From Mycoplasmopsis synoviae ATCC 25204 (lineage in GTDB: Bacteria > Bacillota_I > Bacilli_A > Mycoplasmatales > Metamycoplasmataceae): 64,000 bases of DNA. Shown here in pieces: positions 1 through 64,000 of this stretch; positions within the stretch are counted from its first letter, which is position 1; every line of letters starts with the position of its first letter. Location of the stretch: the NCBI RefSeq assembly GCF_000969765.1, contig NZ_CP011096.1, forward strand, positions 186,001 through 250,000, read 5' to 3'. A program made the position numbers and the translations under genes. The notes below the pieces were generated by a model, which had not been told where the DNA came from, ran no database searches, and was given only the letters and a program-made list of their open reading frames with translations.

Positions 1-2
1 AA

Positions 3-617
3 CAAATTATCACTTATAGTGATAAAAGAGCCAAAAAAGATTTTGAGGATCGTAAAATTCTCATTGATAATTTCTATAAAAAAGCTACAAATGGTGTAGT
101 TAATTACACAGATTTAGTTGGTTCAAAAAAATGTAGATTTTATAAAGCAAGCAATAAAAATGGTTACTACTTATTAGACCATGAAAAAATCGAAAAAGAC
201 CAACAATTTGACGGTTATTACGTTTACGAAACTAATAGATTAGATTTAAGTGAAAAAGATGTGATTAATTTTTATGCAAGACAATGACAAATCGAAGAAA
301 ACTTTAGAACATTAAAAGGTACACTTGAATTAAGGTCAATTTATTTACAAACTTGAAAACATATTGAAGGTTATATTTGTTTATGTTTTTTAGCTTTAGT
401 ACTTTTGAAATTTTTAGTTTACCAAATAAATTATTCAACAGGTTTAGAAGATAAAAATAAATTTACAATAAATAAAATTGTTAAAATAATTCAGAATGTT
501 AAAGTCTTAAAACATTATTCAGAAGAAACTTTAATAAAAAGCATTAAAATAAAAAATGCAAGTATAAATGAACATTGATCTAATTATGAAATCATTAAAA
601 AAATATTAAATATTTAA
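3..617 (+). CDS. IS1634-type transposase, C-terminal part
   Basis: A DDE transposase cut by the window start; about 204 residues are visible. The motif YARQWQIEENFRTLKG near residues 94-109 fits the Y-(2)-R-(3)-E-(6)-K signature of the IS4/IS1634 superfamily that carries the last catalytic Glu. It is followed by a hydrophobic stretch (CLCFLALVLLKFLVY) seen in the same place in the two IS copies at 18 and 23 kb. TGA codons at Trp positions are read through. No frameshift is seen in the visible part, so this may be the best preserved transposase here, but its N-terminus cannot be judged. Confidence 0.85.
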
Positions 618-627
618 TAATTATTAA

Positions 628-666
628 AAACAAATACTGTTTACATAAAACGATATTTGTTTTTTT
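628..666 (+). terminator. Terminator inside IS 3' end
   Basis: An inverted repeat AAACAAATA / TATTTGTTT with a T-run, just after the transposase stop. The IS copies at 18139 and 23293 carry a comparable hairpin in the same place. Confidence 0.6.
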
Positions 667-858
667 AGTCTACTAAGTGGGAAACGCAGGAGTTTGTTAA
701 TGAAATAGAACGTATTTTGCTTTATTTAAAGCTAATTACTAAAACCTCAAAAGGAAGAATGATATCTTCCAAAGGAATAACTTATCTTTTAAAAGAAAAG
801 CTAATATGCTAGCTATTTTTAGCCTTTAAATTTATTAAAAATAAAAAATTAATTTTTA

Positions 859-864
859 TATAAT
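859..864 (+). promoter_or_regulatory. -10 box (TATAAT) for secDF
   Basis: A perfect TATAAT ends 10 nt before the secDF ATG, and no Shine-Dalgarno sequence lies between. Transcription would start within a few bases of the ATG, so the mRNA is probably leaderless. The stretch 691-858 holds no clear gene, only short hairpins (for example GGAAGA/TCTTCC). Confidence 0.55.
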
Positions 865-874
865 ATAAAAACAT

Positions 875-3469
875 ATGAAACAAAGGCTAAAAAACTTATT
901 TGTTTTAAGCAATTGAAAACGTTTTTTAATTAGTGCCATTACTATTGTTTCAACATTTATAGTTATTGTTTTAGGTAGCGTATTTTACATTTCAAAAGAC
1001 GTAAATAAATCAATTGACTACGGTGGCGGAATTGAAGTTTTAGTTCAAGTTAAAAAAGATGATCAAAACGCAGATAAAACACTTACAGAACAAGTTAATA
1101 AATCACTTTTTGATCGTTTAACTGGTGGAACCGGACTAAATGGAATAACCGTTTCTTCTGAAGGTGATGGAAAAATAAGAATTACCAAAGCTGGTAATGT
1201 TACTAATGCTCAAAGAGATATTTTTGAAAAAGAAATATCTGAAAAACCAATTCTTACAGTAACTGATATTAATTTAAAACCATTATTTTTTGATGGTTCT
1301 TTTACTGCTAATGGATCTTTAGATAGAGGAACTCCACAAAATTGAGTTCCGCCTTTTGCGCTAGGCGCAGCAAAATACGTTAACCAAAACGGAAGAGATT
1401 CAGTTCAATTAACTTTAAAAAATTCTGACGCAAGGCTAGAGTGAACTAAAGCTACTGACTATTTATCAAAACAAAGTCAGCCTAATAATTTAGTTTTAAT
1501 GTGACTAGATATCGATAAGCTATTGCACATTGCCAAAACTCAATATCCACTTGAATGAAAAGAAAGTGGAGAAAACCTTTGAAACTTTGTTCATGTTAAT
1601 AATCAAGCTTACACTCAAATTCAAGATCCAGTTACTAATCAGCCGCGGCTAGTAGCTAATGAATTTAAGAAAAATGTTTTAGATATTCAAAATAGATATC
1701 TAATTTCAGTAGCGCAAGTTAATAACCCAATCTCAACTAGTGAAGTTATAATAAATGGAAACTTCACCAACACTCAAGCTCAAGAATTAGCTAATAGAAT
1801 AAACTTTGGACTTAGTGATTATTCTATTGATATTTTATCGAGCGTATTTTTAAGTTCAAATTTAAATGATAATGCCTTCCAAAGCGCTATTATTGCTGGA
1901 ATAGTAATTTTTAGTTTGATTTCAATTTTTATGATTGTAAATTATGGCCTTTTAGGAGTGCTAACAACTATTAGCATCGCGCTATATATTTATTTAACTC
2001 TTTTAATGTTTACTGTTTTAAGAGGAGAATATTCGCCTGTTACTATCGCGGCTTTAATTATAGGAATTGGAATTTCAGTTGATGCTAACGTTATTACCTA
2101 CGAGCGGCTTAAAAAATATGTATATTCAGGTGACTCGCTAAAAAAAGCATTTTATTCATCAAATAGACTTTCTCTAAGTTCGATATTAGATGCTAATATT
2201 ACAACTATTATTATTGCGTTTATATTATTTTATTTTGGAACTAAAGACGTTAGAGGATATAGCATTACGCTAACGCTTTCTATTTTATTTACTCTGCTAG
2301 TAATGCTTGTGTTTTCTAGATTTTTATCATATATGCTAGTTAATACTGGTTTATTTGAAAAAAGACTTTATCTTTTAGGGCTACACAAAAAATACATAAA
2401 CCATAAAACCAAGCTTGCTAAAATTAACGAAAACTTCAACTACTATAAAAATGCTAAATGATTTGTTTTAGCATCACTATCATTTATGGTGATTTCACTA
2501 ATAGTTTTTGCTTCGATTTCTGGAGCTAATAAAGATATTTGAGCTGGGCTAAATAGAAACATAGAATTCACTGGTGGAATTAATTTAAATATCGCAACAG
2601 ATAGAAATACCGCTAATACTCTTTCATTAGCCGAAGCTAATGAAATCAAAAAGCAAATAGTTGAATCTTCTCAAACCTTTAACATCGAAAATGTAAATAG
2701 CATTATCGATATTCAAAAAGCCAACGAGCAAGGAACAAATTATGTAATTAACATTAGATCACAACAAGATCTATCAAGCATAGTTAATGACATTAAAAAC
2801 ATTGCAACTAGAGTTAATCCATTTATAAATGTAGCTACCTTTACAGTTTCATCATCTGAAGCTGCAAAACTTGTTCAAAATGCAATTTTAGCAACCGGAA
2901 TAGGTTTTGTTGGAATAGTTTTATATCTACTATTTAGAATGAATTGAACTTATTCTATTGCGGCAATTATAGCTTTAATTCATGACTTTTTAATGGTGCT
3001 AGCTTTTGTGGTAATTACCAGGCTGCAAGTGTCAACTATAATAGTTGCCGCTATGCTTTCTATTATCGGATTAAGTATTAACGATACCGTTGTTACATTT
3101 GATAGAATTCGTGAAAAAATAAAATTTGATTACACTGGAAAAATTCTTCAAAAAAGCGATCTTAAAAAAATCATTAACGTAGCAATAGCAGATACTATTA
3201 AAAGAAGTATCTATACTTCATTTACTACCATCTTGGCAGTTTCTGTAATTTTAGCTTTTGGAAACGCAATTAACTTTATATTTAATATCGTAATGTTATT
3301 TGGTATTGCAATCGGAGTTTATTCATCTGTTTTTATTGCTTCATGAGTTTGAGCAAAATTAGAATACATTAGACAAAAAGGAATTGTAAAAAGAAAAGAA
3401 AAAGGATTTTGAGAAATTAATAATCCTGAAGAACAAACAGTTAATGGTATAAATGACTTTAACTATTAA
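875..3469 (+). CDS. secDF: Protein-export membrane protein SecDF (fused)
   Basis: An 864-residue fusion of SecD and SecF, the proton-driven accessory factor that helps pull secreted proteins and lipoproteins through SecYEG. An N-terminal membrane helix (about residues 12-35) is followed by an extracytoplasmic domain starting with the DYGGGIE motif. The SecD membrane block carries GIGISVDANVITYERLK near residue 400. A second first-helix plus FTGGIN motif follows near residue 560, then the SecF block with GLSINDTVVTFDRIREK near residue 735. It is continuous only if TGA codes for Trp. The start at 875 gives the first helix and sits behind a -10 box. It is a single gene with its own terminator, not in an operon with obg. 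Confidence 0.95.
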
Positions 3470-3491
3470 AAATAGCTGAGGCTATTTTTTC
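3468..3491 (+). terminator. Terminator after secDF
   Basis: A stem AAAAATAGC / GCTATTTTTT around a 4-nt loop, overlapping the secDF stop and followed by T-rich sequence. Confidence 0.75.
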
Positions 3492-3501
3492 TTCTTTTTA
3501 A

Positions 3502-3507
3502 TATAAT
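3502..3507 (+). promoter_or_regulatory. -10 box (TATAAT) for the obg operon
   Basis: TATAAT ends 11 nt before the obg ATG with no Shine-Dalgarno sequence in between. This is the same near-leaderless layout as secDF. Confidence 0.55.
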
Positions 3508-3518
3508 TAATAAACATT

Positions 3519-4793
3519 ATGGCAAAGTTTATAGATCAAGTAAAAATCATGCTCAAAGCCGGTAAAGGAGGTGATGGGATGATTTCGTTTCGCCGTGAGG
3601 CCCATGTTGATAAAGGTGGACCAGATGGCGGAGACGGTGGAACCGGTGGAAATATATACTTTGTCGCAGATTTAGGTAAAAACACTCTTCTTAGCTTTTA
3701 CAAAAATAAATTTATAATCGCAGAAGATGGCGTTAAAGGTGGGCCTAAAAATCTATACGGAGCTAAAGGAAAAGATACCATCGTTAAAGTTCCGCTTGGA
3801 ACGCTGATATACAAAAACAAAAAAATAGTTGCCGATGTTATTAAAGAAAATCATCTTTATTTAGTTGCTAAAGGCGGAAAAGGCGGAAGAGGAAATAATA
3901 AATTTAAAACCTCTAAAAATACCGCTCCTAGAATTGCCGAAAATGGAATGCCCGGAGAAAAATACGAAGCTAATATCGTATTAAAAATTCTTTCAGATGT
4001 AGGTCTTGTAGGCCTACCATCATGCGGTAAATCTACTTTAATTAATGCGCTATCAAATGCTAAAGCTAAGGTAGCTGAATATGAATTTACTACCTTAGTT
4101 CCTCAGTTAGGTCTTGTTAAATATTATGATTATTCATATACTATTGCGGATCTTCCTGGACTTATTAAAGGCGCATCACTAGGTAAAGGACTTGGAATCC
4201 AATTCTTGCGTCACATCGAAAGATGTAAAGTTGTAATTCATATCGTTGACTTTGGTTCTCCTGATAAAGATCCAATTCAAAGTTATGAAGCAATTCAAAA
4301 AGAACTTGAAAGCTATAAACTTAACTTAACTCAAAAACCTCAACTAGTAGTAGCGAATAAATCTGATCTTGCAAATTTCAAAAATAATATTGAAAAATTC
4401 AAAGCCAAATATCCTAATATAGAAATCATTGAGATATCTGCACTAAATTATCATAACGTTGAAAATCTTAAAAAAATCATTTGAGAGTTCTTAGAAAAAA
4501 CCTCACATCTTCAAATAAAAATTGAAGATGATTTTGAAACTGAAGTTAAAGAAATAAATTACGAGCCTGATTTTGTAATTCAAAAAATGAATCGAAATCA
4601 CTTTAAGGTAACTGGTAAAAAAATAGAAGAATTAGTTTTAAAAATTCCAATAAATACTTTTGATAATTTAATGAGGTTTAATAACATTCTTAAAAAAATA
4701 GGTGTTTGAGAAGCTTTAATTAAAAGAGATATTCAAAAAGGTGATTTAGTTGAAATTTATCAACATAAATTTGAATGGGAGGAAGAATTATAA
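3519..4793 (+). CDS. obg: GTPase Obg/CgtA
   Basis: A 424-residue essential GTPase that helps mature the large ribosomal subunit. The Gly-rich Obg fold fills about residues 1-158 ([21 protein letters not shown]). The G domain follows with G1 [12 protein letters not shown]3 [10 protein letters not shown] and G4 NKSD. The C-terminal OCT domain (about residues 340-424) is present, so this is the full-length form. A TGA-coded Trp lies near residue 323. G1 reads GLPSCGKST where most relatives have GxPNAGKST; all P-loop positions are kept. It is first in an operon: its TAA shares an A with the trpS ATG. Confidence 0.96.
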
Positions 4794-5785
4794 TGCAAGC
4801 TAGATTAGTAAGTGGCATTAAGCCAACAGGTGATTTAACTTTAGGAAATTATCTTGGTGCTATTAAAAAATTTATAAAGCTGCAAAATAATTTTGAATCT
4901 TATATTTTTGTAGCAGATCTTCACGCTTTAACTGACAGTCAAATGTCAGCTAAAGAATTAAAAGAAAATAAAAGAAAAATAATAGCGCTATATTTAGCGT
5001 CAGGACTTGACCCGCAAAAAGTAAATATTTTTTATCAATCAGATGTTTTAGAACACGGTTTTATTCAATGACTTTGTTTATGTGAAACTACAATTGGTGA
5101 GCTTAATAGAATGACTCAGTTTAAGGATAAAACTGAAAAATTCAAACAAGGTAATAACACATACAAAATACCAAGTGGAATTCTAGCTTACCCAACTTTA
5201 ATGGCTGGCGACATTCTTTTATATAACCCAGAAATTGTTCCAGTTGGACAAGATCAAACTCAGCATTTAGAGCTAACTAGAAACATTGCCGAAAGATTTA
5301 ACAGCAAATACAAAACTAAATTCAATGTTCCAAAGCCACTTTTAAATGAAGTTGGAACTAAAATTATGTCGCTGCAAAATCCTGACAAAAAAATGTCAAA
5401 AAGTGAAGGCAGCCAAAAGGCAACTATTTATCTTTTAGAAGATCCGCAAAGTGCATATAATAAAATTCTTAAAGCAGTAACAGATTCTGAAAATAAAGTT
5501 TATTTATCAGACGAAAAAAAAGGTGTTAAAAACCTTTTAAATATATATGCTGCAATTAATGATTTATCACTAGAAGAAGCTGCAGAAAAATTTAGAGATT
5601 CAAACTATAAAGAATTCAAAGAAGCAGTAGCAGAAAGCGTTAAAGCTTTACTTGAAAACTTGCAAAGTAAATACAATGACTATTTAAAAACAGTTGATGA
5701 AATTGCATCATCAGGAGCCAGCAAAGCTAAAAAACTAGCTCAAAAAACTATTTTAGAATTAAAAGAAAAAATGGGATTAAATTAA
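4793..5785 (+). CDS. trpS: Tryptophanyl-tRNA synthetase
   Basis: A 330-residue class I synthetase charging tRNA-Trp, including the tRNA that reads UGA in this organism. It starts [22 protein letters not shown], where TLGNYLG is the HIGH-type motif; the KMSKS loop is present as KKMSKSEG. The start at 4793 is chosen because it overlaps the obg stop (TAATG) and has gggagg at the right distance. An in-frame ATG 18 nt upstream would add residues not expected in the family. Length is normal. Confidence 0.96.
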
Positions 5786-5787
5786 TT

Positions 5788-7530
5788 ATGAAAGCAAATA
5801 AAGAATTAAATCATACAACATCACATTTACTAGCTGCAGCCGTACTTAAATTATTCCCAGAAACTAAGCTAGGTTTTGGCCCAGCTACTTCTGAAGGTTT
5901 TTATTATGATTTCGAATTTAAAGAGCCCCTAAGCGATAGCGAGCTTTTAAAAATTGAAAAAATGATGAAAAAACTAGCTTCAAGAAATTTAAAAATGGAG
6001 CAAGTTTCTTTAAGTGATTATTCATTTGATAATCAGCCCTATAAAAAAGAACTCTACGATGAATTTAAATCTCAAAATAAAGAGGTTACTTTTTATACTT
6101 TAGCAGATCCGCTAAACAAAGAAAAAGTATTTACTGATTTATGTGCAGGTGGTCACGTTGAAGATACTAAGCATATAAAGCACTTTAAACTTCTTTCATT
6201 AGCAGGAGCTTACTGAAGAGGAAATTCAGATAATATCCAGCTAACTAGAATTTATGGAACTAGCTGAGAGACCAAAGAAGAACTTGACGAATTTCTTGCA
6301 ATTTTAAAAGATCGTAAAGAAAGAGATCATAGAAAAATTGGTAAAGAAATGAAGCTTTTTACCTTTAATCCACTTGGTGGACAAGGGTTTCCTTTCTGAC
6401 TTGAAGATGGAATGCATATCCATAATGAAATTAGAAATCTAGTTTTAAAAATGGATAAAAAATATGGCTTTACTGAAGTTTTAACACCGCATTTTGGAGA
6501 AGAAAAGCTATATAAAATTTCAGGACATTTAGATCATTATAAAGATGATATGTTTAAGCCTATCGTTTGTGAAAACGAAAGATTAATACCTCGTCCAATG
6601 ACTTGTCCGCACCATATTATTTTATTTGGTAGTGAAAAGCGTTCATATAGAGATCTGCCAATTAGATATAGCGAGCAATCACAGCTTTATAGATATGAAA
6701 AATCAGGAGCGCTAACCGGTCTTGAAAGAGTTCGTTCAATGCTTTTAACTGAAGGACATTTATTTGTTAGAAAAGATCAAATTGCTCAAGAATTTAAAAA
6801 GATGTTTGAGTTAATTTCTGATACGCTAAATGCTTTTAAAATTAAAATTAATTATGTATCTCTTAGCTTAAGAGATAAAGCCGATAAAGAAAAATATTAC
6901 GCTAATGATCAAATGTGAGATGAAGCAGAATTCGAGCTTAAAAAAATAATTAAAGAGCTAGGAATTAAATACGAGGAAAAAATCGGAGAAGCTGCCTTTT
7001 ATGGGCCAAAAGTGGATATTCAAATATTAACAGCGCTAAATCACGAAGTTACAGTTTCTACAATTCAGCTTGATTTTTTACTTCCTCAAAAATTTGAAAT
7101 TTCATATACCAATTCAGAAAATAATGAAGAAGTTCCGGTATTAATTCATAGAGGATTAATAGGAACCTACGAGCGTTTTATTTCGATATTAATAGAACAA
7201 ACCAAAGGTAATTTACCATTTTGACTTGCACCAAAACAAGTCACTATTATTCCGGTTAACGAAAACACTGACTATGAATACGCTAAAGAAGTTAATGATA
7301 AACTTCTAGCATTAGACATTAGATCAAAAGTTGACTTTAGAAACGAACGTCTTTCTAAAAAAGTTCGCGAAGCTCAAATTTCTAAATCTAAATTCCAAGT
7401 TATTTTAGGTGAAGCAGAAAAAACCAATAAAACCATTTCATATCGTAGATATGGTGAAGAAAAAACCACAACTACTACCTTTGAAGAATTTTCAAAAATG
7501 CTTCTAGAATTAAAAGCAAGTCATGAATAA
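5788..7530 (+). CDS. thrS: Threonyl-tRNA synthetase lacking the TGS domain
   Basis: A 580-residue class II synthetase for tRNA-Thr. The protein begins directly in the editing domain ([12 protein letters not shown] with the HxxxH zinc motif; CAGGHV near residue 115). The catalytic core follows, with class II motif 2 around [12 protein letters not shown] and the catalytic zinc ligand in RPMTCPHH, then a C-terminal anticodon-binding domain. The N-terminal TGS domain of most bacterial ThrS is absent. The start lies 2 nt after the trpS stop. The last 8 nt overlap the next gene. Several TGA-coded Trp codons are read through. Confidence 0.95.
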
Positions 7531-8014
7531 AACCGCAATTAAAAAATCAAAACTATTATGAATTAAAAACCGTCAATTTATAATTGGTTTTTGATTTTTT
7601 ACTATTTTTTTAAGCGTTGCGAATTTACTTTGATCTTCTAGAGTAATTCCGCTTTATTATTGACTAGATTTTGAAATAGATAGAACTTTAAGAATCTTTT
7701 TAGCACTTTTATTTTTAGCTAATATTTTTGCAGTTGGATTTATTTTTTGCATTTATTCTAAAATTACAATTAATACTTTATATAGCGTAATGTTTTTTGC
7801 TTGTTTTATTTCATCGCTTAGTTTTTTCCCACAAGTTTTAATAAATTCAGAAATTAACAAGACGCAACTATTATTTATTTATTTTAAATTTGATACTGCA
7901 TTATTTTTTGTGCTTCATGGTGCAGTTTGGCTTTTAATGCTAGTATTTTTAAAACCTAAATATATAATAAATTTAAGAGTGAAAATTAAAAACAAAAAAA
8001 TTACAAAAAATTAA
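7523..8014 (+). CDS. Hypothetical four-helix membrane protein
   Basis: A 163-residue protein beginning [16 protein letters not shown], with a basic N-terminus and about four hydrophobic segments: residues 20-40, 55-75, 85-105 and 130-150. The C-terminus is very Lys-rich. It overlaps the end of thrS by 8 nt, so translation is probably coupled, and it is last in the obg-trpS-thrS operon. I recognise no motif and assign no function. Confidence 0.8.
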
Positions 8015-8041
8015 AAGTTGTCATGCAAAGTGACAATTTTT
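8011..8041 (+). terminator. Terminator ending the obg-thrS operon
   Basis: A stem TTGTCA / TGACAA extended by A-T pairs and followed by a T-run, overlapping the stop of the membrane protein. Confidence 0.75.
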
Positions 8042-8078
8042 ATTTTAATTTTGTAAAATATTTTAAAAGAAATAAAAA

Positions 8079-9578
8079 ATGGAAACTTTATTTATAGTAT
8101 TAATAGTAATGGTTGCAGTTCTTATTGTAACTGCTTTTGCCACAATTGCATTTTTCGTATTTAACAAAAAGAAAGCCGCAACAACTCAAAGTGAGGCGCC
8201 AGTAGTAAGCGCTCCTGATTTAAATAATAATAGCGAGCTACTTCAAAAGTTAGTGGAATTAACTACTAATTTAAAAAATAGTGATGAAAATTTAAAAAGT
8301 TTTCAAACACAAACAGATTTAAAAAATCAAGAAGTTAATAACACAATTATTAATGTTGTTAATGAAATCAATAAAGCTATTGCGCAGCAAAATGAAACAG
8401 TAGCAGATAAAATTTTTAACCAATCTCAAAACCTTATTAAAACTTTAGATGAAAATAAAAATGAAACTTACAAAATTTTATTTAATCAAAATCAAAACTT
8501 TAATCAATCAGTTCAAAAACAAAGTCAACATTTAAATAAAGAAATTCAATCTTTATCAGAAAATGTTAATCAAAAAGTTACAAATAGCTACAAAGAATTA
8601 AAAGAAGAATTTAACAATTATTCTAAAACACTAAAAGATGAAATGTCTAAAAAAATAAATGAAGAAATTTCTAAATTTGGTGAAAAAGTTAATTTAATTA
8701 GTAGCGATGTAAATCAGCTTGCATCACTTAGAAACGATTTAAGTGAAATTAGAAAAATCTTTGAAGATAATAAAACCAGAGGAATTTTTGGTGAAAAACT
8801 TTTAGAGAATTATTTAAATGACGCAATGCCTAATGGTTACAAAAGTCAATTTCAACTTTCGAATAAAAAACAAGATAAAGTTGATATTGCAATTCCAATT
8901 AATGTATCAGATAACAATCAAATTTATATTCCAATTGACTCTAAATTTAACTTAGAATCTTATAGAAGTCTTTTAGATTACATAGATGCAAATAAAAACG
9001 AATTAGATTTTCCTAAACAACAAAAAGCAATTAATAATTTATGAAAAAACATTAAGGCAGAAATTATGGCTAATGCTAAAAGTATTTCTGAAAAATATAT
9101 AATCGAAGGCATAACTACCAACGTAGCTTTTATGTTTATTCCAAGTGAAAGCATTTATCTTGAGCTTGTTAAATATGAAAAAGGCTCACTAGTTGATGAA
9201 ATTAGAAAAAAATATAATATCGAATTAATCTCGCCATCACTGGTTATGGTTTTAGTTTCTATAATTAAAGATTTATATAGCAAATTCAACATTGGAATTC
9301 ATAACAAAGACATAGTTCATTTAATCAAGAAATTTGACGATAACGCCGATAAAGTTATTAAGAGCACAGCAACGCTTCTTAAAAAACAAAGTTCATATTT
9401 ACAAGAGCTTGAAAAATGAGTTAAAACTGTAAATGACGCCTTTTCTACTTACAAAAAAGAAAAAACTAAAATTACTTCTAAAAAAAGATTATCTGAATTT
9501 GAAAGAATTGAAAAAACTCTAACTGGAGAAACTCCAGAGTCACTTATTGTTGAAGGCGAAATTCTTGAAATAGAATAG
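8079..9578 (+). CDS. rmuC: DNA recombination protein RmuC
   Basis: A 499-residue RmuC-family protein. An N-terminal membrane helix (about residues 3-28) is followed by a long coiled coil rich in Gln, Asn and Lys (about residues 50-230). The RmuC domain follows, with RGIFGEKLLENYL, a PIDSKF motif near residue 286 and AFMFIPSESIYLELV. RmuC proteins are thought to limit inversions at short repeats and have a predicted nuclease-like fold, which is notable in a genome with a recombining vlhA array. It is a single gene with its own terminator, and TGA-coded Trp is used twice. Confidence 0.92.
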
Positions 9579-9579
9579 C

Positions 9580-9620
9580 AACTAAAAAAGCTTTAGAAAT
9601 TCTAAAGCTTTTTTAGTTGG
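9580..9620. terminator. Bidirectional terminator rmuC / hinT
   Basis: A long, nearly perfect inverted repeat (CAACTAAAAAAGCTTTAGAA and its complement) between two convergent genes. It has A- and T-runs on both sides and can serve both. Confidence 0.85.
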
Positions 9621-9624
9621 ATTT

Positions 9625-9945
9625 TTATTTGTAAGGAACTATGTGAATGTGTGTATGAAATACAGTTTGTTTCCCTTTTATGCCGGTGTTTATCATTAAC
9701 CTAAAGTCTTTAATTCCTTTATCTCAAAGTCTTTCTTTGGCAAGTTTATATGCTACTTTAAAAGCATAGGTCATTTCTTCTTCGCTGTGAGTTAGCATAT
9801 TTGGTTTTTCACTTTTAGGAATTACTAAAAAATGTCCTTCTGAAACAGGAAAAGCATCCATTATAGCAATAACTAAATCATCTTCGTAGATTATTTCAGC
9901 TGGCAACTCGCGATCGATTATTTTTTTAAAAACTGATTTTTCCAT
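9625..9945 (-). CDS. hinT: HIT-family protein (HinT)
   Basis: A 106-residue histidine-triad nucleotide hydrolase or transferase. The protein begins MEKSVFKKIIDRELPAEIIYEDD and ends with the triad HTHIHIVPYK, the catalytic H-x-H-x-H. Length is typical of HinT. Its ATG overlaps the stop of the upstream lipoprotein (TAATG). In Mycoplasma hominis HinT is encoded with the surface proteins P60 and P80 and has been reported to interact with them; the same gene order is seen here. The role of HinT beneath a surface complex is still unclear. Confidence 0.95.
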
Positions 9946-11141
9946 TATTTTGCAACAAAATCTTCCCCTGCTAATTTTTCTTTTAAGGTCTCATTATTTA
10001 CTTCTAGTAAATATCCTAGCGCTACAAAAGCGCTTTTTGCGGTGTTATATAATTTATCATCGTAGGCGGCTAAATTAACTTCTAAATTAAATAATTTACT
10101 TGCATAAGCGGTTTTATTAAATGATAAAACATCTTTACCATCAATGGTATCTTTTATTGGCGCTACTTGATTAAAATAGCTTACTTTTAAAAGCTGCCCA
10201 TCTCTAGAAACAAATACTGGAGCTTCTAAGCTGGTATTTGAAAGAGGCACTAAAGTATTGTTTTGGTAGTTGTAAAATCCACTTAATTTTTTAGCTTCAG
10301 TTACTTTCAGTAGTGATTTAAGATCGTAGTTTAATTTAACTTCTGCAGGAAGCGCTTTTAAATTAGCAAATCCTCCCATTGTAACTTCGGCAGCTCTGTT
10401 ATTAGCGTTAAATAAAAGCTCTTGACTGGCAACGTTTAATAGCGCTGGTGTGTTTTTAAGTAAGTTATTGTAGTCACTAACATTTTGTATGCTTCTTGTT
10501 AAAGTTGAAAAGACATCGTTTTTATCACTTTGATTATCATAGCTTCAACTTTGCACAAGTTTTTTATTTAGCACATAATCAATTAAGTTAAATTGATTAT
10601 TGTCGTAGTTATCTTTTTGAAGTGCGTAATTTTGATTTACTTTTTGAAGTGACTTAGCATCGTTAAGCTCGAAATATTTTAAAACTAAAAGAAGTTTTTG
10701 AGTGTTAAATTTAACATCAGTTTCGTCTTTGTTATATGCTAGTCAATATGAAGTTTCATCTACTGAGCTTTTGTATTTTTTAAGTGAATTTAATTCAGCA
10801 GATTCATTAAATAGTCCTTTTAAATTTCATGAATTAACTTGGTTTCATAAATAAAAAGGATCTTTTAAATTTTGACTTGCAACATAAACTTTATAAGCAT
10901 TTAATGCTTCTTGTTTGTATTTCTCGTTACTGGTTAATTCAGCGCTAGTTGATCCATATAAAGACGCAAGACTTTGGTCTAGTCAAAACTTTTCAGCAGC
11001 GAGCTTGGCATTATCAGAATTAAGCAGTTTATCTTGAGCTACTTTTTCTGGATCATCAACTATAGTCCCACAAGAAATAGCAATAGCGCTTACTGGCATA
11101 ATTGCAGATAGTGTTAATAATTTTTTAAATTTATTTTTCAT
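9945..11141 (-). CDS. P60-like surface lipoprotein
   Basis: A 398-residue lipoprotein. The N-terminus is a basic region, a hydrophobic stretch and a lipobox (MKNKFKKLLTLSAIMPV, then SAIAISCG), with the lipidated Cys near residue 24. The rest is extracytoplasmic, rich in Lys, Asn, Leu and Ala, with no catalytic motif that I recognise. It shares TAATG overlaps at both ends, with the P80-like gene before it and hinT after it. The P60 name rests on this gene order and on lipoprotein character, not on an alignment. Confidence 0.75.
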
Positions 11142-13306
11142 TATTTTGAAATTAATACCTTAACTATTAAATCTTGTGCGCTTTCACTATTTCCTAAATA
11201 AGTAGGAGTTGATCCATTAAATCCTGAAATTATTCTAGCTACGCCATCTTTTACACCAAAGTTATATGAATTCTGTGACACTAGTGAATTATTAATTAAA
11301 TTTGAAACGCTAGTGAAGTTTTGAATTTGCATTTTGCTTTTATTACCTGCAATAATTGATGCGTTTTCTTGCTTGATTTTGGAGATATCTTCATCTCTAT
11401 AATTTGACTTATCTTTTGAAAATGGATTTTCTTTGGTTTTTAGATAAGAAACAAAATCGGCATCATTAAGCATGTGAGCTAAAATCACGTTATCATTTTG
11501 ACTTTGACTAACTGCTTGTGGCAGGTTAAATATGTCTTTATTACCTTGAGCTACTGAATACAATGTATTTTTGACAAATTCTTTGAAGTTGTCAAAGCTT
11601 GTAAAGTTTGTATATTGTTGAATTGAAATTTTATCTTTAGAAACTACTAAATATGCATTAGGCATATCTTTAATTGTATAAATAAATGAAACTAAATTAT
11701 TTCCACCAACATTTTTAACTAGCTGATTTGTATATTGTCTAACTAAAAGAGATGAAAATTCGGCATTAGACATATTGGTTAAATATGATTCGATAAATTG
11801 ATTTAACTCTTTGGTTTTATTAAATGCATCTTGATCTGAGGTTGCGTTTTTGGCAGCAGTTAAAAGAGTTGAAAATCTTGAATAAGCGCTAGGATCATTA
11901 GTTCTTATATTTTCAAAGTCAAAGACTTTACTTAAATCAACTTGTGGCAGATTTGATGCATTAAGAGCTGAAGCTAAAACTTTGCTTCAAATAGATGATA
12001 GCCCTTGCTCGGTTCCATTTTGAAATACGCTTTCAATGCTTTGAAGCCCGCTAGTTCCATAACTATCACCTTTAGTTAAAGTTAGTGTATTTAAAAAGGT
12101 TTGATAGTTTCCTTGATTAACTGTAATTTGAGATTGTGAAAGAGCTTCTGTTGGAGTTGGGAAATAAGAAGTAGCTGGCTTTAGTTGTTTTAAAATTTCG
12201 CTTCCGCTTAAAATTTGTCTTTGTGAATTAGTATTTTTAACAGATCAATATTTAGCAAGGTTGATAAATTTAGCTTTAGCGTCAACATCTAAAGTAATAG
12301 CGTTTGTAACTGGCGAAGATAATTTTCCTGGAAGATCTACGCTGGTTACTACATGTAAATCATTTGCGTCAAAATAGCTTTTTAATATTTCGCTTGGATC
12401 TTTTTGTGAAGATACAAATGATTTAGTTAAAAAAGCAGTTGCTAGATTATTATTAGCTGCATTTAAAAAGTAATTTGAGCCATCTTGGTAAAATGAATTA
12501 ACTCTTTCCCCGCTTTTAATTAAAACTTGTCTTTGACCATTGCTTGAGATTTCATTACCATTGGCATCTACTTTGTAAATATCTCTACTTGCAAGCTTAT
12601 TAATTTCACTTCTAGTGGTATTTACAAATTCAGGTTTAAATCTTGCTTCAGCATAAGTTTTAATTTCATTGTAGGTTAGATTTTCAATAGCTTCAGTTTC
12701 ATCTTTAGCGCCTGAATATTTAGGATCAGTTGAAAGAGTTTCAGTGAATTGTTTTTGTCAATTTTGAAAACCATACACTGAAATATAATTACGCTTTAGA
12801 TCTTCAACAACTTTAGTTTGTTTTTGTTTGATTTCTTCAAGCGATGAAAGCGCGATATCATTTCTAGCGCTTTGGCCAAGTGCTAGCGATGCATTATAAA
12901 CTCTTTGTTGCTCTACTGATGCTTTGTATTCTTGATCGTATAAATAAAACACAAGTTTTTTAGTAACGTCGTTTATTTCTTCGTTAACTTGTGCATCGCT
13001 TCCTTGAACACTTTTAGTAACTGAACCTACTGTTAGCTTTTGGCTGCCATCACTAGAATTTGGCCCTTTAAAGGTAAAAGCAGTTGACGAATCGTCAACT
13101 GGGCTTATTACTGTAACTGAATTAGTAGTAACTCCAAGTGGAACAGCTATCGCTAAAATAACTCCTACCGATAATAGCGATAGTGTTGCTATTGCTGCCT
13201 TTTTACGAGTTGCTTGGCTATTTGATACTTTTTTTATTTTCTTGTTTTCATGAATTTCATTTTTTTCACTTAAACGCTCAAAAAATGTTTTTTGTCTTTT
13301 TGCCAT
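11141..13306 (-). CDS. P80-like membrane surface protein
   Basis: A 721-residue protein with a basic cytoplasmic N-terminus (about residues 1-35) and one hydrophobic helix (about 36-58). No Cys follows the helix, so it is probably anchored by an uncleaved helix, with the rest outside the cell. The start is supported by AGAGG upstream of the ATG. First gene of the P80-P60-HinT locus, transcribed from a promoter divergent to the gene at 13403. In M. hominis the P80/P60 pair forms a surface complex. Assignment is from synteny and topology only. Confidence 0.72.
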
Positions 13307-13363
13307 AAATTGACCTCTGCATAATAAAAATGAATAAATTCATATTTATCAAAATTATTTTAA

Positions 13364-13395
13364 ATTATACTAAAAATACAATATTAAATTATAAT
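13364..13395. promoter_or_regulatory. Divergent -10 boxes
   Basis: On the minus strand, TATAAT at 13364-13369 serves the P80 operon with a leader of about 50 nt. On the plus strand, TATAAT at 13390-13395 ends 7 nt before the ATG at 13403, a near-leaderless arrangement. Confidence 0.5.
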
Positions 13396-13402
13396 TAAAA
13401 AT

Positions 13403-13951
13403 ATGCACTTGGAAAGTCTATTAAATTCACTTATTTTATTTAATAAAATGGCCAAAAAAAACAAAATTGTTTTTTCGGTTTGTGGTCAAAGTTTAAATCA
13501 ACTTTATTTTTCAAAAGAGCTACAAGCTCCTTTTGAAATTGCACTTAGTTTTGAAAATTACAACAAACTTTTATTTGATAAAAATTTCAAAACTAGCGAT
13601 TATAAATTAAATGTTAATGATAACCCCCTTCCTAGGTTTTTTCTTGATAATAATGAATTTTGAATTAATTTATTAATTCCAAGTGAAACTGATTTGGTGC
13701 TTTCTAGCAAAACCAAAAAGTTAATTTATAAAATCAACCAAAGCTCAAAACATCAAAAAATTATTTCTTTGGTAGATTATCTAAATTCAAATAATCCTAA
13801 CACTTGAGCTTATTTATATTTTGATAGCGCTAGCCAGAAATTAAAAGTTAAAGCCGTATATAAAATTAATCCGAATTTTTATAAAGTAATCAAACTTAAT
13901 AAAAATTTATCACTGCCATATTTAAATTATTTTGAAGAAAATTTAAAATAA
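13403..13951 (+). CDS. Hypothetical protein, possibly a decayed LicD-like nucleotidyltransferase
   Basis: A 182-residue cytoplasmic protein without membrane segments. The N-terminal stretch CGQSLNQLYFSKELQAPFEI, followed by an ENYNKLL helix, loosely resembles the LicD pattern (a GxLLGAxR helix, a D-D-D strand, then a YEKFL helix). The acidic metal ligands of LicD are missing, so the similarity is weak and catalysis is unlikely. One TGA codon is read as Trp after residue 86 and others follow. Single gene, promoter 7 nt before the ATG. Confidence 0.6.
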
Positions 13952-13985
13952 TTTTTTTTATTTTTTCTTAAAAAAGAAAATAAAA

Positions 13986-14090
13986 AAAAGCAGCTCCCGA
14001 TTTTTGCTTTTCAGCTATCTTAGGCGCTAAAGGGCTTAACTACTGAGTTCGGAATGGTATCAGGTGCAAACCTTCGCTATGGCTACTATT
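13986..14090 (-). rRNA. rrf: 5S rRNA, stand-alone
   Basis: On the minus strand the conserved 5S core is visible (CACCTGATACCATTCCGAAC, then TCAGTAGTTAAG). The ends pair as helix I: 5' AGTAGC with 3' GCTGCT. No 16S or 23S gene is nearby, so the 5S copy is unlinked. A minus-strand TAAAAT about 10 nt upstream of the 5' end may be its -10 box; it lies just outside the IS island and has survived the insertion. End positions are good to a few bases. Confidence 0.85.
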
Positions 14091-14129
14091 GAAAATATTT
14101 TAACATAAAAAATAAAAATTAATAAAACT

Positions 14130-14204
14130 TTTTTTGTTTTTTATTTTTAAATTCAAGATTGGAAAAATAGTAGCGCCAAAGCGATATTTAGCAGTATTAA
14201 AACC
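14130..14204. repeat. 75-bp direct repeat, left copy
   Basis: Identical to 25157-25231 except for one base. It touches the left end of the IS deletion derivative at 14204. The sequence is the 3' tail and stop region of the chromate-transport gene whose intact copy ends in the right repeat. This is the pattern expected of a long target-site duplication, a known trait of IS1634. Confidence 0.9.
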
Positions 14205-14464
14205 CTGCGTTTCTAAGTTGTAATGAAGAAAAAAACGAATACACCTATAAATAAGGCGTATTCGTTTTTTGTGCTTTTAAATTACAATGATAGACCATCA
14301 ACCGCATATTGAAAATCACTATATATTTTGTTTAATTCCTTATGTTCTGGGTCTAAATTATTCTTGATTTCATTTACAACTTTACCATTGACAGTCTTTG
14401 TTGTGATTGTTATAAGTAATAAGGTAAAAGGTATAAAAAAGAGCTTTCAACTTGGAAATGCAGG
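14204..14464. mobile_element. 261-bp internally deleted IS1634-type element (MITE-like)
   Basis: The left 213 or so bases match the transposase-3' end of the IS copy at 18139 (terminal repeat, hairpin, last codons of the transposase). They then jump directly to the last 45 or so bases of the opposite end (aataaggtaaaaggtataaa, then the terminal repeat). About 1.6 kb of transposase is missing and both terminal repeats remain, so it could be moved by a transposase acting in trans. Confidence 0.85.
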
Positions 14465-14487
14465 GTACGTAAATATCGTAATAAAGT

Positions 14488-14520
14488 TAAATAGAAATAA
14501 CAAGGGTTTCCTTGCTATTT
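14488..14520 (-). terminator. Terminator after the type IIG R-M gene
   Basis: On the minus strand, a stem ATAGCAAGG / CCTTGTTAT with one mismatch around a short loop, flanked by A-T-rich sequence 20-50 nt after the R-M stop. Confidence 0.55.
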
Positions 14521-14538
14521 TTGATAATTTCATTTTAA

Positions 14539-16764
14539 TTAAATTTTATTATTAATATAATCTTCCATAAATTTTCAGTCCGGCTCTCACTCGTTTTTAT
14601 TATTTAGTTTTGCTGGCAATAAAATATTAATTTTACTTAATCTCTCACTACTCATAGAGTATGTGTAATCGAATAAATCGTGTAATTTAGACATAACAGT
14701 TGTTATAAAAAGATTAATAGAAGGGTTTAGATTACTGTTACTTAAAACACTAACCGAACTTGTTGCAGCAAAATCGTAACTATGTGCTTTTGCTATTCCA
14801 CTTGCTCCATCGCCTTGATTAACAAGTGTAAAGCAATTTTTGTTAAAGATTTTTTTACATTCTTTGATATAGTAACCAATCCCATTATAATTTTTAGAAG
14901 CAATAACAAGAGGTATTTTTCCATCTTTATTATCGGGGTTGTTTTCATCAGACTTATCTTTACCATTTTCTATATTAAATAATTCTATAATCTTAAATTC
15001 TTTTCAATTATTAAAATCCAATTTAGCATCAGAAACTTGAATTGTTGATAAGTCTATAATTCCATTATTTTCAATTATTAAATTATTGATATCTTGAGTT
15101 AGTAGAACAAAATCAAGCTTTTGTCTCACAAAATCAAGCTTTTGTCTCACAAAATCAAGCTTTGATATAGTGGTATAATCAATAGCTTCATACTTAGGCC
15201 AATCTTCTTCTGCCTTTAGATTTACAATTTCTCATTTTTCTTGATTAAATATTTTTTTAGCTAAATCTACGTGATGCTCAGTTCTTCCTATATTTCGGCT
15301 TTCAATATAGCCATCATCTAAGAAATTTTTTCTTTTTGTAGCTTGACTATATTTTGTATGAGCTTGAATTGTTATTATAGCAGTTTGAACAGATGCATTT
15401 GGATGGAAAAGCTTTTTAGGTAATCTAATAACTTGTAATAAATTATGGTTTTCCAAAATTAGCCTCTTGTATTTTAAGTTTTCTGGTACAGTGCTTTTAG
15501 TTTTTTTTGCGCTCAAAATACAGCTAATAGGAACAATTGCTGATACTATACCACCAACTTCCATATTTTGCAATGTTTCATATATGAATTTTAATTCATT
15601 ATCTTTTTGTGAAAAAGGTGGGTTCATTAACGCACGATTATATACATCCTTTAATTCCGGCAATTTGTTGAAACAGTTATCTTTAAAAATGTGAGAACTC
15701 CCATCTCCATGCAGCATCATATTTATATCAGAAAGTGTAGCATTAAACATATCACTTTCAACACCATATAGACCTTCTTGCAATACTGCTTTTTTTAAAT
15801 TATTTTTACTTTCGTCATTTATGTTTAGACCTTCTATTTCCTTCAACATATTAAACATAGAAATTACTAAGAACGTACCAGAACCACAAGTTGGATCAAG
15901 AATTTTGCTTTCATAAGAACAATCTGCTAACTTATACATCAATTCCGCGATATGGTCTGGTGTAAAAACCTCCCCTTTTTCTTTAGCGTTTGCGGAATTT
16001 CATTTTCTAAATACTTTTAGAAAGCCATTCATTGTATCATGACCTATTTGGTCTTCTACATTAATAAAGTTATAAATAGATGAAATATCACTAATTAAAG
16101 AAATTAGGTGGTTATAATCAATTTCATTTAAGCTTTGCTCACTTAAAATTATTTTTATTTGTTCTTTCTTAAGTTTTTTATTTTTAGGGGTATCTTCTAT
16201 ATATTTATTGATAGCGTTCTTGATATTTAGCAAAATATCTTTTGAATTATTACTACTTATTTCTTCTTCAAAATTTTTACAATATTTTAAGCATAACATT
16301 ACTGCGCCAATAAAAGGTACATTATTTTGTCTGCTTACTCTTGCGTTTCTAAAATCATTTGCTAACTTCTTTGCAAAAGTATTTATTTTTTCTGGTAGGG
16401 TAATTCTTGCATTAGGAAAGTATTTTGATATATATTCCTTTGCTGTTTTTATTTTTGTCTCTTCTTTGACCAGTTTGCCTTGAACATAGCATTCAAAATT
16501 TTTACCATTATATTTAAATCCTATGAAATTAGGATTCTTCTCTAATTTCATATAATCTTCTAGCTGTCCTTCAAATTCCTTGCCCTCAGCTTTTGCATCT
16601 AAAATAAATGTTACACCATCTAAATAGTAATAGCCATCGGGTTTCAAGGACATAGAATGATTTTTATTAGGTTTTTTATATATAAACAATGTCCCATCTG
16701 TTTTGTTTTTTAGCTCCAATTTATTAGTGAATTCATTCACTATTTCGAATTCAGTTTTGTACAT
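14539..16764 (-). CDS. Type IIG restriction-modification enzyme (nuclease, N6-adenine methyltransferase and specificity domain in one chain)
   Basis: A 741-residue protein. The N-terminal part has a PD-(D/E)xK-like nuclease signature: LKPDGYYYLDGVTFILDAKAE near residues 37-58. The methyltransferase core carries motif I LDPTCGSGTFLV (about 284-295) and motif IV NPPF (about 360). The C-terminal quarter looks like a type I HsdS-style target-recognition domain (WKEFKIIELFNIENGK, then IPLVIASKNYNGIGYYI). A linker of three repeats of KLDFVRQ joins the two. The frame is open if TGA codes for Trp, so it is probably intact. It follows the ribbon-helix-helix gene by 14 nt with AAGGAG before the ATG. 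The recognition site cannot be read from sequence. Confidence 0.82.
15108..15165 (-). repeat. 21-bp tandem repeat encoding KLDFVRQ units
   Basis: Two full 21-bp units and a partial third, encoding KLDFVRQ-KLDFVRQ-KLDFV between the methyltransferase and the target-recognition domain. The unit length is a multiple of three, so gain or loss of a unit would change the linker but keep the frame. Confidence 0.9.
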
Positions 16765-16778
16765 AAATATTAAACTCC

Positions 16779-16976
16779 TTATATTTTGTATTCTTTAATT
16801 AGTAATTCAATTACTTGTGAGCGGTTCATTATATTGCCTTTTTGTGTTTTGATAAATTCAAGTTTATCAATTGCTTGTTGGCTTAATGTTATTGAAATAG
16901 CTTTTTTTAAGCTATTATTGTTGTTTGCTTTAGTTTTTTCTACGCTATAACTAGAAACTCTTTCTTTTAAATTCAT
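16779..16976 (-). CDS. Ribbon-helix-helix DNA-binding protein
   Basis: A 65-residue protein. Residues 25-65 fit a CopG/Arc-type fold: strand AISITL, helix SQQAIDKLEFIKTQK, then NRSQVIELLIKEY. The N-terminus is Asn- and Lys-rich and probably disordered. A strong ribosome binding site (AAGGGGGGG) precedes the ATG and contains a run of seven Gs. It is directly upstream of the type IIG gene and could repress that operon. Because a ParA-like remnant lies just upstream, it may instead descend from a plasmid or ICE partition partner. Confidence 0.75.
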   Translation of the reverse strand: MNLKERVSSYSVEKTKANNNNSLKKAISITLSQQAIDKLEFIKTQKGNIMNRSQVIELLIKEYKI

Positions 16977-16984
16977 TCCCCCCC

Positions 16985-17150
16985 TTATTTGATAATCATA
17001 ACTGTTGAGTATTGGTATAAAAACATATTTAGATAATATACCTAGCAGGATAAAAAGAATAATAAAACCTAGATAAGTAGATAATGTTGTTTTTAAAACA
17101 CCACCTTTGTTGTTTAAATAAGTAAGTACTTTTGTTTTTATTTTTTCTTC
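16985..17150 (-). pseudogene. ParA-like partition ATPase, N-terminal remnant
   Basis: Translated on the minus strand, the frame reads KTKVLTYLNNKGGVLKTT and then LSTYLG, strongly like the ParA/Soj N-terminus with its deviant Walker A (KGGxxKTT). A hydrophobic stretch (FIILFILLGILSKYVFIPIL) follows directly, where ParA would continue with switch motifs, so the middle and C-terminus are gone. No ATG precedes it and a TAG lies just upstream. The frame runs in phase into the ribbon-helix-helix gene. I read it as the leftover of a parA-RHH pair from a plasmid or integrative element. Confidence 0.5.
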
Positions 17151-17413
17151 TTTCTATATATATATATATATTATATCACAATATAAAATATTATAAAATA
17201 ATATATTTAATATAAGAATACTCTATTTTTAAGCCTTAAAAATAAATTCACAACATAATATAAAATAATATTTTATAATATAAACAACACTTGGCCAAAT
17301 AGAGAACTATGTTACAATATTGATGTAATCATTTAGATTATAGTTAATCGAATAAAAAAACTGCATCACGGTAAGTGGTTTGATGCAGCGCTTATCTTTC
17401 CTTAAAAAATAAG
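17151..17413. other. AT-rich stretch upstream of the ParA/RHH/R-M genes
   Basis: Extremely AT-rich, with a (TA)n run at about 17155-17172 and many ataatataaaat words, giving several candidate -10 boxes on both strands. A hairpin CTGCATCA / TGATGCAG lies at about 17362-17388. No coding frame of note. Confidence 0.5.
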
Positions 17414-17605
17414 ATGAAAAGTCAAATTATTTCTTATAACTTTTTTGAAAGTTCAATGAAGAAAAAACTCTTACTTGCTTTTGATATCACGCGTTGAAAT
17501 AAAATTAAAACTAATTACGAAAGTTATAAAAACAGACTATTTGAATTTTTAGTTTTTAATATGATAGAAACACTTTCATTTATTCATCTGTTTTCCAAAC
17601 CTTAG
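17414..17605 (+). CDS. Small hypothetical ORF ending at a solo IS end
   Basis: A 63-residue frame starting MKSQIISYNFFESSMKKK. It contains one TGA-coded Trp and stops just as the IS terminal sequence begins at 17604. It is not recognised and may be the N-terminal stub of a gene cut by an IS event. No convincing ribosome binding site. Confidence 0.3.
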
Positions 17606-17626
17606 CTTCCAACTTGGAAACTCAGG
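17604..17626. repeat. Solo IS1634-type terminal repeat
   Basis: Matches the last 23 bases of the transposase-5' end of the IS copies at 20003 and 25156 (agcttccaacttggaaactc, then agg). No other IS sequence adjoins it, so it is the scar of an excised or deleted copy. Confidence 0.6.
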
Positions 17627-17734
17627 AAATTACTCATGAGCGTTATATTTATGATACTTATATATCTCAAACAATAAAAACAATTAGCAAAAAACGTATG
17701 AATTTTGAAATAGAAAAATTATTAAAATCAAGTA

Positions 17735-17762
17735 GTAATTTCTGCTTGGTTTTTTTATTTTC
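17735..17762 (+). terminator. Terminator-like hairpin
   Basis: A stem AATCAAG-TAG / CTG-CTTGGTT followed by seven Ts. The gene it once served is not recognisable. Confidence 0.5.
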
Positions 17763-17847
17763 CCAGTTTGAAATGCTCCAAAATTCCGTTTTTGTTTTGT
17801 TCGTATTATCATAAAAATATAATGATTTTATTTTTATAAGGGGGGAA

Positions 17848-18138
17848 ATGAATACAGCATTTGAATTTTTCATTAAAGATTTAAATAAAATCGAAGAATA
17901 ATTTAGAACTATAAAAAGAAAACAAGAGCGCCCAAATTGGAACTTGCATAAAGTAAAAAAAAGAGTAATTATTGATACACAGGGAGATAAACATTATTAC
18001 AATTTAGGAGTTTATTATATTAGAGAAATTAAAAATGGTAAAGAAAAAAGAATTTATTTTACTCATTATTACCACGATTATTTAAAGCAAGTAAGAAGAA
18101 ATAAATACTCAATTGAAACAAAAACCTTTGCTATATTT
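17848..18138 (+). pseudogene. 5' fragment of an unknown gene, possibly an ISLre2/UPF0236-like transposase
   Basis: A frame with a strong ribosome binding site (aagggggg) starts MNTAFEFFIKDLNKIEE and then meets a TAA at about residue 18. It continues in the same frame as FRTIKRKQERPNWNLHKVKK, then HYYNLGVYYIREIKNGKEKR, until the IS copy at 18139 cuts it. The basic region followed by paired Tyr residues recalls the start of ISLre2 transposases, but this is a weak guess. Broken twice: a nonsense codon and the IS insertion. Confidence 0.45.
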
Positions 18139-20003
18139 CCTGCGTTTCCAAGTTGTAATGAAGAAAAAAAACGAATACGCCTTATTTATAGGTGTATTCG
18201 TTTTTTGCGCTTTTAAATTACAATGATAGACCATCAACGGCATATTGAAAATCACTATATATTTTGTTTAATTCCTTATATTCTGAGTCTAAATTATTCT
18301 TGATTTCACTTACAACCTTAACATTGACAGTCTTTGTTGTGATTGTTATAAGTTTCAATGTATCTATAAACATATTCATTGTCAGTTTTTGGATCTCTGC
18401 ATTATCTTTATAAAATTTCTTTAATTTATAAATGCAATATTTCAAAACAATTAGAGACAAAAAGCATAAAAATACATGAGATTGAATATGCTCGTCTTTA
18501 TAAACGTATATCGGTCTAACTTCGATTGCTGATTTTAAGCTTCTAAAACTTTCTTCCACTTTTCATTGTCTATTATATATTTCATTGGCTTTTTTTGAAT
18601 TTAAATTTGTTATGTTCGTTTCAATTATATAAAAGCCATTTTCATTAGCCACTTTTTTAATTTTTTCAATATTTAATCTTGCTACTGTTTTACCATCTAC
18701 ATCCATATACTTTTTCTTATATTCAGAAGCCAAAGCACTTAATGGCAATTCACCTTTAATAGACTTTTTTTTCAATTTATTAATAAGATTTTGTCTTTTT
18801 ATTTTGTCTAAAGTTTGTTTTGAAGGGCTAAAATAGACAAATTGTTTTCTAAATGTATCGCTATATCTTTTTTTATTTTTGTTTTTAGCTCAAATAGATT
18901 CGCCGAATCTAGATTTAGTAAAATACTCATTTTCTTGAACAAAGCCTTGTTTATTTACTATAAATGCTTTATCTTCTTTTCCAAGAATATCAATATGTTT
19001 CTGAAGTATATATTTATATCCTTTTTGCTTCAAATATCTTAAATTTGCATTTTGACTAATAGTTTTATCAGCAACAATTATTGTGTCTTTTATTCTGTAA
19101 ATTCTTTGCATTTCGATTAAAAATTTCACAAGAGTTTTAGAATCTGCAGTATTTTCTTTTAAAACTTTATAGTGAAAAGCAATGCCACTATTATCAACTG
19201 CCATAGCCACAACAATTTGATCTTCATCATGCTTTCCATCTTAGAAAAACCTCTTTGTTTCAAAGCATCTCTTGAAAAACTTTGAAAATAAATAGTTGTA
19301 TTATCAAAATGCATTAATTTTGCGTTTCTAGTTGTCAATTCTTGCATTTTGTTATAAATATTGACTAAAATTGCATTTTTATATTCTAAAAAAGTATCGA
19401 AATAGTTATAAATTGAAGATTTTTTTATATCTATCTTATGTAAAAAGTCATTTTTGTTTTTGTATTGACAAATATAACTTCTTGGTTGAATTATTCTTGT
19501 TGCAACAATAAATTCCAATACTTCTTCTAAAGATTTGTGTTTAGTTTTCGGTAATCCTTTAAATAAATCTAGTTCTTTAATTACTTTATAAATCAATTCA
19601 ATACCAACGTTTTTTATATTTGTTTCGACAGATGTCGGGTTAAGTAATTGAAAAAATTTGATTTTAACTTCAATTTTATTTTCTCCAACAGGAACCAATC
19701 TAGCAATTTGTTTTAAATCATCGATGTTTTGTAGAGAATATTTTTCTTTAATTTCTTCTCAATAACCTAATCCAACTAAATTACCAATCCCTTTACCGTA
19801 TCCTTTTGATATTCCTAATGCAATGTAAATTTGTTTTGGGTTTTTTCTTTTATACAGAATGTAGTTACTCATATTTATATTATACATTATTATCATTGTA
19901 ATCATTGTAAAAAATTAAAATAATTAAAAAATGTACTTATATACTATGTATATAAATAATAAGGTAAAAGGTATAAAAAAGAGCTTCCAACTTGGAAACT
20001 CGG
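18139..20003 (-). mobile_element. IS1634-type element, inner copy
   Basis: A 1,865-bp element with terminal repeats CCTGCGTTTCCAAGTTG at 18139 and, in reverse complement, a CCGAGTTTCCAAGTTGG-type end at 20003. A terminator hairpin lies inside the 3' end at about 18164-18203. The flanks show no evident direct repeat, unlike the outer pair of ends. It is nearly identical to the copy at 23293. It interrupts the gene fragment starting at 17848. Confidence 0.92.
18218..19872 (-). pseudogene. IS1634-type transposase, frameshifted
   Basis: A 551-residue DDE transposase in restored form, starting MSNYILYKRKNPKQIYIALG. It contains HFDNTTIYFQ (first Asp region), IIVADKTI (second Asp region) and YNRQWKVEESFRSLKSAIEV (Y-R-E-K signature). 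Compared with the copy at 23370, one T is missing near 19243, in the SKDGKHDEDQ stretch. The frame breaks there and the two halves lie in different frames. Programmed frameshifting is possible, but the sister copy has the unshifted sequence there, so a simple deletion is more likely. Confidence 0.88.
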
Positions 20004-20397
20004 GTTATTATTCTAATTTTTTCTCTTAGTTAAACAATTATTTTTACACAACTGAATTCATAAAAATAAATTTTACTTTCTGTTAAAATAATGAATCAAT
20101 TATTAAAGTATTTATTCCATGTTTAATATTGTCAGAATTATTTTCTTTGATAATAATTTATTTCACATCGTCCACTATTATTATGATAAAAAATATCATT
20201 TTAGTACGATTATTTAACTCTTAATCAATCTATATTATTCAACAATATTTTCTATTTTCTTAGGAAAAATCCCCAAAACTTTAAAATATGTACTTTCTAG
20301 AATAAGATTTATCCTTAAAAATAGGTATAAGTATAAAAAACATTATTCAAATACAACTTTAAATTTGATTCATTAAATAACGTTATAAATTAAATCG
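20004..20397. other. Non-coding AT-rich stretch between IS and DpnII-type gene
   Basis: No frame on either strand looks like a gene. There are short inverted repeats and many A/T runs. It is the region downstream of the endonuclease gene; no clear terminator is visible. Confidence 0.4.
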
Positions 20398-21255
20398 TTA
20401 GTCATTTAAAACTGCACAATTACCAGTTTCTAAATCATTTAAATTATAAATGGTGTCTAATACATCAAAGGTATCTTCTAAATTATGTTTAGCTGAATTT
20501 CAACCAACTCCATCAGTAAACCAAACAAAGGTGAAATTGGATATTTCTTTTGCTTCTAAAGCTAGATTTTTATAGCTTCTAGCAGTTTCATTAAGTTTAG
20601 AACCGCCACTATTATAAAAATTACATTCACAAGCAAATACTTTTTCAGCTTTAATAAAAACAAAATCAAAACGTTTTTCTGTTTTACCATTATTACTTAT
20701 TTTTGAAAGATCAATGCCAAAAATTTTTTCGATATCACTTTTACACATTTCTTTTCAATAGGTTTTATTTTTTATAAAGCCGGATTTAACCAGATAAGAT
20801 TCTATGATATTTTCCATAACATCACCTGTTCTATTCTTCCTTGCGTTAGTATCCATTCCAACTTCAACGCCCATTACATAATCAAAAAGATTATTAATTA
20901 GATGCTTCGAGATAAGATCAAAAAGACCTGTATTTTCCATAAAATCAGCGTATTCCTCAGCTGAATAATTGGCATTAATAAAATTAAATATTTTTGTGCT
21001 TTCAATATCAGTAACTTTAATTTCACATTCTCTTTTAGCAATTAAAATTGGAATTGCTTTTAGTACTTCAGGGTATTGTTTCAACAACGTCAAAAAATCA
21101 TTTCTAATAGAAGATGAACCAATTAGACTATTCAAAATGTTTAGTTCTATTTTTATAGAATCAGTATTAGTATAAACTTTTTTAAAATCAGTGTAATAAT
21201 CATAGGTTGCTATGCTATCTCTCATCGTTGACAATCATTCATTAAAATTTCTCAT
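20398..21255 (-). CDS. DpnII/MboI-type restriction endonuclease (GATC)
   Basis: A 285-residue protein, about the family length (DpnII is near 290). The C-terminal half carries the family signature: KRFDFVFIKAEKVFACECNF followed by YNSGGSKLNETARSYK, where the Asp and Glu form the PD-(D/E)xK-like active site. It ends with FTFVWFTDGVGW. The chosen start (MRNFNEWLSTMRDS) uses two TGA-coded Trp residues between 20750 and 21240, so the gene is intact. It is expected to cut unmethylated GATC. The methyltransferase encoded 720 nt upstream on the same strand protects the host. Confidence 0.88.
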
Positions 21256-21976
21256 TTTTTATCACTTTTTCATCGAATCGAAATATTTTTGTTTTGATAT
21301 TTCCAAATAATTAACATTATAATCAATTCAAATATAATTTTTCCAACATCTTAGCATTAAATGGATATAAAATTTAAACTACATTTATTTGTAGACAATT
21401 TTTAGACAATAGTTTAGAGTTGAATATTTTTTTGTATTTTTTCATTTTTTAATAGGAAACAAAATTTAAACTGCTTTTATTTCTTTGTAGTTGTTTTCAT
21501 CTTTCATTAATTGATAATTAAGAGTATGCCTGTTTTTTGTTAGAAGTTATTTGTTTTTAGACTAAAAAATCGTTTCGGAAATTAAACTAATAAAACATTT
21601 ATGCGCTAAATTTGATACAATATTTGATCTAATTCAAATAATATTGTTTATTATTGAAAAAACTTTTAGTTTTAGGAAAACTCCGATACAATAAATATTA
21701 TGAAAGACACCGCTAATCTAAATGTAACGTCATCTTTTAAAATTTCTTTGCAAGTCTCTATTCACTTTCTATTTAATTTTTGTTTTATCATGAATTGCTA
21801 AAATTTTATCTAAGTCTGTTTTATTAACTGATACTTATTTCCAGAGTAAAATGGGATTTTGATAAAAAATATGTTGGGTAAGCAAAATCATATCAACACT
21901 TTTTAAATTATTTTAATAGTTTAAATGATTCGCTATTATAAAGAACAAAAGTATTATTTATAGATAAAAATAAGAT
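21256..21976. other. 720-bp gap within the GATC restriction-modification system
   Basis: Holds no frame longer than about 35 codons that looks real. There are poly-T tracts and a few candidate -10 boxes on both strands. In related systems these two genes are close together, so this spacer may be the remains of a deleted gene such as a second methyltransferase. That is inference. Confidence 0.4.
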
Positions 21977-23014
21977 TTATTCATAATTAGTAATAATAAC
22001 CTCCTCTACGTTTCCTCTTTCATCTGCTTTTGAATTAATCATTCTTTTTGCATTTACAATATGAATTTTAAATTTCGAATATAACTCATTAATAAACGCA
22101 GTGTTATGATTACTTAGCATAACCTTAACACCTCTACTATCTAGTTCTTTATAAATGTTTGCAAGTCTTTTTTGTTCATTCTTTCCAAAATTATTTTTTG
22201 AATATGAAGTAAATGTTTTTTTATTTTCTATTGTGTCATAAGGAGGATCGAAATATACAAAGTCACCTTTTCTGGCTTTCTTAACTGCTTCAGTAAAATC
22301 GTCATTTAAAATAGTAATATCATTGTTTGTAAAATATTTTTTCAATGATTTAAAATTATCTTTGTCAAAGACTGTTACTTTTGTTTTTTTTCCTGAAGGA
22401 ACATTAAATAAACCTTTTGAATTAACTCTATATAAACCATTAAAACAAGCTTTATTTAGATATATCATTCTGGCAGCACGAACATAAATTGGTAGATTTA
22501 AAAAATTAGTTTCTCTATCTTTTGAACGAATTTGATAATAATATTCTTCTGAATGATTTTTTTCATGTTTAATTAATTCATTTATCAATTTATTATATAA
22601 TTTTTCATTTTGAAAACACTTATATGCACAGATTAATTCACTATTAAAATCATTTATAACAGATTTTGTTGGAGCCAAACTTAAGAAAAAAGAGCCACCG
22701 CCAACAAATGGTTCATAATAATTGTTAAATTTTCTAGGCATTAATGAATACAACTTATCTAAAAGTTGAGTTTTTCCGCCTGCCCATTTAACAAAAGGGC
22801 GGAGTGTCGTTTTATTATCTAAAAGTTTCGATGACTTAACACCTAATGCAATAGATATTCTTTCGATAGTTTCTAGAGTCACATTAATTTTGCCCTGTTC
22901 AATTTTTGAAATTTGTGGTCTATCAATTCCGCTTAAGATTGAAAGTTTATCTTGAGACATTCCTTTTTGAATTCTTAATTGTTTAATCTTTTTACCAAAT
23001 ATTTCTTTAAGCAT
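21977..23014 (-). CDS. DNA adenine methyltransferase (Dam/DpnM type) with N-terminal HTH
   Basis: A 345-residue fusion. Residues 1-66 form an XRE-type helix-turn-helix (KIKQLRIQKGMSQDKLSILS, then GIDRPQISKIEQGKINVTLE). Residues 73-345 form a D12-class N6-adenine methyltransferase: motif I FVKWAGGKTQLLDKL, motif IV DPPYDTI near residue 255, and a C-terminal LSNHN. It should methylate adenine in GATC and shield DNA from the DpnII-type enzyme. The HTH suggests it also binds its own promoter and sets the order of expression of the two genes. There are no internal stops, and AAGGT precedes the ATG. A short frame of 31 codons on the plus strand (from 23048) is probably chance. Confidence 0.9.
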   Translation of the reverse strand: MLKEIFGKKIKQLRIQKGMSQDKLSILSGIDRPQISKIEQGKINVTLETIERISIALGVKSSKLLDNKTTLRPFVKWAGGKTQLLDKLYSLMPRKFNNYYEPFVGGGSFFLSLAPTKSVINDFNSELICAYKCFQNEKLYNKLINELIKHEKNHSEEYYYQIRSKDRETNFLNLPIYVRAARMIYLNKACFNGLYRVNSKGLFNVPSGKKTKVTVFDKDNFKSLKKYFTNNDITILNDDFTEAVKKARKGDFVYFDPPYDTIENKKTFTSYSKNNFGKNEQKRLANIYKELDSRGVKVMLSNHNTAFINELYSKFKIHIVNAKRMINSKADERGNVEEVIITNYE

Positions 23015-23213
23015 AAAATTACCTTTACCAAATTATATAATAAAAGTATGTTAAATTACACATTATTACTAGAAATAGAATTAAAAGCTATGTCTTTAGA
23101 TAAAAAAGTTTTTTACGAAAAATCGACAACTAAAACTTCATAGGTTAATAATATAATGCTAATATAATTTGCTGAATATATAAAATAACTACTAATTTTT
23201 GCCAATTCCAGCA

Positions 23214-23253
23214 TAAAAAAAGGTTTGAATAGCCTTTATAAGCATATCAAACC
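23214..23253 (-). terminator. Terminator downstream of a tRNA remnant
   Basis: On the minus strand, a stem GGTTTGA / TCAAACC followed by seven Ts, placed 12 nt after the CCA end of the tRNA fragment. This is the normal position for a tRNA terminator. Confidence 0.6.
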
Positions 23254-23264
23254 ATTGTTTTATA

Positions 23265-23292
23265 TGGTGTCAAATACGAGAATCAAACTCGT
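23265..23292 (-). pseudogene. tRNA 3' fragment (T arm, acceptor strand and CCA)
   Basis: On the minus strand it reads ACGAG-TTTGATT-CTCGT, a 5-bp T stem with a 7-nt loop, followed by ATTTGACA and CCA. The rest of the tRNA is missing because the IS terminal repeat starts at the next base (23293). The following terminator supports a former tRNA gene. The loop deviates from the usual TTC start, so it is degenerate or atypical; the amino acid cannot be told. Confidence 0.5.
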
Positions 23293-25156
23293 CCTGCGTT
23301 TCCAAGTTGCAATGAAGAAAAAACGAATACGCCTTATTTATAGGTGTATTCGTTTTTTGCGCTTTTAAATTACAATGATAGACCATTAACCGCATATTGA
23401 AAATCACTATATATTTTGTTTAATTGCTTATGTTCTGGGTCTAAATTATTCTTGATTTCACTTACAATTTTACCATTGACAGTCTTTGTTGTGATTGTTA
23501 TAAGTTTCAATGCATCTATAAACATATTCATTGTCAGTTTTTGGATCTCTTCATTATCTTTATAAAACTTCTTTAATTTATAAATGCAATATTTCAAAAC
23601 AATTAGAGACAAAAAGCATAAAAATACATGAGATTGAATATGCTCGTCTTTATAAACGTATATCGGTCTAACTTCGATTGCTGATTTTAAGCTTCTAAAA
23701 CTTTCTTCCACTTTTCATTGTCTATTATATATTTCATTGGCTTTTTTTGAATTTAAATTTGTTATGTTCGTTTCAATCATATAAAAGCCATCTTCATTAG
23801 CCACTTTTTTAATTTTTTCAATATTTAATCTTGCTACTGTTTTACCATCTACATTAATATACTTTTTCTTATATTCAGAAGCCAAAGCACTTAATGGCAA
23901 TTCACCTTTAATAGACTTTTTTTCAATTTATTAATAAGATTTTGTCTTTTTATTTTGTCTAAAGTTTGTTTTGAAGGGCTAAAATAGACAAATTGTTTTC
24001 TAAATGTATCGCTATCTCTTTTTTTATTTTTGTTTTTAGCTCAAATAGATTAAACGAATCTAGATTTAGTAAAATACTCATTTTCTTGAACAAAGCCTTG
24101 TTTATTTACTATAAATGCTTTATCTTCTTTTCCAAGAATATCAATACGTTTCTGAAGTATATATTTATATCCTTTTTGTTGTAAATATCTTAAATTCGCA
24201 TTTTGACTAATAGTTTTATCAGCAACAATTATTATGTCTTTTGTTTTGTAAATTCTTTGCATTTCGATTAAAAATTTCACAAGAGTTTTAGAATCTACAG
24301 TATTTCCTTTTAAAACTTTATAGTGAAAAGCAATGCCATTATTATCAACTGCCATAGCCACAACAATTTGATCTTCATCATGCTTTCCATCTTTAGAAAA
24401 ACCTCTTTATTTCAAAGCATCTCTTGAAAAACTTTGAAAATAAATAGTTGTATTATCAAAATGCATTAATTTTGCGTTTCTAGTTGTCAATTCTTGCATT
24501 TTGTTATAAATATTGACTAAAATTGCATTTTTATATTCTAAAAAAGTATCGAAATAGTTATAAATTGAAGATTTTTTTATATCTATCTTATGTAAAAAGT
24601 CATTTTTGTTTTTGTATTGACAAATATAACTTCTTGGTTGAATTATTCTTGTTGCAACAATAAATTCCAATACTTCTTCTAAAGATTTGTGTTTAGTTTT
24701 CGGTAATCCTTTAAATAAATCTAGTTCTTTAATTACTTTATAAATCAATTCAATACCAACGTTTTTTATATTTGTTTCGACAGATGTCGGGTTAAGTAAT
24801 TGAAAAAATTTGATTTTAACTTCAATTTTATTTTCTCCAACAGGAACCAATCTAGCAATTTGTTTTAAATCATCGATGTTTTGTAGAGAATATTTTTCTT
24901 TAATTTCTTCTCAATAACCTAATCCAACTAAATTACCAATCCCTTTACCGTATCCTTTTGATATTCCTAATGCAATGTAAATTTGTTTTGGGTTTTTTCT
25001 TTTATACAGAATGTAGTTACTCATATTTATATTATACATTATTATCATTGTAATCATTGTAAAAAATTAAAATAATTAAAAAATGTACTTATATACTATG
25101 TATATAAATAATAAGGTAAAAGGTATAAAAAAGAGCTTCCAACTTGGAAACTCAGG
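23293..25156 (-). mobile_element. IS1634-type element, right outer copy
   Basis: A 1,864-bp element with terminal repeats CCTGCGTTTCCAAGTTG (left) and CCTGAGTTTCCAAGTTG (right, in reverse complement). The right end abuts the 75-bp direct repeat whose partner touches the left end of the deleted element at 14204. Together they define the outer ends of the island. Confidence 0.92.
23370..25024 (-). pseudogene. IS1634-type transposase with two stops and one frameshift
   Basis: The same protein as at 18218 but broken differently. CAA has become TAA after SFSRDALK (near 24406). A second TAA follows KSRF (near 24049), where the other copy reads GES. One T is missing from a T8 run near 23920, in the KKKSIKGELPLSAL region. 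None of these lesions is shared with the other copy, so both decayed after duplication. It cannot give an active transposase. Confidence 0.88.
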
Positions 25157-25231
25157 TTTTTTGTTTTTTATTTTTAAATTCAAGGTTGGAAAAATAGTAG
25201 CGCCAAAGCGATATTTAGCAGTATTAAAACC
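25157..25231. repeat. 75-bp direct repeat, right copy
   Basis: Pairs with 14130-14204 (one mismatch). It includes the last codons and the TAA of the chromate-transport gene that ends at 25174. The right copy therefore still belongs to the functional gene, and the left copy is the duplicated target. Confidence 0.9.
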
Positions 25232-25836
25232 AGCAAATGAATCTTAGTTTTTTTAAGCATAATAATTGAAAAGCTTATAGAAACCGGCACAAACGCAAAA
25301 AGTACATATCTCCTTCATCCGCTAAAAAATATGGCATTTGTTTTGCCAAAATCTATTTTAAAATAAGAACTTATAGACGAATTAAATGTTACAAATGGAA
25401 ATGTAATTGAAATAAAAAGTTGAATTGCTAGAGAAAATATAATTCCAGCAATAACTGGTTTTAAAATTATAAAAATTCTTTGAATGGTTTTACTACTTTC
25501 AAATTTTTTTAGATTTTTCATCACAAAAACCAAAACCATAATTGCACATAATGCAAAAACAACGTAGGTTAATATCGCAGCTAGATATCCATATCAATAA
25601 CCATTTGAAATTAAATATCCACTAAAGAATGCAAATTTAGTAGATACTAGCCCTGGAGTTAAATTACTAATCGATATTACTTCATTGATGGTATCGTTTG
25701 AAATATTTGCATTAAATGTTTTTTCTAAAAACATCCAAAATCAACGAAACAGCGGAATAAAAACTTGTCCTGATCCAAATACAGATAGTGATATTACGCA
25801 CATCATAAGCAAAGTAAAAAATAAAATTAAAATCAT
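25174..25836 (-). CDS. Chromate-transporter family protein, second half
   Basis: A 220-residue integral membrane protein with about six helices, starting MILILFFTLLMMCVISLSVF. SNLTPGLVSTKFAFFSGYLI carries the family's Pro-Gly motif in an early loop. It pairs with the gene before it as a two-gene (short-chain) CHR transporter, each gene giving one half of the usual 400-residue protein. Its ATG overlaps the upstream stop (TAATG). Its last 20 or so codons lie in the 75-bp repeat at the island edge, and the gene survived the insertion. The substrate is unknown; chromate is only the family name. Confidence 0.85.
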
Positions 25837-26474
25837 TATTTTTTACCGCCTTTATTTTTATTTAAAGCTTTCTTTTGCTTTAAATAAACTATGAGCTGAT
25901 AAAGAAGAGTTCCTGAAATTACTATTGATATGTTAAGTATTGAAACGTTAATCGGAGCTGGAACAAATAGTGAAAATAAACTAGAAAATATAAATAAAAA
26001 TATTCAAAGCGGAAGCTTTAGAGTTTTATGTGATGTTTTTAAAAAGCTAATTGTAAAGTTAATTAAAATCGCGATAACTACGCAAATAATTGCTAGTGCA
26101 AAAATGTATAAATATTTTTTAGGAATGTATCTAGAAAATACGAAAAGTAGTAGCGCAAAAAATAAATGTGGCAGTACTGAAATTAAAGTAAGTATGCTTC
26201 CTTTAAGCGGCCCAAATCATTTAATGCATAAAAATGATATCGCTTGAATTACGCTAGCGCCTGGAATCATATTGGTTACTATTATTACTTTTTCAAATTC
26301 TTTTTTAGAAGCTCAATTATTTTTAATAATGGCTTCTTTTTCAATTATTGGCATTAGGGCGTTTCCGCCTCCAAAACCAATAAAAGTTATTTTTAAAACA
26401 AATAAAAAAGCTTGTCAAAAACTAGGCTTTGACAAAGGCTTATTTTGTTTATTATTATCAATATCGCTATTCAT
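25836..26474 (-). CDS. Chromate-transporter family protein, first half
   Basis: A 212-residue membrane protein. WQAFLFVLKITFIGFGGGNA (about residues 20-39) contains the FGGG motif of CHR transporters, followed by LMPIIEKE. NMIPGASVIQ repeats the Pro-Gly loop seen in the partner. About five to six helices and a Lys-rich C-terminus. It shares TAATG overlaps with tkt upstream and the second CHR gene downstream, so all three are translationally coupled. Confidence 0.87.
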
Positions 26475-28414
26475 TATTTTTTAAGAAACGCTAAAACGTT
26501 TTTAGCAATGCTTTGAGCTTCAAAGCCTTTTAGTTTATAAACTTTATCACCGTCTTCGCTATAACCATATCCGTTAGCAAATTGGCCGTCTAATTTATTA
26601 AACTTAGAAAGTTTATATCAATATGAATCACTACTTGCCTCTAGCGTATACATTGGCGCTTTATTTAGGCCTAGTGAAAGCGCTAGGTTTTCGTTATTTA
26701 CTAGTTCGTCAAGAAGCATAACTGAAACTACTTGGGCTTTAATGCTATGTTTTTTAAGTTCTTCTGCGACTTCTAGTGCTAGCTGAACTTCAGAACCAGT
26801 AGCTAGTAAAGTCAGATCAAAATCTCCTATCACGCTTTGAGCAACATATGCTGGCGTAAAGTTTTTTGGCGCTAAATTTAGCGATTTTAAATTTTGACGA
26901 CAAGTAATAATTGCAACTTGATCTTTTTTAGCATTTAGCGCATAGCTAAATGCGTGTTTTACCTCTGATTCATCGCAAGGACGAAACACTTTAAAATTGC
27001 TCATAGCACGAAGCATTGGAATTTGATCAAAAGGTTGGTGAGTAGGCCCATCACCACCTACTTGATATGAATCATGAGAAAATACGTGAATTGCAGGAAG
27101 CTCCATTAATGATCCTAAACGAAGCGCTGGTTTCATATAATCGGCAAAAGCTAAAAAGGTTGAATCAATGGTTTTATAGGCTGCATCTAAATTAATTCCG
27201 TTATTAATTGCAGCCATAGAAAATTCTCTAATTCCGTATTTTATGTTTTTATCTAGCTGCTTTGAAAAACCAACTTTAGTAGCTGCATATAAATCAGCTG
27301 AGCCTACTACAAAATCTTCAAAGTTTGAATCAATGTAACTAAGAACCTCGCCAACATAATTTCTAGTTGCTACGTTGGTTTGTTTGAATTTAAGATTTGA
27401 TAAATCAAAGTGCTTTTCTTTTTTAAGAAGATCAAAAAGCTCTCTAGCAAGTTGCGGATGAGCTTTTTGATAAGAATTAAATAATTCTTCTCAAGCTTGG
27501 TAGCTTTTTTCTTTTTCTTCTCAAAAACTTTTTGTATATTCAAATACATCATAGTCATAGACAAATGGCATTTTGTTTTCTAGACCTAATTTTCTTTTAA
27601 ATCTTAAAGTTTGTTTTTCGTCTAAAGTACCATTATGACCTTTTGGAGTTCCTTGATAAGGAGTATGTTTTGCAATTTTAGTATGCACTTGAATATAGCT
27701 AGGTTTATCGCTAGCTTTAGCTAGCTCAATAGCTTTAGTTAGATTTTTTTCATTTGGAATTTTAACCACAAAAGTTTTAAAGTTTTGAGATTTAAAATAA
27801 TTAATCAGGTTTATATTATTAACTTCAGATGCTTTAGAATCAATTTGCACGTTATTAAAGTCATGAATTAAAATTAATTTATCTAGCTTATTAGTCCCGG
27901 CAAATTGAATAGCTTCAAGCGCTACTCCTTCTTGAAGGCAGCCATCTCCATGAAGCACAAAAACATCGTGGTTAAATAGCTCAAAGTTTGGCTTGTTAAA
28001 TTTTGATGCAAGAATTTTTTGTGACAGCGCCATTCCAACACCCATTGCCACACCTTGACCTAAAGGCCCGGTGGTAGCGTCAACGTAATCCAAGGCATCA
28101 ATTTCAGGATGGCTTGGAGTTTTAGATTGGAGCTTTTTATGAGCTTGCATGTCTTCGGTAGAAAGTATTCCTAAAAAATGCATCACAGAATACATACTCA
28201 TTGAACCGTGTCCTGCCGATAAAATGAATCTATCACGATTGATTCATTTTGGATCTTGTATATTAATATTTAAAAATTTAGTAAATAGCGTTGCAGTAAT
28301 AGGAGCAGCCCCTATAGCCATTCCAATGTGTCCGCCTTTTGCTTTATTAATAGAGTCCAGTGCTATAGCTTGCATTGAAGCTACTAGTTTTTCGTGCATG
28401 TTTTTGTGTTTCAT
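26474..28414 (-). CDS. tkt: Transketolase
   Basis: A 646-residue thiamine-diphosphate enzyme linking glycolysis and the pentose phosphate pathway. The N-terminal domain has GHIGMAIGAAPI, HGSMSMYSVMHFLG and the TPP motif GDGCLQEG. The Pyr domain has GIREFSMAAINNGI and HDSYQVGGDGPTHQPFDQIP. The C-terminal domain is present with GSEVQLALEVA. Length is slightly under the usual 660. Start at 28414 with AAGGAA before it; an internal ATG 15 nt on (MHEKLV) is also possible. It lies 8 nt after prmC and is coupled to the CHR genes. Several TGA codons are read as Trp. Confidence 0.95.
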
Positions 28415-28422
28415 AAAATTCC

Positions 28423-29148
28423 TTAATTAAATTTAATAATTGCAATTCTAAGTAGATTTGCAATGTCATTAAAAAAAGTAATGCTATTTATATTATATTT
28501 GACTTTTTGGTTTTTAATTTCATTTCATTTATCAAGATGCAAAGCCGAAAGCTCAAAAATTAAAAGCTTTTCGTTTTGGAGATACTTAGGAGCTTGCCTT
28601 ATTATTTTTTTATAAAAATAAAAACCATCATCTTTGGCATAAAGCGCTTTTTTAGGTTCGTATTTTTTAATAGATTCACTTAATTCTTCATATTTACCGA
28701 TATATGGAGGATTGCATATTATCAAATTGAATTTCTGATTCACATTAGAAAATCAATTTGAATGAATCAAGCCAATATCTAACTTATTAATTTGAGCGTT
28801 TTTACTTGCTTGACGCAGCGCTATTTTTGAAATATCGCTAGCGTAAATTTTAGCGCTACTAAATTTTTTCTTAATAGCTAAAGCAATAAATCCGCTACCG
28901 GTAGCTAGGTCTAATACTTTAAAACTTGAATCATTTTTAATATATTCAAAAGCCTTTAAAATTACTTCTTCGGTTTCGTATCTTGGAATTAAAACTTTAT
29001 AGCTTAAATCTATTTTGACATTCAGCATTTCAACATGTCCTATTATTTTTTGAATAGGATAGTTTTTACTAAGCAAATTTAACTCTTTTTGAGTTAAATT
29101 TTCGCTAAGTCCATATTTTCTTTTTTCGCGTTTAAGCTCGTTTATCAT
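28423..29148 (-). CDS. prmC: Release-factor glutamine methyltransferase PrmC/HemK
   Basis: A 241-residue SAM-dependent enzyme that methylates the Gln of the GGQ motif in release factor 1, encoded by the gene directly upstream. Motif I is VLDLATGSGFIALAI and the catalytic NPPY is present in LIICNPPYIGKYEEL. The N-terminal domain is short compared with E. coli PrmC (277 residues). Its ATG overlaps the prfA stop (TAATG). A TGA-coded Trp lies near residue 133. Confidence 0.94.
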
Positions 29149-30227
29149 TAAATTCCTGCTTGAGCTATTTTTTCTTTTTGTTCTTCTAATAAGAGCTCTT
29201 CAATGATAGGATTAAGCCTACCTTCCATAACGTAGTTTAAACTAGTAGAGTAGCCGATTCTATGATCGGTTACTCTATCTTGAGGATAGTTATAGGTTCT
29301 AATTTTTTCGCTTCTAGCTCCAGATCCGGCTAGCTTTCTATATCCAGATTCTTCGCTTTGTTTTTTTTGAAGTTCTAAGTCGTAAAGCTTAGATTTTAAA
29401 ATCCGCATGGCTATATCTTTATTTTGAATTTGGCTTTTTCCCTCCTGGCAAGATACTACTATTCCAGTTGGAAAGTGAGTAATTCTAACGGCAGAGTCGG
29501 TAGTATTAACCGATTGCCCGCCGTTTCCTGATGAACGAAAGACATCAATTCTTAAATCTTCTTTTTTGATTTCGATTTCGATATCGTCATCGATTTCAGG
29601 CATTACAGTAACGGTAGCAGTAGAAGTATGCACCCTACCTTTAGTTTCTGTTACTGGAATTCTTTGTACACGGTGAACCCCTGATTCAAATTTAAGCTTA
29701 GAATAAGCTTTTTCACCTTGAATTGAAAAAGTAACTAAGGTAAATCCACCAGAGACAGCTGGGCTTAAATATAAAGTTGAAAGCTTCATATTATTTTGCT
29801 GGCATCACTTGGTATACATTCTATATAAATCCCCGGCAAAGATATTGGCTTCATCGCCACCGGCTGCTCCTCTGATTTCAACTATAACGTCTTTGTTATC
29901 GTTTTCATCTTTTGGAAGAAGAAGTATCTTTAACTTTTCTTCAAGCTCAAGCTGCTTACTTTGAGCTTGAGAGATTTCTTCCTTGGCTAGCATAATAACT
30001 TCAGCGTCAGTTTCTATATCAAGAAGCTCTTTTGATGATTTTATATTTTCTTCTAAATTTAAAAATTCATCAAAAGTTTCTACGATCTCCGAGATAGAAT
30101 TAATTTCTTTTGAAAGCTTTGTATATTTTTTAATGTCAGCTATTATTTCTGGAAGATTTAACTGTGATTTTAAATCTTGATATTTTTCTTTAATATTAAG
30201 TAGCGAATTAATAATTGATTTTTCCAT
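29148..30227 (-). CDS. prfA: Peptide chain release factor 1
   Basis: A 359-residue class I release factor that reads UAA and UAG. It has the GGQ loop ([15 protein letters not shown], about residue 230) and a PxT codon-recognition motif (HFPTGIVVS). With UGA reassigned to Trp, RF2 is not expected, so this should be the only class I release factor. A TGA-coded Trp occurs near residue 141. First gene of prfA-prmC-tkt-chr-chr, downstream of two tRNA genes and a terminator. Confidence 0.96.
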
Positions 30228-30239
30228 TAGTCCTTCTAA

Positions 30240-30265
30240 AAATAAAAAGCTTCCGCTGGGAAGCT
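30240..30265 (-). terminator. Terminator between tRNA-Arg and prfA
   Basis: On the minus strand, a stem AGCTTCC / GGAAGCT with a 4-nt loop followed by TTTTTATTTTT, 18 nt after the tRNA-Arg CCA. Confidence 0.8.
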
Positions 30266-30282
30266 AGGTCACATTTGTGATA

Positions 30283-30359
30283 TGGCGCGTCTGGCAGGAG
30301 TCGAACCCGCAACCTTTAGGGCCGTAACCTAACACTCTGTCCAATTGAGCTACAGACGC
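30283..30359 (-). tRNA. tRNA-Arg (ACG)
   Basis: A 77-nt cloverleaf. The acceptor stem GCGTCTG pairs with CAGACGC, with encoded CCA. The anticodon stem TTAGG/CCTAA encloses loop TTACGGC (anticodon ACG). The T arm is GCGGG-TTCGACT-CCTGC, near-perfect. ACG at position 34 is normally edited to ICG and reads CGU, CGC and CGA. Confidence 0.95.
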
Positions 30360-30362
30360 ATT

Positions 30363-30436
30363 TGGAGGCACCAACGGGATTTGAACCCGTAATCAAAGTT
30401 TTGCAGACTCATGCCTTGCCATTTGGCTATGGTGCC
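30363..30436 (-). tRNA. tRNA-Cys (GCA)
   Basis: A 74-nt cloverleaf. The acceptor stem GGCACCA pairs with TGGTGCC, with encoded CCA. Anticodon loop CTGCAAA (GCA). T arm ACGGG-TTCAAAT-CCCGT. It lies 3 nt before tRNA-Arg and is cotranscribed with it. Confidence 0.95.
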
Positions 30437-30455
30437 TTAAGTATTTAGTTATATT

Positions 30456-30461
30456 ATTATA
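30456..30461 (-). promoter_or_regulatory. -10 box for the tRNA pair
   Basis: TATAAT on the minus strand, 19 nt before the first base of tRNA-Cys. Confidence 0.45.
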
Positions 30462-30590
30462 TTACAATATAGCTTTAAAATTTTAGCAAGTTTTACCATT
30501 AAAAAAGCTATAATTTAATAAATATTTTTATAGTGCATTTGTGTGCATAAACATCAAAAATAAAAAAAATTTTAATTTCAAAAATTTATT

Positions 30591-30618
30591 TTGTTTTTTA
30601 AAAAAATTGTGCTATAAT
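30591..30618 (+). promoter_or_regulatory. Promoter of the opp operon
   Basis: A -35-like TTGTTT (30591-30596), a 16-nt spacer and an extended -10 (TGCTATAAT, the hexamer at 30613-30618). It lies 35 nt before a small leader ORF and about 270 nt before oppB. Confidence 0.65.
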
Positions 30619-30652
30619 CGTATTTGTCTTAACAAAACAAAGATAGATATTA

Positions 30653-30823
30653 ATGCTTAGTAAACATTTCAATAATAAATACAATTTAAATTCAATTTAT
30701 GCAATTGAAATGTTTTCATATTTTATTGCGATTATTAACTTTATTGCCAAAGCTATTTTTAAGAATAACAAAAAGGCTAATAAAACCGGAATCAAGCAAT
30801 TCTTATATTTTAAGCAACTTTAA
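30653..30823 (+). CDS. Small leader ORF before the opp operon
   Basis: A 56-residue frame starting MLSKHFNNKYNLNSIYAIEM. It contains one hydrophobic stretch (FSYFIAIINFIAKAIF) and a Lys-rich tail. No strong ribosome binding site precedes it. It lies between the opp promoter and a strong hairpin, so it may be a leader peptide whose translation controls that hairpin, or a small membrane protein. Function unknown. Confidence 0.45.
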   Translation: MLSKHFNNKYNLNSIYAIEMFSYFIAIINFIAKAIFKNNKKANKTGIKQFLYFKQL

Positions 30824-30846
30824 TATTTTAATTATAAAAATAATAT

Positions 30847-30873
30847 AAAAGCAGGCTTAAAGGCCTGCTTTTT
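30847..30873 (+). terminator. Terminator-like hairpin before oppB (possible attenuator)
   Basis: A perfect 10-bp stem AAAAGCAGGC / GCCTGCTTTT with a 6-nt loop and a run of five Ts, 16 nt before the oppB ATG. A terminator here, with no promoter visible between it and oppB, suggests partial termination or regulated readthrough. Confidence 0.75.
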
Positions 30874-30888
30874 AACAAGGAGACACAA

Positions 30889-31959
30889 ATGAAAGAAACT
30901 AAACTCAAGAAGCCAAGCTCAAGCTCGGTTATGCTTGAAAAAATAGTGCCTAATTATGTAACGCTTGATAATAGCTCACTAGATGAAAAAAAGTGATACG
31001 TAAAACTTTTTAACGTTGAAAGTCCATTGCTAAAAAGCACTTGAAGATTTACCAAAATTATTTTAGAATTCTTTACTATAGCTTTTATTGTTATTACTAT
31101 TACTTTCTTTTTAATTAACTCAGTGCCAGGAGATACCGGAGTAGAAAGTGGGCTCTCGGAAGCACAAAAAGTAGCAGTAAGGCAGCAATTAGGATTAGAC
31201 CTACCACTATTTAATAGATATTTAAATTATATTCGTGATTTATTTAGAGGTGACTTTGGGGTATCTTTAAGCGTTTTCCCAAGAACTTCTATAAATGATT
31301 TTATCTTCGATCGGCTTATTACTTCGCTTTACGTTGGACTATGAAGTGTTTGTCTTACTGTAATGATCGGGGTACCGGTTGGAGTTATAGTAGGAAAGCG
31401 TCCTGATGGAATCTTAGATAACATAACAACCGTTATTATTTCGATTTTATCATCAGTTCCTTCGCTAATATTTGCCATACTTCTGCTTATCTTAGGAAAA
31501 AATTTAAACATACCTTATATATTTGACGTTAAGAACTTTGCAACCTATGTATTGCCTGGATTTGCCTTGTCACTAGGTTCGATAATTGTTTATATTAAAT
31601 ATATAAAAACAGAGCTTAATAGAGAGCTAAACTCTATGCATTCAAAATTCTGCTACCTTAAAGGACTTTCAAGAAGTAGATTTGTTTGAACTCATGCTCT
31701 TAAGCCATCGCTATTCCCAATTGCAACCTTTTTCCCAGCCGTGGTACTAGGGAGCTTTGTTGGGTCAATATTTATAGAAAGAATCTTTACTATAACTGGT
31801 TCTGGAAATATTTTATTTAGCGCCATAACCTCAAAAGATTACAACATAATCTTATTCCAAGTAGTATTCTTTTCACTACTTACCATACTATCATACACCA
31901 TACGTGACATACTATACGAACTTATCGATCCAAGAATTAGAAGAAAAGGAGGAAGATAA
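30889..31959 (+). CDS. oppB: Oligopeptide ABC transporter permease OppB
   Basis: A 356-residue permease with a long cytoplasmic N-terminus (about 55 residues) before the first helix (TIAFIVITITFFLINSVPGD). About six helices follow. RQQLGLDLPLFNRYLNYIRD and LFRGDFGVSLS are typical of OppB/DppB. The coupling loop is near LKGLSRSRFVWTHALKPSLF. It forms the membrane channel with OppC. AAGGAG precedes the ATG, and its stop overlaps the oppC start (TAATG). Confidence 0.93.
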
Positions 31960-32948
31960 TGAAATTTGGCCTTAAGCCTACTAAAGCAAAAACGCAATCT
32001 AGAAACGATTTATCAAACAAAGACGCGCCTAACCCGCTGCTAAAGCCTTTTGCTTATCAGCAATGAAAAATGGTCGGTAACATTTTAGAATACCGTGAAA
32101 GTGCTTATCTAAAAACTTCACTAAGCCCATTTAAACAATTTTTAAATAGATATTCAAAGAGCTGATCTGGAGTATTTGGTTTTGTATTTTTAGTTGCAAT
32201 CTTTTTATTAACTTTCCTATTTCCTTTAATTTGAAACGATACCTCAGCAAGTAACGACGCCAAAGATGGCTACTTGCAACCTTTCTTTAAAGGGCATTTA
32301 TTAGGAACTACTTCAAGAGGAAATGACTTTTGAACATTAATTTGACACGGTCTTAGATATTCACTTCTACTATCACTTGTTGTTACATTAGTGGAAGTGT
32401 TTATCGGAGTTACATTTGGAATTTTAATGGGACACTTTGAATGATTTGATAAAGCTTTTACGTTTTTTATTAAAATCTTTTCAGTTATACCAACCATTAT
32501 TATTTTGATACTTGTAACTATAGTAATAAATCCTACCTTTTGAGTTATAGCTCTAGCGCTTAGCCTTACCGGATGAACTGGAATGGCTAACCAAATAAGA
32601 GCTCAAGTTAAACGTGCTAAAAACTTTGAATGAATTTCTGCATCTAAAGTTTTAGCTACTCCTACTTATAAAATTCTTCTAAGCTATCTTCCAGTTATAG
32701 TTCCAATACTAGTTACTCAGCTAGTATTTACCATCCCTGGAGTTATACTTTCAGAAACTTCACTTGCTTTCATAGGGCTTTCAATTCCTGATGCCATAAC
32801 CCTTGGTACATTAATTAACGAAGGAATAAATACATTTTCAATTTATCCTCGTTATGTACTAATTCCTGCTAGCTTTTTAATAGTTATAACCACTAGCGTT
32901 CAATTAATAGGATCTGCGATCCAAACTAGCCTTCTAAAACAAAGATAA
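31959..32948 (+). CDS. oppC: Oligopeptide ABC transporter permease OppC
   Basis: A 329-residue permease with a long basic cytoplasmic N-terminus (about 70 residues) and then six helices. HLLGTTSRGNDFWTLIWHGLRYSLLLSL is the usual OppC periplasm-to-membrane region, split here around two TGA-coded Trp residues. The coupling helix lies at EWISASKVLATPTYKILLSY. It partners OppB and is energised by the two ATPases that follow. Confidence 0.93.
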
Positions 32949-32953
32949 TTACC

Positions 32954-34711
32954 ATGAAAAAATACTATAAAGAAACTACTAATTTTAAAACAACCTATCG
33001 TCCGATTGTCGAAGGTTTAGATACAATGCTTAACGCCTACCCAGAGCGTGATGTACTTGTTCAAATTAGGCATCTAGATATCATTTATGGCTCAGGATTT
33101 AAAAAATTCAGAGCCATAAATGATTTATCACTAAATATTTATCAAGGTGAAGTTTTAGGGCTTGTAGGAGAATCAGGATCAGGAAAGTCAACCACCGGGA
33201 GAGCAATAGTAGGACTTACCCCATATCAACATGGACACATTAAACTTGAAGATGTTGTAGTTCCAAGAAAATTTAGCCGTGGCTTTAAATTTGGAAAAAA
33301 ACTTCAAGATTACAAAAAAACTCTTAATTATATGGCCAACAAAGTGCAAATGATCTTCCAAGATCCGGCCAATTCACTGAATCCAAACAAAAACATTGAA
33401 AAGGTAGTTAGCGAAGGGCTAGATAACCTTAAAAACTCAAGGCTAATAGCGCTTGCTACGTTTGACCTTGCTGTTTTAAAAGAACTATCTACCAAAGGAT
33501 ATAAAAAAGAGCTTTGCACATTTTTAAAAGTTGCAGAAAAAAAATACTATTCAACTTTTGAATCATCACACGTTTTCAACAAAAAAACGCTATATACAGA
33601 CGTTAGAGATTATTTTGCTAAAGCAAATAAGCCCGAGTCTAAAGAACTTGTTAAATTCTTAAACGATAAATCTAAAGAGCGTGAAAAATTTGAAAAAATG
33701 TCAGATAAAGCCCTTAAAAAGCATTTAATTGTTGACATTTTAAAACAAGTAGGACTTGATAAATCAGTTCTTAGTAGATACCCACTGGAATTTTCCGGTG
33801 GACAGCAACAAAGAATCGGTATTAGCCGTAGTATAGTTCTAAGACCTAAAATGCTAGTAGCTGATGAACCTATCTCAGCGCTTGATGTTTCGATACAAGC
33901 TCAAGTTGTTAATATCTTTAACGAACTTAAAGAAAAATTCAACCTTACCATTTTATTTATAGCTCACGACCTTAGAATGGTTGAGTATATCTCAGATAGA
34001 ATAGCAGTTATATATAAAGGTACCCTTTTAGAAGTAGGGCCAACTCATGAAGTTGTTAAAAACCCACTTCACCCTTATACAAAATCTCTGCTTGACGCTG
34101 TTCCTTCGATAGAGTCTAAAAAAGGAAGCCTAATAGGATTTGTATACGATCCTTCAATGCATAAATACACCAAAGAAGTCCAACCAGTTTGAAACGATTT
34201 AGGTAATAAGCATTACGTATTTGCTACCAAAGAAGAAATCTCAGCTTGAAAAGCAAATAAATATGACCAGCTTTCAACTAGAAAAGACGCGCCAAAATCA
34301 GAATTTGACATTCAGACTCATTCTTTTGGTAAAGATGCTAAAACTAAAAAACCATTATCTAGCAGTCTTTTAGCTAAATTAAAAGAACTAAAAGAAAGCT
34401 TAGCTAAAGCTACAAAACCAGCTAAGGCTAAACCAATGCAATCTAAGCCAGCTCAAGCAAAGCCATTAGATCCTAAAGCAGCAGCGCCTGCTACAAAGGA
34501 AGTACCTAAAGCTAAGCCTGAGGCAAATTTACAAGATAAATCTAATAAAGCCAACTCAAAAAGTCAACTTCATTCAGAATTAAATAATACAAAAACCGCT
34601 AAAGATAGCGTACTTGAAGAATTTAGAAACGATAGCAAAGTATCTTCAGCTAGAACTGCTCAAGAATCAAGAAGATCTTGAAATCTAGATAAATTAGATA
34701 AGAAAAAATAG
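32954..34711 (+). CDS. oppF: Oligopeptide ABC transporter ATPase, OppF type, with insertion and tail
   Basis: A 585-residue ATPase. Walker A is GESGSGKSTTGRA (about residue 72) and the Q-loop is MIFQDPANSLNPN. An insertion of about 100 residues, rich in Lys and helix-forming, precedes the signature FSGGQQQRIGISR (about 280). Walker B is LVADEPISALDVS, and the H-loop is IAHDLRMV. The P-x-SLNP and SALDVSIQAQVV wording is OppF-like rather than OppD-like, although the gene comes first. After the usual end a tail of about 170 residues continues, rich in Lys, Ala and Pro, through two TGA-coded Trp residues. This tail looks disordered. Confidence 0.88.
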
Positions 34712-34720
34712 GAGTAAATT

Positions 34721-36019
34721 ATGAATAAAGAATTTAAAGGTTATTCAAAGCTTTACGATAAACCGTTAAAGCATGAAAATAAAAATACCTATCATGAATT
34801 AAAAGATAGTTTTACTCATCATAAAAAAGTTTCTAAATGAAAACAAGTTGAAAATAATTACAAATCTTTTTTAGAAAAGCTAAGATTTGCTAAAAAAGAA
34901 TTCAGACTTCAAGATTTTATTAAAAATGCCAAAACTGAAAAAGTTTTTGGTAAAGATACCGTGGTTGCAGCTGAAATTGAAGATATCCATCTATCATTTT
35001 TAAATCCAGCTAACCCTAAAGAAAAAAACGTGGTTCTTCGTGGAACTAGCCTTAAAATTTATGAAGGTTATGTTCACGCGATAATAGGAGAATCAGGTTC
35101 AGGAAAATCTGTTATTACATCGCTTCTTTACGGATTAACCGGAAATAACGCAGTAATTGACTTTGGAAAAATTAAGTTATTTAACAACGAAGTTCAAGAT
35201 TTTACATTTACCGATTGAGAGAATCGTAAAATTAGAGGAACTATAGTTTCAGCTGTTTTCCAAAACCCGATGTCAATTTTAGATCCGACCATGAAAGTTG
35301 GAAAACAAATAACCGAAGGACTATTAATTAATAAGGTAGTTAAAACCAAAATGGAAGCTAAAAAAGTAGCGCTTGAATACCTTAAGATGACAAAAATTAA
35401 TAATCCTGAAAAAATCATGAACGCATACCCTCATGAACTTTCTGGAGGTATGATTCAAAGGATAGCTATCGCTAGCGTAATGAGTCTTAAGCCAAAAATC
35501 TTGGTAATGGACGAACCTACCACAGCCTTAGATCCTACCGTTCAAGCGCTTGTTCTTGATATCGTTAGAGAATTTCAAGAAAAGCTAAAAATTGCAATAG
35601 TTTTCATAACCCACGATCTTGGGGTGGTGGCTTCTATTAGTGATTTTATAAGCATAATGTATGCTGGACAAATCGTAGAAACTGGAACCAAAGAAGAAAT
35701 CTTAGAGCATCCACAACATCCTTATTCATGAGGGCTAATAATGTCAATGCCAGATTTTAACAACTCTGAAAAGCTAACTACAATTCGTGGTAGCGTTCCA
35801 TCATCGCTGAATAACATTAAAGGTGATGCCTTTGCAGTAAGAAACGACTACGCTCTAGGAGTGGATTTAGAAGTAGAACCTGCAATGTATCAAATCTCTG
35901 ATACTCACTACGTAAAAAGTGCGCTTCTTGATGAAAAAGCGCCTAAATACGAGCTTCCACCTTTAATTAAAAAAATGTGACAAAAATATCATCAAAAATT
36001 AAAAGAATTACACCAATAA
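34721..36019 (+). CDS. oppD: Oligopeptide ABC transporter ATPase, OppD type
   Basis: A 432-residue ATPase. The first 80 or so residues are a charged extension unlike typical OppD. Then Walker A IIGESGSGKSVITS (about 122), Q-loop VFQNPMSILDPTMKVGKQI, signature HELSGGMIQRIAIAS (about 240), Walker B ILVMDEPTTALDPTVQ and H-loop FITHDLGVVA. The C-terminal region resembles the oligopeptide-transport domain but lacks an obvious Cys-rich iron-sulfur motif. GGAG precedes the ATG by 7 nt, and GGAG follows for the next gene. Confidence 0.9.
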
Positions 36020-36029
36020 AGGAGTATAA

Positions 36030-39000
36030 GTGGCAAAAGTAAAACACGTATATAAATACTTAATTGCGGCAGTTAGCTTTTTAGTAGCCGGTGGTGTCTC
36101 GCTTGGAGCTGTAAAGCTATATAGCGATAACTCTAGCCAAACTAAAGGAGCGCTTAACCCTGCTGAAAATGAATTAGTAAATGTATTTCTAGCTAAAGAT
36201 TCTAGCCCAGAATTAAAATTTCTACTTCAAGATAAAAAAACTAGCGTTGCTAGTTTTGGAAAATACCAAGACGGTCAAGATAATCTAGATAGAGTGACAT
36301 ATAATGGAAGATCATATGAATATGAGGATTTTTTCAATGTATTTTACCTACAAAATGGATTTTTACCAGTACTTGAGATAAGCTATGGTTCATTTAAGTT
36401 CTACAATGAATATCTAGAAGCGGTTCCACCTCATGAATTTCTAAAATTCGCTCAATGATTTGTTAAAAACGTATCATGAGGACCTGACATGTTAACACTA
36501 AAATCATTTAGCATAGTTAAAGGAGTTCAAAGAGATGGTAACTCTATAACACTAGGGCAACACTTAAACGCTAATAAAGAACTTCAAACCATAAAATTCT
36601 ATCCTGATGCTTTCTTTGGGTCTCTTTCTCTATATTCATTTTTAGCCGGAGAAGGAAACCTTCAAGATTCTCTACTATATCGTTTAAATTCAGTATCAAT
36701 AACCGAAGAAGAACTTGACTTTTTCCTTAAAAATGCTAAAAAATTAAACATCCTAGCTAATGAACCTAGAAATACTCAACAAAGTAACATCAAATTTAGA
36801 AATCTTTTAGCAGCGCAAAGACTTCAAAATAGAAAACTTTACGTTTATAGCGATTCAGAAGCTGGCGTAAAACAAGTAGTATTTTTAAAAGAATACGACC
36901 CTGAAAGCGCTAGCTCTCAAAGCGAGGCTCAAGCAAGACTTAGAGATCTTTTAAAAGATCCTTCTTTTGTATTTGATTCTTCAAAACTTAAAGAATACTA
37001 CGTATCAGGTCTTGGAATGGCTAACGCTGATTTACTAAGCAAAACCTATCCAGAATTAGCTTCACTAGATTTAACACCAAGCGAAGAAAAAGAAACCGAC
37101 TTAAAAAATCTTCCAGTTACAAGAAACGGAAGAATGGCGCTATATCTACGTTTTGTAGATGCAGCTAAAGGTGATGGTGCAATAGAAGCAGCTAAAAAAG
37201 CTGAAGAAGCTCTAGAAGCTAAAGTTTTAGAAGATCTTCAAACCAATGCAAATGATACTGATGCTAAAGCTAAAGTAGCAGCAGAACTTGACGCAATTAA
37301 AAAAGCATTATATACTCCAGATGAAACTCTTTTAGTTACAGATTATGATTATTCAGCGCAAGCTTTATCAAACTTAGATGAATTAGAAAAATACGAATTC
37401 AGCCAGCCAACTGTTGATTTTTTAGACTACTACGATCTAAAAAGCCTTGTTGGAAAAACATTTAACCTATACCAAAGCCCTCAACCACAACAAGATCAAA
37501 GCGAGTCTCAAGAACAAAGTGAAACTCAAGAGCAAAGCTCAACAGAAAATACCGAAAATACCGCATCTGCAGTTGCACCAGGATTTCCTGGAGCTACTCA
37601 GCCAGCAACGCCTCAAACAAGTTTAATGGTGCCAGAAGCACCTGTTAAAAGTGATGCAACTGATGCTATGGCAGCAACAGTTGTTGATCTAAATGATAAG
37701 AAAAATTTAACTTTATTTTCACCTAATGGAAAAGAAGTTGAATTCGCCAAAAACTATGCAAGTTTAGTTGATGAGAGAAACTTTAAAGACGCAGAAACAG
37801 GAAAAGTTGATTTTCCAGCTTTTGATACAAACTTATTATCACAAGCTAGAGTATCAGATATTTCTGTAGAAAATGGAGTTTTAACAGTTGATTTATTAAC
37901 TCATAATGCTAAATATAGATACAGCGTTGATGCTAAATCAATGAGCGATAGAGATTGAGATTTTGTCCAAGAGCTATTTTCAAAAGCAGGATATGTTAAA
38001 TATCTAGATCCATACTTAGTAAATCTAGATAGTGATATCGTTATCCCTGAAGGCAAAAGAGAAAGAACTTTCACACTTTACTACAGTGCCTACCAAAATC
38101 TTCTTGATAATATTTCAAGAAAAATGCCTTATTTATTATCAGATAGAACCGGGCCTCACGTTGTTAAAAAAGTAAACGACCAAGGTGTTGTTGAATATAA
38201 ATTAGAAGATGGTCCATACAAAGGATTTAGCTCAGATGATAATATCGGTCTATGAGCTGTATTAAAACTAAGCGATCCTAAATTCAAAGGAATGTCAAGT
38301 GATTTCCTTCGTTTCGTTGGAGCTCACGAATACGGTCACCATATAACTCTAACCGGAGCCCAAGACTTAGGAGATAAGCAATACGATCCAGTTCTAGCTT
38401 CTGCGCAAAGCCCTAGAGGTGCAACTAATATTCAAAACTTTATCTCTAAGGAAAATCTAGACTTATATTTAAGAGCTAGAACTCACTTAGAAGCTAAAAC
38501 TACAAACCTTTACGCTCAAGGTGAAAAAGAAATAAACTCTCTTCCTGAATCAAACACTGGAAACTTTGTTAACTATGGATTCCAGAAAAAAGATGGAAGC
38601 TATGCCTACGAAACTCAAAGTGATGTTTGAGGAGCACCTAAAGCTGATCCAAGTATAGTTCGTGCTTTAACTAACCCAAAAAGAAGATTCCTTCAAAACT
38701 TTGAAGGTCTACAAAAAGCATTACAAGAAAGAAAAAAAGACTACAATCTTTCTGATAATGTTGACTTATTCGATCTTTGACTAACAAATGCATTTGACGA
38801 GCAATCTGGAACACTTAACCCTACAATAGAAGGAACTGCTCAATACTTCCAAGTAGATACTTCTTCTCCTACTGGATATACCTTTAAAGATGCAAGTAAT
38901 GATCAAATTAAAGACTATCTAAAAGATGGTTTAGGTCAAAAAATTGAATACAGCAATGGTGGATTTGTATTATTTAAATTCGTGCCATACGATCCACAAA

Positions 39001-41939
39001 ATGGATTATTCAAACTTACTTCAAATAAAGTTAGACGTGAAAACGGAGAACTTTACGTAAATATTCCTGAAGGAAGCGTTTTAACAACTGCGCAATTCTC
39101 AGAGTTAAAAAGAATCGAACGTGAATTTAACGAAAACGTTAATAACTTCATCGTTAAAAGATTTAGTTCAAATGGATGAAACACCGGTACTGCTATAACA
39201 GATACCAACGTTCAAATAACTAATGCCGTTCCATATTCACTTAGATATACATCTCAAGATGAATTAGTAAATGGTGAATATTCAAAAGCTACTGAATTCT
39301 ACAAAAACTTTGTAAACAAAAGATCATGAACAAATGGTTTATTTGGTAATGATGAATTTACATTCAGAACTGCAGAAGCCGATGATTATAATATTACCTA
39401 CTGACCATTATATTTTGCTAAAACTTCATTCTATGGTCCTGAAAGTTACCGTAATGCATTAATATTTGATGAAGGCGCTTTAACAAAAACTAGAGAATAT
39501 GCTTACAACTTCCCAGTTAGATTCCCTGGACTTTCAATAGCAGAAGTTAATGAAACCTTAACAGAATTTTTAACTTTATTCCCTAGAACTTTAACTCCTC
39601 AAGAAAGAAGTGCTAAACAAAATCAAATAAGAACTGAAGCTGAAAGAAGAAAAGTATTTGACGTATTCATGCAAACATCATATGCATGAAGAGGACATTT
39701 ACCTGAATATAATGTTGTTGATACATTAGGTGGGAATAAACTATTTTTAAATAGTACTCACCAATATGTTCCTAACTTTGCTCAAAGAAGAGTTGTATAC
39801 AATACAAATACAAAAGAAACAACATATAAAGATCCATACAAGAGTTCGTCATTTTTAAACAATACTCCAATAAGCATTAGTAACGTGGTTAATGGTCTTG
39901 TTTGATTTAAAAACCTAAACGGTAGAATTTATAGTGACTATGCACCATGAATGCGTCCAATCGGAGCAGTAGATAATGACGGACAACAATTTGCAACAGC
40001 ATATTTCTTTGCCGATGAAAATGGAACTGAAATAGAAGCTGAATCACCAGATGAAACAACAAAAGTTGATCTATCAAAAAGAAATGCTCAAACTTTAGTT
40101 GTTAATACTGACTTTGGTGTAAGCGATGTTCAAAATGGTGTTTTTGGAGCTATTAAATTAAGCCCTGGAAAAGATAAAAGAGTTCTTAATGATTTAGAAG
40201 AAATGTTTGATTTCATGACAGTTGATTATGAAAAAGCAAAAGCAACTTATGATGCAGCTACAAAACAACAAGTTCTTAATTGAGATATCGATTACGTTGA
40301 AGCTCGTTTAGATCTAGAAACATTTAGAAGTAGATACTTAAGCTTCTTACAAAACTATAAAGGTAGATTATTTACCAATAAAGAACGTCAAGATTTAATT
40401 GACTTATACTCAAAGCCTCTATCAGAAACAAAACAAGAAGTTGCAAACCAAGCAATGCAAAGATTTTTAAGATCTGGATATGTTCCATTTGCAAAAGACT
40501 ACCAACTTAAAGATTTCCTTGCTAAAAGAGATAATTTATGAGTTTTAGATAAAAACGTTGGGGTTGATAACCTTAAATCAAGCTTTGTTGATTTAACTGT
40601 TACAGATGCAGATGATAATAGAAACGTTGATAGATATCTAAAATTCGTTAAAGAATACTTTGATAAACATCAAATAATGTACGATAACTTAACATTATTT
40701 GATCTACACTTATTAACCGGAATTACATGATTCTTGCCAGATGCAAAAACTTCAAGAGGTTTCGTTAACAAAGAGGCAGGACAGCTAACCGTAAGAAACG
40801 GAGTTTCATCTGACGTTGATTTATACTTTAGCACTAAGATATCTTCAGAAACCGGATCTATATTCTCAGATTATGTATATTCATACGCTGAGCAAATAAA
40901 CCGTGATTACCTACAAACTACTTATACTCCATCATATGATCAATACGGAAACCGTCCTGATTATATTTCTGGAATAACCGAAGTTACCACCGGGCTAGAA
41001 TATATAGTAGATGCAACCGCATCAAATAAATATCAAAACTTCCAAGTGGATTCTGAGGTAACAAATAACATGCTTACTTCTAATGTGATTCCATATTATG
41101 TGGAACAAAACAATAGAAATAGAGCAGCTAAAAATGGACTTCCTAACTACGAGTCATCAAAAAGAGATAACTACTTCTACTGACTACCTAAATACACCAA
41201 CAACTTCTTTGGAAAAATAAGAAGCTTTAACAATGGTTGATATAAAGATAGATTCTATAGAACCAAACTTAACTGAGAGCTTTATGATGAACACGGTCTA
41301 GACAAGCAAGATAATTCAATTAGAATTAAAGACCTTCTTGGACAGACCGTTACTTCAAGAGCTAAAGCTTACTGACAGTACTTAATCCAATCACAAGGAA
41401 TTGGAGATAGAACCCTTTCAGGATTCTGAAGAGATAGTGATAAAGATGCGGTAGCCTTCTATGGATACTTTGATTTAGAAAAATCTCAAGATCTAAAATA
41501 CCTTGCATTTGAAAATACAGCAACTAAAGAAGTTTCATATCTTCCAGTGCATGTATCGCATACTAATAACCTATTCTACTACACCAAACAAGCGCCTGAA
41601 AATGGCTATACAGACGTGAATCGTCACTACATAAAAGACGAGCCATATCTTGACAAAAAAACAAATACTCAAAGAGTTGGTTTTGCTTCTTGAGTATCAG
41701 ATTATGCCTTAGTTTCACAATATAGAAATCGGCTAGTTTCACCTGGAAATACATACAACGTTTACTTTGCAAATTCAAACAAAGAAAAACTAGAAGATGT
41801 AGATTTAGGAAGCCTAGTATCTATGGCGGAAAACGGTAAATTATTTAACCAGTCACCTTTAACTGTTCAAAAAGTGGAAAACACCGACGGAACACATTCA
41901 GCAGTATTAAACGTAAAAGACCAATTCAATTCAAACTAG
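36030..41939 (+). CDS. Giant PDxFFG-family surface protein with HExxH zinc-protease motif
   Basis: A 1,969-residue protein, open throughout with about 30 TGA-coded Trp codons. It starts with GTG (GGAG spaced 5 nt before). One N-terminal helix (about residues 9-29) lacks a lipobox Cys, so the rest is probably extracellular on an uncleaved anchor. FYPDAFFGSLSLYSF near residue 192 fits the PDxFFG name used for mycoplasma proteins of this size. FVGAHEYGHHITLTG near residues 763-777 is a clear HExxH zinc motif. A Gln/Ser/Glu/Thr/Pro-rich linker spans about residues 480-545. It sits between the Opp ATPases and OppA, so it could cut host proteins into peptides for import. The activity is inferred from one motif only. 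Confidence 0.8.
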
Positions 41940-41946
41940 GAGTTTT

Positions 41947-42315
41947 ATGAAAAACAAAAAACTTAAATTAATTCTTGTATCATCAGCATCAGTATTAGCG
42001 CTAGCAGCAGTTACTACTGCTACAGCAATTAACCTTAAAAACACCAATTATGCAGACGCTTACAAAGGGCCAAGCACAAAAAGTGATAACGTTAAAATTG
42101 CTGAAGCTAGATTGAACCTAGAACAAAGAGATCCAAAACAAGGCTTTGTATGTAACTGTGCAATTCTGCTTACCCAACACTACGGATGACAACACACTAA
42201 AAATCAAGAACAATTAATCAAAAGCGTATTAGATAAAGCAATATTAGGAGAAACCCTTAGCAGAACCGAGCAAGAACTTCTTGACTCACTTGCTAAAGAT
42301 TGAAAAACAACTTAA
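41947..42315 (+). CDS. Small membrane-anchored protein in the opp operon
   Basis: A 122-residue protein starting MKNKKLKLILVSSASVLALA, with one N-terminal helix (residues 7-28) and no lipobox Cys. The rest is charged and holds a CNC pair near residue 70 (FVCNCAILLTQHYGW). AGGAG lies just before the ATG. Its TAA shares an A with the OppA ATG (TAATG). I do not recognise it. Its position suggests a helper of the PDxFFG protein or OppA. Confidence 0.65.
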
Positions 42316-45011
42316 TGAAGAAAAAAATAAAATATTCTCTAGGACTAGCGCTATCAAGCTTAATGGCTCCTGCCATTGCCATTTCTTGTGCTAGCAATGC
42401 AAGCAAAGAACCTACGCCGCTACTATCTAACAATAAAAAGTTAGACTATGACTTAGGGCTTTCAGCTCCTTCGCTTAACTCACTTAATTACGTTTTATAT
42501 AAATCTGTTGATTTAATCGTTCCTTCTTTAGTTGACACTGTTTATAAATTTGGCCCAGTTAGCGAACTTCAGGCTATTTTAGGTAAAACTCCGCTTACTT
42601 TTGGAGTTTATGGAAACAATAACAACTCAGTAAGCCTTGAAAAATACGTAAATAGTCCTGACTTGGAAAATAACAACTACCAAAGTGATAGATCATATCC
42701 ATTTGATAACTTTGGAATTGATGTTGGTGCTGGATCATTCCAGGCGCTTAGCGCTCGTGGAGGAAGAGGTCTTTTTACTCCTAATGCTAGGGTAATAACC
42801 TATACCATTACCCTTAACGATGGAAGAAGTCGTTGAAGTAATGGTGATGTGCAAACTGTTGATGATTTTCTTGATTACATTCACTATATAGCTGATATTA
42901 ATACTGGTTCACAAAAACAAATAGATCTTCTCTCTCGTGATATTAAAGGTCTTGATCAATTTGTTTCACTACAAAACGAATACCTTAAAAAATTCGGAAC
43001 AACTTATAAAAACCCATGAGGATATCCTCCTTATGAAAAAGTCAATGGCAAATGACAATATAAAGTAGATGCCAGAGACGAAAATGGAAACCAATTAAGC
43101 AATAAAGACTACCTTTGACCTTCACAAAATGAAGGAGATGAGCAAGACGTTGAAAAAATTCAACAAGCAGCGCTTAATGTTGGTTTCTGAAGTGGTAGAT
43201 TATTTTTCAATATCTCAAATAAAGACTTATATAACTTATTAAAACTAGAAGACAACAAAGACGTCGATCCTTCTGATGGAGATACTATAACTCTTAAAGA
43301 CGAAGACGGAAACGATTTAGTTTTAAGAAGAAATCCATACATTGACCCTCGTCAAGTATTTCAGTATGCTAGAATTGACTCTTCAAACTTCCAAAGTTAT
43401 GAAGATGCAAGGCTAATTGGAAAATACATAATCTTCGCAAGAGATGAGCATGAATTTAGAGTTGAATATGCCGAGTCTAATCCAAAGTCAATCGATGATA
43501 TGATTAACGATTTAAATAGAAACTGACTTCCTATAAATAGAGCATTTGTTGAAAATGAACTAGGCGGAATTCAAAACTTTGGAAAAGATAAAAGAAGTAT
43601 ATTAACCAATGGTCCATTTTTAATAGATTCATTAATTCTAGGATCTCAAGGTTCGCTAACTCTAGCTAAAAACCAATCATATTTCAATGTTAATAGAACC
43701 ATATCTAATAAAATAAAAATCTACTTTAACGATGAAAGAAACTTAGAATCTGCAATGTTTTCAGATGGTTATATTGCCTTTGCAAAAATTCCATCAGTGT
43801 TGCAGAAAAAATTCTGAGCCGATCCTGAATTTAGAAACTTAATGTCTAAAACCACAGGGTATGGAACACTTGGGTTTATGTTCAATTTAGATCAAGAAAC
43901 CAATAAAGATTCATATATAAACGATCCTGATTTAAGAAATGCATTTTATTATGCAATTAACCGTGAAGTTATGCTATTTAACTCAGGGTGAAATAACTCT
44001 TATCCAGTTATAACATGAACCGGATTTGGTAACGCGCATAAATCAGATGGAACTGCAATTGAATTTGGTTTCCAAGATCAATGAACAACTCCTAAAGGAA
44101 GCTATGCAACTGATCAAAAAGTGCCACTTCAAAACTATAGCTATGGAGATCACTTATCTAAAAACTATAAATTTGAAGCAACCAATAGAACCGATCAAGG
44201 ATATCGTCCTGAAGTTGCAAAACACTATATGGAAGTTTTCAAAGCAAAACATCCAGGTCTAAAACAAGTTAATTTAACTTATATCTTTAATTCAACCGAA
44301 GAGCAACGTAACGTAGGGCTTGTCCTTAAAAACTCACTAGAGCTTTTATTTGGAAACTTTATTAACTTAGAGCTAAAAGCGCTTCCTGAAAACGTTTATA
44401 TTTCTAAAGTTGAAGAAGGTGATTTTGATATTGCCTATAAAAACTTTGATAGCTTTGGAACAGAAATTGATTCATACGTTAAAGCCTTCTTTGTTGAAGA
44501 TGGAATTAACCGTGAAAACTCGAAAACAACCGGATTTAACTTAAACCCATCTGGTGGATTTACCTATAAAAAATACTTCGATAGCCTAGCAGATTCTAAA
44601 GATTTAGTAAATGGCAGCCTAGTAGCTAAAACCGAAGAAGAAACCAGAAAACGTTTAGGAGTTTCACAAGAAATCTGAGACAAAATTAAAGAGCTTTCTC
44701 AAAGACGAGATGATGAAGATGAATTCCAATACAAAGATAGATATTCAAACTTCTTTAGTTATCAATTCACTGATAAAGAAAAAACCCAAGGATACGATGA
44801 AAATAAAGTTATTGAAATAGTAGCTGGTCTTGAAAAAATAATAAGAGATGCAGCTCCTGTAATACCTTTAATGGAAGTTGATACATTATGAAATATCTCT
44901 CGTGTTGGAGGAACTAGAAATCTATTTAGATACGATCTTCAATATGCATACGATATTGATCGTCCACCAGTTCCAGGACTTCCTAGAGTAACTGCCGGAC
45001 AATCATCATAG
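42315..45011 (+). CDS. oppA: Oligopeptide-binding lipoprotein OppA
   Basis: An 898-residue lipoprotein. MKKKIKYSLGLALSSLMAP, then AIAISCAS, places the lipidated Cys near residue 24. It is long compared with E. coli OppA (543) but usual for mycoplasma OppA. Solute-binding-family features include the WSNGDVQTVDDFLDYIHYI region and DPDLRNAFYYAINREVM, the family's A-I-x-R helix. In M. hominis the OppA homologue (P100) also acts as an adhesin and ecto-ATPase; I did not find a clear P-loop here. The start at 42315 overlaps the preceding stop; an in-frame TTG at 42300 is less likely. Confidence 0.9.
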
Positions 45012-45021
45012 CTCAAAATAA

Positions 45022-45055
45022 TTAAAAAAATGTTAGTTAATGCTAGCATTTTTTC
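45022..45055 (+). terminator. Terminator of the opp operon
   Basis: A stem AAAAAATGTTAG / CTAGCATTTTTT with one G-T pair, followed by more Ts, 11 nt after the oppA stop. Confidence 0.85.
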
Positions 45056-45571
45056 TTTTTTTAATATATAATTATTATGCAGTTACTTTACATTTTGTAA
45101 ATTAGCTGCAATTATTTCAAAATATTTAGTGTATATTCTAAAATCGCACAAAATTCTCAATAAAATTATATTTTCGTAAAAATTATTAAATAGTCTATTC
45201 GTGTTAAATCGTAAAAAAATTACTACATATATACTCTTCGTTAAAAAATAATAATTCTCGTCACGTAAGGATTTTCAACCTTTTCCTTTCTAATTATTAG
45301 ACATATTTTGTAACAAAAATTCTTTATTTAAATTTTTAACAATAAATATAAAATTGACCTTGTTTTCTTTATTTTCTAGAATTTTTAATTTTTTTTCTAG
45401 ACTTTTCCTTTAATTTTTTTAAATTGCCGGTCATAATTATATTAATCTTTCGTTTGTATTTTTTTATCAATATTATTTAACCTCCTTTCATTTTGGTTTA
45501 GTTAATAAATTTATTTTCTAGAAATAAATTTAATTCACAAAATAATTACTAATAGACAAAATAACTAGTAT
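45056..45571. other. Non-coding 0.5-kb gap between convergent genes
   Basis: Very AT-rich. There is a weak inverted repeat TGCAG / CTGCA near 45078-45110. No convincing ORF, RNA gene or IS sequence on either strand. Long for a convergent gap in this genome, so it could be the remains of a lost gene. Confidence 0.4.
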
Positions 45572-45600
45572 AAAAAATCAGCCATTTGGCTGATTTTTCG
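45572..45600 (-). terminator. Terminator of the SSS transporter gene
   Basis: A stem AAAAATCAGCC / GGCTGATTTTT around ATTT. It is symmetric and could serve either strand. It lies 13 nt after the transporter stop. Confidence 0.85.
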
Positions 45601-45612
45601 TTTATTTTTAAA

Positions 45613-47460
45613 TTATTGAGCGTCAACTACGTGTTGCATTTTTTCAAATACAGCGTGGTATCTGGTTTCAAATTCTTTAGAAAGTTTACCTTTTTTAACT
45701 AGTTTACTTACTTGTTCTAAGTTTTCTTCTAGTTCTGTTAGGTATTTAAATTCTTTAGTTCTAGTTCAGTAAGATTTATTAGCAATGCTTTTGTTCATTG
45801 CGGCTGCATCTCCTGTTAGTTTTGAAACTACAAGGGCAGTAATGATTGCTGTAAGGAATGAAGTAATTGTTAATCATACACCAGCAAATTCTATTCTAAG
45901 TTCTTTTGGCACGAAGCCTTGAGTAAATACTCATAGTGGAAAGGCAACTAAGAATCCTAATACAATTCCGGCAACTGATCCTTTACCGTTAACCCTTTTG
46001 GTAAATACTCCAAGAACAAATACTCCAACAACAGGTGCGTTAAGAAGTCCAACTGTTCCTGTTATATAGTTAAAGATTTGTTGTTGTTTAGTTGCGAGAA
46101 GGAATAATCCTCCACCAAGTGAAACTGAACCAAATAATAAAACTAATAGTCTTGAAAGGTTTGCTTTGTATTTAGCAGAAAGTCCTTTTCCTCATTGTGT
46201 TTTATCAACAAAGTCAACAATAATTGAGTTTGAAACCGCTGAAAGTCCTGATGAAATAGTAGATTGTGCAGCAGCTAAAACAGCAGATATTATAATTCCT
46301 ACTACTCCTTGAGGAAGAACTTTAACAACAAAGTAAGCAAAAACTTTATCGCCTTGCTCTATTCCACCTTTAGCAAAGAATGGAACAGCTTTAACGTTAT
46401 CAATTTGTCCTATAGTTTTTTGACCTGCTAATTGACCGACAAGATCACTATCTTGAAGCCCAACTAGATTTGCAGGTAGTTTACCATCAGCATTTTTAGC
46501 AATTTCTTTAAGTTCTTTTACAGTGACTGATTCTTGTGATGAAACATATGTATATATTGCAGCTCCAGCACCGAAGAATATTAAAACTGTAAATATTCCA
46601 AGTCCGGCAGCAATATATAAGGTTTTTCTAATTTCACCAATAGTTTTTGTCCCTTTATATCTTTGGGTAACATCTTGTGATGATGTGAAAGCATATAAAG
46701 AGTTAATGATGTTATATACGAATATGAATCCAATACCACCACTTGCTAGTGTTACTTTTCATGATTCTATAGTAAGTGGTTTTTGTAGCAATACGTGGCT
46801 TGAACTTCAGTTGGTTTTACCTAGTGCGAAAAATAGCACTAAAACCATTCCCATTCCAAGGATTAATCCTTGAACGGCATCGGTTCAAACAACGGCTTTG
46901 AAACCACCAAACATTGTAATTAATATAACAACAATTCCAAGACCTAATAGTATAAATTCTGGATTAACGTCTGAAACAGTTGTCATAGCTAGAGTAGGAA
47001 CATATAAAACAATCGCTACTCTAAAGATTTGGAATACAATAAATAATCCAGATGCAAGTACTCTAGTTGCATAGTTAAATCTATTTTCTAGATATGAATA
47101 TGCGGTACTTTCTTTTAATCTACGATAGAAAGGTACGACAAATAATGCTATAAATGGAGTAATTCCTACAAGTGAAATGTTGGCTCCGGCTCACATTCAT
47201 CTTGTTGCAATAGCGTTACCTGTTGCCGCAAGGAAAAAGTTTGAAGATAGAATTGTGGCTCAAATTGAGAAACCAACAACTCAAATAGGGTTTTTACCTT
47301 CTCCGGTGAAGAAGTTGTTTACGGAATTTTGTTTTTTTCTTTTAATTTGTTGAATAAAGAAAAATAATCCAATTCCTAAAACTGCAGTTAGATATAAAGC
47401 AATAACAACGTAATCAGCGGTTGCAAGAGAAGGTTTAACGATTTCTTTAATATCATTCAT
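45613..47460 (-). CDS. Sodium:solute symporter (SSS), probable sialic-acid transporter
   Basis: A 615-residue permease with about 13 membrane helices. Family landmarks are WVVGFSIWATILSSNFFLAA (sodium-site helix), GLILGMGMVLVLFFALG and GIIISAVLAAAQSTISSGLS, the conserved SSS signature with its Ser/Thr sodium ligands. About 60 charged residues close the C-terminus. SSS transporters serve sialic acid in several bacteria, and this gene lies beside nagB, nagA, nanK, nanE, nanA and a sialidase. The substrate is inferred from that context. Its ATG overlaps the stop of the preceding frameshifted gene (TAATG). Confidence 0.85.
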
Positions 47461-47931
47461 TAATGTCTCCAGTTTTCGCCTTTAGTTAATAAGTGCTCAA
47501 GGTATGATTCTTGAGTTTCTGTTCATTGTGATATTTTTTGCTTTTTATTATCTTTAAATTCACCATTGTGAATTAAAACTGCATTATATATAGTTCATAC
47601 AACATTAGAAGCTATTAACAGTCCGCCTACTACATAAGCTGGAAGTAATGCTTGCGTATTTTGGTGTTTGTCAATAAATTGGTTAAACACATTAGCTGTT
47701 TTTAAATCAATAGCTTTTTTTGTTTCATCGCTTAATACTGGGCTTTGAGTGTTTGCAAGTACAACAAGTGTTACGAAGATAATTGTAGCACCTACAAACG
47801 CAAGAGCTAGCTTAATTAGTGCAAGTTTTTTTTAGCTTTAAGTAAAAATACTCTCCACCAATTAATCCTAGTCCTAAACAGTAGAAAAACGCCTTAGACT
47901 GACTTAAACCGTCTTTTCTATATTTATGCAT
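47460..47931 (-). pseudogene. Small two-helix membrane protein, frameshifted at a poly-A run
   Basis: The first 40 or so residues (MHKYRKDGLSQSKAFFYCLG) run into a stop after an A8 tract near 47826-47833. With seven As the frame continues for about 156 residues: LIKLALAFVGATIIFVTLVV (helix), LLPAYVVGGLLIASNVVWTI (helix) and a charged end that overlaps the SSS start as TAATG. Everything else about the gene is preserved, so the shift is recent, a sequencing error or a slippage switch. No family recognised; probably a partner of the transporter. Confidence 0.7.
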
Positions 47932-48088
47932 TTTATCCTTAAAAAATTTTTAAAAATTTATTAATTATTTTTTTTGGAATATTATATAATTTGCATGTAT
48001 TTTTATAAAAAATTAAAAATACAAATCTATAACCAAAGAAAATTATTTAGGTAAAAGTTCCTGGCAGAACAATCCACCTATTATTTAT

Positions 48089-48116
48089 TATAATATATTC
48101 TAAGGAAATACCTTAG
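48089..48116 (+). promoter_or_regulatory. nagB promoter and palindrome
   Basis: TATAAT at 48089-48094 is followed, at the expected transcription start, by the perfect palindrome CTAAGG-AAATA-CCTTAG (48100-48116). AGGA of the ribosome binding site follows directly. A palindrome at the start site suits an operator for a sugar-responsive repressor or a short 5' hairpin. Confidence 0.5.
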
Positions 48117-48124
48117 GATGTATT

Positions 48125-48883
48125 ATGAATAAATTATTAATCGTAAAAGAATTATCTTTTGATAATAACCTCAAAGTAAAAATCTTTAAAAATAAAAAAG
48201 ATGCTAGTTTATTTCTAGCCTCTTTTTTAGTGTCTTTATTAGAAAAAAGTCCCCAATTTAATCTAGGCCTAGCCACCGGTGATAGCCCGCTTGATTTATA
48301 TAGTTTTTTTGCTCAAAAGGCAAAAGAAAAAAATTTAGTTTTATCAAAAATTCAAACTTTTAATTTAGATGAGTATCTAAATTTAGATGAAACTAGCAAA
48401 AAATCATATAGATACTTTATGAATGAAAATTTATTTTCTAAAGTAGGAATAGATAAATCACAAACGCATTTCCCTTTAGAAAATAATTATGACAGCTATG
48501 ATGAATTGATAGATAAAAAAGGTGGAATAGATTTTCAGCTTCTAGGAATTGGAACCAATGGCCACATAGGCTTCAACGAGCCTGGAACTCCGCTAGAGTC
48601 TAAAACTTCTATAGTAGATTTAGCACAATCTACAATAGATTCTAACGCTAAATTTTTTGCAAATAAAGATTTAGTGCCAAGGCAGGCTTATTCAATGGGT
48701 CTTAGCACTATTTTAAAAGCTAAAGAAATCGCTTTAATTGCTTTTGGTAGCTCTAAATGCGATCCCATTAAAAAACTGCTTAAATTAAAAGATTTTGACA
48801 CTTCTCTACCAGCTTCGGCACTATTAAAGCATAATAAAGTTACACTATATCTAGATTTAGAGGCAGCTTGTGATTTGTTATAA
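48125..48883 (+). CDS. nagB: Glucosamine-6-phosphate deaminase
   Basis: A 252-residue enzyme converting glucosamine-6-phosphate to fructose-6-phosphate and ammonia, the last step of sialic-acid use. LGLATGDSPLDLYS (phosphate binding), TFNLDEYL (catalytic Asp) and LLGIGTNGHIGFNEPGTPLES (active-site His and Glu) are all present. Length is normal. Its last 14 nt overlap the nagA start. Confidence 0.96.
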   Translation: MNKLLIVKELSFDNNLKVKIFKNKKDASLFLASFLVSLLEKSPQFNLGLATGDSPLDLYSFFAQKAKEKNLVLSKIQTFNLDEYLNLDETSKKSYRYFMNENLFSKVGIDKSQTHFPLENNYDSYDELIDKKGGIDFQLLGIGTNGHIGFNEPGTPLESKTSIVDLAQSTIDSNAKFFANKDLVPRQAYSMGLSTILKAKEIALIAFGSSKCDPIKKLLKLKDFDTSLPASALLKHNKVTLYLDLEAACDLL

Positions 48884-50015
48884 AAATTTATTAATAGCAA
48901 CCCATAAAGAAAGCTTTATCGGTTATGTTGTATTAAGTAACAGTGGAATAATAAAAAGCGTTAATAAAGGTAAATGCAATATTAAAGATGCGCTTGATTA
49001 TAGCGGCCATATATTAATGCCAAGTTTTATTGATTCACATACCCATGGAGGATATGATTTTTCTTTTAACGATTTAAAAGAAAAAAATATTCAAGATAAA
49101 TTAAATAAATACCTAGCAGAAATCAAAAAAGAAGGTGTTGGCCATGTTTTTGCAACTACTGTAACTGCTAGCTATAGCGATATTAAAAAAATAGCTAGCT
49201 ATTTCACAGAAAAATATCCAAAAGAATTTCTAGCTTGATATTTAGAAGGGCCTTATATTTCAAAAGAAAAAAATGGCGCTCATGATGAAAACTTAATTAA
49301 AAATTTATCAACTAAAGAAGCACAGTTTTTTAGCGAGGTATCAAAATTTATTCCTGTGTATTTAGCACTAGCGCCAGAATACAGCCAAAATAAAAAAATG
49401 CTGAATCAGTATCACGATCAGATAAACTTTGCGCTAGGGCATTCTAATGATAATAATTTCGATAGCAAATATTTAAAAGATAATAAATATAAAAGAGTTA
49501 TTCATTTTTTAAATGCAATGTCAGGCTTTCACCAAAGAAATAAAAGTTTAGTTAATAGCGTTTTAGAAGATACTAATAGAAATTATTTAATTGAAATAAT
49601 TTCTGATTTAACTCATGTTAGAAGTCAAACGCTAAATTTTTTATATCAAAGCTTTGATGATAGTAATATAGTTTTGGTATCAGATTCACTTCCTAATAAA
49701 GGTTCTAAAAATGGAATTTATAAACTTAATAATTTAGAAGTAGAAAAAAAAGACTATCTTTTTTATCTTAAAGATAGCTCTACTCTAGCAGGAAGCGGCA
49801 TGCCTTATAATTTAATTCTTAAAAATTTTTATAAGGCAACAAAATGCTCTTTTAGCGAGCTAGTTAAATTTTCTTCATATAACGTAGCTAAAAGCCTTAA
49901 AAGCAAAACCTTAGGTAGAATAAAAATTAATACAAAAGCAAATTTTGTATTAATTGATAAAGATTTTAATGTTAAGCTTCACTACTTTGATGGTGAAAAA
50001 GCTAAGCTAGATTAA
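48870..50015 (+). CDS. nagA: N-acetylglucosamine-6-phosphate deacetylase
   Basis: A 381-residue amidohydrolase converting N-acetylglucosamine-6-phosphate to glucosamine-6-phosphate and acetate. The metal motif is PSFIDSHTHGGYDFSF, followed by YLEGPYIS (Glu ligand) and the late SDSLPNKG (catalytic Asp region). GTG start (VICYKN) inside nagB, overlapping by 14 nt; one TGA-coded Trp. Its 3' end overlaps the convergent nanK by 14 nt. Confidence 0.93.
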
Positions 50016-50874
50016 ATTTTTGTTTTAAAAAATATGTAGCGCCGATTATTCCGGCGTTATTTTTATAACTAGCTTTAGAAAAGCTAATTTTATATGGAGA
50101 ATCATCTTGCATTGAAATAAAGATATCTTTAGCTTTGTCAAATAAAAAATCATCTACAAAGCTAAATGCTCCACCGATATATACGTGATCTACGTTTAAA
50201 ATTATAGCTATCACAAAGCTTCAATAAGCAAGCTTAGATGCGTAGTTGTTAAATAAGACTTTAAAGTTTTGATTTTCTTTATATAACTTTGGATAATATA
50301 CGCTTGGAGTTTTAGATTTAATTTTAAATTTTTGCGATATTTTTTTATTAAATCTAGAAAAAGAAAGCCCTTCATTGATTTTTTCTTTTTGGTTTTTAAA
50401 AGCTAAATTATTTCCTATTTCTCCGCCAAGAAAGTTTTTTCCTTGGAAAATCTCTCCGTTATAAACTATTCCAGCGCCTAGGCCAGTTCCTAGGGTGATA
50501 GATACGAAGCTATCGTGTTTTTTAGAAACTAACTCTGAAAGCGCGGCAGCATTTGCGTCATTGATCATTGCGATTTTAGTATTGGTATTTCTAGCTACTA
50601 TATTAAAGTCAAAGCCGGTTCAAATTCTATAGTCGCTATTGGTATAGGTTATTTTGTTACTGTTGCTATCAACTACTCCTGCTGATGATATTGCTACGTA
50701 GTCAAAATCGTAGCTTTTTTTGGCCTCTAGAATTAGCTTTTCAACCTGAAAGATCATTTTTTCTTTTTTGGTTTTAACGCTAGATGAAAATAAAATATCG
50801 TATTTGAAATCTATAATTCCATATTTAATAGAAGTGCCCCCGATATCAAGGGCAAAAATCACTTTAGCACTCAT
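50002..50874 (-). CDS. nanK: ROK-family kinase, probable N-acetylmannosamine kinase
   Basis: A 290-residue sugar kinase. The ATP-binding start is FALDIGGTSIKYGIIDF; the active-site region is MINDANAAALSEL (catalytic Asp), then ITLGTGLGAGIVYNGEIFQG and GGEIGNN. The zinc-binding His-Cys-Cys-Cys motif of most ROK proteins is missing: after GGEIG no CxCGxxGC follows. Substrate is inferred from the neighbours nanE and nanA. It is transcribed away from nanQ, sharing a 52-bp intergenic region. Confidence 0.85.
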
Positions 50875-50926
50875 TACTAAAATTATAATAAAATATTATT
50901 GTATAGCATTAAATTCAGGAGATAAA

Positions 50927-51382
50927 ATGATTTACGATAAACTTGAAAATATTTCAAGGTATCAAAATTTAAACAAAAATTTTGATAAAGCAATCAAGTG
51001 ACTTTCGAATTTAGATTTAAATCATCTACCAGAAGGAGTTTTTGAAATCGATGGTAAAAAAGTCTATGGCTTTCACGTTGATGTTGAAGGCTATGATGAT
51101 TTAAACAAACAATACGAAGTTCACCAAGTATATGCAGACTTGCATATAGTAGTAGATGAAAGAGAAAAATTCTACTATCTCTACGAAAGTGAGTTAACTC
51201 ACAAAAAAAACGATTATAGCCAGGAAAACGATGTTCAATTATTTGAACTGCCAAATGAAAGAAATCTTTTAGCGCCTACAAAGCATGAATTTCTTTTATT
51301 TTTACCTAAAGAAGGACATGTTCCTAAATATATCTCTTCTAGAGATAAATTTAAAAAATTTGTATTAAAAATTCAATGATAA
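50927..51382 (+). CDS. nanQ: YhcH/NanQ-type N-acetylneuraminate anomerase
   Basis: A 151-residue cupin-like protein starting MIYDKLENISRYQNLNKNF. FEIDGKKVYGFHVDVEGYDD, then YEVHQVYADLHIVVD, and the late FLLFLPKEGHVPKY give the family's His, Glu and Asp metal ligands. E. coli YhcH (NanQ), encoded with nanA, nanT, nanE and nanK, speeds up anomer exchange of sialic acid for NanA. GGAG precedes the ATG. The protein ends KIQW: the TGA before TAA is Trp. The stop overlaps the nanE start (TAATG). Confidence 0.9.
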
Positions 51383-52077
51383 TGAAAAATTTTAATGCCA
51401 AATTTATAGTTTCTTGTCAAGCACTTGAAAACGAGCCAATGTATGGAAAAACTACTGTATTAAAAATGGCTAGAAGTGCCATGCAAGGTGGAGCGCAAGG
51501 AATTAGAACCAGTCAAGTTTCTAATATTAACTTGATCCTTAAAGAAAACTTTAAAGTTCCAGTTATTGGAATTATTAAGAAAGACTATCCCGATTCAGAA
51601 GTTTTTATCACCCCAACATTAACCGAACTTAAAAAGCTTATTAAAACCAAAGTTGATATTATCGCTTTGGATGCTACATTAAGAGAGCGTCCAAAGCAGG
51701 ATTTAAAGTTTTTAGTGGAATATTTCAAAAAAAATAAAGCTAAAAATCAAAAGCTAATGGCCGATTGTGCGACCCTTGAAGAAATGCAAAATGCAATATC
51801 TCTAGGCTTTGACATTATTAGCTCAACTCTAAGAGGCTACACACAAGAAACCAAAAATAAAAGTAATACTGAAAAAGGTTTTACTTTCTTAAAAAAAGCC
51901 ATAAAGCTAGCTCACGATAATAATAAAATCTTTATTGCCGAAGGCGGCTTTAACACTCCCGAGCTAGCTAGAAAAGCGCTTTTATTAAATAGTGATGCGG
52001 TGGTGGTAGGTTCTGCTATTACCAGGCCACAATTTATAACAAAACAATTTAAGGACATAATTTTTAAAGATGCATAA
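51382..52077 (+). CDS. nanE: N-acetylmannosamine-6-phosphate 2-epimerase
   Basis: A 231-residue TIM-barrel enzyme making N-acetylglucosamine-6-phosphate. SCQALENEPMYGKTTVLKMA (substrate binding), IALDATLRERP, LMADCATLEEM, STLRGYT, IAEGGFNTPELA and VVVGSAITRP are all family motifs. The start at 51382 fits the TAATG overlap; an ATG two codons earlier is possible. It overlaps nanA by 8 nt. Confidence 0.95.
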   Translation: MKNFNAKFIVSCQALENEPMYGKTTVLKMARSAMQGGAQGIRTSQVSNINLILKENFKVPVIGIIKKDYPDSEVFITPTLTELKKLIKTKVDIIALDATLRERPKQDLKFLVEYFKKNKAKNQKLMADCATLEEMQNAISLGFDIISSTLRGYTQETKNKSNTEKGFTFLKKAIKLAHDNNKIFIAEGGFNTPELARKALLLNSDAVVVGSAITRPQFITKQFKDIIFKDA

Positions 52078-52906
52078 CTTTGATAAATTTAAGGGATTAT
52101 TTCCCGCAATGGTTACCCCATTTACCAAAGATGGTAAATTACATAAAGCTGGAGTTAAAGAAGTTGTTAATTTTTTAGTTGAAAAACAAAAAGTTGATGG
52201 AATTTATATCACCGGATCTACCGGAGAATTTTTACTACTATCATTTGAAGATAAAAAAGAAGTAATGAAACTAGTTGCAGAAGCCAACGCTGGTAGAGTG
52301 ACACTAGTAGCTCAAATTGGAAGTTTAAATATTGAAGAAACCAAAGAACTAGCTAAGCTAGCCAAAGAACTAAAATACGACGCTATTTCAGCTATTACTC
52401 CATATTACTACAACTTTTCATTTAATGAAACTCATCATTACTATGAAGAAATTTCTAAGGCAGCTGATATTCCTATACTAATTTACTACCTTCCTCAATT
52501 AGCTGGACAAAAAGTATCTACCGATCAATTTGGAAAGCTTCTTGAAATTAAAAACGTAATTGGTTCAAAATATGGAGCAACCGATTTATTTACTTTTGAA
52601 AGACTTATGTCTAAATACCCAGATAAACTTTTCATGTTCGCTTGAGATGAAGCTCTAGCGATGGGGCTAACCATGGGAGCTAAAGGATTTATCGGATCTA
52701 CATATAACGTTAATGCTAAAGGCGCTAATGCAATCATTAAAGCATGAGAAGCTAATGACAAGGAAGCTGTAATGAAATTAACTCATACATATAACGATTA
52801 TGTGCTAGATTTAATTTCAAAAGGATTAATGCAATCACTTAAAGCTATTATGCGTCTTCATGGAGTAGATGCAGGTTACACTAGAAAACCATTCTGAAGA
52901 TACTAA
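52070..52906 (+). CDS. nanA: N-acetylneuraminate lyase, C-terminus cut by a stop codon
   Basis: A 278-residue class I aldolase splitting sialic acid into N-acetylmannosamine and pyruvate. GLFPAMVTPFTKDGKLH, YITGSTGEFLLLS (carboxylate loop), LIYYLPQLAG (active-site Tyr) and VIGSKYGATDLFTFE (Schiff-base Lys) are present. The frame stops at TAA after GYTRKPFWRY, but the same frame continues as DEEIKKHAEFITDKYLK to a second TAA at 52960. That would give 296 residues, the family's normal length. One premature stop therefore removes the last helix. The core is intact, so activity may be partial or lost. Confidence 0.93.
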
Positions 52907-52969
52907 GATGAAGAAATTAAAAAACACGCAGAATTTATCACCGATAAATATCTAAAATAATAAAATTCA

Positions 52970-53006
52970 TAATTAAAAATCACCAAATTCTGGTGATTTT
53001 TAATTA
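52970..53006. terminator. Bidirectional terminator nanA / sialidase
   Basis: A long stem AATTAAAAATCACCA / TGGTGATTTTTAATT between convergent genes, with A and T flanks. It lies after the second (read-through) nanA stop, which supports 52960 as the ancestral gene end. Confidence 0.88.
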
Positions 53007-53023
53007 GCTTATTTTGCTTTTGA

Positions 53024-55840
53024 TTAACTAACCACAAAGACTCTAAGTCTTTTTAGGTTGATGTCTCTTCCTTTTTGAGGGTTATTTACCTCGTAGAAAG
53101 TTAATACGTCAAAGTAGTTATCATTTTCGTTAAAAGTTACTGTAGTTGAATAACCATATGAACCTCTATTTATGGTGTAAATTGGTTCAATGGTTGTAGG
53201 ATTATTTATATCAACTAGATAAATTTTTCCGCCACCATTATCATTAGCTGAGAAAATTAATTTCTCTCCTAGTGCTTTAATGTTAAAGATAGTAGATCCA
53301 ATAAATTGTTTTGTAAAAATTCCTCTTTTATCGTTAAAGATTACTTTTCAGTTTTTTCCACCGTCTTCTGATTTAATAAGTGTGAAAACTCTTCCATCAG
53401 ATCTTCTGGCAAGTCATCATAAATTACCTTTACTATCTTCACTTATAGATGATTCAGAAGCTCCAGGAGGAAGAAGTTTAAATGGATAATCTGCAAGTTC
53501 ATATCAGGTTTTTCCACCATCTTTAGTTGCCATTAATTTAGGACGTTCCTGCCTTGTTTTGCTAGCAAGATAGAATGGGAAAACTGCTATAACATCTCCA
53601 TTTGAATTACGTTGATGATTAAGTTGAATTCCGTTTCCAACACCATTTATGTATCATCTTTGATCTTTTCTATTTAAAAATGGAGATACGTTTCTTAAAT
53701 TAGTTCAGGTTTTTCCGCCATCGATACTTTCAACTTGGAAAGTTCATAAAATGTTATCAAAGTAGTATCTAGAATTTGCAAAGTAAACATTTTTTTGCAT
53801 TATATTACCAGTAAAGTAATATGGTAATCTTTGATCTCAAATTGAGTATTTTGATATATATTTTGAAATTGCTGATGATCTTGAATTTCTACCAGGCTCA
53901 CCGAAAGTGCTAAAGATATTACTTGGAACGTTATCGTAGACATTTCCAGTTATAGTTCCGTTTTTCAATGAGTTATCAATTATTATATTAGCTTCGTCAA
54001 GCTCGGTTCTATCATCAATATCTTTTCATTGAACACCAGAACTATTTTTAACTTTAAATACTTTAAATCAGTTACTATCACCATCGACTGTAATAGGTTT
54101 TGCTACAAATTTTTGATTTAGATTTTCTTTATCAATAAATAGCATTCACTTATTGTTATTTACTAGCCCTGAAGTATTTCCATCATCTCTAATGGTTCTT
54201 TCATGGAAAACTGTATGTAAGTAACTAGAAACTCCAAAAACATATAAAAGTTTATGCTTGTTAATGCTTTTATCAAATACCTCTAACATGGTTCCGTCAA
54301 TTACTTGACCTTTATTTGCACCATCTTTGGTATTTTTAGCTGAAATTCTAACAATAGTTTGAGGATTTGATCAGGTTTTTCCACCATCTTCAGATACTCT
54401 CATGTCTTGTTCTAGATGCCCACGATCATCTTTATTGTTAACCCTTTTATCAGCGTTAAAAATTAGTTTATTATCATGAGTTTTTATAACTCCAGGTATT
54501 CTTCAAGTATTTACATCTTTTGTATAGTAGACGAATTTATCACCTGGAGGAGACATATTAAAGAATAAATATTTTCCGTTAACAAGCGGACTTTTATTAA
54601 ATCAAAGGTCGGTATAAAATACTTCTACAGTTCTATCGACGGTATTTGCAATAGTTACTTTAATTGGAGCTTTATTTTGCTTAAAGCTTTGTAGGTATTT
54701 TCTTTGGCTTTCAGATGATGCTTTAGTAAAGGTATCTAAATTAGGTTTAGATATAACAACTTTATATTTATCATCGTAGGTCATTCTAGTTAAGTAACCG
54801 CTTGATATTAAGTTGCTGTTATCTAAAAATGATTCAACGTCGTCAAAAATTCGTGCTGTTTTATTAATGTAGTATCCTAGTTTAAAGTCTTGCCCTTTAA
54901 CTACTAAATCATCAGGAACGTTATAGAATTGATCTAAAGTTTCAATACTGGTTGAAAAGTTTTGAACCTCTTCAAGGTTTTTAAAAATTTCTTTTGATTG
55001 AAGTTTTTTAAAGTCAATGTCATCAACATCACTGTATAAACTTGAAATTGAATTTATTTCTTTTAGTCTTAGATTTAATTTTCCATTTAAGCTAAATGAA
55101 TATAAGTTTCCGTAAAATACGTCATTAGCTACCGGTATTTGTCATGTAATTTTATAATCCATTACATATGATGTGGTAGTGAATTTAACAGGATTGCTTA
55201 GCGTAACTACAGCTCCGGTATATAAATTTAGCGGAACGTTATTTTTATCAAAAAAAGTTAAATTAAGCTTATCTTGAAGCTCTGATAGTGAAATATTATC
55301 TGCATTATTTAAAAAGCTTTCAAGATCTTCTCTAGTTTGAAATTCGCTAGTGAATTCTTTAGTGTTATTTTCAGGTTTAATTGAAAATGTTGTCACGTTA
55401 GGATCGAATAATTTAACTTGTGAGTTTTTAAATTCTAGTTTAAATAGTTTAACTGCATCTTGATATTTTTTAGCTACTTTAACATTAGGTTTTACTGAAG
55501 CTTGAACATAAACTCAACCAGTAATGTAATTAACTCCTGCTAGTTTTAAATTTAAATCATCAATTGAATATTGTTTGTTGTTAAAAAATGCATTAACAAA
55601 CTCTGGAAGGTTATCACTATTTATCTCTGAGATAAATCTTGAACCATTTAAATCATCTTTAATATTAATTTCAAGATCCTCTTCTATATTAAGAGGAGCT
55701 CAAATTCATTTTAATGAAAGCGGAATTAAAGAAGAACTTATAATTGTTAAGTTTCCGACTAAAAATGTAAAGGTAAATCAAAATCTCTTTTTAAATTGCG
55801 ATTTTTTTTGTTGATCTTTTTGAGCTTTAGTTTTTTTCAT
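53024..55840 (-). CDS. nanI: Sialidase (neuraminidase)
   Basis: A 938-residue exo-sialidase. One N-terminal helix after a basic start (MKKTKAQKDQQKKSQFKKRF, then a helix at about 21-42) anchors or exports it. A long N-terminal domain precedes the six-bladed propeller. The propeller opens with TWRIPGVI (Arg of the F/YRIP motif) and contains Asp boxes SEDGGKTW, SIDGGKTW, TKDGGKTW and SEDGGKNW. It frees sialic acid from host glycoproteins and would supply the nan/nag genes. It lies beside the vlhA array, whose products bind sialoglycoproteins. Many TGA-coded Trp codons; otherwise open. Confidence 0.94.
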
Positions 55841-55984
55841 TGTAATGACTTTTCTTAAGATGATTTGCTATTTAAACAAAAAACTGACATATAAATTTAT
55901 ATACATTTAATTATATATTAATAATTATAAGCTTTTTAGTAAAAATCTATTTACTTTTAGTTTTGAAAAATACAAAAAAACAAC

Positions 55985-56017
55985 AAACTAAATTCAAAAG
56001 AAAAAAAGTTTGTTATT
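55985..56017 (-). terminator. Terminator after gap
   Basis: A stem AACAAACT / AGTTTGTT, then T-rich sequence, just after the gap stop on the minus strand. The gap 55841-56031 between sialidase and gap holds no gene. Confidence 0.6.
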
Positions 56018-56031
56018 TTTTTGATTTTTAA

Positions 56032-57036
<1,005 letters not shown>

Positions 57037-57087
57037 ATTATCCTTAAAACATTAAATATTTGAATAAATTTTATTTACCGTAATTAT

Positions 57088-57125
57088 AAAACAAAAAAGC
57101 CAAAAATAGTTGGCTTTTTTGTAAA
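57088..57125. terminator. Terminator between vlhA array and gap
   Basis: A stem ACAAAAAAGCCAA / TTGGCTTTTTTGT, with T-runs on both strands. It closes the vlhA cassette array on the gap side. Confidence 0.8.
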
Positions 57126-57164
57126 ACATTTTAGGGCGTGTTTTTGGTTTTATTATTATAAACT

Positions 57165-58127
57165 TTAAGTTGTTGTTTGTGGGCTTGTATTTGAAGCTGA
57201 TGAATCTTGAGTAGGAGTCGAAGCTGAAGTAGCAGTAAATACTGTTAGAGGCTTAACAAATTTAGTTAATGGAATTCTAATTAAGAAAGTATTTAATCAT
57301 CTATTGTTTGCAACTCCAATAACTGGTAAATATACTGCCTCGCTGTCATCTTTCATTTGTTGCACAAATACAGCATTAGGATTATTAAGGTTTGCGATTT
57401 TTAATGCTTTATTTTCTACTCTAGCTCAAGTAACACCATTTTTTTGATCACTTACTGGATTAGCTGGATACTTAGGATCAAAGGTATTTACATATTTTTG
57501 AATTGCTTGGAAAAATAGTGATGCAGTTCTTTGGTCGCTTGTAACTAAGTCTTTGAATTTAGTGTTAAGGTCATCTGTTACATTTGATGTTCCGTTTGTA
57601 GTTGTATTATCAACTTTTCCAACCTCAGGCAAGGTAGCGTCTAAAACAATCGCTGGTCCTGTATAGTTTAGGTAAACGTTAACATCTTTAATGGTTTTAG
57701 CATGGTCAGCTGTATTTGCGCCACTTGGCGCTGCTGAAGATGAAGCTCCTTGAATTGGGAATAAAATTTCATTTGTATTATTTGAATTGTAAACTACTCT
57801 AATTTTTAGTGCAATAGTATTTGTAGAATTTTTTGCTTTTTCATAGCCTTCTTTAGCGGCAAGGTTGAAAGTAACGGTTGGAACTCCTCAGGTTTGACGG
57901 TTTCATGTAAATGTTTCTAAAGTAACATTAGGTTGTGATAAAACAACGTTTTTAAATTTCTCACTTCCTAGTTTTTTAACAAGTTGATCTTCTAGATTGC
58001 TTCAATTTGCTTTAGTATTAAATCATGTTTGAAGTTTTGATTTATTATCATTTACATTTGTTCAACGTGAATCAAAACCTTCAAGCACTATTTTAGGCAT
58101 AAACCCGTCTCAGTATAGCGCTAACAT
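57165..58127 (-). pseudogene. vlhA haemagglutinin cassette A (promoterless, open frame)
   Basis: A 320-residue open frame starting MLALYWDGFMPKIVLEGFDS. It has the mature C-terminal region of VlhA (YTGPAIVLDATLPEVG, KYVNTFDPKYPANPV, WLNTFLIRIPLTKFVKPLTV) but no signal peptide, lipobox or promoter. The flanking motif ACATTTTAGGGC/GCATGTTTTT recurs at other cassettes. No stops or frameshifts were found, so it could serve as a recombination donor for an expressed vlhA elsewhere. Not expected to be expressed alone. Confidence 0.8.
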
Positions 58128-58145
58128 TTTGGGGCATGTTTTTGG

Positions 58146-60174
<2,029 letters not shown>

Positions 60175-61667
60175 CTAATTAGTTAATTTAAATTGGTTTA
60201 TGTAATTTAGGTAAACGTTAACATTTTTAATAGCGGTTGCTGGATTTTCTACACTTGCAGTACTTGGCGCTGCAACAGGAGAAGCTCCTTGAATAGTAAG
60301 TAGGTTTTGTGTTGAGGATTCACTTGGTATAAAACTCTTATTTTTAACTCTAAGGTAGTTGATGTTCCAGCTCCACTTGCTAATTGGTAACCAGGTTTTG
60401 CCTCTACTGTGAAGGTAACTTTTGGATTTTTTCAAGTATATTTACCAACAGTTACTTTTTCATAGCTAACTGTTGGGGCAGTTAAAACTACATTTTTAAA
60501 TTTATCAGCTCCCAATTTCTTAGTAAGCTGGTCTTCTAGTCCTGCTCAGTTAGCTGAGTTGGTAAATCAAGCTTCTAGTTTTTTTTGATTTGTTTTATTT
60601 GCTTCTTCGTGAGCTGCTTCATTATCACCGGTAGTATCTGCTACGTAACCATCTACAACTATTTTAGGCATAAACCCGTCTCAGTATAGTGTACGAGTAG
60701 TATCAGCTTTATAGTAAGCTGTTTTATTTTCGGTTGTATCACCATTTAACTTATCGGTTTCAGCTTTTAAAGTGTCATTTAATGATTTTAAGTAAGAAAC
60801 TGTTGATGCTAAATCAGCTGTTGGAGCTGTTTGAGCTTCTGATGATTCTGAATCTTCTGCTGCTTCTTCTGTTCCTGTTGCAAGTCTAACTGTAGCTGAT
60901 GCTGCGGCTGATGTTCCGCCTCCACTTCCATCTCCGCTTTCACTTTCTGTTGGTGTTGGAGTAGCTGCTTGAGCTGGAGCCATTACAAAGTTTTGTAGTT
61001 TGAATTCTGATTTGTCTCTAGCTTTGGTTCAAGCTCTAGGGTTTGGAAGTTGACCTTCAGGAGTTTCTACAATAATTGATTGAGCTGTTCATTGGAATGC
61101 TGGAAACACTGATGAAGCTTTTAGTAAAGCTGCATCGAAATCTGCTTTGTTATCTGCATCGAAATCTGCTTTGTTATCTGCATCGTAGTATTTTTGTGGA
61201 TAATCCACTTGCATTTTTAGACCATCTGATACTAAAGTTTGAAGAGATTCTAATGATTCTTTTAATGATTTTAATTCTGAATCTAATTTATCAGCTTTAC
61301 TTTGATCATTTTTAGGTAAATCATTTGCTTGTTTTCGAAGCTCAGCAAGAAGCGCTTCATTTACAAGAGGTCCTAATTCTGAAGCTGTTTTAACAGCGCT
61401 AGCTTTAGTTTTAGCAAAAGTAAGCTCTGGCATAAGTGCGCTAACTGCTGCATCTAGAGCTGTTTTTGCAGATTTTAGATCACTTTGAGTAGTTGCTAAA
61501 GTTCCATCAGCATTTAGATTTGCAAGTTTTGAATCTTCTGTTAGAAAACCAGCTGCTGCTGTTAATTTTGCTTCTAAAGTAGTTTTAAGAGTATCTGTTA
61601 CTTTTGAGTATTCAGCATCTTCTTTAACTGCTTTAGCTTTAGTAACCGATCCGCTTATAAACTGCAA
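60175..61667 (-). pseudogene. vlhA cassette C (frameshifted)
   Basis: Starts with an in-frame TTG (LQFISGSVTKAKAV). It contains the coiled-coil half with a perfect 24-bp duplication giving DADNKADF twice. Then follow TPEGQLPNPRAW, the SESGDGSGGGTSAAASAT linker and TLYWDGFMPKIVVDGYV. A frameshift near 60300-60330 joins it to NLLTIQGASPVAAPS and VNVYLNYI, where it ends at TAA, short of the C-terminal third. The cut after VYLNY also occurs in cassette D. Confidence 0.78.
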
Positions 61668-61712
61668 AAAAATTAAGTTAAAAATAAAACTAAATTTATT
61701 TTTTAAACTTAA

Positions 61713-62223
61713 TTAAATGTCGGTGTAGTTTAAATACACATTAACTTTTTTAATTGTGGTTGCATTATCACTAGGAGTTGCAGTATGATAAGCTCCCTGA
61801 GTTGCAAATACATTTGTATCTGAATTAGCTTCTTTGTATAGATTTCTAATAGTTAGTGTAACTTTTTCAGAAGAATCACTTGCTTTTTCATAGCCTTCTT
61901 TAGGAGTAAGGTAAAAGTTACTTTTGGTGTTAAATAACGTCTATTAGAAAATTCAACTTCATCTCAAGTAATTCTAGGATTTGATAAAGTCATATTCTTG
62001 AATTTTTCTTCACCTAATTTTTTTGTTAGCTGCTCTGCTACAAGGCTTAATTTATCTTGGTTTTGATTAAATCATGTAGTTAATATTAATGCGTTTCTTG
62101 TTTTTCAAAATTCAATCCGCTAGTTGAAAATTCATTATATTCTCTATTCATTGGCGCAACAGTAGTAGGTAGAGCTGTAGTTACAATTTTAGGCATAAAC
62201 CCGTCTCAGTATAGCGCTAACAT
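61713..62223 (-). pseudogene. vlhA cassette D (short, several frameshifts)
   Basis: Begins MLALYWDGFMPKIVTTALPT, shifts frame near 62100 (after NFEKQE) and again near 61910 (in the KVTF region). It ends VYLNYTDI before a TAA at 61713. The following 45 bp are A/T-rich and join cassette C, as at the C/B junction. It is damaged but keeps blocks usable for recombination. Confidence 0.75.
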
Positions 62224-62246
62224 TTTGGGGCATGTTTTTGGTTTTA

Positions 62247-63217
62247 TTATTGGCTTTGTCCTGTTGTTTGTGCTGGTTGTGAAGTTTCAGTTTGTCCGCC
62301 TTGAGATTGAGCTGAAGCTGCTGGTGCTCTAAATGGTGTAATAGGTCTTACGAATTTAGTTAATGGAATTCTAATTAGGAAGGTGTTTAATCATCTATCA
62401 TTTGTAACTGCAGTAACTGCAAAATACACTGCTTCTTTATCACCTTTTATTTGTTGTAAGAATATCTTTTTATTGTATAGTAAATCGTTTAAATTTCCTA
62501 TTCTAAGTTCTTTTTCGCTTTTATAGCAACTCCGTTTTTTTCTGTTACAAGTTGAGCTCTAAATTTAGGGTCAAATTTATTAACATAGTTTATAACTGTG
62601 CTAAGAAATTCTCTTGGCATTAGATTATTGATTAATAGTTCTTTGAATTTATCGTTAATTGAAGTTCCGTTAATTGAAGTATTATCTTGAGATCCTACTG
62701 TAGGATGGGCTTCATCTAAAACAATGCTTGGCCCGGTGTAGTTCATATAAACGTTTACGTCTCTAATTACTGCGGCATTATTAGATGGCGTTGAACCAGC
62801 TGGCGCTGCTGAAGATGAAGCTCCTTGCATTTGTAAAACGTTTGCATTAGGTGATTGAGTTGTATATAAAACTCTTATAACCATTGTAAGACTTTGTGAA
62901 AATTCACTTCCGCTTTGCAATTCATAACCTTTTTTTTGGGTTACATCAAAGGTAACTTTAGGTATATATTGGTTGCTATTTACTATGTCTCAATCTACTT
63001 GTGGATTGGTTAGTTTAACGTTTTTAAATTTATCAGCACCTAGTTTTTTGGTTAACTGCTCTGAAAGTTTTTCTCAATTAGCAGGAGTATCAAATCAAGT
63101 TCTTAGTTTTTCTATATTTGCAGCTTAGTGTTCTGCTCTATTGTTTCCGGCAGTATCTGCTACGTAACCTTCAACTACAATTTTAGGCATAAACCCGTCT
63201 CAAAATTTAATTAACAT
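62247..63217 (-). pseudogene. vlhA cassette E (stop and frameshift)
   Basis: Begins MLIKFWDGFMPKIVVEGYVA and has a TAA near 63124 (RAEH-stop-AANIEK). It then carries the block shared with cassette B, a frameshift near 62515 (after NGVAI), and finishes WLNTFLIRIPLTKFVRPITP to a Gln/Ser/Thr-rich end. No promoter or signal peptide. Confidence 0.78.
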
Positions 63218-63252
63218 TTTAGGGCATGTTTTTGGTTTTATTATTATAAACT

Positions 63253-64000
63253 TTAAGTTGTTGTTTGTGGGTTTGTATTTGAAGCTGATGAATCTTGAGT
63301 AGGAGCCGAAGCTGGAGGAGCAGTAAATACTGTTAAAGGCTTAACAAATTTTGTTAATGGAATTCTAATTAAGAAGGTATTTAATCATCCATTGCTTGCT
63401 ATTGCAGAAACTGCAAAGTATACTGCTTCAGTATCACCTTTTATTTGTTGCAAGAATACGTTGTTACCGTTTAAATCGTCTAAAGTTCCTGGTCTAAGCT
63501 CTCTTGTGTTTTGAACTTTAGTTATAGTAACTCCGTTTATTGAATTTGTTACAAATTCAGCTCTATATTTTGGATCGAATTTATTAACATAGTTAATTAC
63601 AGATTGCAATAAAGGATTTGCATATCTATTAGTAAATAGCAGTCCACTAGTTGGATTTCCTCTAAATGCATTGTTAAATGCACCATCTACATTTGATGTT
63701 CCATTTAGTGAAGTATTTTCTTGAGATCCTACTTTAGGAAGCTCTGCATTTAACTCAATATTTGGCCCGGTGTAGTTTAGGTAAACGTTAACATCTTTAA
63801 TAGTTTGAGCATGGTTTGCACTATTTGCACCATTTGGCGTTGCTGAAGGTGATGACCCTTGAGTTTGAAACACATTTACTTCAGGATTTGAATCTTTGTA
63901 TAAAACTCTTATAGTAAGAGTTACGCTAGTAACTGAATCTTGTGCTAAAGCATATCCTTCCTTAGCTGCTAGATTGAAAGTAACTTTTGGGGTTAAATAA
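63253..64000 (-). pseudogene. vlhA cassette F (continues past window)
   Basis: An open frame from the window end to the stop at 63253: FNLAAKEGYALAQDSVTSVT, YTGPNIELNAELPKVG, WMNTFLIRIPLTKFVKPLTV, ending NTNPQTTT. The last 130 bp and the spacer after it are almost identical to the end of cassette A. The 5' end is outside the window, so expressed gene versus donor cassette cannot be decided. Confidence 0.7.

Follow-up and report, generated by a model that had tools for sequence, protein, structure and literature searches.

The insertion sequence (IS) IS1634, from Mycoplasma mycoides, belongs to the IS1634 family, formerly included in IS4. Cargo enclosed by IS copies and flanked on the outside by a target duplication is likewise the arrangement of Tn9/Tn10-type composite transposons and of the translocatable units and pseudo-compound transposons of IS26. 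IS26-type units also enter beside an existing IS; they belong to the IS6 family and are moved by their own transposase-driven reaction. The target duplications of IS1634 and IS1549 range from 8 to 514 bp, and the 2008 review of the IS4 group states that a mechanistic model for this variability had yet to be put forward (PMC2266710). In M. mycoides subsp. mycoides SC PG1, 13-kb and 8-kb repeats are flanked by or contain IS1634, and the 13-kb repeat differs from strain to strain and from passage to passage (PMC1798306). M. felis has variable regions and inversions flanked by transposases, the IS1634 family among them, and a DpnII-family enzyme found in one of its isolates is absent from others (PMC11004492).

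The 11-kb island described here is of this already known kind. The repeats of M. mycoides SC are likewise IS1634-bounded or IS1634-containing segments, present in more than one copy and variable between strains (PMC1798306); they adjoin each other, whereas here an IS-bounded module lies at two distant loci, carries a restriction-modification (R-M) system and has breakpoints mapped inside the IS copies. This precise mapping of breakpoints within IS copies is what is new. The window, that is, the whole stretch of DNA analysed (64,000 nt), comprises positions 186001-250000 of a single-contig, Mycoplasmopsis-type genome of 846,495 bp that uses genetic code 4, and it was compared with one genome per species. 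Coordinates refer to the window unless marked as genome coordinates. The island and its neighbours comprise the following features.

13985-14090, minus strand: 5S rRNA gene, left neighbour of the island
14130-14203: left copy of the 74-bp target duplication, a detached copy of the chr 3' end
14204-14464, minus strand: IS1rem, deletion remnant of an IS1634-family element
14539-16764, minus strand: type IIG-like restriction-methylation protein, 741 aa (N6_Mtase)
17604-17626, minus strand: isolated IS right-end fragment (AGCTTCCAACTTGGAAACTCAGG)
17719-18138, plus strand: decayed 5' end (98 codons) of an Mbov_0401-family ICE transposase-like gene, cut by IS2
18139-20004, minus strand: IS2, IS1634-family, 1866 bp, frameshifted transposase, mosaic
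about 19421-23777: tract identical to the second DpnII locus, with breakpoints within IS2 and IS3
20398-21255, minus strand: DpnII-family restriction endonuclease, 285 aa
21977-23014, minus strand: Dam-family adenine methyltransferase with N-terminal HTH, 345 aa
23265-23292, minus strand: 28-nt tRNA-like 3' end with terminal CCA
23293-25156, minus strand: IS3, IS1634-family, 1864 bp, frameshifted transposase
25157-25230: right copy of the 74-bp target duplication, the native chr 3' end
25174-25836, minus strand: chromate-transporter half gene with the duplicated 3' end

IS1rem, IS2 and IS3 share one orientation, and the right neighbour of the island is a pair of chromate-transporter (chr) half genes (25174-26474). 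An earlier note on this DNA had placed two R-M systems between the IS copies, and the type IIG-like protein and the DpnII endonuclease/Dam-family methyltransferase pair correspond to these. The same note had called the elements IS1634-type, which agrees with the profile match of the transposase of this IS: the one copy found intact in the genome (genome 81255-83122, 562 aa) scores 305.9 bits against the NCBIfam IS1634 model NF033559 (cut-off 100). The IS is 1864-1867 bp long and ends in the terminal inverted repeats CCTGCGTTTCCAAGTTG and CAACTTGGAAACTCAGG, as is usual in the family (1.5-2 kb, ends starting with C). With IS1634 of M. mycoides it shares the transposase family, a size of about 1.87 kb, the ends and the long variable duplications, but it is a distinct member of the family; copies 92-95% identical to it occur in several Mycoplasmopsis genomes, M. 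gallopavonis among them. The transposase genes of IS2 and IS3, and of the copies ISA, ISB and ISC elsewhere in the genome, are frameshifted. In IS1rem (261 bp), the left 214 bp of the element meet about 55 bp from its right end at a TATAAGT microhomology. Indels common to several copies, such as a missing T near position 627 in both IS3 and ISA, show that the transposase defects were passed down and did not arise as random errors of sequencing. Smaller pieces of the element, comprising short end fragments and terminal parts that bear hairpins, are scattered at genome 561505-561833, 579762-579820, 11502, 26113 and 396284, and a 41-bp hairpin near the left end of the IS occurs in both orientations among the copies.

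Direct reading of 14130-14204 against 25157-25231 gives 74 identities in 75 positions. Comparison with other IS copies fixed the IS ends (CCTGCG...CTCAGG), so that the left remnant begins at 14204 and the right IS stops at 25156. The 75th base, a C in both, is the first base of the IS and matches by chance, and the 75-bp direct repeat reported as touching the outer IS ends is borne out once trimmed to 74 bp (14130-14203 and 25157-25230, one mismatch), flush with those ends. A dispersed repeat, which the earlier note had named as grounds for abandoning its reading, is ruled out, as the whole 846-kb genome holds two copies only. The duplication spans the last 57 nt of the chr gene (stop at 25174, minus strand) and 17 nt downstream, and the gene therefore stays intact; the repeat had been described as the 3' tail of the chromate-transport gene, and insertion of an IS there is supported. 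When the left and right flanks of all full IS copies of the genome, and of copies from sister species, were paired in all combinations, IS1rem and IS3 were the only pair of different copies joined by a duplication. Twelve single copies, from this genome and from sister species, have perfect or near-perfect duplications of their own, of about 19, 37, 49, 50, 63, 107, 109, 119, 162, 176, 275 and 767 bp. A length of 74 bp is thus ordinary for this element, the long and variable duplications expected of IS1634 are present, and the 74-bp repeat qualifies as a real target duplication rather than a chance match. No target duplication was found within 3 kb of IS2, IS3, ISA, ISB or ISC taken alone. The neighbourhood of 5S and chr in sister species was considered as an empty site and set aside, the other genomes having no such arrangement of the two. 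The 767-bp direct duplication, at a single IS1634-family copy in a sister species (G028:C1:611114-612982, L133), has one mismatch, is flush with the IS ends and exceeds the range quoted for IS1634 and IS1549 (PMC2266710). The measured lengths add long target duplications for an element family that had no model of the duplication mechanism at the time of that review (PMC2266710).

With two copies of one IS at its ends (IS1rem and IS3) and a single target duplication outside them, the island resembles a composite transposon. On such a reading the block 14204-25156 was built elsewhere and inserted in one step at the chr 3' end, making the 74-bp duplication, which indeed abuts the outer IS ends precisely, is absent elsewhere and falls within the single-copy range. 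However, growth inside a single IS predicts the outer duplication equally well, a second 11-kb copy is absent from the genome, and the left IS is a 261-bp remnant. Nor is there a functional transposase in a flanking IS; IS2 and IS3 are frameshifted and IS1 is deleted, the one intact copy lying far outside the island.

The right-hand module IS-DpnII-IS (18139-25156) recurs in full at genome 585022-592041. The two loci were aligned segment by segment, with ISA paired with IS2 and ISB with IS3. The cargo (3,288 bp) shows 0 differences, while the flanking IS copies are 1.5-2.3% different: IS2 and ISA differ at 43 sites, all within the first 1283 columns, and IS3 and ISB at 28, all after column 484. 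The DpnII module is therefore present at two loci, the same inside and diverged in the outer IS parts, and the identical tract must end inside the IS copies. That all 71 differences should fall within the outer 2,664 bp has a probability of about 1e-30 if mutation is assumed equal along the unit, and of about 4e-11 if IS sequence alone is counted. Divergence of the outer parts is about that of unrelated copies (59 differences between ISC and ISD). According to the table of variable sites, IS2 is of its own type to about 1119 and of ISA/IS3 type from about 1121, ISB is of IS3 type up to about 487 and ISC-like beyond, and ISA is of IS3 type from about 72 onward; lineages defined by indels group IS3 with ISA, and the right part of ISB with ISC. 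On the evidence of these alignments, the mosaics are footprints of homologous recombination or gene conversion.

Transposition would copy the IS ends along with the unit, and an identical tract that ends inside the IS is thus the pattern of recombination or conversion rather than of block transposition. Two copies of a composite transposon would match throughout, IS ends included, and each would have its own target duplication; the two 7-kb units do not match in this way, and the second locus has no target duplication within 3 kb across the whole unit. As far as sequence can tell, this shows that the DpnII module was swapped by recombination between IS copies and was not moved as a block with its IS ends. 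With breakpoints inside IS copies that have diverged, the exchange here points to homologous recombination by the host, in contrast to the movement of IS26 units. The simplest reading in the earlier note, insertion of the whole 11-kb block as a unit, fares poorly against a module that exists twice with cargo 100% identical and diverged outer IS parts; one-step transposition is possible but unlikely, and is no longer the simplest reading. An ancient transposition of the 7-kb IS-DpnII-IS unit between the loci, after which gene conversion made the cargo uniform or overwrote the outer IS parts, could draw on the evidently frequent conversion between IS copies here, but it would need a transposition, conversion of both outer IS parts and loss of the duplication at the second locus, and is quite improbable. 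There is only a very slight chance that the second DpnII locus was copied by the assembler: an identical tract of 4.4 kb is presumably long enough to cause difficulties in assembly and polishing, but the outer IS parts and the unique flanks differ between the loci, and the assembly is a single contig, 99.8% complete.

Further signs of import lie at IS junctions. Left of ISA (genome 584649-585021, L052) lie the last 52 codons of a foreign tsf gene and downstream DNA, together 93-98% identical to the sister genome G052; the tsf 3' end is 98% identical to the tsf end of that genome and stops exactly at the IS. A duplicate of the native tsf was rejected as its source, the native gene at genome 493907 being far diverged. 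This segment appears to be a recent interspecies transfer with the IS as its junction. Left of IS2, the 5' end of the ICE gene is 84% identical to an intact Mbov_0401-type copy in G028 and is cut exactly at the IS, and the remaining half is absent from the genome. The 28-nt tRNA-like 3' end at the cargo edge beside IS3 occurs, within the genome, only in the two cargo copies, with no native tRNA matching it at up to 3 mismatches. Against plasmids, only the IS was matched in the left half of the island, in M. gallopavonis, and phage or viral-contig collections yielded at most weak, partial matches to the DpnII cargo.

The island probably goes back to a single IS1634 insertion at the chr 3' end, whose IS later acted as the docking site where IS-bounded modules came in. 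As the sequence shows, an IS1634-family element entered the 3' end of the gene and duplicated its 74-bp target, leaving the gene intact. The resident IS, or a small IS-flanked unit there, would then have grown into the island of 11 kb, since directly oriented IS copies serve as homology arms. Homologous recombination or gene conversion would have passed modules from one IS copy to another, possibly by way of a circle of one IS and cargo. We infer this circle, the route by which the IIG module arrived and the order of events, in which the IIG module and the ICE remnant would have come first and DpnII later. A second option in the earlier note, a single IS with the rest added by recombination, is upheld for the DpnII half, where the identical cargo and diverged outer IS parts fit it; the IIG half could have come by either route. 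The foreign tsf end at ISA counts in favour of the docking-site account, as it would be another IS junction bounding imported DNA. Counting against it, IS1rem and IS3 share a target duplication, as the ends of a true composite transposon would, and integration of a simple circle predicts the resident IS's own duplication at the second locus, where there is none. An earlier rearrangement must therefore be assumed at that locus and, as IS3 in its right part hardly differs from ISA, a conversion tract as well. Homogenisation of the 4.4-kb identical repeat by the assembler may also have made the loci alike.

In a variant of the docking-site account, the left half does owe its presence to a composite transposition: a 5.8-kb composite (IS1, IIG, IS2) entered the chr 3' end, and DpnII came later by recombination in the right-hand IS. 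Both the outer duplication and the mosaic IS2 with its identical DpnII tract would be explained, but the IIG block is present once only, IS1 is a remnant and recombination alone gives the same pattern. Such a course is conceivable though doubtful, and its likelihood overlaps with that of the account from which it derives.

An outer target duplication is often read as proof of a composite transposon; here an internal control in the same genome, the second copy of half the island, indicates that the module moved by recombination inside IS copies. The locus also illustrates in detail that R-M systems, the controllers of DNA uptake, can themselves be shuffled in mycoplasmas. More tentatively, IS1634-family elements with long, gene-sparing duplications might act in Mycoplasmopsis as distributed docking sites for recombination, between which IS-bounded R-M modules and foreign chromosome segments are swapped across loci and species without transposition of the module.

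The R-M genes of the right half are those of a DpnII-type pair, a DpnII endonuclease (PF04556, E 5e-101) with a GATC adenine methyltransferase (TIGR00571 dam, 289 bits), GATC specificity being predicted from family. Described DpnII (GATC) type II systems likewise combine a DpnII-family endonuclease with a Dam-family methyltransferase, but the methyltransferase of the island carries an N-terminal HTH domain. This domain resembles R-M control proteins and suggests self-regulation. No second, DpnA-like methyltransferase gene was found between the endonuclease and methyltransferase genes. Protein identity of the DpnII enzyme with uncultured Bacilli (GTDB genomes) reaches 83%, which suggests a horizontal origin. 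In the type IIG-like protein, a IIG profile covers residues 218-543 and a specificity profile 665-738; the profile search matched no nuclease domain, and an N-terminal nuclease is only presumed. A perfect 21-bp in-frame tandem repeat of 2.7 copies (15107-15163, LDFVRQK) lies in the linker between the methylase and specificity parts; gain or loss of copies would leave the frame unchanged and could alter target spacing. Across the window GATC occurs 156 times (172 expected), with no clear avoidance despite the two identical DpnII systems, and GTAC is strongly under-represented (40 of 97 expected). Elsewhere in the window, 57139-63305 holds dense internal repeats of up to about 200 bp.

What the first reader, a model, noticed from the sequence alone, without database searches (positions are those of the whole stretch)
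36030..42315. A 1,969-residue HExxH/PDxFFG protein and a small partner built into the opp operon
Between the Opp ATPases and OppA lie a giant single-pass surface protein with HEYGHH and a 122-residue anchored protein, both with good ribosome binding sites and with TAATG coupling to OppA. A protease that makes peptides at the importer would be a coherent cut-and-import system for a host-dependent organism. The protease role is inferred from one motif and gene order.
Basis: partly seen in the sequence, partly recalled or inferred. Interest (0 to 1): 0.75.

Follow-up and report, generated by a model that had tools for sequence, protein, structure and literature searches.

The report
Surface metalloprotease-like partner of OppA
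Many mycoplasmas carry a giant surface protein with an unvarying metal-protease motif whose gene almost always sits beside the gene for one peptide-catching protein of a peptide importer, which suggests a machine that cuts host proteins and imports the pieces, although cutting has not been shown.

Summary
The 1,969-residue PDxFFG protein (36030-41939) lies in one tight operon with OppB, OppC, two ATPases and OppA. In 111 homologous loci, HEYGHH is present in 111 of 111. A Glu 95 residues downstream (E861) is the only other fully invariant His/Glu/Asp/Cys after it in the aligned 320-residue region. The gene is followed directly by the same OppA subfamily in 106 of 111 loci, usually 8-18 bp away; three of the five exceptions are contig ends. 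Across 320 Mycoplasmatales genomes the domain and that OppA co-occur: 101 of 101 genomes with the domain have the OppA, and the one further OppA genome holds a very divergent HEYGHH homologue next to it. A published M. synoviae transcriptome reports PDxFFG as the most upregulated gene on host cells, with neighbouring ABC-transporter genes. Against the protease reading: a zincin fold could not be confirmed, no peptidase family matches, and profile similarity to M13/M48 is only the motif. The 122-residue partner occurs in 2 of 320 genomes, so it is a local extra. Best reading: surface metallopeptidase feeding a dedicated OppA.

The parts
36030..41939 (+). Giant PDxFFG protein, 1,969 aa, GTG start, proposed surface metallopeptidase
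   Evidence: NF012210 320.6 bits
36057..36113 (+). Single N-terminal hydrophobic segment (residues about 10-28), no lipobox Cys
   Evidence: hydropathy
36036..36848 (+). N-terminal PDxFFG domain (residues 3-273); PDAFFG at residues 192-197 (36603-36620)
37947..38864 (+). Proposed catalytic region, residues 640-945 (the stretch modelled alone)
   Evidence: conservation; model
38325..38342 (+). HEYGHH, residues 766-771, proposed zinc ligands H766 and H770 and catalytic E767
   Evidence: 111 of 111 loci
38610..38612 (+). E861, candidate third zinc ligand (ExxxDxWG)
   Evidence: 111 of 111, the only invariant H/E/D/C after the motif in the aligned region
40077..41936 (+). Conserved C-terminal region (residues about 1350-1969), unknown fold
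41947..42315 (+). Small 122-aa protein with one N-terminal hydrophobic segment and VCNC...HY..QH
   Evidence: only in this genome and Mycoplasma sp. Ms02
42315..45011 (+). OppA lipoprotein of the PDxFFG-linked subfamily
   Evidence: PF00496 2.5e-18; subfamily profile
30889..31959 (+). OppB permease
31959..32948 (+). OppC permease
   Evidence: by position; used as OppC query
32954..34711 (+). Opp ATPase (585 aa)
34721..36019 (+). Opp ATPase (432 aa; best NCBIfam hit OppD, below its cut-off)

Best explanation
The PDxFFG protein is a cell-surface metallopeptidase, held in the membrane by its N-terminal segment. It uses H766, E767 and H770 with E861 as probable third ligand. It works in a fixed pair with its own OppA lipoprotein: it cuts host or medium proteins or long peptides at the surface, the adjacent OppA catches the products, OppBC with the two ATPases imports them, and cytosolic peptidases finish the digestion. 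Shown here: the conserved motif, operon, gene order and near-perfect co-inheritance with one OppA subfamily. Inferred: surface exposure, zinc binding, proteolysis, substrates and hand-off.
For: HEYGHH 111 of 111 and E861 111 of 111, in a region of about 34-39% mean column identity. OppA is the next gene in 106 of 111 loci, commonest gaps about 8-18 bp. Of the 5 others, 3 run off a contig, one is the first of two tandem copies and one is a second copy downstream of an opp operon. Permease or ATPase genes alongside in 88 of 111 in the first 20-kb stretches, plus 18 of 20 extended. The catalytic-region profile hits 101 of 320 genomes, the same genomes as the N-domain over its cut-off. The profile of the linked OppA hits those 101 plus G016 and none of the other 218 at E<=1e-20. 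G016 then proved to carry a 1,182-aa homologue with HEYGHH directly before OppA. M. synoviae: PDxFFG gene VY93_RS01090 the most upregulated on chicken cells, with RS01075, RS01080 and RS01085 also up (PMC10652285, passages). M. agalactiae oppB and oppC mutants fail to spread systemically and the oppC mutant grows slowly with HeLa cells (PMC5073455, passages).
Against: No zincin fold found: two AlphaFold models (1,200 and 306 residues) have no significant PDB match. No Pfam peptidase family reaches significance. Profile similarity to M13 vanishes when the motif is masked, is unchanged when E861 is masked, and is reached by 4 of 60 column shuffles. D865 of ExxxD varies (80 of 111). In the very divergent G016 protein the third ligand does not align clearly. 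About two thirds of the sampled Mycoplasmatales genomes (218 of 320) lack the pair, so it is not needed for host-dependent life in general. The M. agalactiae opp mutants may concern another opp locus.
Confidence: 0.58

Rival explanations
1. It is a surface metallopeptidase, but a processing enzyme: it trims or sheds the cell's own surface lipoproteins, OppA first of all, and so sets how OppA binds or adheres. Nutrition is secondary.
For: Fixed one-to-one pairing with one OppA subfamily, kept in G016 where by eye no permease genes flank the pair. Surface processing is widespread in M. hyopneumoniae (PMC5593965, abstract start in listing). OppA of M. hominis is an adhesin and ecto-ATPase (PMC3179953, abstract start in listing).
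Against: Does not explain why the pair normally travels with the whole permease (106 of 111). No cleavage-site evidence either way.
Confidence: 0.2
2. It is a host-directed protease (immune evasion or tissue damage) and the linked OppA-like lipoprotein is its capture subunit, in the manner of MIB-MIP.
For: Adjacent binder-plus-protease pairs are known in mycoplasmas (MIB-MIP, PMC12994834, abstract start in listing; that the two genes are adjacent is recalled); induced by host cells in M. synoviae.
Against: The binder is a solute-binding protein of the peptide-import family (PF00496) with its permease alongside. No MIB or MIP domain was matched by Pfam (the names of those domains are recalled).
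Confidence: 0.12
3. It is a large non-catalytic surface protein (adhesin or Opp assembly scaffold) in which HEYGHH binds a structural metal.
For: No recognisable zincin fold; most of the protein is fast-evolving and of unknown fold.
Against: Invariance of the catalytic Glu of HExxH and of a downstream Glu in all 111 loci is the pattern of an enzyme; a structural site would not need E767.
Confidence: 0.1

Closest known systems
NCBIfam NF012210, PDxFFG protein
   Same: The window protein is a clear member (320.6 bits).
   Different: The model covers only the N-terminal 269 positions and its description gives no function. The only paper in the library holding the name says its role is undetermined (PMC10652285).
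Lactococcus lactis oppDFBCA-pepO operon
   Same: An endopeptidase gene in the opp operon (PMC3138775, passage).
   Different: PepO is an M13 zinc enzyme acting inside the cell (recalled); here the protein has an N-terminal anchor, is about three times longer (recalled length of PepO) and does not match M13. The lactococcal surface proteinase PrtP is not an HExxH enzyme (recalled).
MIB-MIP system of mycoplasmas
   Same: A surface binder and a surface protease working together in the same group of bacteria (PMC12994834, abstract start in listing).
   Different: Different binder (OppA-type), different catalytic motif, linked to a peptide importer, no Pfam match.
MA-clan zincins such as M13 and M48
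   Same: HExxH in a predicted helix and a downstream ExxxD.
   Different: No fold or profile match beyond the motif.

Membership tests
PDxFFG protein (NF012210) | Score over the curated cut-off of 150 bits | tested here: met
   320.6 bits, residues 3-273
MA-clan zincin | Conserved HExxH in a helix | tested here: met
   111 of 111 loci; helix in the predicted model
MA-clan zincin | Third zinc ligand downstream | tested here: inconclusive
   E861 111 of 111; geometry not seen; unclear in G016
MA-clan zincin | Zincin fold | tested here: inconclusive
   Model pLDDT 78.6, pTM 0.55; no PDB match of any kind
MA-clan zincin | Zinc-dependent peptidase activity | not testable with these tools
   needs the bench
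Peptidase M13 | Match to PF01431 or profile similarity beyond HExxH | tested here: not met
   no Pfam hit; profile signal is the motif alone
Opp solute-binding protein (linked OppA) | PF00496 match over cut-off and lipoprotein signal | tested here: met
   66.8 bits, cut-off 32.4; lipobox-like AIAISC read by eye
MIB-MIP | MIB and MIP domains | tested here: not met
   no such Pfam match in the giant protein or its catalytic regions

The most novel reading that the evidence does not exclude
A new family of giant surface metallopeptidases, possibly with an unrecorded arrangement of the HExxH fold, that forms a permanent complex with its own OppA and the permease, so that peptides are channelled from the cut to the transporter: an extracellular digestive machine shared by about a third of sampled Mycoplasmatales species.
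Probability: 0.3. Interest if true: 0.88.

Novelty: new variant of a known kind. Interest (0 to 1): 0.72.

Why it matters
How mycoplasmas, which make almost no amino acids, turn host protein into importable peptides is poorly known. If this reading holds, a named but functionless protein family gains a testable enzymatic role, a dedicated partner and a link to host-induced expression, in species including M. agalactiae, M. hyorhinis, M. ovipneumoniae and M. hyosynoviae (named loci). It would also give a reason why this genome keeps a second, diverged opp operon.

Tried and rejected
A single-sequence scan of named genomes found nothing; the permitted second scan with an alignment gave 43 loci. 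Profile search of solved structures: only weak hits, two of three to MMP-2 at the motif, best E 0.09, and nothing useful with the long alignment. Membership of M13: at first attractive because hhalign put E861 opposite the M13 ligand Glu, but rejected after controls: masking the motif removes the signal, masking E861 does not lower it, 4 of 60 column shuffles reach the score, and M48 and PepF also score from the motif. A PF04228 sample for comparison could not be made: 0 of 100 genomes. Relatives outside Mycoplasmatales: none convincing in 395 genomes drawn from the class, one partial hit at E 0.006. Known domains in the extra insert of the 2.6-3.3 kaa members: none in three scanned. Chance occurrence of HExxH: rejected. 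The small protein as a general partner: rejected. Literature searches for the family, the motif and an opp-linked mycoplasma metalloprotease gave one paper naming PDxFFG and no functional account.

Full report
WHAT IS THERE. The window is part of a mycoplasma chromosome of 846,495 bases. Read with TGA as Trp, OppB, OppC, two Opp ATPases, the 1,969-aa protein, the 122-aa protein and OppA lie head to tail at 30889-45011 with hardly any spacing. The start regions carry good ribosome-binding sites, and TAATG joins the small gene to OppA. The giant protein has one N-terminal hydrophobic segment and no Cys, an N-terminal PDxFFG domain, one HEYGHH at residue 766, and no Pfam domain.

FAMILY AND MOTIF. 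A search of 320 Mycoplasmatales genomes with NF012210 gave matches in 103, over the cut-off in 101. I fetched 111 loci around the over-cut-off matches; one further gene, on contig C3 of G102, was left out, and its catalytic region is seen. HEYGHH is in 111 of 111 loci and PDxFFG in 108 of 111. In the aligned 320-residue region (ORFs with HE..H), the only fully invariant His, Glu, Asp or Cys after the motif is E861, 95 residues downstream, in a loose ExxxDxWG pattern. D865 is kept in 80 of 111. A profile of this region hits 101 of 320 genomes, the same ones, and nothing convincing outside the order in 395 genomes drawn from the whole class. Longer members (2.6-3.3 thousand residues; three compared) hold the same N-terminal, catalytic and C-terminal parts with an extra insert before, or in one also after, the catalytic part.

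GENE ORDER. OppA is the next gene in 106 of 111 loci, mostly 8-18 bp away (this count includes the window's genome and Ms02, where other genes stand between). In the window a 122-aa gene stands between them; in Mycoplasma sp. Ms02 a small gene and a 774-aa repeat-rich lipoprotein do. The five others are three contig ends (L068, L077, L081), the first of two tandem copies (L113) and a second copy after an opp operon (L097). Permease or ATPase genes lie alongside in 88 of 111 at first sight. Twenty of the remaining 23 were extended downstream and 18 show OppB, OppC and both ATPases; the two that do not (L226, L227) belong to genomes with another copy beside permease genes (L126, L142). Two orders exist: permease and ATPases, PDxFFG, OppA (as here); or PDxFFG, OppA, permease and ATPases. 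The script labels OppDn and OppFn stand for the two ATPases and may be swapped.

CO-INHERITANCE. A profile made from ten linked OppA proteins hits 102 of 320 genomes at E<=1e-20: all 101 with the catalytic region, and G016. G016 had only a weak PDxFFG hit. Its locus holds a 1,182-aa protein with HEYGHH directly before the OppA gene, with no opp permease genes recognised by eye around it. None of the other 218 genomes has this OppA at that threshold. A Fisher test on these counts is extreme but ignores relatedness. The genome has a second opp-like operon, next to a PepF-type peptidase gene, without a PDxFFG gene, so the linkage is to one kind of Opp.

STRUCTURE. Two AlphaFold jobs were run, with 44 sequences each: residues 600-1799 (mean pLDDT 72.5) and 640-945 (78.6, pTM 0.55). 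HEYGHH lies in a long helix after antiparallel strands, which is compatible with zincins, and E861 follows a strand. Foldseek and VIA-align found no significant match. The alignment was shallow and no coordinates were available, so the zincin fold is neither shown nor excluded. Profile comparison with M13 gave a suggestive alignment that did not survive controls.

LITERATURE. PMC10652285 (passages read) reports that in M. synoviae the PDxFFG gene VY93_RS01090 had the most significant upregulation on chicken cells, role undetermined, with RS01085 and RS01080 (ABC ATPases) and RS01075 also up. The adjacency of those tags fits the opp linkage, but I did not see that genome. PMC4398514 (section 18 read) describes extra OppB/OppC-like operons surrounded by hypothetical membrane proteins in M. 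hyosynoviae; a PDxFFG locus is present in that species (L144). PMC5073455 (passages) shows oppB and oppC needed for systemic spread in M. agalactiae, possibly from another opp locus. PMC3138775 (passage) gives the lactococcal oppDFBCA-pepO precedent. No functional account of PDxFFG was found in the searches listed under Tried and rejected.

VERDICT. The genomic association is very strong and the catalytic motif is invariant; the enzymatic claim is likely but rests on motif conservation and not on a fold or an assay. Cut-and-import is the simplest reading, with self-processing of OppA as the main rival. The small partner is lineage-specific.

Noticed in passing
L205 (G000:C1:417000-434000), 4554-15351: A second opp operon in the same genome, next to a PepF-like (HELGH) peptidase gene; its OppA-like lipoprotein is split into two overlapping frames (11181-13457 and 10483-11241).
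   Followed up: partly
window 41947-42315 and L092:13904-14251: Small anchored protein with VCNC, six residues, HY, two residues, QH conserved between the only two genomes that have it; it may be a metal or disulphide site.
   Followed up: partly
L092:14261-16585: In Mycoplasma sp. Ms02 a 774-aa lipoprotein with an Asn/Ala/Asp-rich repeat tract is inserted between the small gene and OppA.
   Followed up: no
L116 and L126; L111 and L113; L080 and L097; L045 and L107: Several genomes carry two PDxFFG genes, often each with its own OppA, sometimes of different size classes.
   Followed up: partly
L035, L036, L063, L066, L067, L079, L111, L113, L117, L119, L142: The PDxFFG frame is broken in about eleven loci; the break in L063 lies at a run of G, so phase variation or sequencing error is possible.
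   Followed up: partly
L225: OppB-like and ATPase ORFs of unusual length (1,175 and 918 aa) in the opp operon behind a tandem PDxFFG pair.
   Followed up: no
G000:C1:620920-621492: This genome also encodes an M13 (PepO-like) peptidase, a candidate cytosolic finisher of imported peptides.
   Followed up: no
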